Assembly (NCBI GenBank): GCA_913056175.1
Contig: CAJXLM010000018.1
Span: 1 to 46,526, forward strand
Source: an uncultured Opitutia bacterium
GTDB lineage: Bacteria > Verrucomicrobiota > Verrucomicrobiia > Opitutales > Puniceicoccaceae
Length of the DNA stretch: 46,526 nucleotides
Reading direction: 5' to 3'
Shown one piece after another: positions 1 through 46,526 of the stretch (position 1 is its first letter; each line of letters starts with the position of its first letter). The notes under the pieces are model-generated. The model worked only from the letters and a program-made list of their open reading frames with translations, ran no database searches and was not told where the DNA came from. A program made the translations under genes and the position numbers.

Positions 1-348
1 GCGGCCGATCCCGACGACTACCGCTGGTCGACGTCCCGGCCGGGGGGCTGGGGCGGGATCCGGCGCTACTCCGTACGGCGGAAGCTGCGGGCGTGGTCGG
101 ACCGGGCGGCGGAGGAAGCGGTGAGCTGGCTGCTCAACCCGCGGGGCCGCCTCGTCGAGGTCCGGGGCGGCCGGGCTCCGCCCCGGGAGATCGAGGAGGC
201 GATGGCCCGACGGGTGATCGCCGGCTCCGAGGCCTATGTACGCCGCCACCGCGCCCGCTGGGCGGGCGCACCGCGGGCTGTCCCCGTCGAGGAGGTCGAC
301 ATCCCTCTCTGGGGTGCCCAGCCCTGGCGGCGGACGATGCTGAAGTAA
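1..348 (+). CDS. C-terminal fragment, possible REP-associated (Y1) transposase
   Basis: An open frame enters from the left edge and ends at a TAA at 346-348, giving at least 115 residues with no start inside the window. Near its beginning it reads DPDDYRWST, like the DPxDYxWSS segment of REP-associated tyrosine transposases (RAYT, IS200/Y1 superfamily). Further on, VIAGSEAYVRRH resembles the conserved GSExFV stretch near the C-terminus of those proteins. The catalytic HUH and tyrosine motifs would lie upstream, outside the window. The repeat- and hairpin-rich spacer immediately downstream would suit a RAYT/REP locus. This is a family-level guess from two short motifs; an unrelated hypothetical protein remains possible. 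Confidence 0.42.
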   Translation, partial: AADPDDYRWSTSRPGGWGGIRRYSVRRKLRAWSDRAAEEAVSWLLNPRGRLVEVRGGRAPPREIEEAMARRVIAGSEAYVRRHRARWAGAPRAVPVEEVDIPLWGAQPWRRTMLK

Positions 349-420
349 CGTCCTCGAGGTCCCCGGAAGTCCCGGGTGTCCCTGGGCTTCGGGGTGTCTT
401 TGGGGTGCTGCGCTGTTATG

Positions 421-537
421 GGCTCGCGGGCAGGGGAGCGCCCGTGGCGCGGCAGGGGAGTGGGCGGCACCCACGGGGGGGGAGCGGGCGGGGGGGCCAC
501 GGCATGGGGTGGGTTCGGGATTTTCCGGGGAACTCAA
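421..537 (+). repeat. Degenerate direct repeat, copy 1
   Basis: The block begins GGCTCGCGGGCAGGGGAGCG and ends in GGGATTTTCCGGGGAACTCA. It is preceded at 359-376 by a GTCCCCGGAAGTCCCGGG stretch that recurs before copy 3. Its start lies 309 bp before copy 2. Confidence 0.75.
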
Positions 538-729
538 ATCAGGCTGTTCCTTCCGGCGCTTTTCTGCGGGGCCTGCGGCCTCTCTCTGCTGCGCTCTGGG
601 GCGCTCCTATGCTCTGCGCCTTCGGCACATCCGGGCCTCGCCTTGCGGTGCCGCTCTGCGCTTCGCTCGGCGTGATGGAGCGGGGTGGTGGGGGGGTCGG
701 GCGAGTCTTGGAGGATTCGGGGCGTCCCG

Positions 730-845
730 GGCTTGCGGGCAGGGGAGCGCTTGTGGCGCGGCAGGGGAGTGGGCGGGGCCCACGGCAGGGGAGCGGGTGG
801 GGGCCCGCGGCAGGGGGTGGGTTCGGGATTTTTCGGGGAATTCAA
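730..845 (+). repeat. Degenerate direct repeat, copy 2
   Basis: The block begins GGCTTGCGGGCAGGGGAGCG and ends in GGGATTTTTCGGGGAATTCA. It is the copy that aligns best with both neighbours. The start-to-start distance to copy 3 is 384 bp, so the period is irregular. Confidence 0.75.
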
Positions 846-1113
846 CCGGGCTGCGCCTTGCGGCGTTTCTCTGCCGGGCCTTCCGGCAGATCCCGGCCGC
901 GCTTTCCAGCGCTCCCTTGCTGTGCCTCACGGCATATCCATGTGGTGCCTTCCAGCGGACTCATGCCGTGCCCCCGACACATCCACGCCGCGCCTTTGGT
1001 GCCTCCCTTTCCTTCGGTCCGTGGAAGGTGGTGGGCGGTGGTGGCGCGAAGCGGCGGGGGTCCCGGAAGTCCCGGGAAGTTCGGGGTGTCTTGGGGGCAT
1101 CCGGGGCGTTGCG

Positions 1114-1229
1114 GGCTTGCGGGCAGGGGAGCGCCTGAGGCGTGGCAGGCGAGTGGGCGGGGTCCACGGTGGGGGAGCGGGTGGAGGCCCGCGGCAGAAG
1201 GGTTGGGATTTTTTAGGGGATTGAGTCAA
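1114..1229 (+). repeat. Degenerate direct repeat, copy 3
   Basis: The block begins GGCTTGCGGGCAGGGGAGCG and ends with a diverged GGGATTTTTTAGGGGATTGA. Upstream, 1059-1076 repeats the GTCCCGGAAGTCCCGGG flank seen before copy 1, so the duplicated unit is longer than the 117-bp core, perhaps 310-385 bp. Confidence 0.7.
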
Positions 1230-1716
1230 TGCCGCGCCTTTCGGCGCCTTTCCGCGGTGCCTTCGGCACCTCCATGCCTCGCTTTCGGCGTTTCCCTGCG
1301 CTTTGGCTGGGGGGCTAGGGAGGGAGTTGTTCGTTGCGCCTCCGGCGTGGCAGGGAGGCGGGAAGGTGGGGCGGGTTTTCGATAGAGGGGACCGATGAGG
1401 GGAGGGTTCGGAGGACCTGAATTCTCCGCGGGGAGAAGTCTTGGGTGGTTGGTGTGCTCGCGACGGGAGAAAGCAGCGAGGGGTGAGGGGGTGGGGGAGC
1501 CGGCGGTTTCGGGTGGGAGGGAATCCGCGCGCGAGTCCGGTGGGAATGGTCGGTTCGGCACGGCGGTTTCCGGTGGCCCGTTTTCTTCGCTCGCCTGTGG
1601 GCCGGGGTGATTTCCTCCCATGAATCGGCCCAAGCCTGCGACGGGGGGGCGTTTTGATCTTTGCTTTGCTCCTTGTTCTCGCGCCAACCAGTCCGGTGGG
1701 ACGCGCCGGGGGACCC

Positions 1717-1747
1717 AAAAAAAGGCCGGAGCCCGAGGGCTCCGGCC
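1717..1747 (-). terminator. Rho-independent terminator of the rhodopsin operon
   Basis: On the minus strand a perfect 10-bp stem (1738-1747 with 1724-1733) with a 4-nt loop is followed by seven T residues (A at 1717-1723 on the plus strand). It starts 34 bp past the rhodopsin stop codon and reads in the same direction, so it closes the operon. Confidence 0.93.
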
Positions 1748-1780
1748 TGGAAGGCGGAGGGAATTCCGCGGCTACCGGAA

Positions 1781-2578
1781 TCAGGCGGCCTTGGCGTCGC
1801 CGTGACCGACGGCGCCCGCGAAGCCCTCATCCTGGCTGCGGATCTTGGCGATGTTGTAGATCAGCAAGCCGTAACCGCACTTCGCCGCGATGTCGGCGAT
1901 GCTGTAGCCCACCTGCAGGAAGACCTCGGCACCGGCGCCGGAAGCACCGTAGAACGGCGCCATGAAGGCGATCGGGTAGAAGCCCCAGGTGAAGAGCGTG
2001 AGCAGCCCGGTGTTGCGGAGGAGCACCGCGATCTGGCCGCCGGTGCGGGCCATGGCCCCCTGGATTTCCCGGAGGACAACGATGAGGATGTAGGCGAACG
2101 GAATCGTGCTGAGCAGACCCCAGAGACCGCGGTTGGAGAAGAGGCTGGTGCTCTCCTTGTCGACTTCGCCCGGGTAACCGAGGATGATCATCAGGAAGGC
2201 GGCAACGACCAGCTTGAAGAGCAGGCTCTTCGTCGCGGCCTTCGAGAGGGCGAGAACGAGGACCAGCTCGACCATGAGCAGCGGGACGGTGAGGAGCCAA
2301 TCGACGTAACGATAGGCGTCATTGAACGATTTTCCGGAGGCGACGTAAGTGCCGGCATCGGAAAGGGTGTAGGCCTGCTCCCAGCTCCCGAAAATTCGGA
2401 AGTAGTGGTAGCCGGCAATGAAGACGACCAGTGCGGAGGCGACCACGGACCCGCGGTAGCGGGGAGCGATGTCGTTGCGCACCAGTACGAAGAAAACGAA
2501 GGAGGCAAACATGCTCGCAATCGCCAGCGAAAGCATGTTGTACACCAACGAATACTGTCCTGCAGTGAGTTCTGGCAT
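1781..2578 (-). CDS. Xanthorhodopsin-type light-driven proton pump
   Basis: A seven-helix retinal protein of 265 residues that exports protons across the inner membrane in light. Helix C reads RYVDWLLTVPLLMVE: D93 is the proton acceptor, T97 and E104 complete the DTE signature of proton pumps. H58 in AGYHYFR is the histidine partner of D93. K233 in ADIAAK is the retinal Schiff-base lysine and D229 its counterion. L101 occupies the spectral-tuning site and predicts green absorption. G154 in RGLWG matches the glycine that opens the carotenoid-antenna fenestration in Salinibacter xanthorhodopsin (G156). The whole chain resembles that protein from GQYSLV at the N-terminus to YNIAK near the C-terminus. 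The ATG at 2578 was chosen because MPELTAGQYS matches the family N-terminus; the frame runs further upstream into blh. It lies 14 bp after blh and is the last gene before the terminator. Confidence 0.97.
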   Translation of the reverse strand: MPELTAGQYSLVYNMLSLAIASMFASFVFFVLVRNDIAPRYRGSVVASALVVFIAGYHYFRIFGSWEQAYTLSDAGTYVASGKSFNDAYRYVDWLLTVPLLMVELVLVLALSKAATKSLLFKLVVAAFLMIILGYPGEVDKESTSLFSNRGLWGLLSTIPFAYILIVVLREIQGAMARTGGQIAVLLRNTGLLTLFTWGFYPIAFMAPFYGASGAGAEVFLQVGYSIADIAAKCGYGLLIYNIAKIRSQDEGFAGAVGHGDAKAA

Positions 2579-2592
2579 AGTGGCTAGGGTTT

Positions 2593-3579
2593 TTAGGTTT
2601 TGTGTTGAGGGGTTGTTCGACCTTCCGGTTCCCTGCGATCCAACCAGTCGACGACCAGAGTGTGCGGTAGGGTTAGACAACAGGTCGACACCAAGAGTAA
2701 GGCGAGGATCAGCTTCTCGTCAATCTCCCGGAGGAGGCTCAGGACCCCACTGATAAGCACTGCTGTTGCTAAGAGAATTATACATCCTGAAAAAAGAATC
2801 AGGGCCCGCTCCCGTGCCCATTCGGGTGCGAAGCTGAGGCGCAGGCGGAGGAGGTGGCGTCCCGCGTGCCAGAAGACGTAGTACAGCCCGACCGCGAGGA
2901 GCGGCGGCAACAGGAGGAAGAGGAGGGCGAGCCCGAGGAATTCCGTTTGCCACCGTTGCCAGCGGGCCCTTTGGCGGGCGGACAGCAGGACCGCGCCGGC
3001 GAGGACGAGGGCCGAGCCCCCCCTGCCGACCAGGGCCACCGCCGTGGCGAGGGCGGGGGTTCCGGCGGAGGGGAAGAGGTCGAGGCAGGCCTGCAGGAAC
3101 CACTCGACCCTTTCCGGGTGGAAGAGAAAGGGCAAGGCCATGGGCAGACCGCCCCGCACGAATACAAAGACCGCCCGGTCCCACCGTTGCCCGCCTCCGA
3201 TGGGCTGCCGCCGCACGAAGGTTTCCCAATCGCGGTCCCCGACCCCCCAGTGGTACCAGGTGAGGAGGTAGAAGGATAGCAGGCCGAGGAGCGGACTGGC
3301 GATCCAGAGGAGGGCGTAGAGCAGGACGAGGAGCAGGTATCCGACGAGGAAGGCAAGCAAGTGCACGCGGCGTTTCCGCCGTTTCCGGAGCAGCCGCCAG
3401 ACCTCCTGGTCGAAGCAACCGTGAGGGATGCCCAGCGTGAAAAGCCCGATGGCGAGGAGGAGGAGAGGGGCGAGGGGAAGGCCCTCTCCCGGGGGCGGGA
3501 GGGTCACCGCGGCGAGCACGGCACCCCCGGCGAGGGCCGCCAGCGTCCAGCGCTCGCCCTGCTGGGGTGCGAAGCTCAC
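2593..3579 (-). CDS. blh: Blh-family beta-carotene 15,15'-dioxygenase
   Basis: A 328-residue polytopic membrane protein of the Brp/Blh family, which cleaves beta-carotene into two retinals and so supplies the opsin chromophore. Family histidine motifs are visible: GIPHGCFDQEVW near residue 45, WYHWGVGD near 115, and YYVFWHAGRH near 265, the expected non-heme iron ligands. Several long Leu-rich segments are membrane-spanning. The start is a GTG at 3579 that overlaps the lycopene cyclase stop (GTGA), suggesting translational coupling. The frame is open to 4002, but that part only shadows the cyclase gene. Its place directly before the rhodopsin gene is the classical blh-rhodopsin pairing. Confidence 0.93.
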   Translation of the reverse strand: MSFAPQQGERWTLAALAGGAVLAAVTLPPPGEGLPLAPLLLLAIGLFTLGIPHGCFDQEVWRLLRKRRKRRVHLLAFLVGYLLLVLLYALLWIASPLLGLLSFYLLTWYHWGVGDRDWETFVRRQPIGGGQRWDRAVFVFVRGGLPMALPFLFHPERVEWFLQACLDLFPSAGTPALATAVALVGRGGSALVLAGAVLLSARQRARWQRWQTEFLGLALLFLLLPPLLAVGLYYVFWHAGRHLLRLRLSFAPEWARERALILFSGCIILLATAVLISGVLSLLREIDEKLILALLLVSTCCLTLPHTLVVDWLDRREPEGRTTPQHKT

Positions 3580-4352
3580 GGCAGGCGGGGAGCGGGGTGG
3601 CCGCGGATCCCCCGCCACCGCAGCAACAAGTCGTAGAAGAGGATGAGCCCGAAGAGGACAAGCAGGTTGGTGACGAGGAAGAAGACGGCCTCCTCCACCG
3701 GGAGGGCAAAGAGGTGGTATCCCGTGGAAGTGGCTGCGGTGATGTGCCAGATGCTCCAGGTGATGGCGATGCTGTCCACTAGCCAGAGGTAGGCGGTGGA
3801 GCCGACGAGTGCCGGTACGAGGTGGGCCCGGTAGCGGAGGATGCGGTCCATGCCGAAGAAGGCCTGGAAGGCGAGGATAGGGGCAGCCCAGGCGAGGATC
3901 AGCCCGAGGTAGGTGTCCCCCGCGGCCGGTCGGCGGAGCATCTCGAAACCCGCGGCGGCGATCCCGAGAAAGAGCAGGCCGCCGGCGATCCGTGGCCCCC
4001 ATCGCCGTCCCGGATCGCTGGCGGCCTCCCGGCAGACATCGACACGCCGCTGGGCGAAGAAGAAGAGGAAACCGGTGGTGAGGATCGGCTGGAGGACAAA
4101 GAACAGGTATTCCTCCAGGGGGACATAGCCGATTCGCAGTCGCTCGAGGATCCGCCCCTCGTCGTAGGTCCAGATCTCCTGAGCGACGAGGTAGTTGTCC
4201 CAGGGGGTCGTGTAGACCAGGGCAATCGTGCAGATCAGCAGCAGGCCGAGTCCGGCGCGCGGGTAGGGGAGGGACCCCTGTTGCCGGACCAGGAAGAAGA
4301 GCACCCCGATGAGGGGAAGGATGAAGACGAAGTGAAAGCCCAGGTAGGTCAT
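3576..4352 (-). CDS. crtYcd: Lycopene beta-cyclase, fused CrtYc-CrtYd type
   Basis: A 258-residue integral membrane protein built of two homologous lycopene-cyclase domains, as in fused CrtYc/CrtYd enzymes and the archaeal/fungal type. Each half carries the family acidic motif: VPLEEYLFF near residue 80 and LPVEEAVFF near 220. TPWDNYLV in the first half is also typical. The enzyme cyclises the ends of lycopene to form beta-carotene, the substrate of Blh next door. The ATG at 4352 overlaps the upstream DUF4174 stop (ATGA) and is followed at once by a hydrophobic first helix; an earlier ATG at 4415 would add a Gly/Pro-rich tail without support. Lycopene synthesis genes (crtE, crtB, crtI) are not in this window. 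Confidence 0.92.
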   Translation of the reverse strand: MTYLGFHFVFILPLIGVLFFLVRQQGSLPYPRAGLGLLLICTIALVYTTPWDNYLVAQEIWTYDEGRILERLRIGYVPLEEYLFFVLQPILTTGFLFFFAQRRVDVCREAASDPGRRWGPRIAGGLLFLGIAAAGFEMLRRPAAGDTYLGLILAWAAPILAFQAFFGMDRILRYRAHLVPALVGSTAYLWLVDSIAITWSIWHITAATSTGYHLFALPVEEAVFFLVTNLLVLFGLILFYDLLLRWRGIRGHPAPRLP

Positions 4353-4816
4353 GCCCCCTCCCCCTCGCGGAGTTCCCGCCGGCGCATCGGCATCCGGTCG
4401 ATCCGTTCCGCCCATGCCTCCCAGTCGGGCAGGCTCTCCCGCCGGTCCTTGACCGTGCCGTCCAGCCCCACCAGCAGAAAGACGGTCCCTTCCCGGGCGA
4501 TCTCCCAGCGTTCCCTCACCTCGTCCCTCTCGGCGCCGGACAGGCTGCGGTGGAGGGGCGGTGGATCCGCGCGGTCCGTCTTGCCCGGGTGCAGCGGAAG
4601 GAAGAGGATCCGCCGTTCGGCGAGGACCTCCTCGTGGTCAGCAGCCGCCCGGCGGACCGCCTTGGCGGTCTCGCCGTTGTCGACTTGGTAGACGACCAGG
4701 CGGTGCTCCCAGCGGAGGCTGGGGAGCAGGGCTTCCGGGGGAGAAGTGGCGGCGACAGGCGGACCGACCCCCGGGAGGGCGGTGGCGGCGAGGAGAAGGC
4801 AACGGCGAGCGCGCAC
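4349..4816 (-). CDS. DUF4174 domain protein, exported
   Basis: A protein of about 155 residues ending in IDRMPMRRREL, the hallmark C-terminus of DUF4174 (ID-MPMRR-E). It also has the opening WEHRLVVYQVD and VGLDGTVKDR before the end. The fold is thought to be thioredoxin-like, but no catalytic CxxC is present and the function is unknown. The GTG at 4816 was chosen because it gives a signal-peptide-like start (Arg-rich, then LLLAATALPG, then a PPVAA cleavage region). An ATG at 4915 would add 33 residues and overlap the start of the divergent gene. It heads the operon and overlaps the cyclase, so it is co-transcribed with the carotenoid/retinal genes. Confidence 0.75.
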   Translation of the reverse strand: MRARRCLLLAATALPGVGPPVAATSPPEALLPSLRWEHRLVVYQVDNGETAKAVRRAAADHEEVLAERRILFLPLHPGKTDRADPPPLHRSLSGAERDEVRERWEIAREGTVFLLVGLDGTVKDRRESLPDWEAWAERIDRMPMRRRELREGEGA

Positions 4817-4913
4817 CGCCGGAGCCAAGCAAAGAGGGAGTCCCCACTCAACGGGAAAGCCCCGGAATCCGGGTCCGCTTGCCGGCGGCGGAGCCCTCTG
4901 GCAAGCTGGAGAC

Positions 4914-6377
4914 ATGTGGTGGTTGCAGTCCTCTCCGCAAGGTATCGACAAACGGCGGACCCGCGCCCGGGGAAGGATCCTCGCCCTTCTCCTCGCGGCC
5001 ACGCCCCTCGCGGCGGCCCCGCCCTCCCTCCCGGCTGGGCTCGGGGGCGAGCCCGCGGAGGAGGAGCGGCCGTCGGGAAGTGGCGGGCCGAGCCTGCCGG
5101 CCGGTCTCGGCGGGGACGCGGCGGCGGCGGGGACCGACGCTCCCGCCAAGGCACCCGGCCCCGGGGACCGCTGGGAGGATTTCCTGGAGGCCCTGCCCGT
5201 GGAGGGCTTCGTGGAGGGCCGGTTGGGTCGGCGCACGCAGGACGACCCCGAGGAATCGCCGACCACCCTGCAGGAGATCCGCCTGCAGACGGCCCGGAGC
5301 GGGCGCTGGGCGGACCTCAGCTACCGCTTCTCGGCCGACTGGATCGCCGGCAAGGGCTCGCCGAACCGTTCGCTCGATCTACGGCGGGGCGAGGGCTGGC
5401 TCGACCTGCGCGAGGCATGGGTCACCGTCCGGCCGCTCCCCTCGGTGGACTTGCGGGCCGGCCGCATGATCAACACCTGGGGCACCGGCGATCTCCTCTT
5501 CCTCAACGACCTGTTTCCGAAGGACTGGCGCTCCTTCCTCCTCGGTCGGGACGTCGAGTACCTAAAGGCCCCGAACGACGGCGTGCGGGTGAGTTGGTTC
5601 TCGGACTGGGTGAACCTCGAGACCGTGGTGACCCCCCGCTTCCAGCCCGATCGCTTCGTCAACGGGGAGGAGATCTCCTTCTACAACCCGCTGGCCGGCC
5701 GCATCACCGGCCGCAACGATCCCCTCTCCGCGGACATTCCCAACGACCCCGAGGTCGCCCTGCGCGCCTACCGCACCCTCGGTGCTGCCGAGTACGCGCT
5801 CTACGGGTACGTCGGCCGCTGGAAGAGCCCCGGGGGGTCGGAGCCCGATGGCACCGCCCTCTTCCCCCGCTTGCAGGTGTGGGGGGCCAGTGTGCGCGGT
5901 CCGCTCGCCGGGGGCATCAGCAACGCGGAGATCGCCTGGTACGACAGCCGGGAGGATGCGGGCGGGGGCAATCCCCTCGTCAACAACTCCGAGCTTCGCT
6001 TCCTCCTCGGGCACGACCGGGAACTCGTCCCGAAGCTGACCGCCGGCGTGCAGGCCTATCTCGAGACACTCCTGCAGTACGATTCCTACCGGAACAGCCT
6101 TCCGCCCGGCATGCCCGCCCGCCACGAGTACCGGCAGGTCTACACCCTCCGGCTCACCCGCCTCCTTCTCGAGGACGACCTCAGCCTTGGCGGCATGATC
6201 TTCTACTCTCCTTCGGACGAGGATGCCTTCCTGCGCCTGCTCGCCGGCTACACCGCGACCGACCACTGGCGCTTCGATCTCGGGGCCAACCTCTTCGCGG
6301 GGACGCACGACTCCACCTTCTACGGGCAGTTCGAGAAGAACTCCTCGGTCTACGCAGCCATGCGCTATTCTTACTGA
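4914..6377 (+). CDS. Outer-membrane beta-barrel protein, unknown substrate
   Basis: A 487-residue exported protein. After a basic start a hydrophobic stretch (ILALLLAATPLAAAPP, about residues 23-38) acts as signal peptide. A Gly/Pro/Ala-rich linker follows to about residue 80, then alternating amphipathic strands rich in Trp, Tyr and Asp. The segment GRMINTWGTGDLLFLNDLFP is a distinctive conserved-looking block. The chain ends VYAAMRYSY with a terminal aromatic, as expected of outer-membrane barrels recognised by BamA. I do not recognise a named family; it may be a porin or export channel. The ATG at 4914 is divergent from the rhodopsin operon, so the short spacer (4817-4913) must hold both promoters. 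Confidence 0.75.
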   Translation: MWWLQSSPQGIDKRRTRARGRILALLLAATPLAAAPPSLPAGLGGEPAEEERPSGSGGPSLPAGLGGDAAAAGTDAPAKAPGPGDRWEDFLEALPVEGFVEGRLGRRTQDDPEESPTTLQEIRLQTARSGRWADLSYRFSADWIAGKGSPNRSLDLRRGEGWLDLREAWVTVRPLPSVDLRAGRMINTWGTGDLLFLNDLFPKDWRSFLLGRDVEYLKAPNDGVRVSWFSDWVNLETVVTPRFQPDRFVNGEEISFYNPLAGRITGRNDPLSADIPNDPEVALRAYRTLGAAEYALYGYVGRWKSPGGSEPDGTALFPRLQVWGASVRGPLAGGISNAEIAWYDSREDAGGGNPLVNNSELRFLLGHDRELVPKLTAGVQAYLETLLQYDSYRNSLPPGMPARHEYRQVYTLRLTRLLLEDDLSLGGMIFYSPSDEDAFLRLLAGYTATDHWRFDLGANLFAGTHDSTFYGQFEKNSSVYAAMRYSY

Positions 6378-6443
6378 GGAAGCCGGGCGGGGTTCCCCGC
6401 GAGGGGGGGTCGGGGCGCTCCGCCCGGGCCGGCGGCGGGGTCA

Positions 6444-6520
6444 TGGTGGGAGATCGCGGACTCGAACCGCGGGCCTCCTGCGTGTGAAGCAGGCGCTCTA
6501 ACCGACTGAGCTAATCCCCC
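6444..6520 (-). tRNA. tRNA-Val (CAC)
   Basis: On the minus strand a 77-nt cloverleaf starts GGGGGATTAGCTCAG. The anticodon stem CCTGC/GCAGG encloses the loop TTCACAC, so the anticodon is CAC (valine). The T arm is CGCGG-TTCGAGT-CCGCG. The acceptor stem pairs GGGGGAT with ATCTCCC, including one G-U pair, and the 3' CCA is encoded at 6444-6446. It is convergent with the barrel gene and downstream of ccsA. Confidence 0.96.
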
Positions 6521-6601
6521 AGGTCTTCTGCAGAGAATGGGAAGGCCGGCCGCGGGGTCAATCCCCGGGAAACACAGTGCCGCGCGTTGCCTCCCCCTTC
6601 C

Positions 6602-8536
6602 TCAACCCGCCGAACCGATTTCGCCGGTAGCGGCTCCCGGCCCGGAGGGCGGGGCGTCCTTTCCGGCGCGCTTGCGCACGCCCAGCAGGGGTGCGCTCCG
6701 CCAGAGGTGGCGGGGGAGTCCACCGATGAGCATGAAGCCCACCTGGCTGATCACGAAGGCGGAGAGCCAGAAGAAGGCGGCATCCATGAACCCGTAGCTG
6801 TGCAAGCCGATGCCGAGCATGTTCGTGCCGAACCAGGACCAGCTCGTGATCACGTTGCCGAAGATGGCCATGTTCATGAAGCCGCGGGTACGCACCAGCC
6901 CGCCCCAGCGGGCGTGCAGCATGACGGCCCCCCAGAGGACAAGGAGGAGGGCCCCGTTTTCCTTGGGATCCCAGCCCCAGAAGCGCCCCCAGCTCTGGTC
7001 CGCCCAGACGCCCCCGAGCATGGTGCCGACAAACGAGAAGAGGAGGGCGAAGCAGGTGATCCCGTAGACCATGTTCCCGAGCGTCTTCTCCATCTTCTTG
7101 TCGAGGCCGTTCGTGAACACCCCGCGGATCACGTAGAAGAGCGCCAGCCCGCCCGCCAGGAAGACCGCGGAGTAGCCGATCGTGATAATGGTGACGTGGG
7201 TCGCCAGCCAGAAGTTCGAGTCGAGCACCGCCCGCATCAGCTCGAGGGTGTCCCCGCTCAGGCTGAGGTGGTGGGCGACGATGAGCGTGGCGAAGCCGAC
7301 GAGGGCGGCGGTGGCCGCGCCGAACCCGTTGCGGAAGAAGCGCTCGAAGATGATCCCGAGAAGGACCGCGCCCCAGCCCGTGAAGACCGCCGAGGAGTAG
7401 AGGTTGGTCACCGGGGGGCGGTCCTGGATGTACATGCGGGCGAAGAGCCCGAGGGTGTGCACGAGGAAGGCGGCGACGAGGAGGGCGGCCGCCGTCGGGC
7501 GGAGGGTCTCCCCCCAGCGCAACCAGCTCACCAGCACGAGCAGGAGGACCAACACATAGACCACGCTGGACCGGTAGAAGGGGGCCGCCTGGTTGAAGCG
7601 CTGCTCGAAGGCCACCCGGAACTTCTCGCCCGGGTACTGCGCCCGGAAATCGGACCGGATCTGCCCGGCCACCGCGTTGAATTCCTCCTCGTCCTCGCTG
7701 TGGTAGCTCTCGGTGAGCTGGGCATACTCGCGGACGACCGGATCGATCGTGCGCGTCTGGATGCTGCGGAGCAGGCTGTCGCCGACGTTTTCCCAGTCCC
7801 CGTCGATCGGCTGGTCCCCGCTCGGCGGGATGATCCGGAGCATGGCCTGCTTGGAGAGCTTCAGGTAGCGGTCGGCGAAGCCCATGAAGGTCTGCAGGAT
7901 CTGCTCGTTGTAGGGCTGCCCGTTCTGTTGCTTCTGCAGCTCGGCGAGCCCGGGACCGATGATGCTGCGGTAGGCGCGGTACTCCTCGAGGAGCCGGGTG
8001 GTGTTGCCGAGAGGATGGAAGCTGTGCAGGAGCTTGTGGTAGCGGGTGATCCGTTCGTGGAGGCGGGCGAGCGCCTCGTCGTAGCTGTCCCAGCGTTCCT
8101 GGTTCTCGGGCAGTTGCTGGAAGAGCCGGTCGATCTGTTCGAAGCGGGGCTCGAGCTCCTTGTAGGAGAAGACTTTCCCGTCGTCCTCGGTGAACCCGAG
8201 GGTGCTCCGCACGTCCGGGTGGAGAAAGCGAAAGACCGGCCAGGTGTCGGCCACATCCGGGCGGGCCGCCAGCTCGGCCAGCCAGATGATCGCGGGGACT
8301 TCCACGGTGCCACCGCCCTCCCGGGGGACTTCCACCGACTGCCGCTCGCTGAGCAGCATGAGGTTATTGCGGGCGACCGTGTCGAGCGGCTTGATGCGGC
8401 CGCCGACCTGCACGGGCAACTTCCCGAAGGACTCGTAGTTGAAGCCGGAGCCGGGATTCCGCGGACCCCAGGGGATGGCCACGTAGGCCAGGCCGAGGAC
8501 GAAGGCGAGGAGGGGAAGGATCTTTTTCCAGTTCAT
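6602..8536 (-). CDS. ccsA: Cytochrome c biogenesis protein CcsA (system II), long form
   Basis: A 644-residue membrane protein, the heme-handling half of the system II cytochrome c synthase. The C-terminal third is the CcsA core: the tryptophan-rich heme-binding motif WADQSWGRFWGWDPKENGA lies near residues 508-527, with conserved histidines in HHLSLSGDT and HARWGG. Residues 1-20 form a membrane anchor, followed by GGRIKPLDTVAR (45-56) and a large hydrophilic region up to about residue 290, so the protein is roughly twice the length of a minimal CcsA. Its ATG overlaps the resB stop (ATGA). It acts with ResB to attach heme to CxxCH proteins, of which two are encoded just upstream. Confidence 0.93.
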   Translation of the reverse strand: MNWKKILPLLAFVLGLAYVAIPWGPRNPGSGFNYESFGKLPVQVGGRIKPLDTVARNNLMLLSERQSVEVPREGGGTVEVPAIIWLAELAARPDVADTWPVFRFLHPDVRSTLGFTEDDGKVFSYKELEPRFEQIDRLFQQLPENQERWDSYDEALARLHERITRYHKLLHSFHPLGNTTRLLEEYRAYRSIIGPGLAELQKQQNGQPYNEQILQTFMGFADRYLKLSKQAMLRIIPPSGDQPIDGDWENVGDSLLRSIQTRTIDPVVREYAQLTESYHSEDEEEFNAVAGQIRSDFRAQYPGEKFRVAFEQRFNQAAPFYRSSVVYVLVLLLVLVSWLRWGETLRPTAAALLVAAFLVHTLGLFARMYIQDRPPVTNLYSSAVFTGWGAVLLGIIFERFFRNGFGAATAALVGFATLIVAHHLSLSGDTLELMRAVLDSNFWLATHVTIITIGYSAVFLAGGLALFYVIRGVFTNGLDKKMEKTLGNMVYGITCFALLFSFVGTMLGGVWADQSWGRFWGWDPKENGALLLVLWGAVMLHARWGGLVRTRGFMNMAIFGNVITSWSWFGTNMLGIGLHSYGFMDAAFFWLSAFVISQVGFMLIGGLPRHLWRSAPLLGVRKRAGKDAPPSGPGAATGEIGSAG

Positions 8537-9774
8537 GCTTGGGCGTCCGGGGAGGGAGGTTGCGGACCGTTGCCGGCAGCGGTGGCGGTCGCCGTCTTCC
8601 GGCGGCGGGGCCGGAAGAAGCCGAGACCGAACTGCACGACGAGGCCGAGGCCGACGAGGGTCACCGCGATGTAGGGGAGGGTCCAGCCGGGGTTCTTCAC
8701 GACCTGGAGCATGGAGCTGGTGTCCTGGTTCGCGAAGGAAGCCTGGTAGAAGGTGTGGCCCCCGTAGCGGAGGGGATTGTTCATGTAGATCAGCGACTCC
8801 CGCTCCACCCCCGCCTGCGGGTCGGTGACGACGACATCGCTGGAGAAGTTCTTCGGGATGTCCGTGCCCGGGTAGCGGTCATGCGCGAAGTCGCGCAGGG
8901 TGATCGAGAAGGGATAGTACTCCCGCTTGAAGCGGAGCGCGATTTCGTAGACCCGCCCATTGGCCATGAAGGTCTGGGGCGGGAAGCGGTCGTCGAGGAG
9001 GTTGGAGACCATCCAGGTGCCGAGGTCGCGGTCCCCGTCGTAGACGCGGACGATGGCGGTGTCCGCGTTGAACTCGTCCTGGGCGAAGGTTTCCGGGGCG
9101 GGCGTCGCGGTGAGCCCCATCCGGGGAGCGGCCCCATTGGTGGCGGCCGGTTCCACCCTCATGTTCGGCCCGGCCTGCCGAACGCTGGCGTTCGGGTAGT
9201 ACTCCTCGATCTCCAGAGTCACCGGAAGCTTGGGATCGTCGATGATCTCGCCGCCCTTGAGATGGTCGGAGTCGAAGGCGTAGACCCGGTCGCGGTTCTC
9301 CTCACTCTTGTCGATGAGGACGATCTCGTTCTCCATGTAGCTTTCCGCCCAGTTCTTCGTGCCGCCCTCGTCGATCCACATCTGCCGCTCGTAGCCGAGG
9401 AAGCCGGTGACGAAGCCGCTCACGATGAGCAGGACGAGCCCGCTGTGGATGAGAAGGATGCCCGACTTCTGCCAGGACCACCGGAACCGATAGAACTGGG
9501 CGGCGAGCAGGTTGAGGAGGAGAAGGGGACCGAGGAGGTAGCCCCCCGGCAGGGGCAAGCCGGTGCGGGCGAGAGGGTTCGTCGACTCGGGGGGCAGGGG
9601 GTTCCAGAAGACGAGGAAACTCTGGAAGTACCGCTTCTGGGTCTCGTGGATGCCGAAGTTGACCTGGTCGAGTGTCCCGAAGAAGACCAGAGCCATCGAG
9701 AGGACGAGGAGGATCACCGTCAGCCGCAGCGAGGTGAAGACGAGGAGAAGGGGACGGAGGAATTTCTGCCACAT
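8533..9774 (-). CDS. resB: Cytochrome c biogenesis protein ResB
   Basis: A 413-residue membrane protein of the ResB/Ccs1 family, partner of CcsA in delivering heme to and chaperoning apocytochrome c. An N-terminal helix (SLRLTVILLVLSMALVFFGT), a second and third helix near residues 85-125, a large extracytoplasmic domain and a final helix before a short basic tail fit the family topology. The segment NNPLRYGGHTFYQASF near residue 350 is a ResB hallmark. The ATG at 9774 starts MWQKFLRPL just ahead of the first helix. It lies 23 bp after the lipoprotein gene. Confidence 0.93.
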   Translation of the reverse strand: MWQKFLRPLLLVFTSLRLTVILLVLSMALVFFGTLDQVNFGIHETQKRYFQSFLVFWNPLPPESTNPLARTGLPLPGGYLLGPLLLLNLLAAQFYRFRWSWQKSGILLIHSGLVLLIVSGFVTGFLGYERQMWIDEGGTKNWAESYMENEIVLIDKSEENRDRVYAFDSDHLKGGEIIDDPKLPVTLEIEEYYPNASVRQAGPNMRVEPAATNGAAPRMGLTATPAPETFAQDEFNADTAIVRVYDGDRDLGTWMVSNLLDDRFPPQTFMANGRVYEIALRFKREYYPFSITLRDFAHDRYPGTDIPKNFSSDVVVTDPQAGVERESLIYMNNPLRYGGHTFYQASFANQDTSSMLQVVKNPGWTLPYIAVTLVGLGLVVQFGLGFFRPRRRKTATATAAGNGPQPPSPDAQA

Positions 9775-9797
9775 AGCGAGCGGGGAACTGGGTCGGT

Positions 9798-10550
9798 TCA
9801 GCTGGGAAACTGGAAGGACTCGGCGAAGCGCTGCAGGTTGTCGCGCTCTTCGTGGAGGAGAGCGGACGAGCCGATCATCTTGACGAACCAAGTGAGCTCG
9901 CCGCGGGGGATGACCACCCCGAGGACGCCCTGGGTGCCGCTGGGCGCGCCCTCCTCCACCCGGATGGAGACGAGCTCAGCGGAGGCCCCGTCGATCTGTA
10001 CGGGCACGGTGAGGGCGGCGATCTGCTCCGGGTTGAGGGGAGCGAGTCCGACTTGGCGCCGCCAGCGGTTCACATTGCTGGCGAGCCCGCCGACACTCCC
10101 GGGAAAGGCGGTCACGGTGATCTCGGCGACCTCGTCCCCCTGGGCCACGCGGAAGTTCCCCTTGCGGATGGTGGTCGGCTCGAGCACCTGCCAGGAACCC
10201 GGTACCTGCCACTCCGGTCGTTCGATCCGGGCGGCGGCCTCCTCCATGCCGGGGAGGGTCTGCATCTGGCTGGATGGATTTATGGAGGGACGATCGGGGG
10301 CCGCCGCTGCGCCCCCGGGGGGCATGGCCGGGGGCGTGTTGCCCGTCCCGGCCATCGGTCCGGGAGCGGATCCGCGGTCCCCGGCCGGGGCCCCAGGAGA
10401 GGGTGCCTGGGGGGTGGGCCGGTCCGCGCCGGCGACATCGCCGGGCCGGGTGAGTTCGTACACGCGGATTTCCCCCTCCTCAGGCCCGCACGCGGCGAGG
10501 AGGAAGGGGAGCAGGCCGACAACCGTCAGACGGAGCAAGGATGCTTTCAT
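9798..10550 (-). CDS. Lipoprotein of unknown function upstream of resB
   Basis: A 250-residue protein with a clear lipoprotein signal: a basic start, a hydrophobic core and the lipobox LLAAC (Cys21). A Pro/Ala/Gly-rich linker spans about residues 35-95. A folded C-terminal domain follows with FPGSVGGLASNVNRWRRQVG and a late LTWFVKMIGSS. I do not know a named family. Its place ahead of resB-ccsA suggests an envelope role linked to cytochrome maturation, but this is only context. Confidence 0.8.
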   Translation of the reverse strand: MKASLLRLTVVGLLPFLLAACGPEEGEIRVYELTRPGDVAGADRPTPQAPSPGAPAGDRGSAPGPMAGTGNTPPAMPPGGAAAAPDRPSINPSSQMQTLPGMEEAAARIERPEWQVPGSWQVLEPTTIRKGNFRVAQGDEVAEITVTAFPGSVGGLASNVNRWRRQVGLAPLNPEQIAALTVPVQIDGASAELVSIRVEEGAPSGTQGVLGVVIPRGELTWFVKMIGSSALLHEERDNLQRFAESFQFPS

Positions 10551-10592
10551 GGTGACTCCTTAGTGGTAGAAAATCCGCAAGCCTTTGCAACG

Positions 10593-10619
10593 AAGACCGG
10601 GCGGAATCCGCCCGGTCTT
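10593..10619 (-). promoter_or_regulatory. Perfect 12-bp hairpin between cytochrome and lipoprotein genes
   Basis: AAGACCGGGCGG (10593-10604) and CCGCCCGGTCTT (10608-10619) are exact inverted complements around a 3-nt loop. It lies 43 bp upstream of the lipoprotein start on the transcribed minus strand. With no long T-run after it, it could be a weak terminator of the upstream redox genes, an mRNA-processing or stability element, or an attenuator. Confidence 0.6.
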
Positions 10620-10753
10620 ACAAGCGGGGGGCGGGGCGGCCAGTCGCCGGCCTAATCGGTCTGCGCGCGGAGGGGCTCCGCGGAGGGGGCATCGAAGCCG
10701 GGGGGGTGACTCCCGTCGCCGGCCGAGGGTCCGGCTCTCCCGGCCCTGCCGGT

Positions 10754-11374
10754 TCAGGGCTTGGCGAGGGAAACCCGCAGCAGGCCGCGCCAGTCGCCCT
10801 CCTCGTAGCCGGTCGCCTGGTCGTCCGGGTAGTTCTCTGCGAGGGTCTCCCGCAGTTCGGCGGAGAAGGTGGAGGGGTCCCCGTGGCACTGCAGGCAGCC
10901 CTGCCGCAGGGCGATCGGCTTGTAGAAGCGCACTTCCTCGTCGCCATTCTCCTCGACGACTTCCTGCAGGAGGTATCCGGGAAGCTCGCCCTTGGTCTCG
11001 AGGATCTCCACGACCCGCTGGAGGGCCTCTTCCTCGGCGGGGTCCGGGGCGTTGCGGGGGTTGCGCAGCTGCAGGCTGGTCCGCTTGACGTCGAGAACGT
11101 CCGTGCCCGAGCGCATGGTCACGTTCATGGTGAGGGGGAGGGCCTGCAGGTTGCAGAAGTCGACCGCGTGTACGGGGCCTCCGGTCTTCAGCGCGGCCTT
11201 CACCTCGCCCATGAGCGTCTGGAGGAGTTCCTGGCCGACGGCACCCCCGCGCTGGCGGGCGGTCTCTGCGAGGGGATCGTCCGGGCCGATCCAGCGGGTT
11301 TCCACCCCGGTGGCGGAGGCGGTCGTGGCGAGTCCGAGAAGGACTCCGGCGAGAAGGGAGGGCAAGCGGTTCAT
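10754..11374 (-). CDS. DUF3365 (Tll0287-like) monoheme c-type cytochrome
   Basis: A 206-residue exported protein with signal peptide LPSLLAGVLLGLATTASA and one heme site CLQCH (residues 160-164). The layout matches DUF3365/Tll0287-like heme-sensor proteins: AVDFCNLQALPL near 70, LKRTSLQLRNPRNAP-like text near 97-110, YKPIALRQGCLQCHG in the heme region. The DUF3365 fold is PAS-like, so it may be a redox or signal protein rather than a simple electron carrier. The ATG at 11374 was picked because it starts the signal peptide; the frame is open 57 nt further upstream. Confidence 0.85.
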   Translation of the reverse strand: MNRLPSLLAGVLLGLATTASATGVETRWIGPDDPLAETARQRGGAVGQELLQTLMGEVKAALKTGGPVHAVDFCNLQALPLTMNVTMRSGTDVLDVKRTSLQLRNPRNAPDPAEEEALQRVVEILETKGELPGYLLQEVVEENGDEEVRFYKPIALRQGCLQCHGDPSTFSAELRETLAENYPDDQATGYEEGDWRGLLRVSLAKP

Positions 11375-11517
11375 GGAGCGGGTAGGGCGGGGATCGTTGG
11401 TGGGTTCCCGGGCGGGCGGGAAAGGGGGCAAAAAGAGAGGCGCGGGGGAGGGGGCTTGCTCGCCCGGCCTCCCGCCGCGCCTCGTTCCCCCGGGGCGGGC
11501 CGGGGGGCGGGAGCGGG

Positions 11518-12570
11518 TCAGAGTTCCGGTCGCGGGGTGTCGAGGGTTTCCACCGGCAGCTGTGGGTAGTCGACTGGCGGGATGTCCCCGGTGAGCGTTT
11601 TCAGGAAGGCGGTGATGTCATCGATCTCCTGCTCGCTCAGGTCGATGCCGAGCTGCGAGCTGCTCATGATGGCGACCGCTTCGCGGAGGTCCCAGACGGC
11701 TCCGGAATGGAAGTAAGGCGCCGTCAGGGCGATGTTCCGGAGGGGGCCGGCCCGGAAGACGTACTCGTCGGCCGCGGTGTTCGTGACCGTGAAGCGGCCC
11801 TTGTCGCCCTCGGGCCGGATGCTCTCGTCGAGATCCTCCTGCACGCCGAAGGTGTAGTAGTTCTCCCCGCCGAGGTTCACGCCACGGTGGCAGGCCGCGC
11901 AGCCCTTGTTGATGAAAGTCTCCAGGCCGCGCAGCTCCTCCGCGCTCAGGGCATGATCATCGCCCTTCAGCATGAGGTCGAAGCGGGAGTCGGGCGTCAC
12001 CAGGGTGGTCTCGTAGGCCTCGATGGCCATGGCCACGTTCATGAAGGTGATCGGCGACTCCTCGCCGGGGAAGGCTTCCTGGAAGCGCTGGCGGTACTCC
12101 GGGATGCTCGCGAGCGTCTCCACGACCTTGTCCGGCGTGTTCGCCATCTCCACGCCGGCCTGGATCGGGCCCATGGCCTGCTCCTTGAGGTCGGCGGCCC
12201 GGCCGTCCCAGAACTGGGCGACGTTGAACACGGCGTTGTAGACGGTCGGCGAGTTCCGGGGACCGGCCACGAAGCCGTGCCCGATGGAGGTCTCCATGTT
12301 GTCGTCTCCACCCATGCCGAGGTTGTGGCAGGTGTTGCAGCTGATCGTCCCGCTCTTGGACAGGCGCGGGTCGAAGAAGAGGAGCTTGCCCAGTTCCACG
12401 CGGGCCGGGGTGACCATGTTGCCATCCGGGACCGGGGCAGTGTAGGGGACCGGGTCGAAGAGCGCTTCCGCGCTGGCCCGCAGGTTGGGGTCAATCTTGG
12501 CCGCCTGCAGGGAGAAGGTGGCCAGCAGGCCACCGGCGGCTACCGCCGCCATCAGGGTTGTCGTTTTCAT
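11518..12570 (-). CDS. Diheme cytochrome c peroxidase (CcpA/MauG family)
   Basis: A 350-residue exported diheme protein. The signal peptide spans about residues 1-23. The first heme motif is CNTCH (78-82), the peroxidatic heme; the second is CAACH (224-228), the electron-entry heme. Surrounding text is typical: VELGKLLFFDPRLSKSGTISC before the first heme, WDGRAADLKEQAMGPI in the middle and LRNIALTAPYFHSGAVWDL after the second. It reduces hydrogen peroxide in the periplasm with electrons from small carriers. The HiPIP gene 30 bp upstream encodes a plausible donor, and the ResB/CcsA genes downstream supply heme attachment. Confidence 0.93.
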   Translation of the reverse strand: MKTTTLMAAVAAGGLLATFSLQAAKIDPNLRASAEALFDPVPYTAPVPDGNMVTPARVELGKLLFFDPRLSKSGTISCNTCHNLGMGGDDNMETSIGHGFVAGPRNSPTVYNAVFNVAQFWDGRAADLKEQAMGPIQAGVEMANTPDKVVETLASIPEYRQRFQEAFPGEESPITFMNVAMAIEAYETTLVTPDSRFDLMLKGDDHALSAEELRGLETFINKGCAACHRGVNLGGENYYTFGVQEDLDESIRPEGDKGRFTVTNTAADEYVFRAGPLRNIALTAPYFHSGAVWDLREAVAIMSSSQLGIDLSEQEIDDITAFLKTLTGDIPPVDYPQLPVETLDTPRPEL

Positions 12571-12600
12571 GGTGTTGATCTCCTTGGAGAGAGGCGGAGG

Positions 12601-12918
12601 TCAGGCCCTCCGCGCGTAGGCCGAGCACCAGCCCTTTTCCGCGACGAGGCGACCGCCAAACGAGGAGCAGGGGCCCCATTCCTTGGCGTTGGGGTCGGTG
12701 TAGAGGGTGCAGTTCGCGCAGATCTGGCTGTCGTCGTGCCGCGGGTACTTCTCCTGATCCACGTCCTGCGTGTTGTGCTTGTACCCGAGCGCCTGGGCGA
12801 GCGGGTCGGACTCTTTCACCTTGGCCGGGCCGTCCGAGGCCACCGCGGGCGCGCGGAGGAGACTGGCGGCACCAACGCCACCGGCGAGTTGAATGAGGAA
12901 CTTGCGACGTGTGTTCAT
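12601..12918 (-). CDS. High-potential iron-sulfur protein (HiPIP)
   Basis: A 105-residue small periplasmic electron carrier. The start MNTRRKFLIQLAGGVGAASL is a twin-arginine (Tat) signal, as expected for a cofactor folded before export. The four cluster ligands are C67, C70, C84 and C98, in the HiPIP spacing CxxC-x13-C-x13-C, with GxCSxFGG-like text around C84. HiPIPs shuttle electrons between the cytochrome bc complex and oxidases, photosynthetic centres or peroxidases. It is the first gene of the redox cluster and directly precedes the diheme peroxidase. Confidence 0.95.
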   Translation of the reverse strand: MNTRRKFLIQLAGGVGAASLLRAPAVASDGPAKVKESDPLAQALGYKHNTQDVDQEKYPRHDDSQICANCTLYTDPNAKEWGPCSSFGGRLVAEKGWCSAYARRA

Positions 12919-13017
12919 GATCTTGCTTGGCTCGGTTCTGGGTTGAGGGGAACCTGGGGAAGGGGGAACGGTTCCCGGTAGGGAGGAGAAGAACAGGGAG
13001 GGGCGGACCCGTCAAAG

Positions 13018-13080
13018 GTTTTTGGATAATAAGGTAGAATATTCCGTCGACCCGGTTGTCCGATTACGCAGGCTTATTCG
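13018..13080 (-). promoter_or_regulatory. AT-rich candidate promoter region for the HiPIP cluster
   Basis: Between the aroG end and the HiPIP start this is a rare A+T-rich patch in otherwise very G+C-rich DNA. On the minus strand it contains TATTCT as a possible -10, within the 8-bp palindrome GAATATTC (13037-13044). No clear -35 is visible. The rest of 12919-13174 shows no gene. Confidence 0.35.
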
Positions 13081-13174
13081 CGGTACCAGCGGAAGGGAGT
13101 TCCGCCGGGGGGGAGGGACCGGCGGTGGGGGACCGGCCGGGCGCAGCTCCCGCCGGCGTGGCCGGAGCCCGTGC

Positions 13175-14248
13175 TCAGGTGACGGGCGCGCCCGTGCGGA
13201 GGGTTTCGGCGGCGGCCCGCAGGGCGGCTTCGGTGCTTTCCCAGTCGAGGCAGCCGTCGGTGATGGAGACGCCGTGCAGGAGATGGTCGACCGGCTGGGG
13301 GAAGGGTTGGTTCCCTGCCTGGAGGTTGCTCTCGAGCATGGCCCCGGCGATGCCATCCTCGCCCCGGGCGCGGGCCTCGATGAGGTCGGCAAGGATGCCG
13401 GGCTGTTTCCCGGGGGATTTCCCGCTGTTGTCGTGGCTGCAATCCACGAGGAAGCGGGGGGCCAGCCCGATCTTTTCCAATCCGGCCCGGGCGACGGCGC
13501 GGGAGTCCTCGTCGTAATTGGGGCCCGCCGAGCCCCCGCGGAGGATGAGGTGCCCGTGGGGGTTGCCGCGGGTCGTCACCGAGCAGGCTTGCCCGTCCGG
13601 ATTAATCCCGAGGAAGGTCTGGCCGGCCCGGGCGGCCCGGATGGCGTTGAGGGCGGGCTGGAGGGCACCGGACGTGGTGTTCTTGAAGCCGACCGGCATG
13701 GAGAGGCCCGAGGCCATCTGCCGGTGGGTCTGCGACTCGGAGGTGCGGGCCCCGATGCCCGCCCAGGCGACGAGGTCGGCGAGGTACTGCGGGGTGATCG
13801 GATCGAGGAACTCGGTGGCGGCGGGGAGGCCGAGGGCGACGACCTCGTTGAGGAAGTGGCGGGCGGTGCGGAGGCCGGCTGGCAGGTCGCAGGAGTCGTC
13901 GAGGTGGGGGTCGAGGATGAGGCCCTTCCAGCCGACGGTGGTGCGGGGCTTCTCGAAGTAGACCCGCATGAGGAGAAAGAGCTGGTCGCCGAGTTCCGCG
14001 GCGAGGGGCTGGAGGCGGCGGGCGTACTCGAGGGCGGCTTCGGGGTCGTGGATCGAGCAGGGGCCGACCACCACGAGGAAGCGCGGATCCGCCCCCGTGA
14101 GGATGTCCTGCACGGACTGCCGGGCGCGGGCGACGGCGGCGGCCCCTGCCTCCGGCAAAGGATCCGCGCGGAGCAGTTCGGCCGGAGAGGGGAGGGCGTC
14201 GAAGGAGGCGACGCGCAGGTCGGAGGTCGGGGAAGGGGCCGGGTCCAT
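13175..14248 (-). CDS. aroG: 3-deoxy-7-phosphoheptulonate synthase (DAHP synthase, class I AroF/G/H type)
   Basis: A 357-residue cytosolic enzyme that condenses phosphoenolpyruvate and erythrose 4-phosphate, the first step of the shikimate pathway. Family motifs are in order: VVVGPCSIHDPEAALEYA near residue 60, LMRVYFEKPRTTVGWKGL near 95, TSESQTHRQMASGLSMPVGF near 170, NPHGHLILRGG near 230, DCSHDNSGK near 268 and GVSITDGCLDWEST near 330. Length is normal for the E. coli type. It is divergent from the small gene and HU. aroB, the next pathway gene, lies 4.5 kb away in another cluster. Confidence 0.96.
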   Translation of the reverse strand: MDPAPSPTSDLRVASFDALPSPAELLRADPLPEAGAAAVARARQSVQDILTGADPRFLVVVGPCSIHDPEAALEYARRLQPLAAELGDQLFLLMRVYFEKPRTTVGWKGLILDPHLDDSCDLPAGLRTARHFLNEVVALGLPAATEFLDPITPQYLADLVAWAGIGARTSESQTHRQMASGLSMPVGFKNTTSGALQPALNAIRAARAGQTFLGINPDGQACSVTTRGNPHGHLILRGGSAGPNYDEDSRAVARAGLEKIGLAPRFLVDCSHDNSGKSPGKQPGILADLIEARARGEDGIAGAMLESNLQAGNQPFPQPVDHLLHGVSITDGCLDWESTEAALRAAAETLRTGAPVT

Positions 14249-14329
14249 TACGGGCGGAGGTCACGGCAAAGCGCCGCGCGGGTCAAGTGCGGGTTGCCGG
14301 GGCGGGCGAGGCGTGGCAGGGTGGCGGAG

Positions 14330-14596
14330 GTGGAGTCGAGTTCGCACAGGGATGAGGACCAACCGTTCGCGGACGAGGATCTCGCCCTGCTTGTCGAGTG
14401 GTTCCGCTCGCGGGGAGCGCCCGAGGACCGGGCGTGGGTGGCGGCTCGGCAGCTCGCCCGCCGGGCCGGCCAGATCGCCCGCGAGTCGTCCACTCCCCCG
14501 GAGGAAGCGCTCCGTGGCCTGCTCGCCCGGGTGGCCGGGGCCGGCGCCGAGCCGGGCGCCCGCCCCGGCTCGGATCCCGGCACACCGCCGGCGTGA
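14330..14596 (+). CDS. Small hypothetical protein, 88 residues
   Basis: A short frame from GTG 14330 to TGA 14596. The core (about residues 12-68) is rich in charged residues and predicted helix: [15 protein letters not shown], then [18 protein letters not shown], then [11 protein letters not shown]. The Gly/Pro/Ala-rich tail looks unstructured. Codon usage in the core is protein-like and helices are amphipathic, so I think it is real, but I cannot name a family. The GTG sits very close to its purine-rich upstream stretch, so the exact start is unsure. Confidence 0.5.
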
Positions 14597-14644
14597 CGGG
14601 GGCGGCGGGCGCGGTGGCCCCGGCCGGCGCGCCGGGAATTCCTG

Positions 14645-14676
14645 TTGACGGCCCTATGCGGAGAGCGCTTGCTACG
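14645..14676 (+). promoter_or_regulatory. Candidate promoter of the HU gene
   Basis: TTGACG at 14645-14650 is a near-consensus -35. The downstream -10 is poor; TTGCTA at 14669-14674 lies at 18-bp spacing. No good ribosome binding site is seen before the HU ATG. Confidence 0.3.
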
Positions 14677-14712
14677 CGCTGCAGAGCAAACCTAGAACCA
14701 CGCACACGAATT

Positions 14713-15027
14713 ATGAATAAAGCTGAACTTGTGGAACAAATCCAGAGGAACCTCGGGGACGACACCTCGAAGGCCGCCGCCGAGCGTTCCCTGAACGCGG
14801 TTCTCGAAGCGATCAAGGCGAGCATCCGCAAGGCGGGCAAGGAAGTGAAGCTGACCGGACCCCAGGACAAGGCGGAGGCGGTTCAGCTCGTGGGCTTCGG
14901 CACCTTCTCCGTCGCCCGCCGCGAAGGCCGGACCGGTCGCAACCCCGCGACCAACGAGACCATCAAGATCAAGGCTTCCAAGAACGTGAAGTTCAAGCCG
15001 GGCACGGCCCTCAAGGAACTCCTCTAA
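14713..15027 (+). CDS. HU-family DNA-binding protein
   Basis: A 104-residue histone-like protein that bends and compacts DNA. It opens [15 protein letters not shown], has the HU core [21 protein letters not shown], with the DNA-binding arm [14 protein letters not shown] and the end [13 protein letters not shown]. It is longer than typical HU (about 90) because of an insertion, [14 protein letters not shown], between the second helix and the beta sheet. It stands alone, between its own candidate promoter and a strong terminator, which fits a highly expressed single gene. Confidence 0.95.
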
Positions 15028-15054
15028 AGCTCCGCGCCCCCTCTCTCTTTCCCA

Positions 15055-15082
15055 CCCACCGGGCGACCGGTGGGTTTTTTTT
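15055..15082 (+). terminator. Rho-independent terminator after HU
   Basis: A perfect 8-bp stem CCCACCGG/CCGGTGGG (15055-15062 with 15067-15074) with loop GCGA is followed by eight T residues (15075-15082). It begins 27 bp after the HU stop. Confidence 0.95.
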
Positions 15083-15144
15083 GCGCCGGGGGGGAATCCC
15101 TCCGCGCCGTTGCAAAGTGGGGAGAGGGCTGCCTAGATGAGGCC

Positions 15145-16281
15145 ATGTTGGTGTTTGCCCCCCGCGAAACGCGGCCGACGGACTCCCGCTGCTCCCTCTC
15201 CCCGGAAGCCGTGCGGCGCTTGCGCGCGCTCGATCCCTCCGGAGGCGTGACCGTGGAGAGCGGCCTCGGTGCGGCCCATGGTTGGAGCGATCAAGCCTAT
15301 GCGGAGGAAGGAGCCCGGGTCCTTTCCCTCGAGGGAGGATCGTATCCGGAGGCGGACGTCGTCGTGCGGCTGCACGCCCCGGGGCGGGAGGAACTGGAGC
15401 GGTACCCGGCGGGCGCCCTTTCCCTCAGCTTCCTCGACCCCTTCCGCCAGCCGGAACGGCTCGCCGACTTCGCCGCGTGCCGGGTGAACGCGGCCAGCCT
15501 GGAGATGATCCCGCGGACCTCGGTCGCCCAGGGGATGGACGCGCTCAGCTCGCAGTCCAGCCTGTCCGGCTACGGCGCGGTCATTGAGGCGGCCCATCGC
15601 CTCGGGCGGGTGTTCCCGATGATGGTCACGGCGGCCGGCACCCTCTCGCCCGCGCGGGTCTTCGTCATCGGGGTGGGAGTGGCCGGGCTCCAGGCGATTG
15701 CCACGGCCAAGCGGCTCGGCGCCCGCGTGGAGGCCTTCGACACCCGGCCGGAGGTCGAGGAGCAGGTCCGGTCCCTCGGGGCCCAGTTCCTGAAGATCGA
15801 CCTTGGGGAGACCGGCCAGACGGAGGGGGGCTACGCGAAGGAGCTGACCCCCGAACAGCTGGACCGCCAGAAGGAGGCGATGGCCCAGTCCTGCGCGAAG
15901 GCGGACATCGTCATCACGACCGCCCGGGTCTTCGGGCGCCCCTCGCCCCAGTTGGTCTCCGCCGCCGTCCTCGAGCGCATGAGTGCCGGCTCGGTGGTGG
16001 TCGACCTCGCCGCGGATGCCGGGGGCAATGTCGAGGGGGTGGTTCCCGGAGAGGTCATCCGCACGGAGGGAGGGGTGACCCTCGTGGGGACGCAGGAGCT
16101 GGTCGCGATGGTCGCCCGCGATGCCAGCACGATGATCGCGAACAACTTTGTGGCCTTCCTCGAGTACTTCTACGATGCGGAGGAGGGGAGCTTCGTCTAC
16201 CGCGAGGACGACCCCATCCTCTCCGCCTGCCTCCTCGTGCGGGAGGGTGCCATCGTCCACCCCAGCCTGAAACCTGACTGA
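15145..16281 (+). CDS. pntAA: NAD(P) transhydrogenase subunit alpha, part 1 (PntAA)
   Basis: The 378-residue NAD(H)-binding domain I of proton-translocating transhydrogenase. The nucleotide fold motif VIGVGVAGLQAIATAKRLGA is near residues 173-192, followed by VEAFDTRPEVEEQVRSLGA. SSLSGYGAVIEAA near 135-147 and a late GTQELVAMVARDAS are also family features. The chain ends before the membrane helices, so alpha is split as in Rhodospirillum-type enzymes. With PntAB and PntB it couples proton entry to hydride transfer from NADH to NADP+. The ATG at 15145 begins MLVFAPRET, the usual N-terminus. Confidence 0.95.
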   Translation: MLVFAPRETRPTDSRCSLSPEAVRRLRALDPSGGVTVESGLGAAHGWSDQAYAEEGARVLSLEGGSYPEADVVVRLHAPGREELERYPAGALSLSFLDPFRQPERLADFAACRVNAASLEMIPRTSVAQGMDALSSQSSLSGYGAVIEAAHRLGRVFPMMVTAAGTLSPARVFVIGVGVAGLQAIATAKRLGARVEAFDTRPEVEEQVRSLGAQFLKIDLGETGQTEGGYAKELTPEQLDRQKEAMAQSCAKADIVITTARVFGRPSPQLVSAAVLERMSAGSVVVDLAADAGGNVEGVVPGEVIRTEGGVTLVGTQELVAMVARDASTMIANNFVAFLEYFYDAEEGSFVYREDDPILSACLLVREGAIVHPSLKPD

Positions 16282-16284
16282 GCC

Positions 16285-16575
16285 ATGGACCTCGTTCTCC
16301 TCCTCTTCGTCTTCGTGCTCGCCGGCTTCCTCGGCTTCGAGCTGATCAACAAGGTACCCTCCCAGCTGCACACGCCGCTGATGTCCGGGTCGAACGCCAT
16401 CTCCGGGATCACCGTGGTCGGGGCGATCGCCGCGGTCGGGTTGTCCCCCTCCGGCTGGGGGCAGGTCCTCGGCTTTCTCGCCCTGGTCCTCGCGACGATC
16501 AACGTCGTGGGGGGCTACCTCGTCACCGACCGCATGCTCGGGATGTTCCGCCGGAAGGACGGGAACGGGAAATGA
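16285..16575 (+). CDS. pntAB: NAD(P) transhydrogenase subunit alpha, part 2 (PntAB)
   Basis: A 96-residue membrane protein with about three helices: VLLLFVFVLAGFLGFEL, ISGITVVGAIAAVGL and VLGFLALVLATINVVGGYLV. HTPLMSGSNAISGI is the conserved signature of this subunit. It forms part of the proton channel (domain II). The gene starts three bases after the pntAA stop and overlaps pntB by four. Confidence 0.95.
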   Translation: MDLVLLLFVFVLAGFLGFELINKVPSQLHTPLMSGSNAISGITVVGAIAAVGLSPSGWGQVLGFLALVLATINVVGGYLVTDRMLGMFRRKDGNGK

Positions 16576-17972
16576 GCGGCTTCCTCACCAACCTCGCCTA
16601 CATCGCCGCGGCGGTCCTCTTCATCTTCGGCATCAAGATGCTGGGGTCCGCGGGGACGGCCCGGCGCGGCAACCTGCTCTCCGCCGTCGGCATGCTGCTG
16701 GCGGTGGTGGTCACCTTCCTCGAGGCCGGTCTCGGCCAAGCGTGGATCTGGATCGGCCTGGCCATCGGCGCGGCCATCGGGGCCGTCTGGGCTCGGGTGG
16801 TCAAGATGACGGCCATGCCGGAGCTGGTGGCCCTCTTCAACGGGTTCGGCGGGCTCGCCTCCGCGCTGGTCGCGTGGGCGGAGTACCAGTCCGGCTTTGT
16901 CTCCGGCGGGCTCGCCGCCACCGGCGATTACCCCGTCTTCCGGGCCGGGGTGATCAGCATCGCCACCTGGATCGGCGCGCTCACCTTCACCGGGAGCGGG
17001 ATCGCCTTCGGCAAGCTCTCCGGTCGGCTCTCCGGCAAGCCGCAGGCGCTCGCCCAGCAGAAGAAGGTGATGCTCCTCCTCTTCGGCGGCGGCATCCTCG
17101 CCGCGGTGCTCTTCCTTTTCCTGCGCGACCAGGCCTTCGGTTACCTCCTCTTCCTCGTGGTGCTGGCGGCGGGCCTCACCGTGGGTGTTCTCGGCACCCG
17201 GCCGATCGGTGGTGGGGACATGCCGGTGGTCATCGCCCTGCTCAACAGCCTCTCCGGACTGGCCGCGGCCGGGGCCGGCTTTGCCATCGAGAACAACGTC
17301 CTCATCGTCGCCGGCTGCCTCGTCGGTTGTTCCGGGCTCATCCTCACCGTGATCATGTGCAAGGCCATGAACCGCAAGCTCGTCGCGGTGCTCTTCGGGG
17401 GTTTCGGCGGGACCCCGGATGGGCCGGCGGTGGAAGTGGATGGCGAGATGAAGGCGAGCAACCCGGGCGATGCCTACTACGTGCTGGAGGCGGCCCATTC
17501 GGTGGCCTTCGTGCCGGGCTACGGTATGGCAGTGGCCCAGGCCCAGCACGTGGTCAAGGAGTTGGCCGATCTCCTCGAAGCACGCGGTAGCGAGGTATTC
17601 TTCGCCATTCACCCGGTGGCCGGACGAATGCCGGGCCACATGAATGTCCTCCTCGCCGAGGCCGATGTTCCCTACGAGCAGCTCCTCGAGATGGAGGCGG
17701 CCAACCAACGGCTGCCGACCGTGGACGTGGCCATCGTGATCGGGGCGAACGACGTGGTGAATCCGGCGGCGGCCGAAGACGCCTCCAGCCCGATCTACGG
17801 GATGCCGATCGTGGAGGCCCGGCAGGCCCGCACGATCTACGCCCTCAAGCGGGGCCAGGGGGCCGGATTCTCCGGCTTGCCCAACCAGCTCTATTTCCTC
17901 CCGCAGACCAGCATGCTCTACGGGGACGCCAAGGAAACGCTGAGCGCGCTGGTCAAGGAATTCCAGTCGTAG
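16572..17972 (+). CDS. pntB: NAD(P) transhydrogenase subunit beta
   Basis: A 466-residue subunit with an N-terminal membrane domain of about eight to nine helices and a C-terminal NADP(H)-binding domain III. Seen motifs: MPELVALFNGFGGLAS near residue 78, GGGDMPVVIALLNSLSG near 214, VPGYGMAVAQAQH near 312, HPVAGRMPGHMNVLLAEA near 346, and NDVVNPAA near 395, followed by MPIVEA. The ATG overlaps the pntAB stop (ATGA). A proton pump encoded nearby, the rhodopsin, could help drive this enzyme, but that link is inference. Confidence 0.96.
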   Translation: MSGFLTNLAYIAAAVLFIFGIKMLGSAGTARRGNLLSAVGMLLAVVVTFLEAGLGQAWIWIGLAIGAAIGAVWARVVKMTAMPELVALFNGFGGLASALVAWAEYQSGFVSGGLAATGDYPVFRAGVISIATWIGALTFTGSGIAFGKLSGRLSGKPQALAQQKKVMLLLFGGGILAAVLFLFLRDQAFGYLLFLVVLAAGLTVGVLGTRPIGGGDMPVVIALLNSLSGLAAAGAGFAIENNVLIVAGCLVGCSGLILTVIMCKAMNRKLVAVLFGGFGGTPDGPAVEVDGEMKASNPGDAYYVLEAAHSVAFVPGYGMAVAQAQHVVKELADLLEARGSEVFFAIHPVAGRMPGHMNVLLAEADVPYEQLLEMEAANQRLPTVDVAIVIGANDVVNPAAAEDASSPIYGMPIVEARQARTIYALKRGQGAGFSGLPNQLYFLPQTSMLYGDAKETLSALVKEFQS

Positions 17973-18027
17973 GGGCCGGCGGAGGCCCCGGCGGGCGGTG
18001 CGGGCAGCGGGAGGGAGCCGGCCCTAC
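17969..18027. terminator. Candidate bidirectional terminator hairpin
   Basis: GTAGGGGCCGGC at 17969-17980 pairs, with one bulged G, with GCCGGCCCTAC at 18017-18027. It sits exactly at the convergent pntB/tetR junction. No T-run follows, so factor-independent termination is not assured. Confidence 0.4.
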
Positions 18028-18031
18028 GGGT

Positions 18032-18652
18032 TCAGACCGAGTCCCGGTCCGGGCAGCCCTGGTAGCCGTCGAGGAGGGCGTTCAGGCCGGAGCGCACGAG
18101 CCGGTCGAGCTTCTCCGGGGTAGGCTGGACGACCTCGGACTTATGCAGGGCGAGCACGGCCAGCCCGTGCAGGAAGGACCAGATGTTCATGAGGATTTCG
18201 CCCCGCTGGCCGGGATCCATCGCCTGCACCCGGAGGTAGTCGTCCACGGCCCCGGCAAAGAGCTGGAAGGATTCCTGCCCGCGCGCCGCGGTCTCCGGGT
18301 TGCGTTCCTCCGTCCAGGTGAAGTCCCACATCACGTCGAAGAGCTGCCCGCGCCGCACCAGGAAATCGACGTAGGCGGAGGAGAGGGCCAGCATCTGGGC
18401 GCGGCTGCCGCTGGGCTCGCTGGCGAGGAAGCGGCGCTGGGTCGCCACGAGGTCCTCGAAGCCGAAGCGGGCGAGCTCCGCGAGCAGGGCCATCTTGTTG
18501 GGAAAGTGCCGGTAGGGGGCCGCGTGGCTGACCTGGTACTCCTTGCTGAAGTGGTCGAGGTTGAGGTCGTGGTAGCCCTGCTTTTCGACGAACTGGGTGG
18601 CCCACTGGAGGAGGGCGGCCTTGACGGTGCCTTTGGCGAGGGGAGCTTGCAT
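18032..18652 (-). CDS. TetR/AcrR-family transcriptional regulator
   Basis: A 206-residue repressor-like protein. The N-terminal helix-turn-helix covers about residues 10-58, with LNLDHFSKEYQVSHAAPYRHF followed by PNKMALLAELARFGF, the TetR signature of recognition helix and YxHFxxK. The remainder is a helical ligand-binding domain with no recognisable specificity. The ATG at 18652 precedes the canonical N-terminal helix. It follows aroB on the same strand but has its own 77-bp spacer holding inverted repeats, so autoregulation is plausible. Its targets cannot be told from this window. Confidence 0.93.
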   Translation of the reverse strand: MQAPLAKGTVKAALLQWATQFVEKQGYHDLNLDHFSKEYQVSHAAPYRHFPNKMALLAELARFGFEDLVATQRRFLASEPSGSRAQMLALSSAYVDFLVRRGQLFDVMWDFTWTEERNPETAARGQESFQLFAGAVDDYLRVQAMDPGQRGEILMNIWSFLHGLAVLALHKSEVVQPTPEKLDRLVRSGLNALLDGYQGCPDRDSV

Positions 18653-18669
18653 GGCGGGAGGGTAACTCG

Positions 18670-18709
18670 CGGAAATCTTCAACCTTTTGAGTAATCTTAT
18701 CGATTTCCG
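18670..18709. promoter_or_regulatory. Inverted repeat upstream of tetR (candidate operator)
   Basis: CGGAAATC (18670-18677) and GATTTCCG (18702-18709) are exact inverted complements 24 bp apart. A smaller TCAA-CCTT-TTGA palindrome lies inside at 18679-18690. The patch is unusually A+T-rich and ends 17 bp upstream of the tetR ATG, a normal place for a TetR operator/promoter. Confidence 0.45.
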
Positions 18710-18729
18710 GTACTGAGGCGAGGGAAAAT

Positions 18730-19854
18730 TCAACCGCTTTTCCCAATGCCGTGGTCCCCCGCCCCGAATTCCTCCCAGAGCGTCCCGAGGCGTTCCTCTT
18801 CCTCCTCTCCCGCCACGACCACCCGGGCGACGCCGAGATCCTCGGGGAGGACCAGCCGGAGCCGTCTGTCCCGCACTTTCTTGTCCTTGCGCATGGCGGC
18901 GAGAAGGTCGGCGGTGGGCAGGGGGCTCCGGAGGCGGGTCGGCAGTCCGTGGCCGGCGACCGCGGCGGTGGTCCGGTCGGCCGTTCCCGCGCGGGCCCGC
19001 CCGGTCTCCTCGGCGAAGCGGGCCGCCATGCAGAGGCCGATGGCCACGGCCTCCCCGTGCAGGTAGGTGCCGTAGCCCGCGGTGTTCTCGATGGCATGCG
19101 CGAAGGTGTGCCCGAGGTTGAGGAGGGCCCGGCCCCCTTCCCTTGCCGTTTCCTGCTCGTCCGCGGCCACGATCTCCGCCTTGCGGCGGCAGCAACGAGC
19201 GACGATCCCGGCGAGAGGGCCCGCCCCCGCGTGGAGCCTGCCGCCGCGCTCCAGCTGGTGGAAGAGGCCGGAGTCGCCGAGCAGGCCGTACTTGAGCACC
19301 TCGGCCATGCCCGCGGCGAACTCGCGCTCGGGAAGGGTGCGCAGGAACGGGAGCCACGCGGCCACTCCGCGCGGTTGGAGGAAGGCGCCCACGAGATTCT
19401 TGCCACTGGCGAGATTCACCCCCGTCTTCCCGCCCACCGAACTGTCCACCATGGCGAGGAGGGTGGTCGGCACCTGGTAGTAGTCGATGCCCCGCAGGTA
19501 GACGGCCGCCGCGAATCCGGCGAGGTCCCCGATCACTCCGCCCCCGATCGCAAGGAGGAATCCGGAGCGCTCGAGGCCCTCGGCGGAGAGGAAGTCGAGA
19601 ACCTGCTCAGTGTGGGCGAGGTCCTTGGAGCTCTCGCCCCCGCGGAGGGTCAGGCGGGGAAGGTCGCCGAGGGCGGAGGCGAGGGTGGCCCCATGGTGCT
19701 CCTCCACGGCCGCGTCCACCACGGCCGCCCCCCGCCGGCCGGACCGGCGCGCATCGCCCACGCCGGCCGCCTCGAGAACGGACGCGAGGCTCTCCTCCTG
19801 CCCGATCCGGATCGGGTAGGAACGATCGGCGAGAGCGACGGTCAGTGCCTCCAT
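18730..19854 (-). CDS. aroB: 3-dehydroquinate synthase
   Basis: A 374-residue cytosolic enzyme that converts DAHP to 3-dehydroquinate, the second shikimate step. NAD-binding GGGVIGDLAGFAA starts at residue 104, substrate/zinc segments DSSVGGKTGVNLASGKNLVG lie at 137-156, and the metal ligands are in LLNLGHTFAHAIE near 248 and YLHGEAVAIGL near 268. Length and motif spacing are normal. It lies 10 bp after ftsY at the end of a long co-directional run, with the tetR gene next. Confidence 0.96.
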   Translation of the reverse strand: MEALTVALADRSYPIRIGQEESLASVLEAAGVGDARRSGRRGAAVVDAAVEEHHGATLASALGDLPRLTLRGGESSKDLAHTEQVLDFLSAEGLERSGFLLAIGGGVIGDLAGFAAAVYLRGIDYYQVPTTLLAMVDSSVGGKTGVNLASGKNLVGAFLQPRGVAAWLPFLRTLPEREFAAGMAEVLKYGLLGDSGLFHQLERGGRLHAGAGPLAGIVARCCRRKAEIVAADEQETAREGGRALLNLGHTFAHAIENTAGYGTYLHGEAVAIGLCMAARFAEETGRARAGTADRTTAAVAGHGLPTRLRSPLPTADLLAAMRKDKKVRDRRLRLVLPEDLGVARVVVAGEEEEERLGTLWEEFGAGDHGIGKSG

Positions 19855-19864
19855 GGCCGTGTCC

Positions 19865-20815
19865 TCACTCCTGGCCGGGCGTCTCCGCCTCGAGGGGGAA
19901 CACCGCCGCGGCGTAGTCGGCGATGCGGAAGGGCTGGAGGTCGTCGGCGGATTCGCCCAGCCCGACGAAATGGATGGGCAGCCGCAGTTCCCGGTAGATG
20001 GCGGTGAGCGATCCGCCCCGGCTGCTGCCGTCCAGTTTGGTGACGAGCAGTCCGGTCACCCCGATGGCCTCGTGGAAGAGGCGGGCTTGCTGCAGGGAGT
20101 TGGCCCCGAGGGTGGCGTCCACCACCAGCCAGCGCTCCTCCGGGGTGCCCTCGCGCTGCTTGGCGAGGACCCGGTTGACCTTCTTGAGCTCCTCCATGAG
20201 GTGGCTCTGGGTGTGGAGGCGACCGGCCGTGTCCAGCAGGAGGAGATCACTGCCCCGCTTGCGGGCGGCGGCGAAACTGTCGAAGGCGACGGCGGCCGCG
20301 TCCGCGCCCTGCTGGCTGGCCACCAGGTCCGCCCCGACCCGGTCGGCCCAGGTGCGCAGTTGCTCGCCGGCGGCCGCCCGGAAGGTGTCGCAGGCTCCGA
20401 GGAGGACCCGGCGGCCCTCCGCCCGGTAGTGGGCGGCCAGCTTGGCGGTGGTGGTCGTCTTGCCGGAACCGTTCACCCCGAGGATCTCCACGACGGTGGG
20501 GGGCTCCTCCCGCCAGTGGAGTTGGCCCTCGGCGCCCTCGAGAATCCCGGTGAGAACCTTCCGCCCGATGGCGGCGGCGTCCGCTCCCCGCAGGTCCCGG
20601 TCCTTCCGGTGGGCCTCCCGGATCGCCGCGAGGATCTCGTCGGTGGTGGCCACCCCGAAGTCGGCCCCGTAGAGGGCCTCCTCGATGGACTCGAGGGTGG
20701 CCTCGTCGAGCTGGCGGCTGCCGAAGAGTCCGCCCACCGAGTCGCGGAGTTGCCGGGTGGTCTTGCGGAGCCCCTCCCGGAAGCGGCGGAAGAGTCCTTT
20801 TTTCGGTTCACTCAT
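19865..20815 (-). CDS. ftsY: Signal recognition particle receptor FtsY
   Basis: A 316-residue GTPase that docks ribosome-SRP complexes at the membrane. The NG domain is intact: P-loop GVNGSGKTTTT from residue 113, LLLLDTAGRLHTQSHLMEEL near 196, TKLDGSSRGG near 258 and VGLGE near 282. The N-terminal acidic A domain of E. coli FtsY is missing; instead there is a short basic amphipathic segment (residues 1-30) suited to membrane binding. It lies between nusB and aroB. Confidence 0.96.
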   Translation of the reverse strand: MSEPKKGLFRRFREGLRKTTRQLRDSVGGLFGSRQLDEATLESIEEALYGADFGVATTDEILAAIREAHRKDRDLRGADAAAIGRKVLTGILEGAEGQLHWREEPPTVVEILGVNGSGKTTTTAKLAAHYRAEGRRVLLGACDTFRAAAGEQLRTWADRVGADLVASQQGADAAAVAFDSFAAARKRGSDLLLLDTAGRLHTQSHLMEELKKVNRVLAKQREGTPEERWLVVDATLGANSLQQARLFHEAIGVTGLLVTKLDGSSRGGSLTAIYRELRLPIHFVGLGESADDLQPFRIADYAAAVFPLEAETPGQE

Positions 20816-20880
20816 GGGTCAGGTCAAACGCGGGGCCCGCGGGCGGGGAAGGGACCATCGGGAGGCCGGGACCGCCCGCC

Positions 20881-21393
20881 TCAGGCCTCTTCCCGGAGGG
20901 GGCGGTCCAGCTCGCGGGAGAGCCGGTCGAGGATGCCGTTGAGGAAGCGGCCGCTCTCCGGGCTGGCGTATTCCTTGGCCAGGTCGACGGCCTCGTTGAT
21001 GGTGACGACCGGGGGGATGTCCGGCCGGTGGAGGAGTTCGTGCACGGCGAGGCGGAGGATGGCCAGCTCGACCCGGGCGATCCGTTCGAGGCGCCAGTTC
21101 TCGGCGAGCCGGGAGATGGTCGCGTCGATCTCCGCGAGGTGGGCGAGGGCGCCATGGACGAGTTCCTCGGCGAAGGCGTAGTAGGCGCGCTCCTCGTCCT
21201 GCCGCTCGAGATAGCCGAGGAGGAGTTCCTCGGGTGGTTCGTCGCGCTGGGTTTCGTAGAGGTAGAGGAACTGGAAGGCGGCGATCCGGTTGGCGTGGCG
21301 TCGTTTCGGGCGCGGGCGTTCCGCCGGGGCGGGCGCGGATTCGGCGCCGCCCCCGGCATCCGGGCCGGAAGTCTCTTCGCCGGAGGCGCTCAC
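20881..21393 (-). CDS. nusB: Transcription antitermination factor NusB
   Basis: A 170-residue RNA-binding protein acting with NusE in rRNA antitermination. An Ala/Pro/Glu-rich tail of about 28 residues precedes the basic segment RPKRRHANRIAAFQFLY that opens the all-helical NusB domain. RVELAILRLAVHELL and VVTINEAVDLAKEYASPESGRFLNGILDRL are the conserved C-terminal helices. Its ATG overlaps the ribH stop by four bases, the usual ribH-nusB pairing. Confidence 0.95.
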   Translation of the reverse strand: MSASGEETSGPDAGGGAESAPAPAERPRPKRRHANRIAAFQFLYLYETQRDEPPEELLLGYLERQDEERAYYAFAEELVHGALAHLAEIDATISRLAENWRLERIARVELAILRLAVHELLHRPDIPPVVTINEAVDLAKEYASPESGRFLNGILDRLSRELDRPLREEA

Positions 21394-21854
21394 GCCGGGA
21401 AGTGGGCCAGCTCGAGCGCGGCCCGGGCGTATTCGGCGCCGCGGTCGTGGGCACCGCCCACCCGGGCTTCCGCCTGGTCGAGCGAGTCGACCACGAGGAT
21501 GCCGTTGATGACGGGGAGGTCGTGGCGCAGGGAAAGGTCCTGCAGGCTCCGGGCGGTGCTCTCCGCGATCACCTCGTGGTGGTGGGTGTCGCCGCCGATG
21601 ACCACGCCGAGACCGAGAAGGGCGTCGAACCGGGCCTGCCGGGCGAGCCGGCCGAGGCCGAAGGGGACCTCCATGGAGCCGGGCACGCGCTGGATCTCGA
21701 GGCGGTCGGCGGGCACGCCGGCCCCGGCCAGCGTCTCCCGCACCCGCTGGAGCAGGCCCTCGACGAGCTCCGGGTTGTAGCGGGCCGCGACCACCCCGAG
21801 GCGCAGGGAGGAGCTGTCCGGGAGGGGCCCGGCCTCGCCGCGGTCGCGGCTCAT
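21390..21854 (-). CDS. ribH: 6,7-dimethyl-8-ribityllumazine synthase
   Basis: A 154-residue enzyme that joins 3,4-dihydroxy-2-butanone 4-phosphate and the ribityl-pyrimidine to form lumazine, the last-but-one step to riboflavin. Motifs: GVVAARYN near residue 20, VPGSMEVPFGLGRLA near 57, GVVIGGDTHHHEVIAEST with the catalytic histidine near 83-100. The ATG at 21854 overlaps the ribBA stop (ATGA). Confidence 0.95.
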   Translation of the reverse strand: MSRDRGEAGPLPDSSSLRLGVVAARYNPELVEGLLQRVRETLAGAGVPADRLEIQRVPGSMEVPFGLGRLARQARFDALLGLGVVIGGDTHHHEVIAESTARSLQDLSLRHDLPVINGILVVDSLDQAEARVGGAHDRGAEYARAALELAHFPA

Positions 21855-22987
21855 GAGCGCCCCTCCTCCCCGTCCTCCTCGCGCAGGGGAACCTGTTCGA
21901 GGATTTCCAGGTCGTAGCCTTCCAGCGCGATGACCCGGCGGGGCCGGCTGGTCAGCAACCGGATCTGCCGGAGACCGAGTTCGCAGAGGATCTGGGCCCC
22001 GATGCCGTAGTCGCGGAAGTCCATGGGCGCGCCCCCCAGCCCGTTCTCCTCCACAAGGTGCCCGGTCCACGGGTCGAGCTGGATGCCCCCGCGGAGCTGC
22101 TCGAGGTAGACGACCGCCCCCCGGCCCTCCTCGGCGATGCGGCGCAGGGCCGGCCGCACGAGGTTTTCCCGGACGTGCGCGGTGAACACGTCCGAGAGGA
22201 GATTCTCCCCCTGTACCCGCACGAGGGTGGGGCGCTCGTCGAGCTCGCCCCGGGTGAGGGCCACGTGGACCCGCTCGTCGAGGTCGTTGCGGAAGACATG
22301 GAGGACGAAGGAGCCGTAGTCCGTCTCGACTTCCCGCTCCCCCACCTTTTCCACGAGCTTCTCCCGCTTGCGGCGGTACTCGATGAGCTGGGCGATGGAG
22401 AGGAGGCGGAACCCGTGCTTCTCCTTGTAGGCGACGAGCTCCGGGAGCCGGGCCATGGAGCCGTCCGGGTTGAGGATCTCGCAGATGACCCCGCTCGGGT
22501 GGAGCCCGGCGAGGGAGGCGAGGTCGACGGCCGCCTCGGTGTGGCCGGCCCGTTGGAGGACGCCGCCGGGCCGCGCCCGCAGGGGAAAGACGTGGCCGGG
22601 CTGGACGAGCTGGTCCGGGGTGGCCTCCGGGTCGGCGAGAATCTGTACGGTCCGCGCCCGGTCGTAGGCGCTGATCCCGGTGGAGATCCCCTCGGCCGCG
22701 TCCACCGAGACGGTGAATTCGGTCCGCTGACCCTCCCGGTTCTCCGGGACCATCTGGTTGATCCCGAGCCGGGTGAGCTGGTGGTGGAGGGTCGGTGCGC
22801 AGATCAGCCCGCCCGCCTGCCGGATCATGTGGTTGATCGCCTCCGGGGTCGCCTTGGAGGCCGCCATCACGAGGTCGCCCTCGTTCTCGCGGTCCTCGTC
22901 GTCCGTGACGATCACCATCTCCCCGGCGGCGATGGCCGCCACCGCTTCCTCGACCGAGTCGAAAGGACTCTGTGCGCCGTTGTCCAA
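21851..22987 (-). CDS. ribB: DHBP synthase with degenerate GTP cyclohydrolase II domain (RibBX-like)
   Basis: A fused protein of about 378 residues. The N-terminal half is an intact 3,4-dihydroxy-2-butanone 4-phosphate synthase: VIVTDDEDRENEGDLVMAAS, ISTGISAYDRARTVQ, HVFPLRARPGGVLQRAGHTE. The C-terminal half has the RibA fold, with RDYGIGAQILCELGLRQIRL, but lacks the zinc cysteines: where GTP cyclohydrolase II has CLTGD...C-C it reads ALTRGELDERPTLVRVQGEN. RibBX proteins of this sort have RibB activity only. The TTG at 22987, four bases after ndk, gives the usual N-terminus; the frame stays open to an ATG at 23041 inside ndk. It supplies one of the two substrates of RibH. Confidence 0.9.
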   Translation of the reverse strand: MDNGAQSPFDSVEEAVAAIAAGEMVIVTDDEDRENEGDLVMAASKATPEAINHMIRQAGGLICAPTLHHQLTRLGINQMVPENREGQRTEFTVSVDAAEGISTGISAYDRARTVQILADPEATPDQLVQPGHVFPLRARPGGVLQRAGHTEAAVDLASLAGLHPSGVICEILNPDGSMARLPELVAYKEKHGFRLLSIAQLIEYRRKREKLVEKVGEREVETDYGSFVLHVFRNDLDERVHVALTRGELDERPTLVRVQGENLLSDVFTAHVRENLVRPALRRIAEEGRGAVVYLEQLRGGIQLDPWTGHLVEENGLGGAPMDFRDYGIGAQILCELGLRQIRLLTSRPRRVIALEGYDLEILEQVPLREEDGEEGRS

Positions 22988-22991
22988 GGGC

Positions 22992-23411
22992 TCAGCCCGC
23001 CATGACCTCGTCGGCCCGGAAGAAGCGGTCGATCTCCGCATCCGCCGCCTCCGGGGAGTCGGAGGCGTGCGCGATGTTGCGCATCTGGTCCGTCCCGTAG
23101 TCGCCCCGGATCGTGCCCGCCTCCGCCTTGCGGGAGTCGGTGGGGCCGAGGAGGTCGCGCACCCGCTGGATCACGCCTTCCCCGCCGAGAATGAGGAAGA
23201 GGACGGGGCGCGAGCCCATGAACTCCTCCACCTCGGGAAAGAAGGGCTTGTCCGCGATGTGCGCGTAGTGCTCCCGCAGCAGGTCGGCGTCGAGCTCCAT
23301 CATCTTGGCCCCGAGGAGGGCGAAGCCCGCTTCCTCGAAACGAGCGACCACCGTCCCGACGCGGCCCGCTTCCAGGCAATCCGGCTTGAGGATAATGAGG
23401 GTTTTTTCCAT
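22992..23411 (-). CDS. ndk: Nucleoside diphosphate kinase
   Basis: A 139-residue enzyme that transfers phosphate between nucleoside tri- and diphosphates. It opens EKTLIILKPDCL as the family does. The active-site histidine is H115 in RNIAHASDS (usual form NxxHGSDS; Ala replaces Gly). GPTDSRKAEAGTIRGDYG lies at 89-106. It is slightly shorter than usual at the end but complete. It begins 9 bp after the M16 peptidase gene. Confidence 0.96.
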   Translation of the reverse strand: MEKTLIILKPDCLEAGRVGTVVARFEEAGFALLGAKMMELDADLLREHYAHIADKPFFPEVEEFMGSRPVLFLILGGEGVIQRVRDLLGPTDSRKAEAGTIRGDYGTDQMRNIAHASDSPEAADAEIDRFFRADEVMAG

Positions 23412-23420
23412 GGCCGCCGA

Positions 23421-26285
23421 CTATGCGTCCCCGGGAATTTCCAGACGAGCCACTTTTTTATCTTCTTCCCCGGAATCGGCCTCCGTGCGGACGCGCACGA
23501 CGGTCGGTTCGGAGTCCCGGAGGAGTTGCCGGGCGGTCTCCCGCAGGTCTTCCACGCCGATCGAGCGGTAGCCCTCGAGGAGGGTGCGCGACCACTCCAG
23601 CTGGGCGGGATGGCCCTGCGAGCCGTCCACCACGGTCATCCAGTAGCGGTTCGTCCGGCGCATGTCCTCGATCTGCTTGAGGGCCGGGGCAAGGGCCCGC
23701 TCGCGCTCGTCCTCGCTGACCGGGTCCGAGTCGAGGGAGCGCACGAGGTCGAGGAGGCGGGGAGCCACTGGGTCGACGAGCTCGGGCGCGAGGACGGCCA
23801 GTCCCGTGAAGAGGCCGAAATCGTAGACGCGGTTGGGATTGTTCGCGGCGTGGTAGGCATAGGCCTGCCCGCTCTCCTCCCGGATCTCCCGCCGGATGCG
23901 GTCGCGGAGCACGGAGGCGAGCAGCGAGCGCTCCCGGCTTTCCTCGACCGGGCGGATCCCCCCGCTGCGCAGGACGACCATGGCGAGGCCCTGCGGGATC
24001 TCCGAATCAACCGGGAAGAGCCGGTCGGCTCCCGCGGGGAAGTGGGGCCCGCCGTCCTCGGGCATGGGCAGGGCGGCGGGGCGTTCGCCGGGCAGGCTGC
24101 CGAAGATGCGGTCGAGCAGGGGCCGGGTTTCCTCCCAGTCGAAGTCGCCGACGATGGACAGCTCGAGGTAGCCGGACTCGAGCTGGGGTTGCAGCCAGGC
24201 CTGCAGTTCCCCGAAGGTGCGGGCGGCCAGTTCCTCCTCGCTCGGGAAGCGCCAGGGCCCCCGGTCGCCGTAGAGGAAGGGGTTGACCTCGCTCTCGAGC
24301 ACGCCCCGCCAGGTGGACTGGAGTTCCCGGTAGTCGGAGGCGAGCGAGCGCCGGAAGAAGGCGAGGGCGTCCTCCCGATAGCCGGGGTCGAGGAGGAAGG
24401 CCCGGAGAAGCTCGAGCTGCAGGGCGAGGTCCTCCAGGCGGGTTTCCCCCCGGAAGAACAGGCTGGACTCGCGCACCTGCAACTGGGTGTCCACGGACTT
24501 GCCGGCGAGGAGGGTGGTGAGCTCGTCGTAGCTGAGCTCGCCGAGCCCGCCCTCGAGGAAGGCTCCCTCGGCGAGCCGGGCGAGCCCCGGCTGGTCCTCG
24601 GGCAGGGAGAGGGATCCGTCCCCGACGCGCAGCCCCACGAGGACGCGGTCCTCCTCGTAGTCGGTGGGCAGCGCGTTCACTCGCACGCCGTTCGCGTAGA
24701 CGAGCTGGTGGACGGCTGGGTCCTCCCGCTGGATCGCTTCGAGGGGAGCGGCGGTGGCGGCGGCCCGGTAGGGGAAGGTGCGCTCCTCGCGGAAGTCGGG
24801 GGCGGCCACGGTGCGGGCGGCGGCCGTCTCGTAGGTGGCGAGGAGGGTGCCGTTGTCGACCTCCGGGGGCAGGGGCCCGCTCAGGAAGAGGCGGCGACCC
24901 CCGGACCAGGCCTCCCGGAGGACGGCTTGCAGGCTCTCCGGGGTGCTTTCCTCGACAACGGTCTCCACGAGGGCCAGATCGTCCTCGGGGGAGAGGGGCA
25001 CCCGGCCGCTGTTGAGGAGGCTGGCGTATTCGTTCGCCCACTCGTCGGCCCGCCGGGTGGGCGCGCCGGCCACCTTTTCACGGGCGCGTTGGAGGAGGCG
25101 TGCCTTCGCCTCGGCCACCTCGGCGGGCCCGAACCCGTGGGCGAGGGCCCGGCGCAGTTCCTCCTCGGCAACGCCCACGCCGGCCTCCCAGTCGGCGGGA
25201 TCCACGGTCACGTTGAGGGCGTTCAGTTCGGCGAAATTGAAGAAGGGATAGGTGTAGGCGTAGCTGGAGAGCAGCGGGGAGTCGGGCTCGCGGGCGAGCT
25301 TCTCGAGACGACGGGAGAGCAGGCTGCTCGCCAGCTGCTGGCGCAACTCGCGCAGGCGGCGGGCCCGCGAGTCCGTCTCCTCGGGGATGGGTCGGCCGCT
25401 GACGATGTCGAACTGCACGGCCCGGGCCTCCGGCTCCCGGTGCACCTTCGCGCGGAGGCCGGCAAAGTCGACTTCCCCGAGCTCCGGATCGGCGGGTCCG
25501 CTCCCGCGGTCCTCCCCGAAGGTGGCAAAGGCCTGCCGGATGGCCTCTTCCCAGGTGGCGGGGTCGATGTCCCCGGTGACCACGAGGAAGGTCCGCTCGG
25601 GGTGGTACCACTGCTCGTAGAAGGCGAGGAAGTCCTCGCGGTCGAGCTCCCGGATGACTTCCTCGGTGCCGATGGGCATGCGCTCCGGGAAGCGGGCGTC
25701 CGGGAAGAGGAACTCCATCTCGGCGACATAACTCCGGTAGTCGACGGTGTCCCGGCTCACCTTTTCGGCGAGGATGATGCCGCGCTCCTTGTCGACCTGC
25801 TCCTGGGCGAAGAGGATCCCGTCGGCGTAGTCGCGGAGGAGTTGCAGGCTCTCCTCGCGGAGGGCCGCGTCCCCGCTGGGGAGCTCCAGGCGGTACTGGG
25901 TGCGGTCGAAGCCGGTGCTCGCGTTCGTGTCCGCCCCGAAGGCCATCCCGAGCCGCTGGAAGTACTCGATCATGTCCCCCGCCGGAAAGCCGCGGGTCCC
26001 GTTGAAGGCCATGTGCTCGAGGTAGTGGGCGATCCCCTGTTCGTCGTCCTCCTCCATGAGGGAGCCGGCCTGCACGACGAGGCGCACGCTCACCCGGCCG
26101 GGCGGCTCGCTGGCCCGCCGGAGCACGTAGCCGACACCGTTGGCCAGTTCCCCGTAAATGAGGGCGGGATCCGGGCGGAGGTCCGAGGATTGGTGGGGCC
26201 AGGTGAAGGCACCCAGTTGCTGCGAGGAGAAGAGGACGGCCATGAGGAGGGGAAGGATACGGACGGCATTCGGGATGCGGTGCAT
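23421..26285 (-). CDS. M16-family zinc metallopeptidase, exported
   Basis: A 954-residue pitrilysin-type protease. A signal peptide spans about residues 1-26 (AVRILPLLMAVLFSSQQLGA). The inverted zinc motif HYLEH is at 87-91 with the third ligand expected in ERGIILAEK about 75 residues on. Two M16 domain pairs follow; the second half has the matching fold without an HxxEH, as in PqqL-like enzymes. A late RRTNRYW and IREESGQAYAYHA are also family-like. It probably degrades peptides in the periplasm. The ATG at 26285 starts the signal peptide; the long upstream frame shadows tyrS. Confidence 0.93.
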   Translation of the reverse strand: MHRIPNAVRILPLLMAVLFSSQQLGAFTWPHQSSDLRPDPALIYGELANGVGYVLRRASEPPGRVSVRLVVQAGSLMEEDDEQGIAHYLEHMAFNGTRGFPAGDMIEYFQRLGMAFGADTNASTGFDRTQYRLELPSGDAALREESLQLLRDYADGILFAQEQVDKERGIILAEKVSRDTVDYRSYVAEMEFLFPDARFPERMPIGTEEVIRELDREDFLAFYEQWYHPERTFLVVTGDIDPATWEEAIRQAFATFGEDRGSGPADPELGEVDFAGLRAKVHREPEARAVQFDIVSGRPIPEETDSRARRLRELRQQLASSLLSRRLEKLAREPDSPLLSSYAYTYPFFNFAELNALNVTVDPADWEAGVGVAEEELRRALAHGFGPAEVAEAKARLLQRAREKVAGAPTRRADEWANEYASLLNSGRVPLSPEDDLALVETVVEESTPESLQAVLREAWSGGRRLFLSGPLPPEVDNGTLLATYETAAARTVAAPDFREERTFPYRAAATAAPLEAIQREDPAVHQLVYANGVRVNALPTDYEEDRVLVGLRVGDGSLSLPEDQPGLARLAEGAFLEGGLGELSYDELTTLLAGKSVDTQLQVRESSLFFRGETRLEDLALQLELLRAFLLDPGYREDALAFFRRSLASDYRELQSTWRGVLESEVNPFLYGDRGPWRFPSEEELAARTFGELQAWLQPQLESGYLELSIVGDFDWEETRPLLDRIFGSLPGERPAALPMPEDGGPHFPAGADRLFPVDSEIPQGLAMVVLRSGGIRPVEESRERSLLASVLRDRIRREIREESGQAYAYHAANNPNRVYDFGLFTGLAVLAPELVDPVAPRLLDLVRSLDSDPVSEDERERALAPALKQIEDMRRTNRYWMTVVDGSQGHPAQLEWSRTLLEGYRSIGVEDLRETARQLLRDSEPTVVRVRTEADSGEEDKKVARLEIPGDA

Positions 26286-26386
26286 GATGCAGGGAATCAG
26301 CAGGCAAAGCGAGGGGTCGTCAACCCGCCGCTGCGCCCGCGGCGAGGGAAGGGCTTCGGGGGCACCCGCCGGGCGCGGCGGCGTGC

Positions 26387-27565
26387 TCAGGGCACCGCCC
26401 GGAAGAAGCGGCGCTTGCCGGCCTGGTAGACGAGCCCCGTCCCGACGGGGCCGATGGGGTCCCCGCGGTCGCTCACGGGGACCCCGTCGCGCCGGATCCC
26501 GCCCTGGCCGATCAGCCGGGTGGCTTCCTTGCGGCTGGGGAAGAGGCCGCTGGCCGCGAGAAGGTCGATGACCGGGGAATCCTCCCGGAGCCCGGCCGCC
26601 GCCAGGGAAACCTCCGGCATCTCCTCCGGGTTTTCCCCGCGCGAGAAGACCTGCTCGAACTCCCCCCGCGCCCGCCCGGCCGCTTCCGCGGAGTGGAAGT
26701 GGGTGGTCAGCCGCCGGGCCAGCTCCTTCTTCGCCTCCATGGGATGCCCGGAGCGCAGGTCGGCCAGCTCGTCCTCCGAGGTGTCCAGGAGGAGCCGGTA
26801 GTAGTCCCACATGATCGCGTCGGGGATCGACATGATCTTGCCGAACATCTCTCCGGGCGGGTCCCGAAAGGCGATGTAGTTGCCGAGGGACTTCGACATC
26901 TTCTTCTGCCCGTCCAACCCGACGAGGAGGGGGAGGGTGAGGACGGCCTGCTCGGGCTGGCCGCGATCCTTCTGGAGGGCCCGGCCGACGAGCATGTTGA
27001 AGAGCTGGTCGGTGCCCCCGAGCTCGACATCGGCCTCGAGAACCACGGAGTCGTACCCCTGCACGAGGGGGTAGAGGAATTCCACGATGCTGATGGGGGT
27101 GCCCTCCGCGTAGCGCTTGGCGAAGTCGTCCCGCTCCAGCATGCGGGCCACGGTCATCCGGCGGGCGAGGGAGAGGCAGTCGGCGAAGCTCATCCCCCCG
27201 AACCACTCGCTGTTCCGCCGCACGGTGGTCCGCTCCTCGTCGAGGAGGAGGAAGGCCTGGGCGAGGTAGGTCTCCGCGTTCGCCCGGATCTCTTCCTCGG
27301 TGAGCACGGGGCGGGTCTCCGAGCGTCCGCTGGGATCCCCGATGGTGGCGGTGTAGTCGCCGATGAGAAGGATGGCCTCGTGGCCGCGGTCCTGGAAGGC
27401 TCGCAGCTTGTTGAGGACAACCATGTGCCCGAAGGTGAGGTCGGGTCGGGTCGGGTCGACCCCGAGTTTGATCCGCAGGCGGCGGCCGGAAGCCTCCCGC
27501 TGGAGGACTTCCTCCAGCCCGATGGCGTCCACGGTGCCGGCGTCGATCGGTCGTTCGCTACCCAT
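26387..27565 (-). CDS. tyrS: Tyrosyl-tRNA synthetase
   Basis: A 392-residue class I synthetase. The HIGH-like region is DLTFGHMVVLNKLRAFQDRGH near 42-62, followed by GDYTATIGDPSGRS. The KMSKS motif is in GQKKMSKSLGNYIAFRD near 226. ELGGTDQLFNMLVGR is the tRNA/tyrosine-binding segment. An S4-type RNA-binding domain ends the protein (SRKEATRLIGQGGIRRDGVPV). The ATG at 27565 gives the usual N-terminus; the open frame beyond it overlaps hemG. Confidence 0.95.
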   Translation of the reverse strand: MGSERPIDAGTVDAIGLEEVLQREASGRRLRIKLGVDPTRPDLTFGHMVVLNKLRAFQDRGHEAILLIGDYTATIGDPSGRSETRPVLTEEEIRANAETYLAQAFLLLDEERTTVRRNSEWFGGMSFADCLSLARRMTVARMLERDDFAKRYAEGTPISIVEFLYPLVQGYDSVVLEADVELGGTDQLFNMLVGRALQKDRGQPEQAVLTLPLLVGLDGQKKMSKSLGNYIAFRDPPGEMFGKIMSIPDAIMWDYYRLLLDTSEDELADLRSGHPMEAKKELARRLTTHFHSAEAAGRARGEFEQVFSRGENPEEMPEVSLAAAGLREDSPVIDLLAASGLFPSRKEATRLIGQGGIRRDGVPVSDRGDPIGPVGTGLVYQAGKRRFFRAVP

Positions 27566-27642
27566 GAAGCGGTCAGCCCTAGCGCAGGGCAGGGGAGCGG
27601 GCAAGTCCGCGGCGGCGGGGAAGGCGCCGGCCGAGCCTCCCC

Positions 27643-29034
27643 TCAGGCGATCCCGAGGATCTTCTCCGCCCGGTCCTTCCCGGAGAGCACGCAATTGCCG
27701 AGGGCGACCCCGTCCCGGGTGTTGCCCGCGAAGGTAAGGCCGGGCTCGCGGGTTTCCAGCCGATCGAAGAGCTCGCCGTAGCGGTGGTAGCCGAGGTCAT
27801 ACTGGGGGATGGCGTGGGGCCAGTGGACGGGGTGGAAAAGGGTGGGCTCCCCCTCGATCCCGAGGATGTCCCGGGCCTCGCCGAGCACCCGCGCCCGCAG
27901 GGCGTCCTCGTCGAGGACGGTGGGATCCTCCTGGCGGCGCCCGCCGAGAAAGACGGAGAGGAGCACCTGGCCCTCCGGGGCGCGCCCGGGAAAAAGGGTG
28001 GAGTCGAAGAGGATGCCGAGGATCTTCCGCCGCTCCCGGAAGGGGCAGAGCACCCCGAAGCCGTCGAGGGGATGGCGGATCTGTTCGCGCCGGTAGCCGA
28101 CCGCGACCCCGGTGAGGGGAGGGGAGACAATGGTGGTGAGGGCCTGCAGTTCCCCGTGCAGGTCGTCGGGCAGGGGGAGCCGGGCGAGGGCCTCGGGAGG
28201 CAGGGCGAGGAGGAGCCGGCGGGCCCGCAAGTCCTCGCCATTGACGGTGAGCCTCCAGCCTTCGCTCTCCCGGGTGATCGACTGGAGGTCCTGGCGGGTG
28301 CGCACGGCGGGACCGAGCTCCGCCGCCAGGGTGGCCGGGAGCTGACCGAGGCCTTCCGGAAAGGAGACGAGCCGGCGCTTCGGGCGGCGCCCCCCGCTCT
28401 TCTTGCGCTCCTTCGCTGTTCGCAGGAAGGAGCGTACGGCGGAGGGATGGCGGCTCGCGGCCTCCTCGATGCGGGGGAAGGCCGCGGAGAGGCTGAGCTG
28501 GTCGGGGTCGCCGGCGTAGATTCCGGAGACGAAGGGATCGAGAATGGTGGCGGCGGCTTCCTCCCCGAAATGCCGGCGGAACCAGTGGCCGATCGACTCC
28601 TCCCCGGCGGGGGGACGCCCGTGGCGGAAGGGCTCGGCGAGGAGGCGCAGTTTCCCGCCGGCCGACATCCAGCCCCCGAAAAGGAAACTGCCGGCGGAGT
28701 AGGGCAGGGGGGTGGGCACGCCGCCGCGGAGGATGAACCGCTTCGCCGCGGCGGGGTTGGCGTCCACCGCCTGCGCGAGGAGGCCGAGTTCCTCCAGCCA
28801 GTCGGAGACCCGCGGGTCGCTGAGGAGGAGGGTGTGCGGGCCTCCCTCGGCGAGGAAGCCGTCCCGCCGGAGGGTGTGGACACTGCCCCCGGGGGCGGCG
28901 GAGCGCTCGAGGACGATAGCCGAGCGCCCCGCCTGGCGGGCGGCGTGGGCCGCGGACAGCCCGGACACACCGCCGCCGACGACGGCGAGGTCGTAGGGTT
29001 GCACAGGGGAGGAGGGGGCATCGCTGGCCGGCAT
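27643..29034 (-). CDS. hemG: Protoporphyrinogen oxidase, HemY type
   Basis: A 463-residue FAD enzyme that oxidises protoporphyrinogen IX to protoporphyrin IX in heme synthesis. FAD-binding VVGGGVSGLSAAHAARQAG starts near residue 18 and the second dinucleotide segment EGGPHTLLLSDPRVSDWL near 62. DPFVSGIYAGDPDQLSLSAAFP near 165 is a HemY/PPOX signature, and GLTFAGNTRDGVALGNCVLSG closes the FAD site. It is an oxygen-dependent type, which fits an aerobe. Heme from this pathway would feed the c-type cytochromes encoded upstream. Confidence 0.94.
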   Translation of the reverse strand: MPASDAPSSPVQPYDLAVVGGGVSGLSAAHAARQAGRSAIVLERSAAPGGSVHTLRRDGFLAEGGPHTLLLSDPRVSDWLEELGLLAQAVDANPAAAKRFILRGGVPTPLPYSAGSFLFGGWMSAGGKLRLLAEPFRHGRPPAGEESIGHWFRRHFGEEAAATILDPFVSGIYAGDPDQLSLSAAFPRIEEAASRHPSAVRSFLRTAKERKKSGGRRPKRRLVSFPEGLGQLPATLAAELGPAVRTRQDLQSITRESEGWRLTVNGEDLRARRLLLALPPEALARLPLPDDLHGELQALTTIVSPPLTGVAVGYRREQIRHPLDGFGVLCPFRERRKILGILFDSTLFPGRAPEGQVLLSVFLGGRRQEDPTVLDEDALRARVLGEARDILGIEGEPTLFHPVHWPHAIPQYDLGYHRYGELFDRLETREPGLTFAGNTRDGVALGNCVLSGKDRAEKILGIA

Positions 29035-29114
29035 GCCGACAGCCTAACGCCTTCCCCGCCCGGGGGAAAGCGGAAGCGGACGGCGCCGGGCGCTGGCTTC
29101 CAGCGGGCCGCTCC

Positions 29115-30269
29115 TCAATCCCGCCCGAGGATCCGCCGGACGGCCGCCATGCGTTCCCGGCGCTCCTCGTCGTGCTCGGCGAGCACGTTGATGTGGCCCA
29201 TCTTCCTGCCGGGTCTCGCCTCCCCCTTGTCGTAGAGGTGCAGGTGCGCGCCGGGCACCGCCGCCACGGCCGGGGCGAGCCGCTCGCCGGCCGCGGTGAG
29301 GTCCTCCCCGAGGAGATTCTGCATAGCGGCCGGCCCGAGCCCGTGCGTCGAGCCGAGGGGGAGCCCGCAGACGGTCCGCACGTGGTTCTCGAACTGGGAG
29401 GTGTCCGAGCCGTTCAGGCTGAAGTGTCCGGAGTTGTGGGGGCGCGGGGCCAGTTCGTTGACGAGCCAGTCGCCGGGGCCCCGCCGGAAGAGCTCCACGG
29501 CGAGCACCCCGACGAGCCCGAGCTTTTCCGCAATGGCGACGGCGAGGGCGTCCGCGAGGGCCTCCTCCTCCACCTCCAACCCCGCCGGGCACCACGTTTG
29601 CTCGAGGATACGGTCGCGATGAAGGTTGTGGCAGAGGGGATAGGTGGTGGTCTCCCCGTCCGCGCCGCGGGCCACGATCACGGAATACTCGCCGGTGAAG
29701 GGGATGGCCTCCTCGAGGACGGCGGAGGGGGCGCCCAACCCGGCCCAGGCCGCGTCCCAGTCCTCCCGCCGCTCGACCCGGACCTGCCCCTTCCCGTCGT
29801 AGCCGCCCCCGGCCGCCTTGAGGAAGCCGGGAAAGCGGAAGGAATCGAGTTCCCCGGGGAGGGGGGCCGACTCTCCGCAGAGCAGGTAGGGGGCGTGCGG
29901 GAAACCGTGCTCGGCGAGGAAGGCCCGTTCCCGGGTCCGGTCGCGGCAGATGGCGAGGACGGAGGGGTCGGGGCGGACGGGAACGCTTCCCCGGGCTTCC
30001 GCGAGGGGGGCGTCCGGCACGTTCTCGAATTCGAAGGTCACGGCGTCGGACCGGGCGAAAAGGCGCGCGAGGGCGGCGGCGTCCCCGTAGTCGGCCACGA
30101 TTTGCTCGTTGACGACCCCGGTGCAGGCGCAGGGCTCGCGCGGCTCGAGGACAACGACCCGGTAGCCCATGGCCCGGGCGGCGAGCGCGGACATCCGGCC
30201 GAGCTGGCCCCCGCCGATGATCCCGATCGTCGCCGGGGGAAGAAGGGGGCGGTCGGGTGGCTCAGCCAC
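29115..30269 (-). CDS. purK: 5-(carboxyamino)imidazole ribonucleotide synthase
   Basis: A 384-residue ATP-grasp enzyme that carboxylates AIR to N5-CAIR in purine synthesis. It opens [21 protein letters not shown] near residue 14. ATP-grasp features include [17 protein letters not shown] near 148 and [39 protein letters not shown]-type text (split over 258-296). The ATG at 30269 overlaps the purE stop region by eight bases, so the two are translated together. Confidence 0.95.
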
Positions 30270-30795
30270 GGGCGGGGGATTCCTCTGGGTCGTCGGCGTC
30301 GAGGACGGCTTCGCTCTGCTCCTCCCGGTACTGGGCGAGCCGTTTCTGGAGGTCCGGGTGTTCGAGCCCGAGGATGGAGACGGCGGTGAGGGCCGCGTTG
30401 GTCGCCCCGGCCTCGCCGATGGCGAGGGTGGGCACGGGGATGCCGGCGGGCATCTGCACGATGGAGAGAAGGGAATCCACGCCTTGCAGGGCCCTCGAGG
30501 GGATCGGCACGCCGAGGACGGGCAGCAGGGTCATCGAGGCGATCATTCCGGGCAGATGGGCCGCTCCCCCGGCTCCCGCAAGGATGACCTGCAGCCCGCG
30601 GGGAATCGCTTCCCCAGCGTACGAATAGAGGGAGTGGGGGGTTCGGTGCGCGCTGACCACCCGCGCCTCATAGGGGACTTGGAAATGCCGGAGAATCTCC
30701 GCCGCCTTTTCCATGACGGGCCAGTCGTTCCGACTGCCCATGACGATCCCGACGAGGGGCCCGTCGGGCGAGGGGGGGCGGGATGGAGTCGACAT
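30262..30795 (-). CDS. purE: N5-carboxyaminoimidazole ribonucleotide mutase
   Basis: A 177-residue enzyme that rearranges N5-CAIR to CAIR, the step after Pur[21 protein letters not shown] near residue 15 and [16 protein letters not shown] near 44 carry the active-site Ser/Asp and His, and [24 protein letters not shown] near 72 is typical. The catalytic GSxSDW reads GSRNDW. The ATG at 30795 gives the usual length; an upstream ATG at 30831 is in frame but adds an unsupported dozen residues. It is the promoter-proximal gene of the minus-strand run and divergent from the acyl-CoA synthetase. Confidence 0.94.
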
Positions 30796-30888
30796 CGGGA
30801 GGAGCGTGTGGCCTCCGGTTGCGCTTGGCAAGGGTCGCCCGCCAGCCCACTCTACGCTCGCCGGCGGAATTTTCGAGGGGCGGTGACC

Positions 30889-32787
30889 ATGGACTATACA
30901 GCACTATCCAGCATCGGGGCCCTCTACCGGGAGGCCGGGAGAGTCTACGGTCCGGAGAACGGTTTCGCCGAACGGGTCGGGGGAGGTTGGCGGCACCGCT
31001 CCTGCACGGACCTCGCCGAGTCGGGCTACCGGATGGGCGCGGCGCTGGCCGGGCACGGGATCGCCGCGGGTGGGAGGGTCGGCCTGTTCGCGGATTCGGG
31101 GCTGGGCTGGCTGCGGGCGAATTTCGCGATCCAGATGGCCGGGGCGGTCGATGTGCCCCGGGCGACCGACCTGAGCCGCGACGAGATGCGTTTCCTCGTC
31201 CACCACGCGGAAATCGAGTGGCTCTTCCTCGGCTCGCCGGGCCTGGTCCGGCTGTGGGAGGAGATGGCCCGGGAGTGCCCGCGGGTCCGTGGGGTGACCT
31301 ACTGTGGCGCGGAGGGTGGGGCCGGCGCGCTTGGCGACCTCGACGCACTGGAGGCGGAGGGCCTGGCCCGTGGGGAGGCCGGGCGGGAGGAGGTCGATGC
31401 CCGCGTGGACGCCCGGGCCTCGGGGGACCTCTTCACCCTGATCTACACGACGGGTACGACGGGCGAGCCGAAGGGCGTGGAGCTCACCCATGGCAATATG
31501 CTCTCCCAGGTGCGCAACCTGCCGCTGGCTTTCGAGGAGGGGGATCGCTTCCTCTCCATTCTCCCGGTGTGGCACATCTACGAGCGGGTCTTCGAGACCA
31601 TCGCGGTGAGCCGGGGCTGCCGGACCTGGTTCACCTCTCCCCGCACGATTCGGGAGGACTTGGCCGAGATCCGGCCCACCATGATCGCCTCGGCCCCACG
31701 GCTCTGGGAAAGCCTCCACAACAGCCTGCTCCGGGGAGTGGAGAAACGGGGGAAGGTGCCGGCCCTCCTCCTCCGGGCAGGGCTCGCCTCCCGGCGCGCG
31801 GTCCGGGAGGCGGGCGAGATGCTCGCCGGGACCCGGGAGCGGCTCGAGCTGAGGCGACCCCCGGGGGAGGCCGTCCGCCTGCTGCTGCGGGGTGCCCTCG
31901 CCTGGTTGCCCGCCCGGCTGCTCGACCGGATCTTTCTCCGCAAGGTCCGGGCGGTCTGTGGGGGATGCCTGCGGGGCACGGTCTCCGGGGGAGGGGCCCT
32001 CCCGCCGGAGGTGGACCGCTTCTTCAACGACCTCGGCATCCCCATCCTGGAGGGCTACGGGCTCACCGAGACGAGCCCGGTCCTCGCGGTGCGCCGCTTC
32101 GAGCACCGGGTGCTCGGCACGGTCGGTCCGCTCTGGCCAGAGACGGAGCTGCGCATCGTCGACCCGGAGAGCGGCGCGATTCTCTACCCGGACCCGGGGA
32201 TCCCCGGGGAGGGCCGGGGCCGCAAGGGCGAGGTGGTCGTTCGCGGGCCCCAGGTCATGCGAGGCTACCACCACGAGCCGGAGAAAACGGCCGCGGTCCT
32301 CGATGGGGACGGCTGGTTCCGGACGGGCGATCTCGGCCTGATGACCTACAACGACTGCCTGAAGATCGTCGGCCGCTGGAAGGAGACCATCGTCCTGCGC
32401 AACGGGGAGAACGTCGAGCCCCAGCCCCTCGAGAACCGGCTCCTCGAATCCCGCTGGATCGACCAGGTGATGATCGCCGGGCAGGACGAGCGTTTCCTCG
32501 TCGCCCTCATCGTTCCCTCCCTCGAGGAGGCCCGCCTCGCCGGGTGCGAGGTCGAGACTCTCGCGGCCTGTGCCGCCCATCCGCAGGTCCGTGAGCGGGT
32601 GGCCGCGGAGGTGGACCGGCACCTCGCCCGGGCCCTCGGGATCCGTCCCTTCGAGCGCGTCCAGCGCTTCCAGCTGCTCGCCGAGCCCTTTCGGGTGGGC
32701 GAGGAACTGACCCGCACGTACAAGATGCGGCGGCGGGTCATCGCCGAGCGCTATGCCGCGGAATTGCAGGCCCTCTTCCAGGCCTGA
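30889..32787 (+). CDS. Long-chain acyl-CoA synthetase (AMP-forming)
   Basis: A 632-residue adenylating enzyme of the FadD15/ACSL type, activating fatty acids to acyl-CoA. The AMP/P-loop motif [20 protein letters not shown] begins near residue 184. [49 protein letters not shown] and [21 protein letters not shown] follow in order. An internal segment (about 285-350) forms the linker/membrane-facing insertion seen in long-chain synthetases. The ATG at 30889 follows a GGCGGTG stretch. It is set apart from the DmdA-like cluster by a 238-bp spacer. Confidence 0.92.
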
Positions 32788-32798
32788 GCGGGCCCGGC

Positions 32799-32823
32799 AA
32801 CCGGCCGATGGGAAGGGCCGGTT
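32799..32823 (+). terminator. Candidate terminator after the acyl-CoA synthetase
   Basis: AACCGGCC (32799-32806) pairs with GGCCGGTT (32816-32823) around a 9-nt loop, 12 bp after the stop. There is no T-run after it. The remainder of the spacer to 33025 shows no gene. Confidence 0.35.
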
Positions 32824-33025
32824 CGGGGCGGCGGCGGGAATCGGTGCGCGTGAATGTTTTCCGCTTGCCGGTGAGCGGGCTGATATCCAGCGTCCGGCAG
32901 CCCGTCCAACCGGGCGCTGCCTTATCCCTCACCCTCACATTCCTTCCCCGCCCCGTCGGAGGCTGGCGCCTCGCCGGAGCGGCCGGATTCCGGGACGACC
33001 CCAACCCCACCACCCAGGAGTACCC

Positions 33026-34165
33026 ATGCCCCCCGAGGATTTCGGTTTCGGGACCCAGATTCGCAAGTCCCCCTACTTTGACGCGACTGTCCGCTGGGGC
33101 GCGCGTGCCTTTTCGGTCTACAACCACATGTACATCCCGCGCGATTTCGGGGATCCAGAGGAGAACTTCTGGAACCTGGTCCATCACGCCATCCTCTGTG
33201 ATGTGGCGGTGGAGCGGCAGGTGGAGATCACCGGGCCGGATGCGGCCCGCTTCACCCAGCTGCTCACCCCGCGGGACCTCTCGAAGATGCAGGTCGGCCA
33301 GTGCAAGTATGTGCTCCTCACCAATGCGGAGGGCGGGGTCCTCAACGACCCGATTCTGCTGAAGCTGGCCGAGGACCACTTCTGGCTCTCCCTCGCCGAC
33401 AGTGACATCCTCCTCTGGGCGCAGGGGGTGGCCGTCCACTCGGGCTACGAGGTCAACCTGCGGGAGCCGGATGTCTCCCCGCTGCAGTTGCAGGGGCCGC
33501 GGTCCGCCGAGATCATGGTGGAGCTGTTCGGCGAGGGGATCATGGACCTGCGCTACTACCGCCTGCGCGAGTGCGAGCTGGAGGGCATCCCGCTGGTGGT
33601 CTCCCGGACGGGGTGGTCCAGCGAGCGGGGGTACGAGATCTACCTGCGGGACAGTGCCTACGGGGACACCCTCTGGGAACGGATCATGGAGGCGGGCCGG
33701 CCCTTCGGCCTGCGGCCGGGCCACACCTCCACGATCCGCCGACTCGAGGGCGGCATGCTTTCCTACCAGGCGGACGCCGATATTCATACGAATCCCTTCG
33801 AACTGGGCATGGACCGGCTGGTGAATCTCGACGGGGACTACGAGTTCATCGGGAAGGCCGCCCTCCGCCGCATCCGCGAGGAAGGCGTCCGCCGCCGCCA
33901 GGTCGGGCTGGTGATCGGGGGAGAGCGCCTGCGGGGACCGAATACGACCTTCTGGCCCGTCTGGCAGGGGGGACGGGAGCTCGGCCAGGTGACCTCCGCG
34001 GTCTACTCGCCCCGGCTGGAGCAGAACATCGCCCTCGCCCTTGTGGCCACCGCCGGAACCGCCCTCGGCACGGAACTCGAGGTGGTCACCCCCGGCGGCG
34101 CCCGCCCGGCCACGGTCGTGGAGCGCCCGTTCTTCGACCCTAACAAGAAACTCGCCTCGGCCTGA
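33026..34165 (+). CDS. DmdA-like GcvT-family methyltransferase
   Basis: A 379-residue protein of the GcvT/DmdA superfamily, which moves a methyl or one-carbon group to tetrahydrofolate. The N-terminal half strongly recalls DMSP demethylase: IRKSPYFDATVRWGARAFSV, LVHHAILCDVAVERQVEI, LLTPRDLSKMQVGQCKYVLL, NDPILLKLAEDHFWLSLADS, REPDVSPLQLQGPRS. Later positions diverge: RTGWSSERGYEIYL where DmdA has SKQGG, and IRRLEGGMLSYQADADIHTN where DmdA has an IERIE..LLSYGND form. It may be DmdA or a close paralog with another methyl donor. The ATG at 33026 follows an AGGAG at 33017-33021, a clear ribosome binding site. Confidence 0.8.
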   Translation: MPPEDFGFGTQIRKSPYFDATVRWGARAFSVYNHMYIPRDFGDPEENFWNLVHHAILCDVAVERQVEITGPDAARFTQLLTPRDLSKMQVGQCKYVLLTNAEGGVLNDPILLKLAEDHFWLSLADSDILLWAQGVAVHSGYEVNLREPDVSPLQLQGPRSAEIMVELFGEGIMDLRYYRLRECELEGIPLVVSRTGWSSERGYEIYLRDSAYGDTLWERIMEAGRPFGLRPGHTSTIRRLEGGMLSYQADADIHTNPFELGMDRLVNLDGDYEFIGKAALRRIREEGVRRRQVGLVIGGERLRGPNTTFWPVWQGGRELGQVTSAVYSPRLEQNIALALVATAGTALGTELEVVTPGGARPATVVERPFFDPNKKLASA

Positions 34166-34212
34166 CCCGGCCTGTTGGCTCCCCCATCGACCCCCTATCC
34201 CCCCGCCCCATC

Positions 34213-34662
34213 ATGTCCGAACTCTCTGTCGACCTCTCCTGGCAGCGCACCTCGCCGACCCTCGCCACCGGGCAGTATTCGAACGCCCACGAAATCCGCT
34301 ACAACGAGGGCCACGCCCTTCCCGCCGACGCTGCCCCGGACTGGGGTGGGGATCCCGCCCACACCAATCCGGAGCAGGCCCTCGCCGCGGCCCTCTCCAG
34401 CTGCCACATGATGACTTTCCTCGCCCTCGCCGCGAAGGCGGGCTGGCCGGTGGCTTCCTACCGGGACCACGCGGTGGCCCATCTCGGCAAGAATCCGCAG
34501 GGGCGCATGGCGGTCACCCGGATCGAGCTGCATCCGGAGGTCGGGTTCGACGCGGGCTTTGCCGTGGAGGAGGCCGAGCTGGCGCAGATGCAGGACCGCG
34601 CCCACCGCTACTGCTTCATCGCCAACTCGCTTGCCGACAGCGTGGAGATTGAGTTGTCCTGA
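34213..34662 (+). CDS. OsmC-family protein
   Basis: A 149-residue OsmC/Ohr-fold protein. Two conserved redox cysteines are C64 in AALSSCHMMTFLALAAKAG and C134 in RAHRYCFIANSL, the pattern for thiol-dependent peroxide or hydroperoxide reduction. EIRYNEGHALPADAAPDWGG is typical of the OsmC subgroup without an Ohr regulator. It sits 47 bp after the DmdA-like gene and 65 bp before the crotonase, in the same direction, so it is probably part of the same transcript. A role in thiol or sulfur-compound handling is inference. Confidence 0.9.
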   Translation: MSELSVDLSWQRTSPTLATGQYSNAHEIRYNEGHALPADAAPDWGGDPAHTNPEQALAAALSSCHMMTFLALAAKAGWPVASYRDHAVAHLGKNPQGRMAVTRIELHPEVGFDAGFAVEEAELAQMQDRAHRYCFIANSLADSVEIELS

Positions 34663-34727
34663 CCGCTCCGAGCTCCGCCTTCGCCCTCCGAGGATCGCCC
34701 TGCACCCCCACCCCCCAGACCCAAGCC

Positions 34728-35528
34728 ATGGAGACCCACACCCTGCTGGAACAGGAACGGACCGAACCCGGCATCCTCCGCCTCACCCTGAACGATCCCG
34801 ACCGCCGCAACGCCCTCTCCGAGGCGATGCTCGACCGGCTGGGCGAGGCGATTGCCGAGGCGGGCTCCGATCCGGCGGTCCGCGTGGTTATCCTCGCGGC
34901 AAAAGGACCGGCCTTCTCCGCGGGGCATGACCTCAAGGAACTGACGAGGGCCCGCTCCGGCCCGGACGGCGGGCGCGCCTTCTACCAGCGGATCATGGAG
35001 AAGTGCTCGGCGGTCATGCAGGCGATCGTCAACAGCCCGAAACCGGTCCTCGCCGAGGTCACCGGGGTGGCTACCGCCGCGGGCTGCCAGTTGGTGGCCA
35101 GCTGCGACCTCGCGGTGGCCGCGGAGACAGCGCGCTTCAGCACGCCGGGGGTCCACATCGGTTTGTTCTGCTCCACCCCGATGGTCCCCCTCTCCCGCAC
35201 GGTCCATGCCAAGCATGCCATGGAGATGCTCCTCACCGGGGACATGGTACCGGCTGCCCGCGCCGCCGAGATCGGGCTGGTCAACCACGCCGTGCCCGAC
35301 GCGGAGCTCACTGCAGCCACCGAGGCAATCGCCGGCAAGATTGCCGCCAAGTCCAGCCTGACCCTCGCCACCGGCAAGCGCGCCTTTTACGCCCAGCGGG
35401 AGATGCCGCTGGCCGAGGCCTACGAGTACGCTTCCCGCGTGATGGTCGAGAACATGCTCGCCCGCGATGCCGAGGAGGGCATCGGCGCCTTCCTCGAGAA
35501 GCGCCCGCCACGGTGGGAGGATGCCTGA
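34728..35528 (+). CDS. Crotonase-family protein, ECHDC3-like, catalytic glutamates absent
   Basis: A 266-residue enoyl-CoA hydratase/isomerase-fold protein. The oxyanion-hole segment PAFSAGHDLKEL near 61-72 and GVATAAGCQLVASCDLAVA near 113-131 are clear. The two glutamates used by classical enoyl-CoA hydratases are replaced: Q121 in AAGCQL and G141 in STPGVHIGLF. The text TPGVHIGLFCSTPMV matches the ECHDC3-like subfamily, whose reaction is not settled. It overlaps the following ligase gene by eight bases. It might stand in the place of DmdD of the DMSP pathway, but the missing residues argue against ordinary hydration. Confidence 0.9.
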   Translation: METHTLLEQERTEPGILRLTLNDPDRRNALSEAMLDRLGEAIAEAGSDPAVRVVILAAKGPAFSAGHDLKELTRARSGPDGGRAFYQRIMEKCSAVMQAIVNSPKPVLAEVTGVATAAGCQLVASCDLAVAAETARFSTPGVHIGLFCSTPMVPLSRTVHAKHAMEMLLTGDMVPAARAAEIGLVNHAVPDAELTAATEAIAGKIAAKSSLTLATGKRAFYAQREMPLAEAYEYASRVMVENMLARDAEEGIGAFLEKRPPRWEDA

Positions 35529-37176
35529 GCGGATGGAAGCCCCCGCCCCCAATCCCTACAACGAGGGGCTGGACCGCAACCCCGCGAATTTCCAGCCGCT
35601 CACCCCGCTGACCTTCCTGGAGCGGGCGGGCACGGTCTTCCCGGAGCACACCGCCATCGTCCACGGCTCCCTCCGGCGGAGCTATGCGGAGTTCTACCGG
35701 CGCTCCCGCCAGCTGGCCTCGGCGCTGGCGGGGCTCGGGATGGGGCCGGGCGACACGGTCTCCGCCCTCCTCGCGAACACCCCGCCGATGCTCGAGGCCC
35801 ACTACGGGGTCCCCATGTGCGGAGCGGTGCTCCACTCCATCAACACCCGCCTCGATCCGGGCACGATCGCCTTCCAGCTCGACCACGCGGATTCCCGGGT
35901 CGTCCTCGTCGACCGGGAGTTCCTCCCCACCCTCGGGGAGGCGCTCGCCCGCGCCTCCGTCACCCCCCGGATCATTGCCTACGACGACCCGGAGTGGGAC
36001 GGGCCGCGACCGCCGACCGAGGCCGATGACTACGAGGCTTTCCTCGCCGGGGGCGATCCGGACTACGCCTGGCGGATGCCCGCGGACGAGTGGGACGCCA
36101 TCTCCATCAACTACACCTCAGGCACGACCGGCGATCCCAAGGGAGTCGTCTCCCACCACCGGGGAGCCGCCCTCCTCGCCCAGGGCAACGCCCTCACCGC
36201 CTCCATGCAGAGGCACGCGGTCTACCTGTGGACGCTGCCCATGTTCCACTGCAATGGGTGGTGCTTCCCCTGGACGATGTCCGCCGTCGCCGGCACCCAT
36301 GTCTGCCTCCGCCAGGTGCGCCCGGAACCGGTCTGGAGGGCGCTCGCCGGGGAGGGGGTCACCCACCTCTGCGGGGCGCCGGTCGTCATGTCCCTGCTGG
36401 TCGGGGCGCCCGCGGAGGTGAAGCGGCCCCTCGACCGGTCGGTCCAGTTCTTCACCGCGGCGGCCCCGCCCCCCGAGTCGGTGCTCGCCGCCATGCAGGA
36501 CGCCGGTTTCGAGGTGATCCACCTCTACGGGCTCACCGAGACCTACGGGCCCGCCGTGGTCAATGAGTGGCATGGGGAATGGTCGGCCCTGCCCGCCCCT
36601 GAACAGGCGGCCCTCAAGGCTCGCCAGGGAGTGCGCTACCTGCCCCTTGAGGAGCTCGCGGTCCTCGATCCGGAGTCCCTCCAGCCGGTGCCCCGCGACG
36701 GTAGCACCATGGGCGAGGTGATGTTCCGCGGGAATGTGGTCATGAAGGGCTATTTCCGGAACCCGCAGGCCACGGCCAAGGCCTTTGCCGGTGGCTGGTT
36801 CCACTCGGGCGACCTCGGCGTGGTCCATCCGGACGGCTACCTCCAGCTGAAGGATCGCTCCAAGGACCTCATCATCTCCGGTGGCGAGAACATCTCCTCC
36901 ATCGAGATCGAGGAGGTGCTCACCCGCCATCCCGTGGTGGCTGCCGCCGCCGTCGTCGCCATGCCCAGCGAGAAATGGGGCGAGACGCCCTGCGCCTTCG
37001 TCGAGGCACGGGGCGACGGCATTCTCGCGGAGGAGGTCCTCCGGGCCTGGTGCCGGGAGCACCTCGCCTCCTATAAGGTGCCGGGCAAGTTCGTCCTCAC
37101 GACGATCCCCCGCACTTCCACGGGCAAGATCCGCAAGTTCGTCCTCCGCGAACAGGCCCGCGAATGGGCTTCCTGA
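35521..37176 (+). CDS. Acyl-CoA synthetase (AMP-forming), DmdB-like
   Basis: A 551-residue adenylating enzyme. The ATP motif INYTSGTTGDPKGVVSHHRG begins near residue 197. PMFHCNGWCFPWT near 240, HLYGLTETYGPAV near 335, GWFHSGDLGVVHPDGYLQL near 422 and the late lysine segment RTSTGKIRKFVLRE are in order. The opening NPYNEGLDRNPANFQPLTPL is the typical N-terminus of a subgroup that includes DmdB (3-methylmercaptopropionate-CoA ligase) and several short/medium-chain ligases. The ATG at 35521 overlaps the crotonase stop; an ATG at 35533 is an equally possible start. Substrate is not readable from sequence. Confidence 0.88.
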   Translation: MPERMEAPAPNPYNEGLDRNPANFQPLTPLTFLERAGTVFPEHTAIVHGSLRRSYAEFYRRSRQLASALAGLGMGPGDTVSALLANTPPMLEAHYGVPMCGAVLHSINTRLDPGTIAFQLDHADSRVVLVDREFLPTLGEALARASVTPRIIAYDDPEWDGPRPPTEADDYEAFLAGGDPDYAWRMPADEWDAISINYTSGTTGDPKGVVSHHRGAALLAQGNALTASMQRHAVYLWTLPMFHCNGWCFPWTMSAVAGTHVCLRQVRPEPVWRALAGEGVTHLCGAPVVMSLLVGAPAEVKRPLDRSVQFFTAAAPPPESVLAAMQDAGFEVIHLYGLTETYGPAVVNEWHGEWSALPAPEQAALKARQGVRYLPLEELAVLDPESLQPVPRDGSTMGEVMFRGNVVMKGYFRNPQATAKAFAGGWFHSGDLGVVHPDGYLQLKDRSKDLIISGGENISSIEIEEVLTRHPVVAAAAVVAMPSEKWGETPCAFVEARGDGILAEEVLRAWCREHLASYKVPGKFVLTTIPRTSTGKIRKFVLREQAREWAS

Positions 37177-37343
37177 GGACGGCCTGAGGGCGGCCGGGGC
37201 GGGCAGGCGGCCGGGAACCACCACCGCCGGTCGGATTTTCGTGCGCCGGTCCCACGGGAACGCCGGTTTCGACTTGCAGACCCACGGGGCGCACGCCACG
37301 GTCTGCGCGCTTCGTTCTTCCCAATCTTCCCCTCCACTCCCTC

Positions 37344-38933
37344 ATGAATGCTTCCCCGTCTACCCCCGCGGGCGCGGCGACTCCTCCGCGCACCAGTGTC
37401 TTCCTCGTCGGCTCGGTTGCTTCCCTCGCGGGCATCCTCTTCGGTTTTGACTCCGGGATCGCCGCCTCCTCCGGGGGCGCGGTCAACGAGCACTTCGGGA
37501 TCACCGACGAGCCCTTCCTCAAGGGGCTCTGGGTGGCCTTCGTGCCGCTGGGAGCCCTCTTCGGTGCCCTCCTCGGGAGCAAGGTTTCCACGGGGCTCGG
37601 CCGGAAGAAGGGCCTCCTCTTCAATGCTGTCCTCTTCTTCGTCGCGATCGCCCTCGCCGCCTTCGCGCCGACCCTTTCCCTCTTCGCGATCTCCCGTCTG
37701 CTCATGGGGCTGGCCATCGGGAACTCGGCGGTCATCACGCCGATGTATCTCGCCGAGATGGTCCCACCGGCCTCCCGTGGCCGGGTCGGCTTCCTCTACC
37801 AGCTCTCCATTGTCGTCGGGATCCTGGTCTCCTTTGTCATCGGGGTCGTGGTCACGGGGCTGGTCGCCGACGACAACGAGAACTGGCGGATCATGATCGG
37901 CTTCGCCATCATCCCGGCCGTGATTTTCTTCTTCGGGATGCTCCGCATGCCGGAGAGCGCCCGCTGGCTGGTCGAGAAGGGGCGCGAGGAAGACGCCCGG
38001 CGCAGCCTCCTCCGCACGGTCGACGAGAAGGAGGCGGAAAAGGTCCTCGGGGAGATCGTCGAGGCCAACGCCCGCTCCGAGCAGGCACCGCTCAGCGCTA
38101 TCTTCGGCCGGATGATCTTCCCGGTCATTATCCTCGGCTTCCTCCTCCAGTTCTTCCAGCAGTCCACGGGGATCAACGCGGACATGTACTTCGGCCCGGA
38201 AATCTTCAAGCAGGGCGGTTTCGGCTCCGCGGCCGCGCTCTGGGCCCAGGTCGGGATGGGGGTGGTCAACCTGGTCGCCACGATTGTCTCCATCTTCCTG
38301 GTCGACCGCATCGGGCGGCGCCGGCTCATGATCATTGGCGCCACCGGGATCGTCGCCATGCTCGCGGTCCAGTCCTACCTTTTCCACCTCTACGACACCG
38401 ACCGCGCCGCCGCTGGAATGGGCCCGTCGGTGACGAGCCAGGAGCACAAGCACACCCTGCCGAACGTGGGCTCCACGGTGGGTCACCCCTCGCACAAGCC
38501 GACCACCCCGCCGTCAGCGGAAGCCGCGCAGGCCGAGGCCACCTTCGAGTCGCCGGTCACGGGCTGGATCTACGCCAGCATCCTCGTCTACATCGTCTTC
38601 TTCGCGATCAGTGCTGGCCCGCTCTGTTGGCTGATCATTTCGGAGATCTTCCCGCTCCGCTTCCGCGGGATCGGGATGTCCATCGCGGTCGCCGCGAACT
38701 GGTTGGTCAATTATCTGGTCAGCCAGCTGTTCCCGGTCATGAAGACGGATCTCGGCATGCCGGTGACCACCCTGATCTACGCCGCTTTCACCCTGGTCGG
38801 GCTGATCCTCGCGATCCGCTACCTCCCGGAAACCAAGGGGGTCCCGCTCGAGCGCATCGAGGCCAACATCTGGGCGGGCCGGCCCCTGCGCCGGATCGGG
38901 GACCCGGAAGAGGGGACCGAGCGGGCGACCTGA
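37344..38933 (+). CDS. Sugar-porter family MFS transporter
   Basis: A 529-residue twelve-helix transporter. Sugar-porter signatures are visible: ILFGFDSGIAASSGG in helix 1, GLGRKKGLL after helix 2, RLLMGLAIGNSAVITPMYLAEM near 120-141, PESARWLVEKGREEDA near 204, QQSTGINADMYFGPEIF near 272, DRIGRRRLM near 315 and LPETKGVPLE near 495. Residues 348-406 between helices 9 and 10 are a long hydrophilic His/Pro-rich insertion. Probably a proton-coupled sugar importer. It is the last plus-strand gene before the ClC gene, convergent with it. Confidence 0.93.
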   Translation: MNASPSTPAGAATPPRTSVFLVGSVASLAGILFGFDSGIAASSGGAVNEHFGITDEPFLKGLWVAFVPLGALFGALLGSKVSTGLGRKKGLLFNAVLFFVAIALAAFAPTLSLFAISRLLMGLAIGNSAVITPMYLAEMVPPASRGRVGFLYQLSIVVGILVSFVIGVVVTGLVADDNENWRIMIGFAIIPAVIFFFGMLRMPESARWLVEKGREEDARRSLLRTVDEKEAEKVLGEIVEANARSEQAPLSAIFGRMIFPVIILGFLLQFFQQSTGINADMYFGPEIFKQGGFGSAAALWAQVGMGVVNLVATIVSIFLVDRIGRRRLMIIGATGIVAMLAVQSYLFHLYDTDRAAAGMGPSVTSQEHKHTLPNVGSTVGHPSHKPTTPPSAEAAQAEATFESPVTGWIYASILVYIVFFAISAGPLCWLIISEIFPLRFRGIGMSIAVAANWLVNYLVSQLFPVMKTDLGMPVTTLIYAAFTLVGLILAIRYLPETKGVPLERIEANIWAGRPLRRIGDPEEGTERAT

Positions 38934-39321
38934 GCCGCCGGGTTTCTCTGTGCGGGATCCGCTCTGCGGGGAGCGGCCGTACGCCTCGGGGCGGCGGTCC
39001 GCTCCCCGGCACATGCTCGGGCACGAGCTCCAGCCCGGGGACACGGGGTTCCGGGGGGAACAAGCAGGGGACCGTTCGGGCGAACATGCAGGGGCCCGGG
39101 GGAAACAAGCAAGAGTCCGCTGGCTGGTCGGTGACGGTGCTCATCCGATCCAGCCGGCCTCCATTGCGGGGCTCGGCTCGGGGCAAGGGGCCGGGCTCAC
39201 AAGGGGGAGGGAGTCCCGGAGATAAGGGGGAGAGGGGCTTCCCCGCACGGCTACCCCGCCGGCGCGGGCGAAATCCTTGCGGGAGGGCGGACTCGCATCC
39301 GGGCCCTGCTGTAGGTGCGGA
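38934..39321. other. Convergent spacer, no gene seen
   Basis: About 390 bp between the transporter and ClC stops. Translations are low-complexity. It holds a small direct-repeat cluster at 39053-39115 and G-rich runs; no clear terminator with a T-run is visible. Confidence 0.6.
39053..39115. repeat. Three short degenerate direct repeats
   Basis: Three related blocks start at 39053 (GGGGGGAACAAGCAGGGG), 39077 (CGGGCGAACATGCAGGGG) and 39097 (CGGGGGAAACAAGCAAGAG), 20-24 bp apart. No protein or RNA role is evident. Confidence 0.6.
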
Positions 39322-40695
39322 TCAGCTGGTGGCGTTGGCCGCTTTCGCCGCTTCGTCTTCCTTGGCGAGCCGGAGGGTTCGGTCGAGAAGCTGCTCGTAG
39401 ATCGGTTCCCCGCCGATCCAGTCGGCCACGATGTGCGCGGCCAGGCAGGTGAAGATGAGGGGGAGGATGAGTTCGTAGGATCCGGTCAGCTCCACGGTGA
39501 GCACGACCCCCACCATGGGTGCCCGCACCACCGAAGTGAAGAGGCCGCCCATCGCGGCGATGGCGAAGGCGGCCCCGGCATGGCCGGGGAGGGAGACGAA
39601 GAGGTCGAGGAGCCCGGTGAAGGTCAGCCCGAGAATGGTCGCCAAGGTGAGGATGGGCGCGAAGATGCCCCCGGGCACTCCGGTCGAGTAGGAGCCCACG
39701 GTCATGAAGAAACGGACCACGAGGAGGCCGAGAAGGGCGAGCAGCCCCATCCCGTTGCCGGCGAGGAAGCCGGGAATGATCGGCTCGTTGCCCATCACCG
39801 AGTTCGGCCAGGTCATCACGAGGATGCCCACGAGGCCCCCGAAGAGGGCCGGGAAGAGGTAGGGGACGCGTTTGGCGAGCTTCCCGGCGAGGCCGAGGCC
39901 GCGAAGGATGGCCCAGTTGAGGAGCACCCCGGCAAAGGCGAGGACGATCCCGAGGAGGAGAAAGAGGCTCATCGTCCAGAGGGGCATCCGGTCGACGACG
40001 AAGGCGAGGTCCGGGGCCACTCCGCCGATCAGCTCGGTCACGATGGTTGCGGCACCGGCCGCGATGGCCACCCCCATGTAAGTGAGGGGAGTGTGGTCGA
40101 ACTGCTTGCGGGTCTCCTCGATGACAAAGATGATCGCCGCGAGGGGGGCATTGAAGGCCGTGGCCAAACCGGCCCCGGCCCCTGCCGCGATCAACCCGTT
40201 GAATTCGGTGCCCCGCTTGTGGAAGAACTGCGTGAAGGCGCCGCCGATCGATCCGCCCATGTGGATGGTCGGGCCCTCCCGGCCGAGGACGAGCCCGGCC
40301 CCGATGGAGAGGAGGCCGCCCACGAACTTGACGGGAAGCACCCGCAGCCCGCGCATCGGACGGGCTCCGGCAAGAGCCCCCTCGATCTCCTGCACGCCGC
40401 TGCCGCTGGCCTCCGGGGCGTACCGGCGTACGAGCCAGAGGGAGGCACAGGTCATCGCGGCGGCGAGGAATGCGGCGGCCGCGATGGCCAAGGGTCCGGG
40501 CAGGAAGGAGCGCAGGACCTGCGGATAGTGGAGGACGGCCCCGAAGGAGAGGAAGAAGAGGGAACCAATCACTCCCGTGAGGGCACCCACCAACACGTTC
40601 AGCCCGAGGAAGCCGGCCTGCTCGCCCACCGACCGCGTGGGGTGGGGATTGCTGGAGGAGGATCTGTAGAGTGGAGGAGAGATAGCGGTAGGCAA
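39322..40695 (-). CDS. ClC-family chloride channel/antiporter
   Basis: A membrane protein of up to 457 residues. All ClC selectivity motifs are present: GSGVQEIEG (usual GSGIP), GREGPTIHMGG with the gating glutamate, and GGIFAPILTLATILG. AFNAPLAAIIFVIEE carries the proton-path glutamate of antiporter-type ClC proteins, so chloride/proton exchange is likely. There is no cytoplasmic CBS domain. No ATG is available near the N-terminus: TTG 40695 is given, while GTG 40629 would start just before the first helix and is a good alternative. It is divergent from the Lrp gene. Confidence 0.88.
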   Translation of the reverse strand: MPTAISPPLYRSSSSNPHPTRSVGEQAGFLGLNVLVGALTGVIGSLFFLSFGAVLHYPQVLRSFLPGPLAIAAAAFLAAAMTCASLWLVRRYAPEASGSGVQEIEGALAGARPMRGLRVLPVKFVGGLLSIGAGLVLGREGPTIHMGGSIGGAFTQFFHKRGTEFNGLIAAGAGAGLATAFNAPLAAIIFVIEETRKQFDHTPLTYMGVAIAAGAATIVTELIGGVAPDLAFVVDRMPLWTMSLFLLLGIVLAFAGVLLNWAILRGLGLAGKLAKRVPYLFPALFGGLVGILVMTWPNSVMGNEPIIPGFLAGNGMGLLALLGLLVVRFFMTVGSYSTGVPGGIFAPILTLATILGLTFTGLLDLFVSLPGHAGAAFAIAAMGGLFTSVVRAPMVGVVLTVELTGSYELILPLIFTCLAAHIVADWIGGEPIYEQLLDRTLRLAKEDEAAKAANATS

Positions 40696-40836
40696 GGTAT
40701 TTGGGAGGCTGGACGCAAGGGCAAGAACACCCGGGAAAGGAGGGGAATTGGGTTGTTGGCCGCTGGTTCCTGCTCCACGGTCGAAGGTGAGCTGGGATCG
40801 GGCAGCCGAGCTGTCCGCCGCCGGCCTCTGGTTGCC

Positions 40837-41319
40837 ATGAGTAAGGTTCTCGAGTTTCTCCTGCGGGGCGAACGTCTCTCCACGGCGGAGATGGCGGAGG
40901 TGCTGCGGGTGGCCCCCGCCGAGGTCGAGCGCGAGTATGAGCGCCTGCAAGAGGAGGGCATCCTCCTCGGCTGGATGCCGGTGCTCCATCCGGATCGCCT
41001 CGGCGAGCAGCGGGTCTCCGCGGTCATCGAGCTGAAGATCAGTCCGGAGCGGGAGGGGGGATTCGACCGGGTCGCCCAACGGGTCAGCTCCTTCCCGGAG
41101 GTGCAGACCTGCTACCTGATGTCGGGCGCCTACGACCTGCTCGTGGTGGTGCGGGGTGCTACCCTCCACGAGGTCGCCCGTTTTGTCTCCGAGAAGCTGG
41201 CCACCCTTGGCGGGGTCCTCTCGACGGCCACCCACTTCCTCCTCCGCCCCTACAAGGAACAGGGCCACCTCCTCCTCACGGGGGAGGACAGCCTCGACAA
41301 GCCCGCGGTCAGTCCCTGA
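40837..41319 (+). CDS. Lrp/AsnC-family transcriptional regulator
   Basis: A 160-residue regulator with an N-terminal winged helix-turn-helix (TAEMAEVLRVAPAEVEREYERLQEEGIL, about residues 16-43) and a C-terminal RAM/AsnC ligand domain (FDRVAQRVSSFPEVQTCYLMSGAYDLLVVV, about 70-108). It is followed after 7 bp by an aminotransferase gene, a common pairing in which the regulator senses an amino acid. The divergent ClC gene shares the 141-bp spacer (40696-40836), so it may also be a target. Confidence 0.92.
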   Translation: MSKVLEFLLRGERLSTAEMAEVLRVAPAEVEREYERLQEEGILLGWMPVLHPDRLGEQRVSAVIELKISPEREGGFDRVAQRVSSFPEVQTCYLMSGAYDLLVVVRGATLHEVARFVSEKLATLGGVLSTATHFLLRPYKEQGHLLLTGEDSLDKPAVSP

Positions 41320-41326
41320 GCCGGCC

Positions 41327-42529
41327 ATGGCCCCGACCCCCTCGTCCGAACCCGCCACGGCGGTGGATCGCTTCCTCGCCCATCATGTGGTGGACCTGCC
41401 GCGCTCGGGCATCCGCGACTTCTTCGCCATCGTCGCCCAGATGCCCCAGGCGATCTCCCTGGGGATCGGCGAGCCGGATTTCGTGACGCCCTGGCATATC
41501 CGGGAGGCGGCCATCTACGCCCTCGAGAGGGGCAACACTTCCTACACGGACAATCGCGGCCTCTACCGCCTCCGTCGCGAGATCAGCCGCTACCTCGCCC
41601 GCCACTACGGGCCGGAGTACGATCCGGACACGGAGGTGCTGGTCGCGGTCGGGGTCTCCGAGGCGATGGACCTGGCCTTCCGGGCAGTGCTCAATCCGGG
41701 CGACAAGGTGCTCTACCACCAGCCCTGCTACGTCTCCTACGCCCCGGGGATCACGCTCGCCCACGGGCAGGCCATCCCGGTGGAGACGGGAGCGGACCGG
41801 GGATTCGGGCTCGATCCGGCGGCCCTTCGCGACGCCTGGGAGCCGGGCTGCAAGGTGCTGGTCCTCAACTTTCCCACCAACCCCACGGGGGGCACGGTCG
41901 ACCGGGCCACCCTTGAGGAGATTGCTGCCTTCGCCCGCGAGAAGGACCTGCTGGTCTTCTCGGACGAGATTTACGCGGAGCTGACCTACGAGGGGGAGCA
42001 TGTCATGTTCTCGAGCCTGCCGGGGATGGCCGGGCGAACCCTGCTCCTCCACGGCCTCTCCAAGGCATGGGCCATGACGGGTTTCCGCCTCGGCTACGCC
42101 TGCGGGCCCGCTGAGCTGATCGAGGCCATGATGAAGGTGCATCAATACTCCATGCTCTGCGCCCCCATCCTCAGCCAGGAAGCCGCGGTGGAGGCCCTCC
42201 GCAACGGGGATGAGGCGGTCGGCCGGATGCGGGACGAGTACCGCGACCGGCGCGACTTCCTGGTGAACCGTTTTCGCGAGATGGGCCTGCCCTGCCACCT
42301 CCCCCGGGGGACGTTCTACGCCTTTGCCGATGTCTCCCCGACGGGGCTCGACGAAACGGAGTTCGCCACCCGGCTGCTTCACGAACAGGAGGTCGCGGTG
42401 GTGCCGGGTACCGCCTTCGGCTCTGCCGGGCGCGGCTTCGTCCGGGCGAGCTTCTCCACGAGCTTCCGCCGGCTCATCGAGGCGGCCGACCGCATGGAAC
42501 GCTTTGCCGGGGCCCGCGCCGCCGGATGA
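41327..42529 (+). CDS. Class I/II PLP-dependent aminotransferase
   Basis: A 400-residue fold-type I aminotransferase. Motifs in order: SLGIGEPDFVTPWHIREAA near 46, NTSYTDNRGLYRLRREI near 70, VLNFPTNPTGGTVDRATLE near 180, FSDEIYAELTYEG near 207, the PLP lysine in LHGLSKAWAMTGFRLGY near 241-257, and the substrate arginine region RGFVRASFSTSFRRL near 366. The substrate is probably alanine/aspartate or an aromatic amino acid, but cannot be set. It is probably co-regulated with the Lrp gene and overlaps der by four bases. Confidence 0.93.
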   Translation: MAPTPSSEPATAVDRFLAHHVVDLPRSGIRDFFAIVAQMPQAISLGIGEPDFVTPWHIREAAIYALERGNTSYTDNRGLYRLRREISRYLARHYGPEYDPDTEVLVAVGVSEAMDLAFRAVLNPGDKVLYHQPCYVSYAPGITLAHGQAIPVETGADRGFGLDPAALRDAWEPGCKVLVLNFPTNPTGGTVDRATLEEIAAFAREKDLLVFSDEIYAELTYEGEHVMFSSLPGMAGRTLLLHGLSKAWAMTGFRLGYACGPAELIEAMMKVHQYSMLCAPILSQEAAVEALRNGDEAVGRMRDEYRDRRDFLVNRFREMGLPCHLPRGTFYAFADVSPTGLDETEFATRLLHEQEVAVVPGTAFGSAGRGFVRASFSTSFRRLIEAADRMERFAGARAAG

Positions 42530-43971
42530 AGGCGGATCGCCCCCAGGTCGCGCTGGTCGGCCGCCCCAATGTGGGCAAGAGTCGGCTCTTCAACCGCCTC
42601 TGCGGGGGGCGCGAGGCGATCGTCCACGACCGCCCGGGCGTGACCCGCGACCGTCTCGCTCGCGACCATGAGGATGGATACACGCTGATCGATACGGGTG
42701 GGATCGGCCTCTCCGAGGAGGGTACCCCCGCGGCCATCGCCCGGGCGGTCGAGGACCAGGTCTTCGTCGCGGTTGAGGCCGCCGATCTCATCCTCTTCGT
42801 GGTCGATGCCCGGGAGGGCCGGGTGCCCCTCGATGAGGAGGTCGCCGGCCAGCTCCGCTCCCGGGCCCGCTGCCCGGTCCGGGTCATCGCCAACAAGTGC
42901 GACCAGCCGGCCCACGCCGCGGAGACCTACGTCTTTGCCTCCCTGGGCTTCGGGGAGCCGCTGGCGGTCTCCGCGGAGCACCGCCTGGGCATTGGCGAGC
43001 TCCATCGCATGATCGCCGCCACACTCGACCTTCGCGGGCGCGAGGCCGCCGCCCGCGAGGAAGGGGAGGGGAGGGGCCAGGGGACCGATGGGGCGCCCCG
43101 GCGCACGGGCATCGCCCTGGTCGGCAAGCCGAATGTGGGCAAGTCCTCCCTCAGCAATCGCTTGCTCGAGAGCGAGCGCATGATCGTCACGGACCAGCCG
43201 GGCACCACCCGCGATACGGTCGCCTTCGACCTGGACTACACTTTCTCCAACGGCACGAAAGGCTCCTTTCGCCTCGCCGACACCGCCGGCCTCCGCGCGA
43301 AACACAAGGTGGACTCCCCGGTCGAGTACTTCTCCTCCCTGCGCTCCCGCAAGGCGATCGAGGAGAGCGATGTGGTCTTCCTGCTTCTCGATGCGGTCAC
43401 CGGAGTCACCCGCCAGGACAAGGCCCTCGCCGGGGCCGCCCTCGAGGCCGGGCGGGCGCTGGTGGTCGTGGTCAACAAGTGGGACCTCTCCCGCGAGGCC
43501 TTCGTCCGCGGCGGGGTCGAGGGCTACCGCAACGAGGAGGAGTTTCGGCGCAAATACCGGCAGGCGGTTCGCGAGGAGTTGTTTTTTCTCCCCCGCAGCC
43601 CCTTTCTCTTCGCCTCCGCGGAGACGGGGCTGGGGATTGACGGGCTTCTCCAGACGGCCCGCCAGGTCGATGCCCACCAGCGCCGCACTCTTCCCACCGG
43701 GAAACTGAACCGGGTGGTCCACGACTTGGTCGCCCACCAGGCCCCGAGCCGGATCCATGGGCGGCCCTTCAAGCTGTTCTACGTGGTCCAGACGGGGATC
43801 CGCCCGATCCGGCTGCGCATCTTCTGCAACGATCCCTCCCGCCTCGAGGATCCCTACCGACGCTACCTGGTCAACGGGATCCTCGAGGCCTTCGAGCTGC
43901 AGGGTACCCCGATCGGGATCGAGCTGCGCGGCAAGGAACGGCGCTTCGCCGGCGCAGCGGGTAAGGCCTGA
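42526..43971 (+). CDS. der: Ribosome-assembly GTPase Der (EngA)
   Basis: A 481-residue protein with two tandem GTPase domains and a KH-like C-terminus, needed for 50S assembly. First domain: GRPNVGKSRLFNRL from residue 12, DTGGIG near 57, NKCD near 124. Second: GKPNVGKSSLSNRLL from about 199, DTAGLRAK near 250, NKWD near 315. A charged linker with EEGEGRGQGTDGAPRR joins them. The C-terminal segment FKLFYVVQTGIRP and YLVNGILEAF match the KH-like domain. The ATG overlaps the aminotransferase stop (ATGA). Confidence 0.96.
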   Translation: MKADRPQVALVGRPNVGKSRLFNRLCGGREAIVHDRPGVTRDRLARDHEDGYTLIDTGGIGLSEEGTPAAIARAVEDQVFVAVEAADLILFVVDAREGRVPLDEEVAGQLRSRARCPVRVIANKCDQPAHAAETYVFASLGFGEPLAVSAEHRLGIGELHRMIAATLDLRGREAAAREEGEGRGQGTDGAPRRTGIALVGKPNVGKSSLSNRLLESERMIVTDQPGTTRDTVAFDLDYTFSNGTKGSFRLADTAGLRAKHKVDSPVEYFSSLRSRKAIEESDVVFLLLDAVTGVTRQDKALAGAALEAGRALVVVVNKWDLSREAFVRGGVEGYRNEEEFRRKYRQAVREELFFLPRSPFLFASAETGLGIDGLLQTARQVDAHQRRTLPTGKLNRVVHDLVAHQAPSRIHGRPFKLFYVVQTGIRPIRLRIFCNDPSRLEDPYRRYLVNGILEAFELQGTPIGIELRGKERRFAGAAGKA

Positions 43972-44052
43972 GTGCGCCGCGGGGGCTCCCCTCCCGATCC
44001 GGCTTTGACCCGCCCCTCCTTTCCCCCTGACGTTGACAAGCTCGATCCGCCC

Positions 44053-45060
44053 ATGCGCCTGCTCGTCCTCTCCAGTGATCCCATCGCCCTCCCCCTGCTC
44101 GAGGGTCTCCTCCATGGGGAGGGGGAGCAATTGCGCTTGGCCGGAGTGGTGACGGCTCCCGACCGCCGCGCGGGACGGGGCCAGCGGGTCCAGCCAAACC
44201 CGGTCGCCGCCTGGGCCCGCGAGGCCGGCCTGCCCGTCACCCAGCAGGAAGGGGTCGGGCTGGCCGATCTTGAATCGCTGCCGGACTTCGAGGCCGCCCT
44301 GGTCTTTGCCTATGGCCAGATCCTCTCCGCCGCCTTTCTCGATTCCGCGCCCGCCGGATTCTTCAACTTCCATCCCTCCCCACTCCCCCTCCTGCGCGGA
44401 CCCTCGCCGCTGGAAACGGCCCTCGCCGAGGGCTGGGAGGAAACGGAGCTCTGCCTGGTCCGCATGGTGGAGGCCATGGACGCGGGTCCGGTTGGCGACC
44501 GGACCACCCTGCGGATCCACGCGGACGAGACAGCGCCCCGGCTCCGGGAGCGCGTCGCCGCGGCCGCCCGCGACCGCCTGCCCGAACTGGCCCGGGCCGC
44601 CCGCGGGGAACTGCCCTGGCGTGAGCAACTGGATTCGCTCGCTACCTATTGCCGCAAAATCCGCAAGGAGGACGGCTTCCTCGATTTTTCCCTCCCCGCT
44701 CGCCAACTGGAGGCGCGCGCCCGCGCTTTCCACCCCTGGCCGGGATCCTCGCTCCTCCACGACGGGCGGCGCTGCCGGGTGGACGGTCTCTCCGTCGAGA
44801 CGGGCTCGGGACCCCCGGGGGAAATCCTCGCCGCCGGGGATACCCTGGTCGTCGCCACGGGAGAAGACGCCCTTGCCATCCAGTCCCTGCAACGCCCCAC
44901 CCGCCGGATGCTTCCCTTTGCCGAGGCCGCCCGGGGCCTCGGATTCACCCCGGGAGAACACCTCGCCTACTCTTCGGCCCGACCGCTGGTGCGCACCCCG
45001 CGTTCCCGTCGGCCGCCCCCCCCGCGCCATGAAGGAACTGATCCTGGTCCGCCACGCTAA
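44053..45060 (+). CDS. fmt: Methionyl-tRNA formyltransferase
   Basis: A 335-residue enzyme that formylates initiator Met-tRNA using 10-formyl-THF. MRLLVLSSDPIALPLLEGL is the usual start; VFAYGQILSAAFLDSAPAGFFNFHPSPLPLLRGPSPLE near 91-125 carries the catalytic Asn/His/Asp-type core (HPSxLPxxRG). The C-terminal tRNA-binding domain follows, with YCRKIRKEDGFLDF and ARAFHPWPGS. The last about 20 residues are Arg/Pro-rich and overlap the sixA start by 32 bases. The 81-bp spacer after der shows no gene. Confidence 0.94.
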   Translation: MRLLVLSSDPIALPLLEGLLHGEGEQLRLAGVVTAPDRRAGRGQRVQPNPVAAWAREAGLPVTQQEGVGLADLESLPDFEAALVFAYGQILSAAFLDSAPAGFFNFHPSPLPLLRGPSPLETALAEGWEETELCLVRMVEAMDAGPVGDRTTLRIHADETAPRLRERVAAAARDRLPELARAARGELPWREQLDSLATYCRKIRKEDGFLDFSLPARQLEARARAFHPWPGSSLLHDGRRCRVDGLSVETGSGPPGEILAAGDTLVVATGEDALAIQSLQRPTRRMLPFAEAARGLGFTPGEHLAYSSARPLVRTPRSRRPPPPRHEGTDPGPPR

Positions 45061-45520
45061 GAGCTCCTGGAAGCTCGACGATTGCCCGGACTTCTACCGG
45101 CCCCTCAACGAGCGGGGCTACCGGGAAGCACCGGTCCTTGCGCGTCGGCTCGCCACCGAAGACTCCGCCCCCCACACCATCCTCACGAGCCCCGCCGTCC
45201 GCGCTTACTCCACCGCCCTCTTCCTGCGCTCCGCCTGGATGCTCCCCTGGGACCAGCTGGCCATCGCCCCCCCGGTCTACGAGGCCACCGCCGGCAACCT
45301 CCTCGAGTGGCTCGCCGCTGAGGAACGGCCGGAAAAAGTGGTCGTGGTTGGCCATAACCCGGGGCTCAGCGACCTCTTCGCCTGGCTTACCGCCGCCGAC
45401 GCCCCCGAACTGCGAACCGCCTGCGCCGTCGCCCTCTCCCTCCACCCCACCACCCCCCTCGAACGCGGCACCGCCCGCCTCACCGCCGGCTGGGACGGCT
45501 GCCCCTCCGCCCCCGTATGA
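45029..45520 (+). CDS. sixA: Phosphohistidine phosphatase SixA-like
   Basis: A 163-residue histidine-phosphatase-superfamily protein. The catalytic RHG-type motif is RHAKSSW with the nucleophile H9, and the second histidine is H109 in VVVVGHNPGLSDLF; LTSPAVRAYSTALFL near 52-66 holds the conserved Arg. SixA proteins remove phosphate from phosphohistidine on phosphotransfer proteins. It overlaps the fmt end. This is the intact member of a tandem array whose next two copies are broken. Confidence 0.93.
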   Translation: MKELILVRHAKSSWKLDDCPDFYRPLNERGYREAPVLARRLATEDSAPHTILTSPAVRAYSTALFLRSAWMLPWDQLAIAPPVYEATAGNLLEWLAAEERPEKVVVVGHNPGLSDLFAWLTAADAPELRTACAVALSLHPTTPLERGTARLTAGWDGCPSAPV

Positions 45521-45667
45521 CCTTCTCGCCTTCCCCTTTGATCCGGGAAAGGATCCGGCCACCCCTCCCTCTCCTCATTCCCCTCTAAGCCCGCCCGGCT
45601 ACCCGTAGGTCCTTGCGGGCCTGGCGGCGCCTCCCGCGCTCCCGCCGGCCGGCCGGTTCCCACCCGC

Positions 45668-46169
45668 CCCAACAGGACGGATCCGCTTTCGCTACGTCAA
45701 GAGCTCCCGGAAGCGCGACGATGGCCCGGACTTCTACCCGCCCCTGAAAGGACGAGGCTGTCGGGAAAACCGGCCCTCGCGCGCCGGCTCCCCACCGAAG
45801 ACTTCGCCCCCCCAAACCCTCCTCCCGAGCCCCCGCCGTCCGCGCCCGCATCACCCTCCCGAGCCCCACCTCCCGCGCTCCACCCGGATGCGCCCTTCGC
45901 ACCAGCCGGCCAACCCCCCGGCCTACGAAACCACCGCCCGCAACCTCCTCGACGGACTCACCACCACCGAGGAATAGCCTGAACAAGGGATCGTGCTCGC
46001 CCATAACCCGGGTCTCAGCGACCTCTTCGCCTGGCTCACCGCCGCCGATGCCCCCGAACTGCGAACCGCCTGCGCCGTCGCCCTCTCCCTCCACCCCACC
46101 ACCCCCCTCGAACGGGGCACCGCCCGCCTCACCGCCGGCTGGGACGGCCGCCCCTCCAACCCCGCCTGA
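45668..46169 (+). pseudogene. Decayed tandem copy of sixA (copy 2)
   Basis: This stretch aligns with the sixA gene shifted by 640-649 bp. The start codon is lost (the sixA ATG position reads ACAGGA-like), and the first two thirds carry many substitutions and small indels that scramble the frame, with a TAG at 45975-45977. The last 168 bases (46002-46169) match 45353-45520 with only about nine differences, most of them silent. The mosaic suggests decay with partial gene conversion. Confidence 0.85.
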
Positions 46170-46306
46170 CCTCCTCGCCTTCCCCGGTGATCCGGAAAAG
46201 GACCGCCCCGCCCCTCCTTCTCCTCACTCCCCTCTAAGCCCGCCCGGCTACTCATCGGTTCCTCCTTGCCGGTCGGCGCCTCCCCCCAGGCCGGTTCCCA
46301 CCCGCC

Positions 46307-46526
46307 CCAACGGGACGGATCCGCTTTCGCCACGCCAAGAGCTCCCGGAAGCGCGACGATGGCCCGGACTTCTACCCGCCCCTGAAAGGACGAGGCTGTC
46401 GGGAAACACCGGCCCTCGCGCGCCGGCCCCCCATCGAAGACTCGCCCCCCACACCCTCCTCCCGAGCCCCCGCCGTCCGCGCCCGCACCACCCTCCCGAG
46501 CCCCACCTCCCGCGCTCCCCCCGGAT
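46307..46526 (+). pseudogene. Decayed tandem copy of sixA (copy 3), cut by window edge
   Basis: The text from about 46307 to the window end closely follows copy 2 at about 638 bp distance: the same altered CTCCCGGAAGCGCGACGATG start region and the same scrambled middle. It lacks a start codon and is out of frame. More copies may follow beyond the window. Confidence 0.8.

Follow-up and report, generated by a model that had tools for sequence, protein, structure and literature searches.

A Salinibacter-type xanthorhodopsin with a probable 4-keto carotenoid antenna in an uncultured Opitutia bacterium

A rhodopsin gene on contig CAJXLM010000018.1 of an uncultured Opitutia bacterium raises the question of whether its product works with retinal as its only pigment or is also fed by a carotenoid antenna and, if so, by which carotenoid. 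The window analysed here is the whole 46,526-nucleotide stretch of this contig, for which an initial annotation had proposed a xanthorhodopsin (XR) that may use a keto- or hydroxy-carotenoid to widen its absorption. The reading we lean towards is a Salinibacter-type XR proton pump with a probable 4-keto carotenoid antenna.

The rhodopsin gene and its operon

The rhodopsin, for which the initial annotation gave no strand, is encoded on the minus strand (the plus-strand frame over 1781-2578 encodes no rhodopsin), where the order of genes is as follows:

4349..5266, minus strand: frame with a C-terminal DUF4174 domain (PF13778, E 2e-15; the 5' limit is that of the open frame)
3576..4352, minus strand: CarR/CrtYcd-type lycopene cyclase (TIGR03462, 131 bits in two stretches, cut-off 39.4; PF18916)
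2593..3579, minus strand: Blh retinal-forming dioxygenase (PF15461, E 6e-51; TIGR03753, 171.7 bits, cut-off 95.25)
1781..2578, minus strand: xanthorhodopsin, 265 amino acids plus stop (Pfam, best solved relative 3DDL, aligned residues)
1723..1748, minus strand: intrinsic-terminator-like hairpin (11 pairs, 9 of them G-C, then a T run)

The 265-aa protein matched Pfam Bac_rhodopsin (E 6e-35), and its top solved relative by sequence was the Salinibacter xanthorhodopsin 3DDL (E 4e-89, about 60% identity), followed by Kin4B8, thermophilic rhodopsin, psXR and Gloeobacter rhodopsin (GR). An AlphaFold model built with 38 related sequences (pLDDT 86, pTM 0.83) also had 3DDL as its top structural match (TM 0.88, rmsd 2.0 A, 60% identity). 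Since the match to 3DDL is full length, the model is confident and the same structure leads by fold, the match is not a chance one. Sequence and fold were both nearest to XR, GR and Kin4B8 and the tree grouping agreed, so that by homology the protein is a member of the XR family, in its Salinibacter-type branch. Alignment placed H58, D93, T97, L101, E104, G154 (in RGLWG) and K233 in the expected columns of XR, Kin4B8 and GR. The DTE motif (D93, T97, E104) is thus present together with the His partner of the counterion (H58, partner of D93), the proton donor E104, the Schiff-base Lys (K233) and the Leu at the tuning site, all as the initial annotation had read them, and the protein is predicted to pump protons outward in the light. 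The glycine of RGLWG is also confirmed as an open gate at the position of XR Gly156; further pocket residues are T158, F161, N189, F205, F209 and Y210.

The cyclase contains two lycopene cyclase domains and starts at the Met of MTYLGFHF, a start that is overlapped by the stop codon of the DUF4174 frame. The GTG start of Blh overlaps the cyclase stop codon, and the gap between Blh and the rhodopsin gene is just 14 bases. Because of these overlaps and the short gap, the retinal-supply genes and the pump gene are most likely co-transcribed, and the operon probably ends at the hairpin and T run that closely follow the rhodopsin gene.

Other features were observed around this operon and in related genomes. 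A run of electron-transfer genes adjoins it (window 6602-12918, minus strand), coding for CcsB- and ResB-like cytochrome c assembly proteins, a Tll0287-like protein, a di-haem cytochrome c peroxidase and a HiPIP, after which comes a transhydrogenase (15070-17972, plus strand). On the other side, window 360-1500 is GC-rich and holds several similar repeated segments (gcgggcaggggagcgc..., ggcgcctttc...) with no clear gene; a plus-strand frame (1-348), itself similar to the beginning of contig 29, lies upstream of it. On contig 6 of the host genome (L100:15146-18311), a second Brp/Blh gene (TIGR03753, 151 bits) stands divergently beside a CrtI/CrtD-family gene, giving this genome two retinal-forming enzymes and only one rhodopsin. 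A genome of the same family (G002, contig 25, ~38747-39490; L098) carries another rhodopsin in addition to its XR, and the motif of this protein reads N, D and Q, like that of the NDQ sodium pumps.

The carotenoid gate and pocket

A glycine replacing a bulky residue at XR position 156 has been used as a criterion for carotenoid-binding rhodopsins (PMC12308411), and G154 of the query occupies this position. The same glycine was found in 80 of 90 aligned XR-family sequences and is thus a trait of ordinary family members. An antenna needs it, as the G178W mutation in GR abolishes carotenoid binding (PMC9151804), but it is not sufficient, as an actinorhodopsin with a gate Gly did not bind canthaxanthin (PMC8113403). 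The proposal that the glycine marks antenna-capable pumps thus holds in so far as the gate of the query is open; as a diagnostic of an antenna the glycine fails, being the default state of the family.

One of the residues lining the pocket provides the main doubt on antenna function. XR Tyr207 (Kin4B8 Tyr204) is reported as conserved in all known carotenoid-binding rhodopsins and the Y204A mutant of Kin4B8 was unstable (PMC12308411); the alignment places Phe205 of the query at this position. Among the 80 open-gate XRs this Phe was found in only three, the query, G002 (whose rhodopsin is 72% identical to the query) and a Verrucomicrobia MAG (L037), which together form one fully supported clade. 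An H58N change considered in L037 was rejected, as its XR gene (L037:7133-7889) is frameshifted right after His58, by assembly error or as a pseudogene. The reverse of the query was observed in an XR clade of Deltaproteobacteria/Myxococcota (L050 and L060, also L053 and L061), with Phe closing the gate and the pocket Tyr kept.

The remainder of the pocket is predicted to be hydrophobic and closer to the keto type. Kin4B8 positions 208/209 discriminate between ligands, being polar in binders of 3-hydroxy carotenoids and hydrophobic in binders of 4-keto carotenoids, and the S208A mutation lowered zeaxanthin binding to 2% (PMC12308411). These positions are Met/Ala in XR and Met/Leu in GR; the query has the hydrophobic Phe209, a residue that is not rare (21 of 80 open-gate XRs), and Tyr210, which carries a hydroxyl, so that the two are not both polar as in the 3-hydroxy binders. 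GR residues T182, F185, P226 and I227 affect canthaxanthin binding (PMC9151804) and are all kept in the query as Thr158, Phe161, Pro202 and Ile203.

Of 372 genomes surveyed in the order of the query, eight have an XR-type gene. Five of these have Trp at the gate (Trp154), and all five carry the equivalent of Phe205, together with Met at the Thr158 site and Lys, Arg or Thr at the Asn189 site. These closed-gate XRs are 45-49% identical to the query and group apart from it in the tree, near alphaproteobacterial XRs, whereas the query branch adjoins Balneolaceae/Rhodothermales sequences. Opitutales XR-like genes have been described as occurring sporadically and falling among the XRs of proteobacteria (PMC10284914), and the closed-gate set may correspond to the ISCC51 type of that study. 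From its placement and residues the query branch is Salinibacter/Balneolaceae-like and distinct from the closed-gate set, which indicates that antenna-type and closed-gate XRs both occur within one bacterial order.

The Tyr207 to Phe change may mean that loss of the hydroxyl is tolerated or that the pocket is heading to loss. The second option leads to the strongest alternative, a retinal-only XR that has its gate Gly from an antenna-binding ancestor while the pocket decays and the keto-carotenoid acts as a membrane antioxidant only. The distribution of the Phe, rare behind open gates and present in every closed-gate XR of the order, is as this alternative would predict, and so are the Gly-gated actinorhodopsin described above and the fact that deinoxanthin/salinixanthin-type pigments serve without a rhodopsin, as in Rhodothermus marinus, which makes salinixanthin and has no detected rhodopsin (PMC5822342). 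However, Thr158 and Asn189, both replaced in the closed-gate XRs, are kept in the query, and as the query lies outside the closed-gate clade, the two Phe changes look independent. Moreover, the keto group in XR is described as locked by a nonpolar contact with a Met sulfur and not by a hydrogen bond (PMC13093654), so that loss of the Tyr hydroxyl is perhaps tolerated. We regard a retinal-only pump as the less likely reading, and an antenna function for the query as plausible from its pocket residues.

Carotenoid genes and the probable ligand

The host genome (2.61 Mb, 96.5% complete) encodes CrtB, CrtI and further CrtI-family proteins, one CrtD-like and one CrtO-like protein, a CruF-like hydratase and a P450, and thus a plausible source of carotenoid. 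Neither crtW nor crtZ, the ketolase and hydroxylase genes suggested for search in the initial annotation, was found in this 96.5%-complete genome. The sole PF00487 match, on contig 6, was rejected as CrtW since motif and family identify it as a fatty-acid (delta-9/DesA-type) desaturase, and a CrtZ-type hydroxylase was sought through PF04116, which had no match here, though elsewhere in the genome set the same model does pick up short proteins of CrtZ size.

A CrtO-type ketolase homolog was found instead on contig 5, away from the rhodopsin locus. It matched the beta-carotene ketolase CrtO model NF045689 over its full length with 315 bits (equivalog cut-off 1000), a score much like that of the Salinivenus lutea CrtO (316 bits). 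The protein is 44-47% identical to the CrtO-type genes of five Salinibacter-group loci (L009, L012, L018, L022 and L025), in which CrtO lies directly upstream of the cyclase and XR, and 35% identical to a cyanobacterial CrtO scoring above the cut-off. In a quick tree, with SH-aLRT as its only support measure, it grouped with the Salinibacter-group CrtO, with the cyanobacterial protein branching next. In Trueperaceae, CrtO homologs also form a cluster with CrtB, cyclase, CruF and CrtD, and one Frankineae genome has a homolog clustered with CruF and CrtD.

Deinoxanthin, a monocyclic 4-keto carotenoid, is made by way of CrtLm, CruF, CrtD and CrtO (PMC11306087), and CrtO has been proposed to act in salinixanthin synthesis in R. 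marinus (PMC5822342). By homologs, the gene set of such a producer is complete in the host (CrtB, CrtI, cyclase, CruF, CrtD, CrtO), with CrtO, CruF and CrtD scoring below the NCBIfam equivalog cut-offs and identified by homology, context and tree. This set would probably yield a deinoxanthin- or salinixanthin-like carotenoid, monocyclic and with a 4-keto group; the ketolase activity of the CrtO-type protein and the structure of the carotenoid are predictions from these gene assignments. CruF and CrtO-type genes were present in all four open-gate genomes of the group (G000, the host; G002; G030; and G081, which is L037), and no homologs of either were found in the two closed-gate genomes of the order that were tested (G013, G034). 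Across 50 genomes the association of an open gate with CrtO was weak (Fisher p 0.03-0.05, uncorrected for kinship or for CrtW in other genomes).

As CrtZ and CrtW were not found but a CrtO-type homolog is present, the keto half of the proposed keto- or hydroxy-carotenoid is favoured, and the hydroxy half is weakened further by the Phe209 that replaces the Kin4B8 serine. A minor possibility of hydroxylation comes from the P450 on contig 21, whose closest solved relatives are CYP120 and CYP51. A Kin4B8-like antenna of a 3-hydroxylated carotenoid (zeaxanthin- or myxol-like), synthesised by this P450 or by an unrecognised hydroxylase, is nevertheless improbable: Tyr210 corresponds to Kin4B8 Tyr209, one of the two residues contacting the 3-hydroxy group, and a structure of a myxol-bound rhodopsin exists (9jow, by its title), but the serine on which zeaxanthin binding depends is lost, PF04116 finds nothing in the host and the carotenoid hydroxylase CYP175A1 is absent among the 60 closest solved P450s.

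Under the favoured reading of a 4-keto antenna, the lycopene cyclase and Blh dioxygenase of the operon would make retinal on the spot, and CrtB, CrtI, cyclase, CruF, CrtD and the CrtO-type ketolase would supply a monocyclic 4-keto carotenoid of the deinoxanthin/salinixanthin type. Its ring would lie against the retinal ring in the opening that Gly154 leaves between helices E and F, from where the bound carotenoid would pass blue-green excitation to retinal and the pump would move protons outward in the light; the binding and the energy transfer are both predictions. More tentatively, and with slightly less confidence than an even chance, the clade may represent a natural class of antenna rhodopsins that do without the pocket tyrosine and bind their 4-keto carotenoid in a Phe/Met/Phe/Tyr pocket.

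Antenna use and carotenoid choice of rhodopsins are now argued from the gate Gly, the pocket Tyr and the pocket floor. The query clade splits two of these criteria naturally, with the gate open, the tyrosine gone and a set of keto-carotenoid genes retained by these genomes, and is a natural test of the need for the pocket tyrosine. If 4-keto binding without the tyrosine is true, the Tyr hydroxyl is dispensable and the sequence rule for predicting antenna rhodopsins changes.

Comparison with known systems

The closed-gate XRs of the order share with the query the XR family, the DTE motif and the Phe at the Tyr207 position, and differ in their gate residue, which is Trp, and in the Met that takes the place of Thr158. 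GR (6NWD; echinenone/canthaxanthin) is 51% identical to the query, with the equivalents of Gly178, T182, F185, P226 and I227 kept, whereas GR T179, Y229 and the Met of the pocket floor are Leu, Phe and Phe in the query. Kin4B8 (7YTB, 8I2Z; zeaxanthin/lutein) is 54% identical and shares the Gly gate, Thr158, Asn189 and Tyr210; its Tyr204 and its essential Ser208 are, however, both Phe in the query, in whose genome no CrtZ-type hydroxylase was found by PF04116. The XR of Salinibacter ruber (3DDL; salinixanthin) differs at Tyr207, Met211, Ala212 and Phe157, which are Phe, Phe, Tyr and Leu in the query, and in its gene arrangement, since the query has Blh inside the operon and CrtO elsewhere. It has, on the other hand, the same pump residues, the same RGLWG gate motif and the equivalents of Thr158, Asn189 and Met206; the genome of the query likewise carries a CrtO-type ketolase and CruF, and a cyclase gene adjoins the XR gene as in Salinivenus-type genomes.
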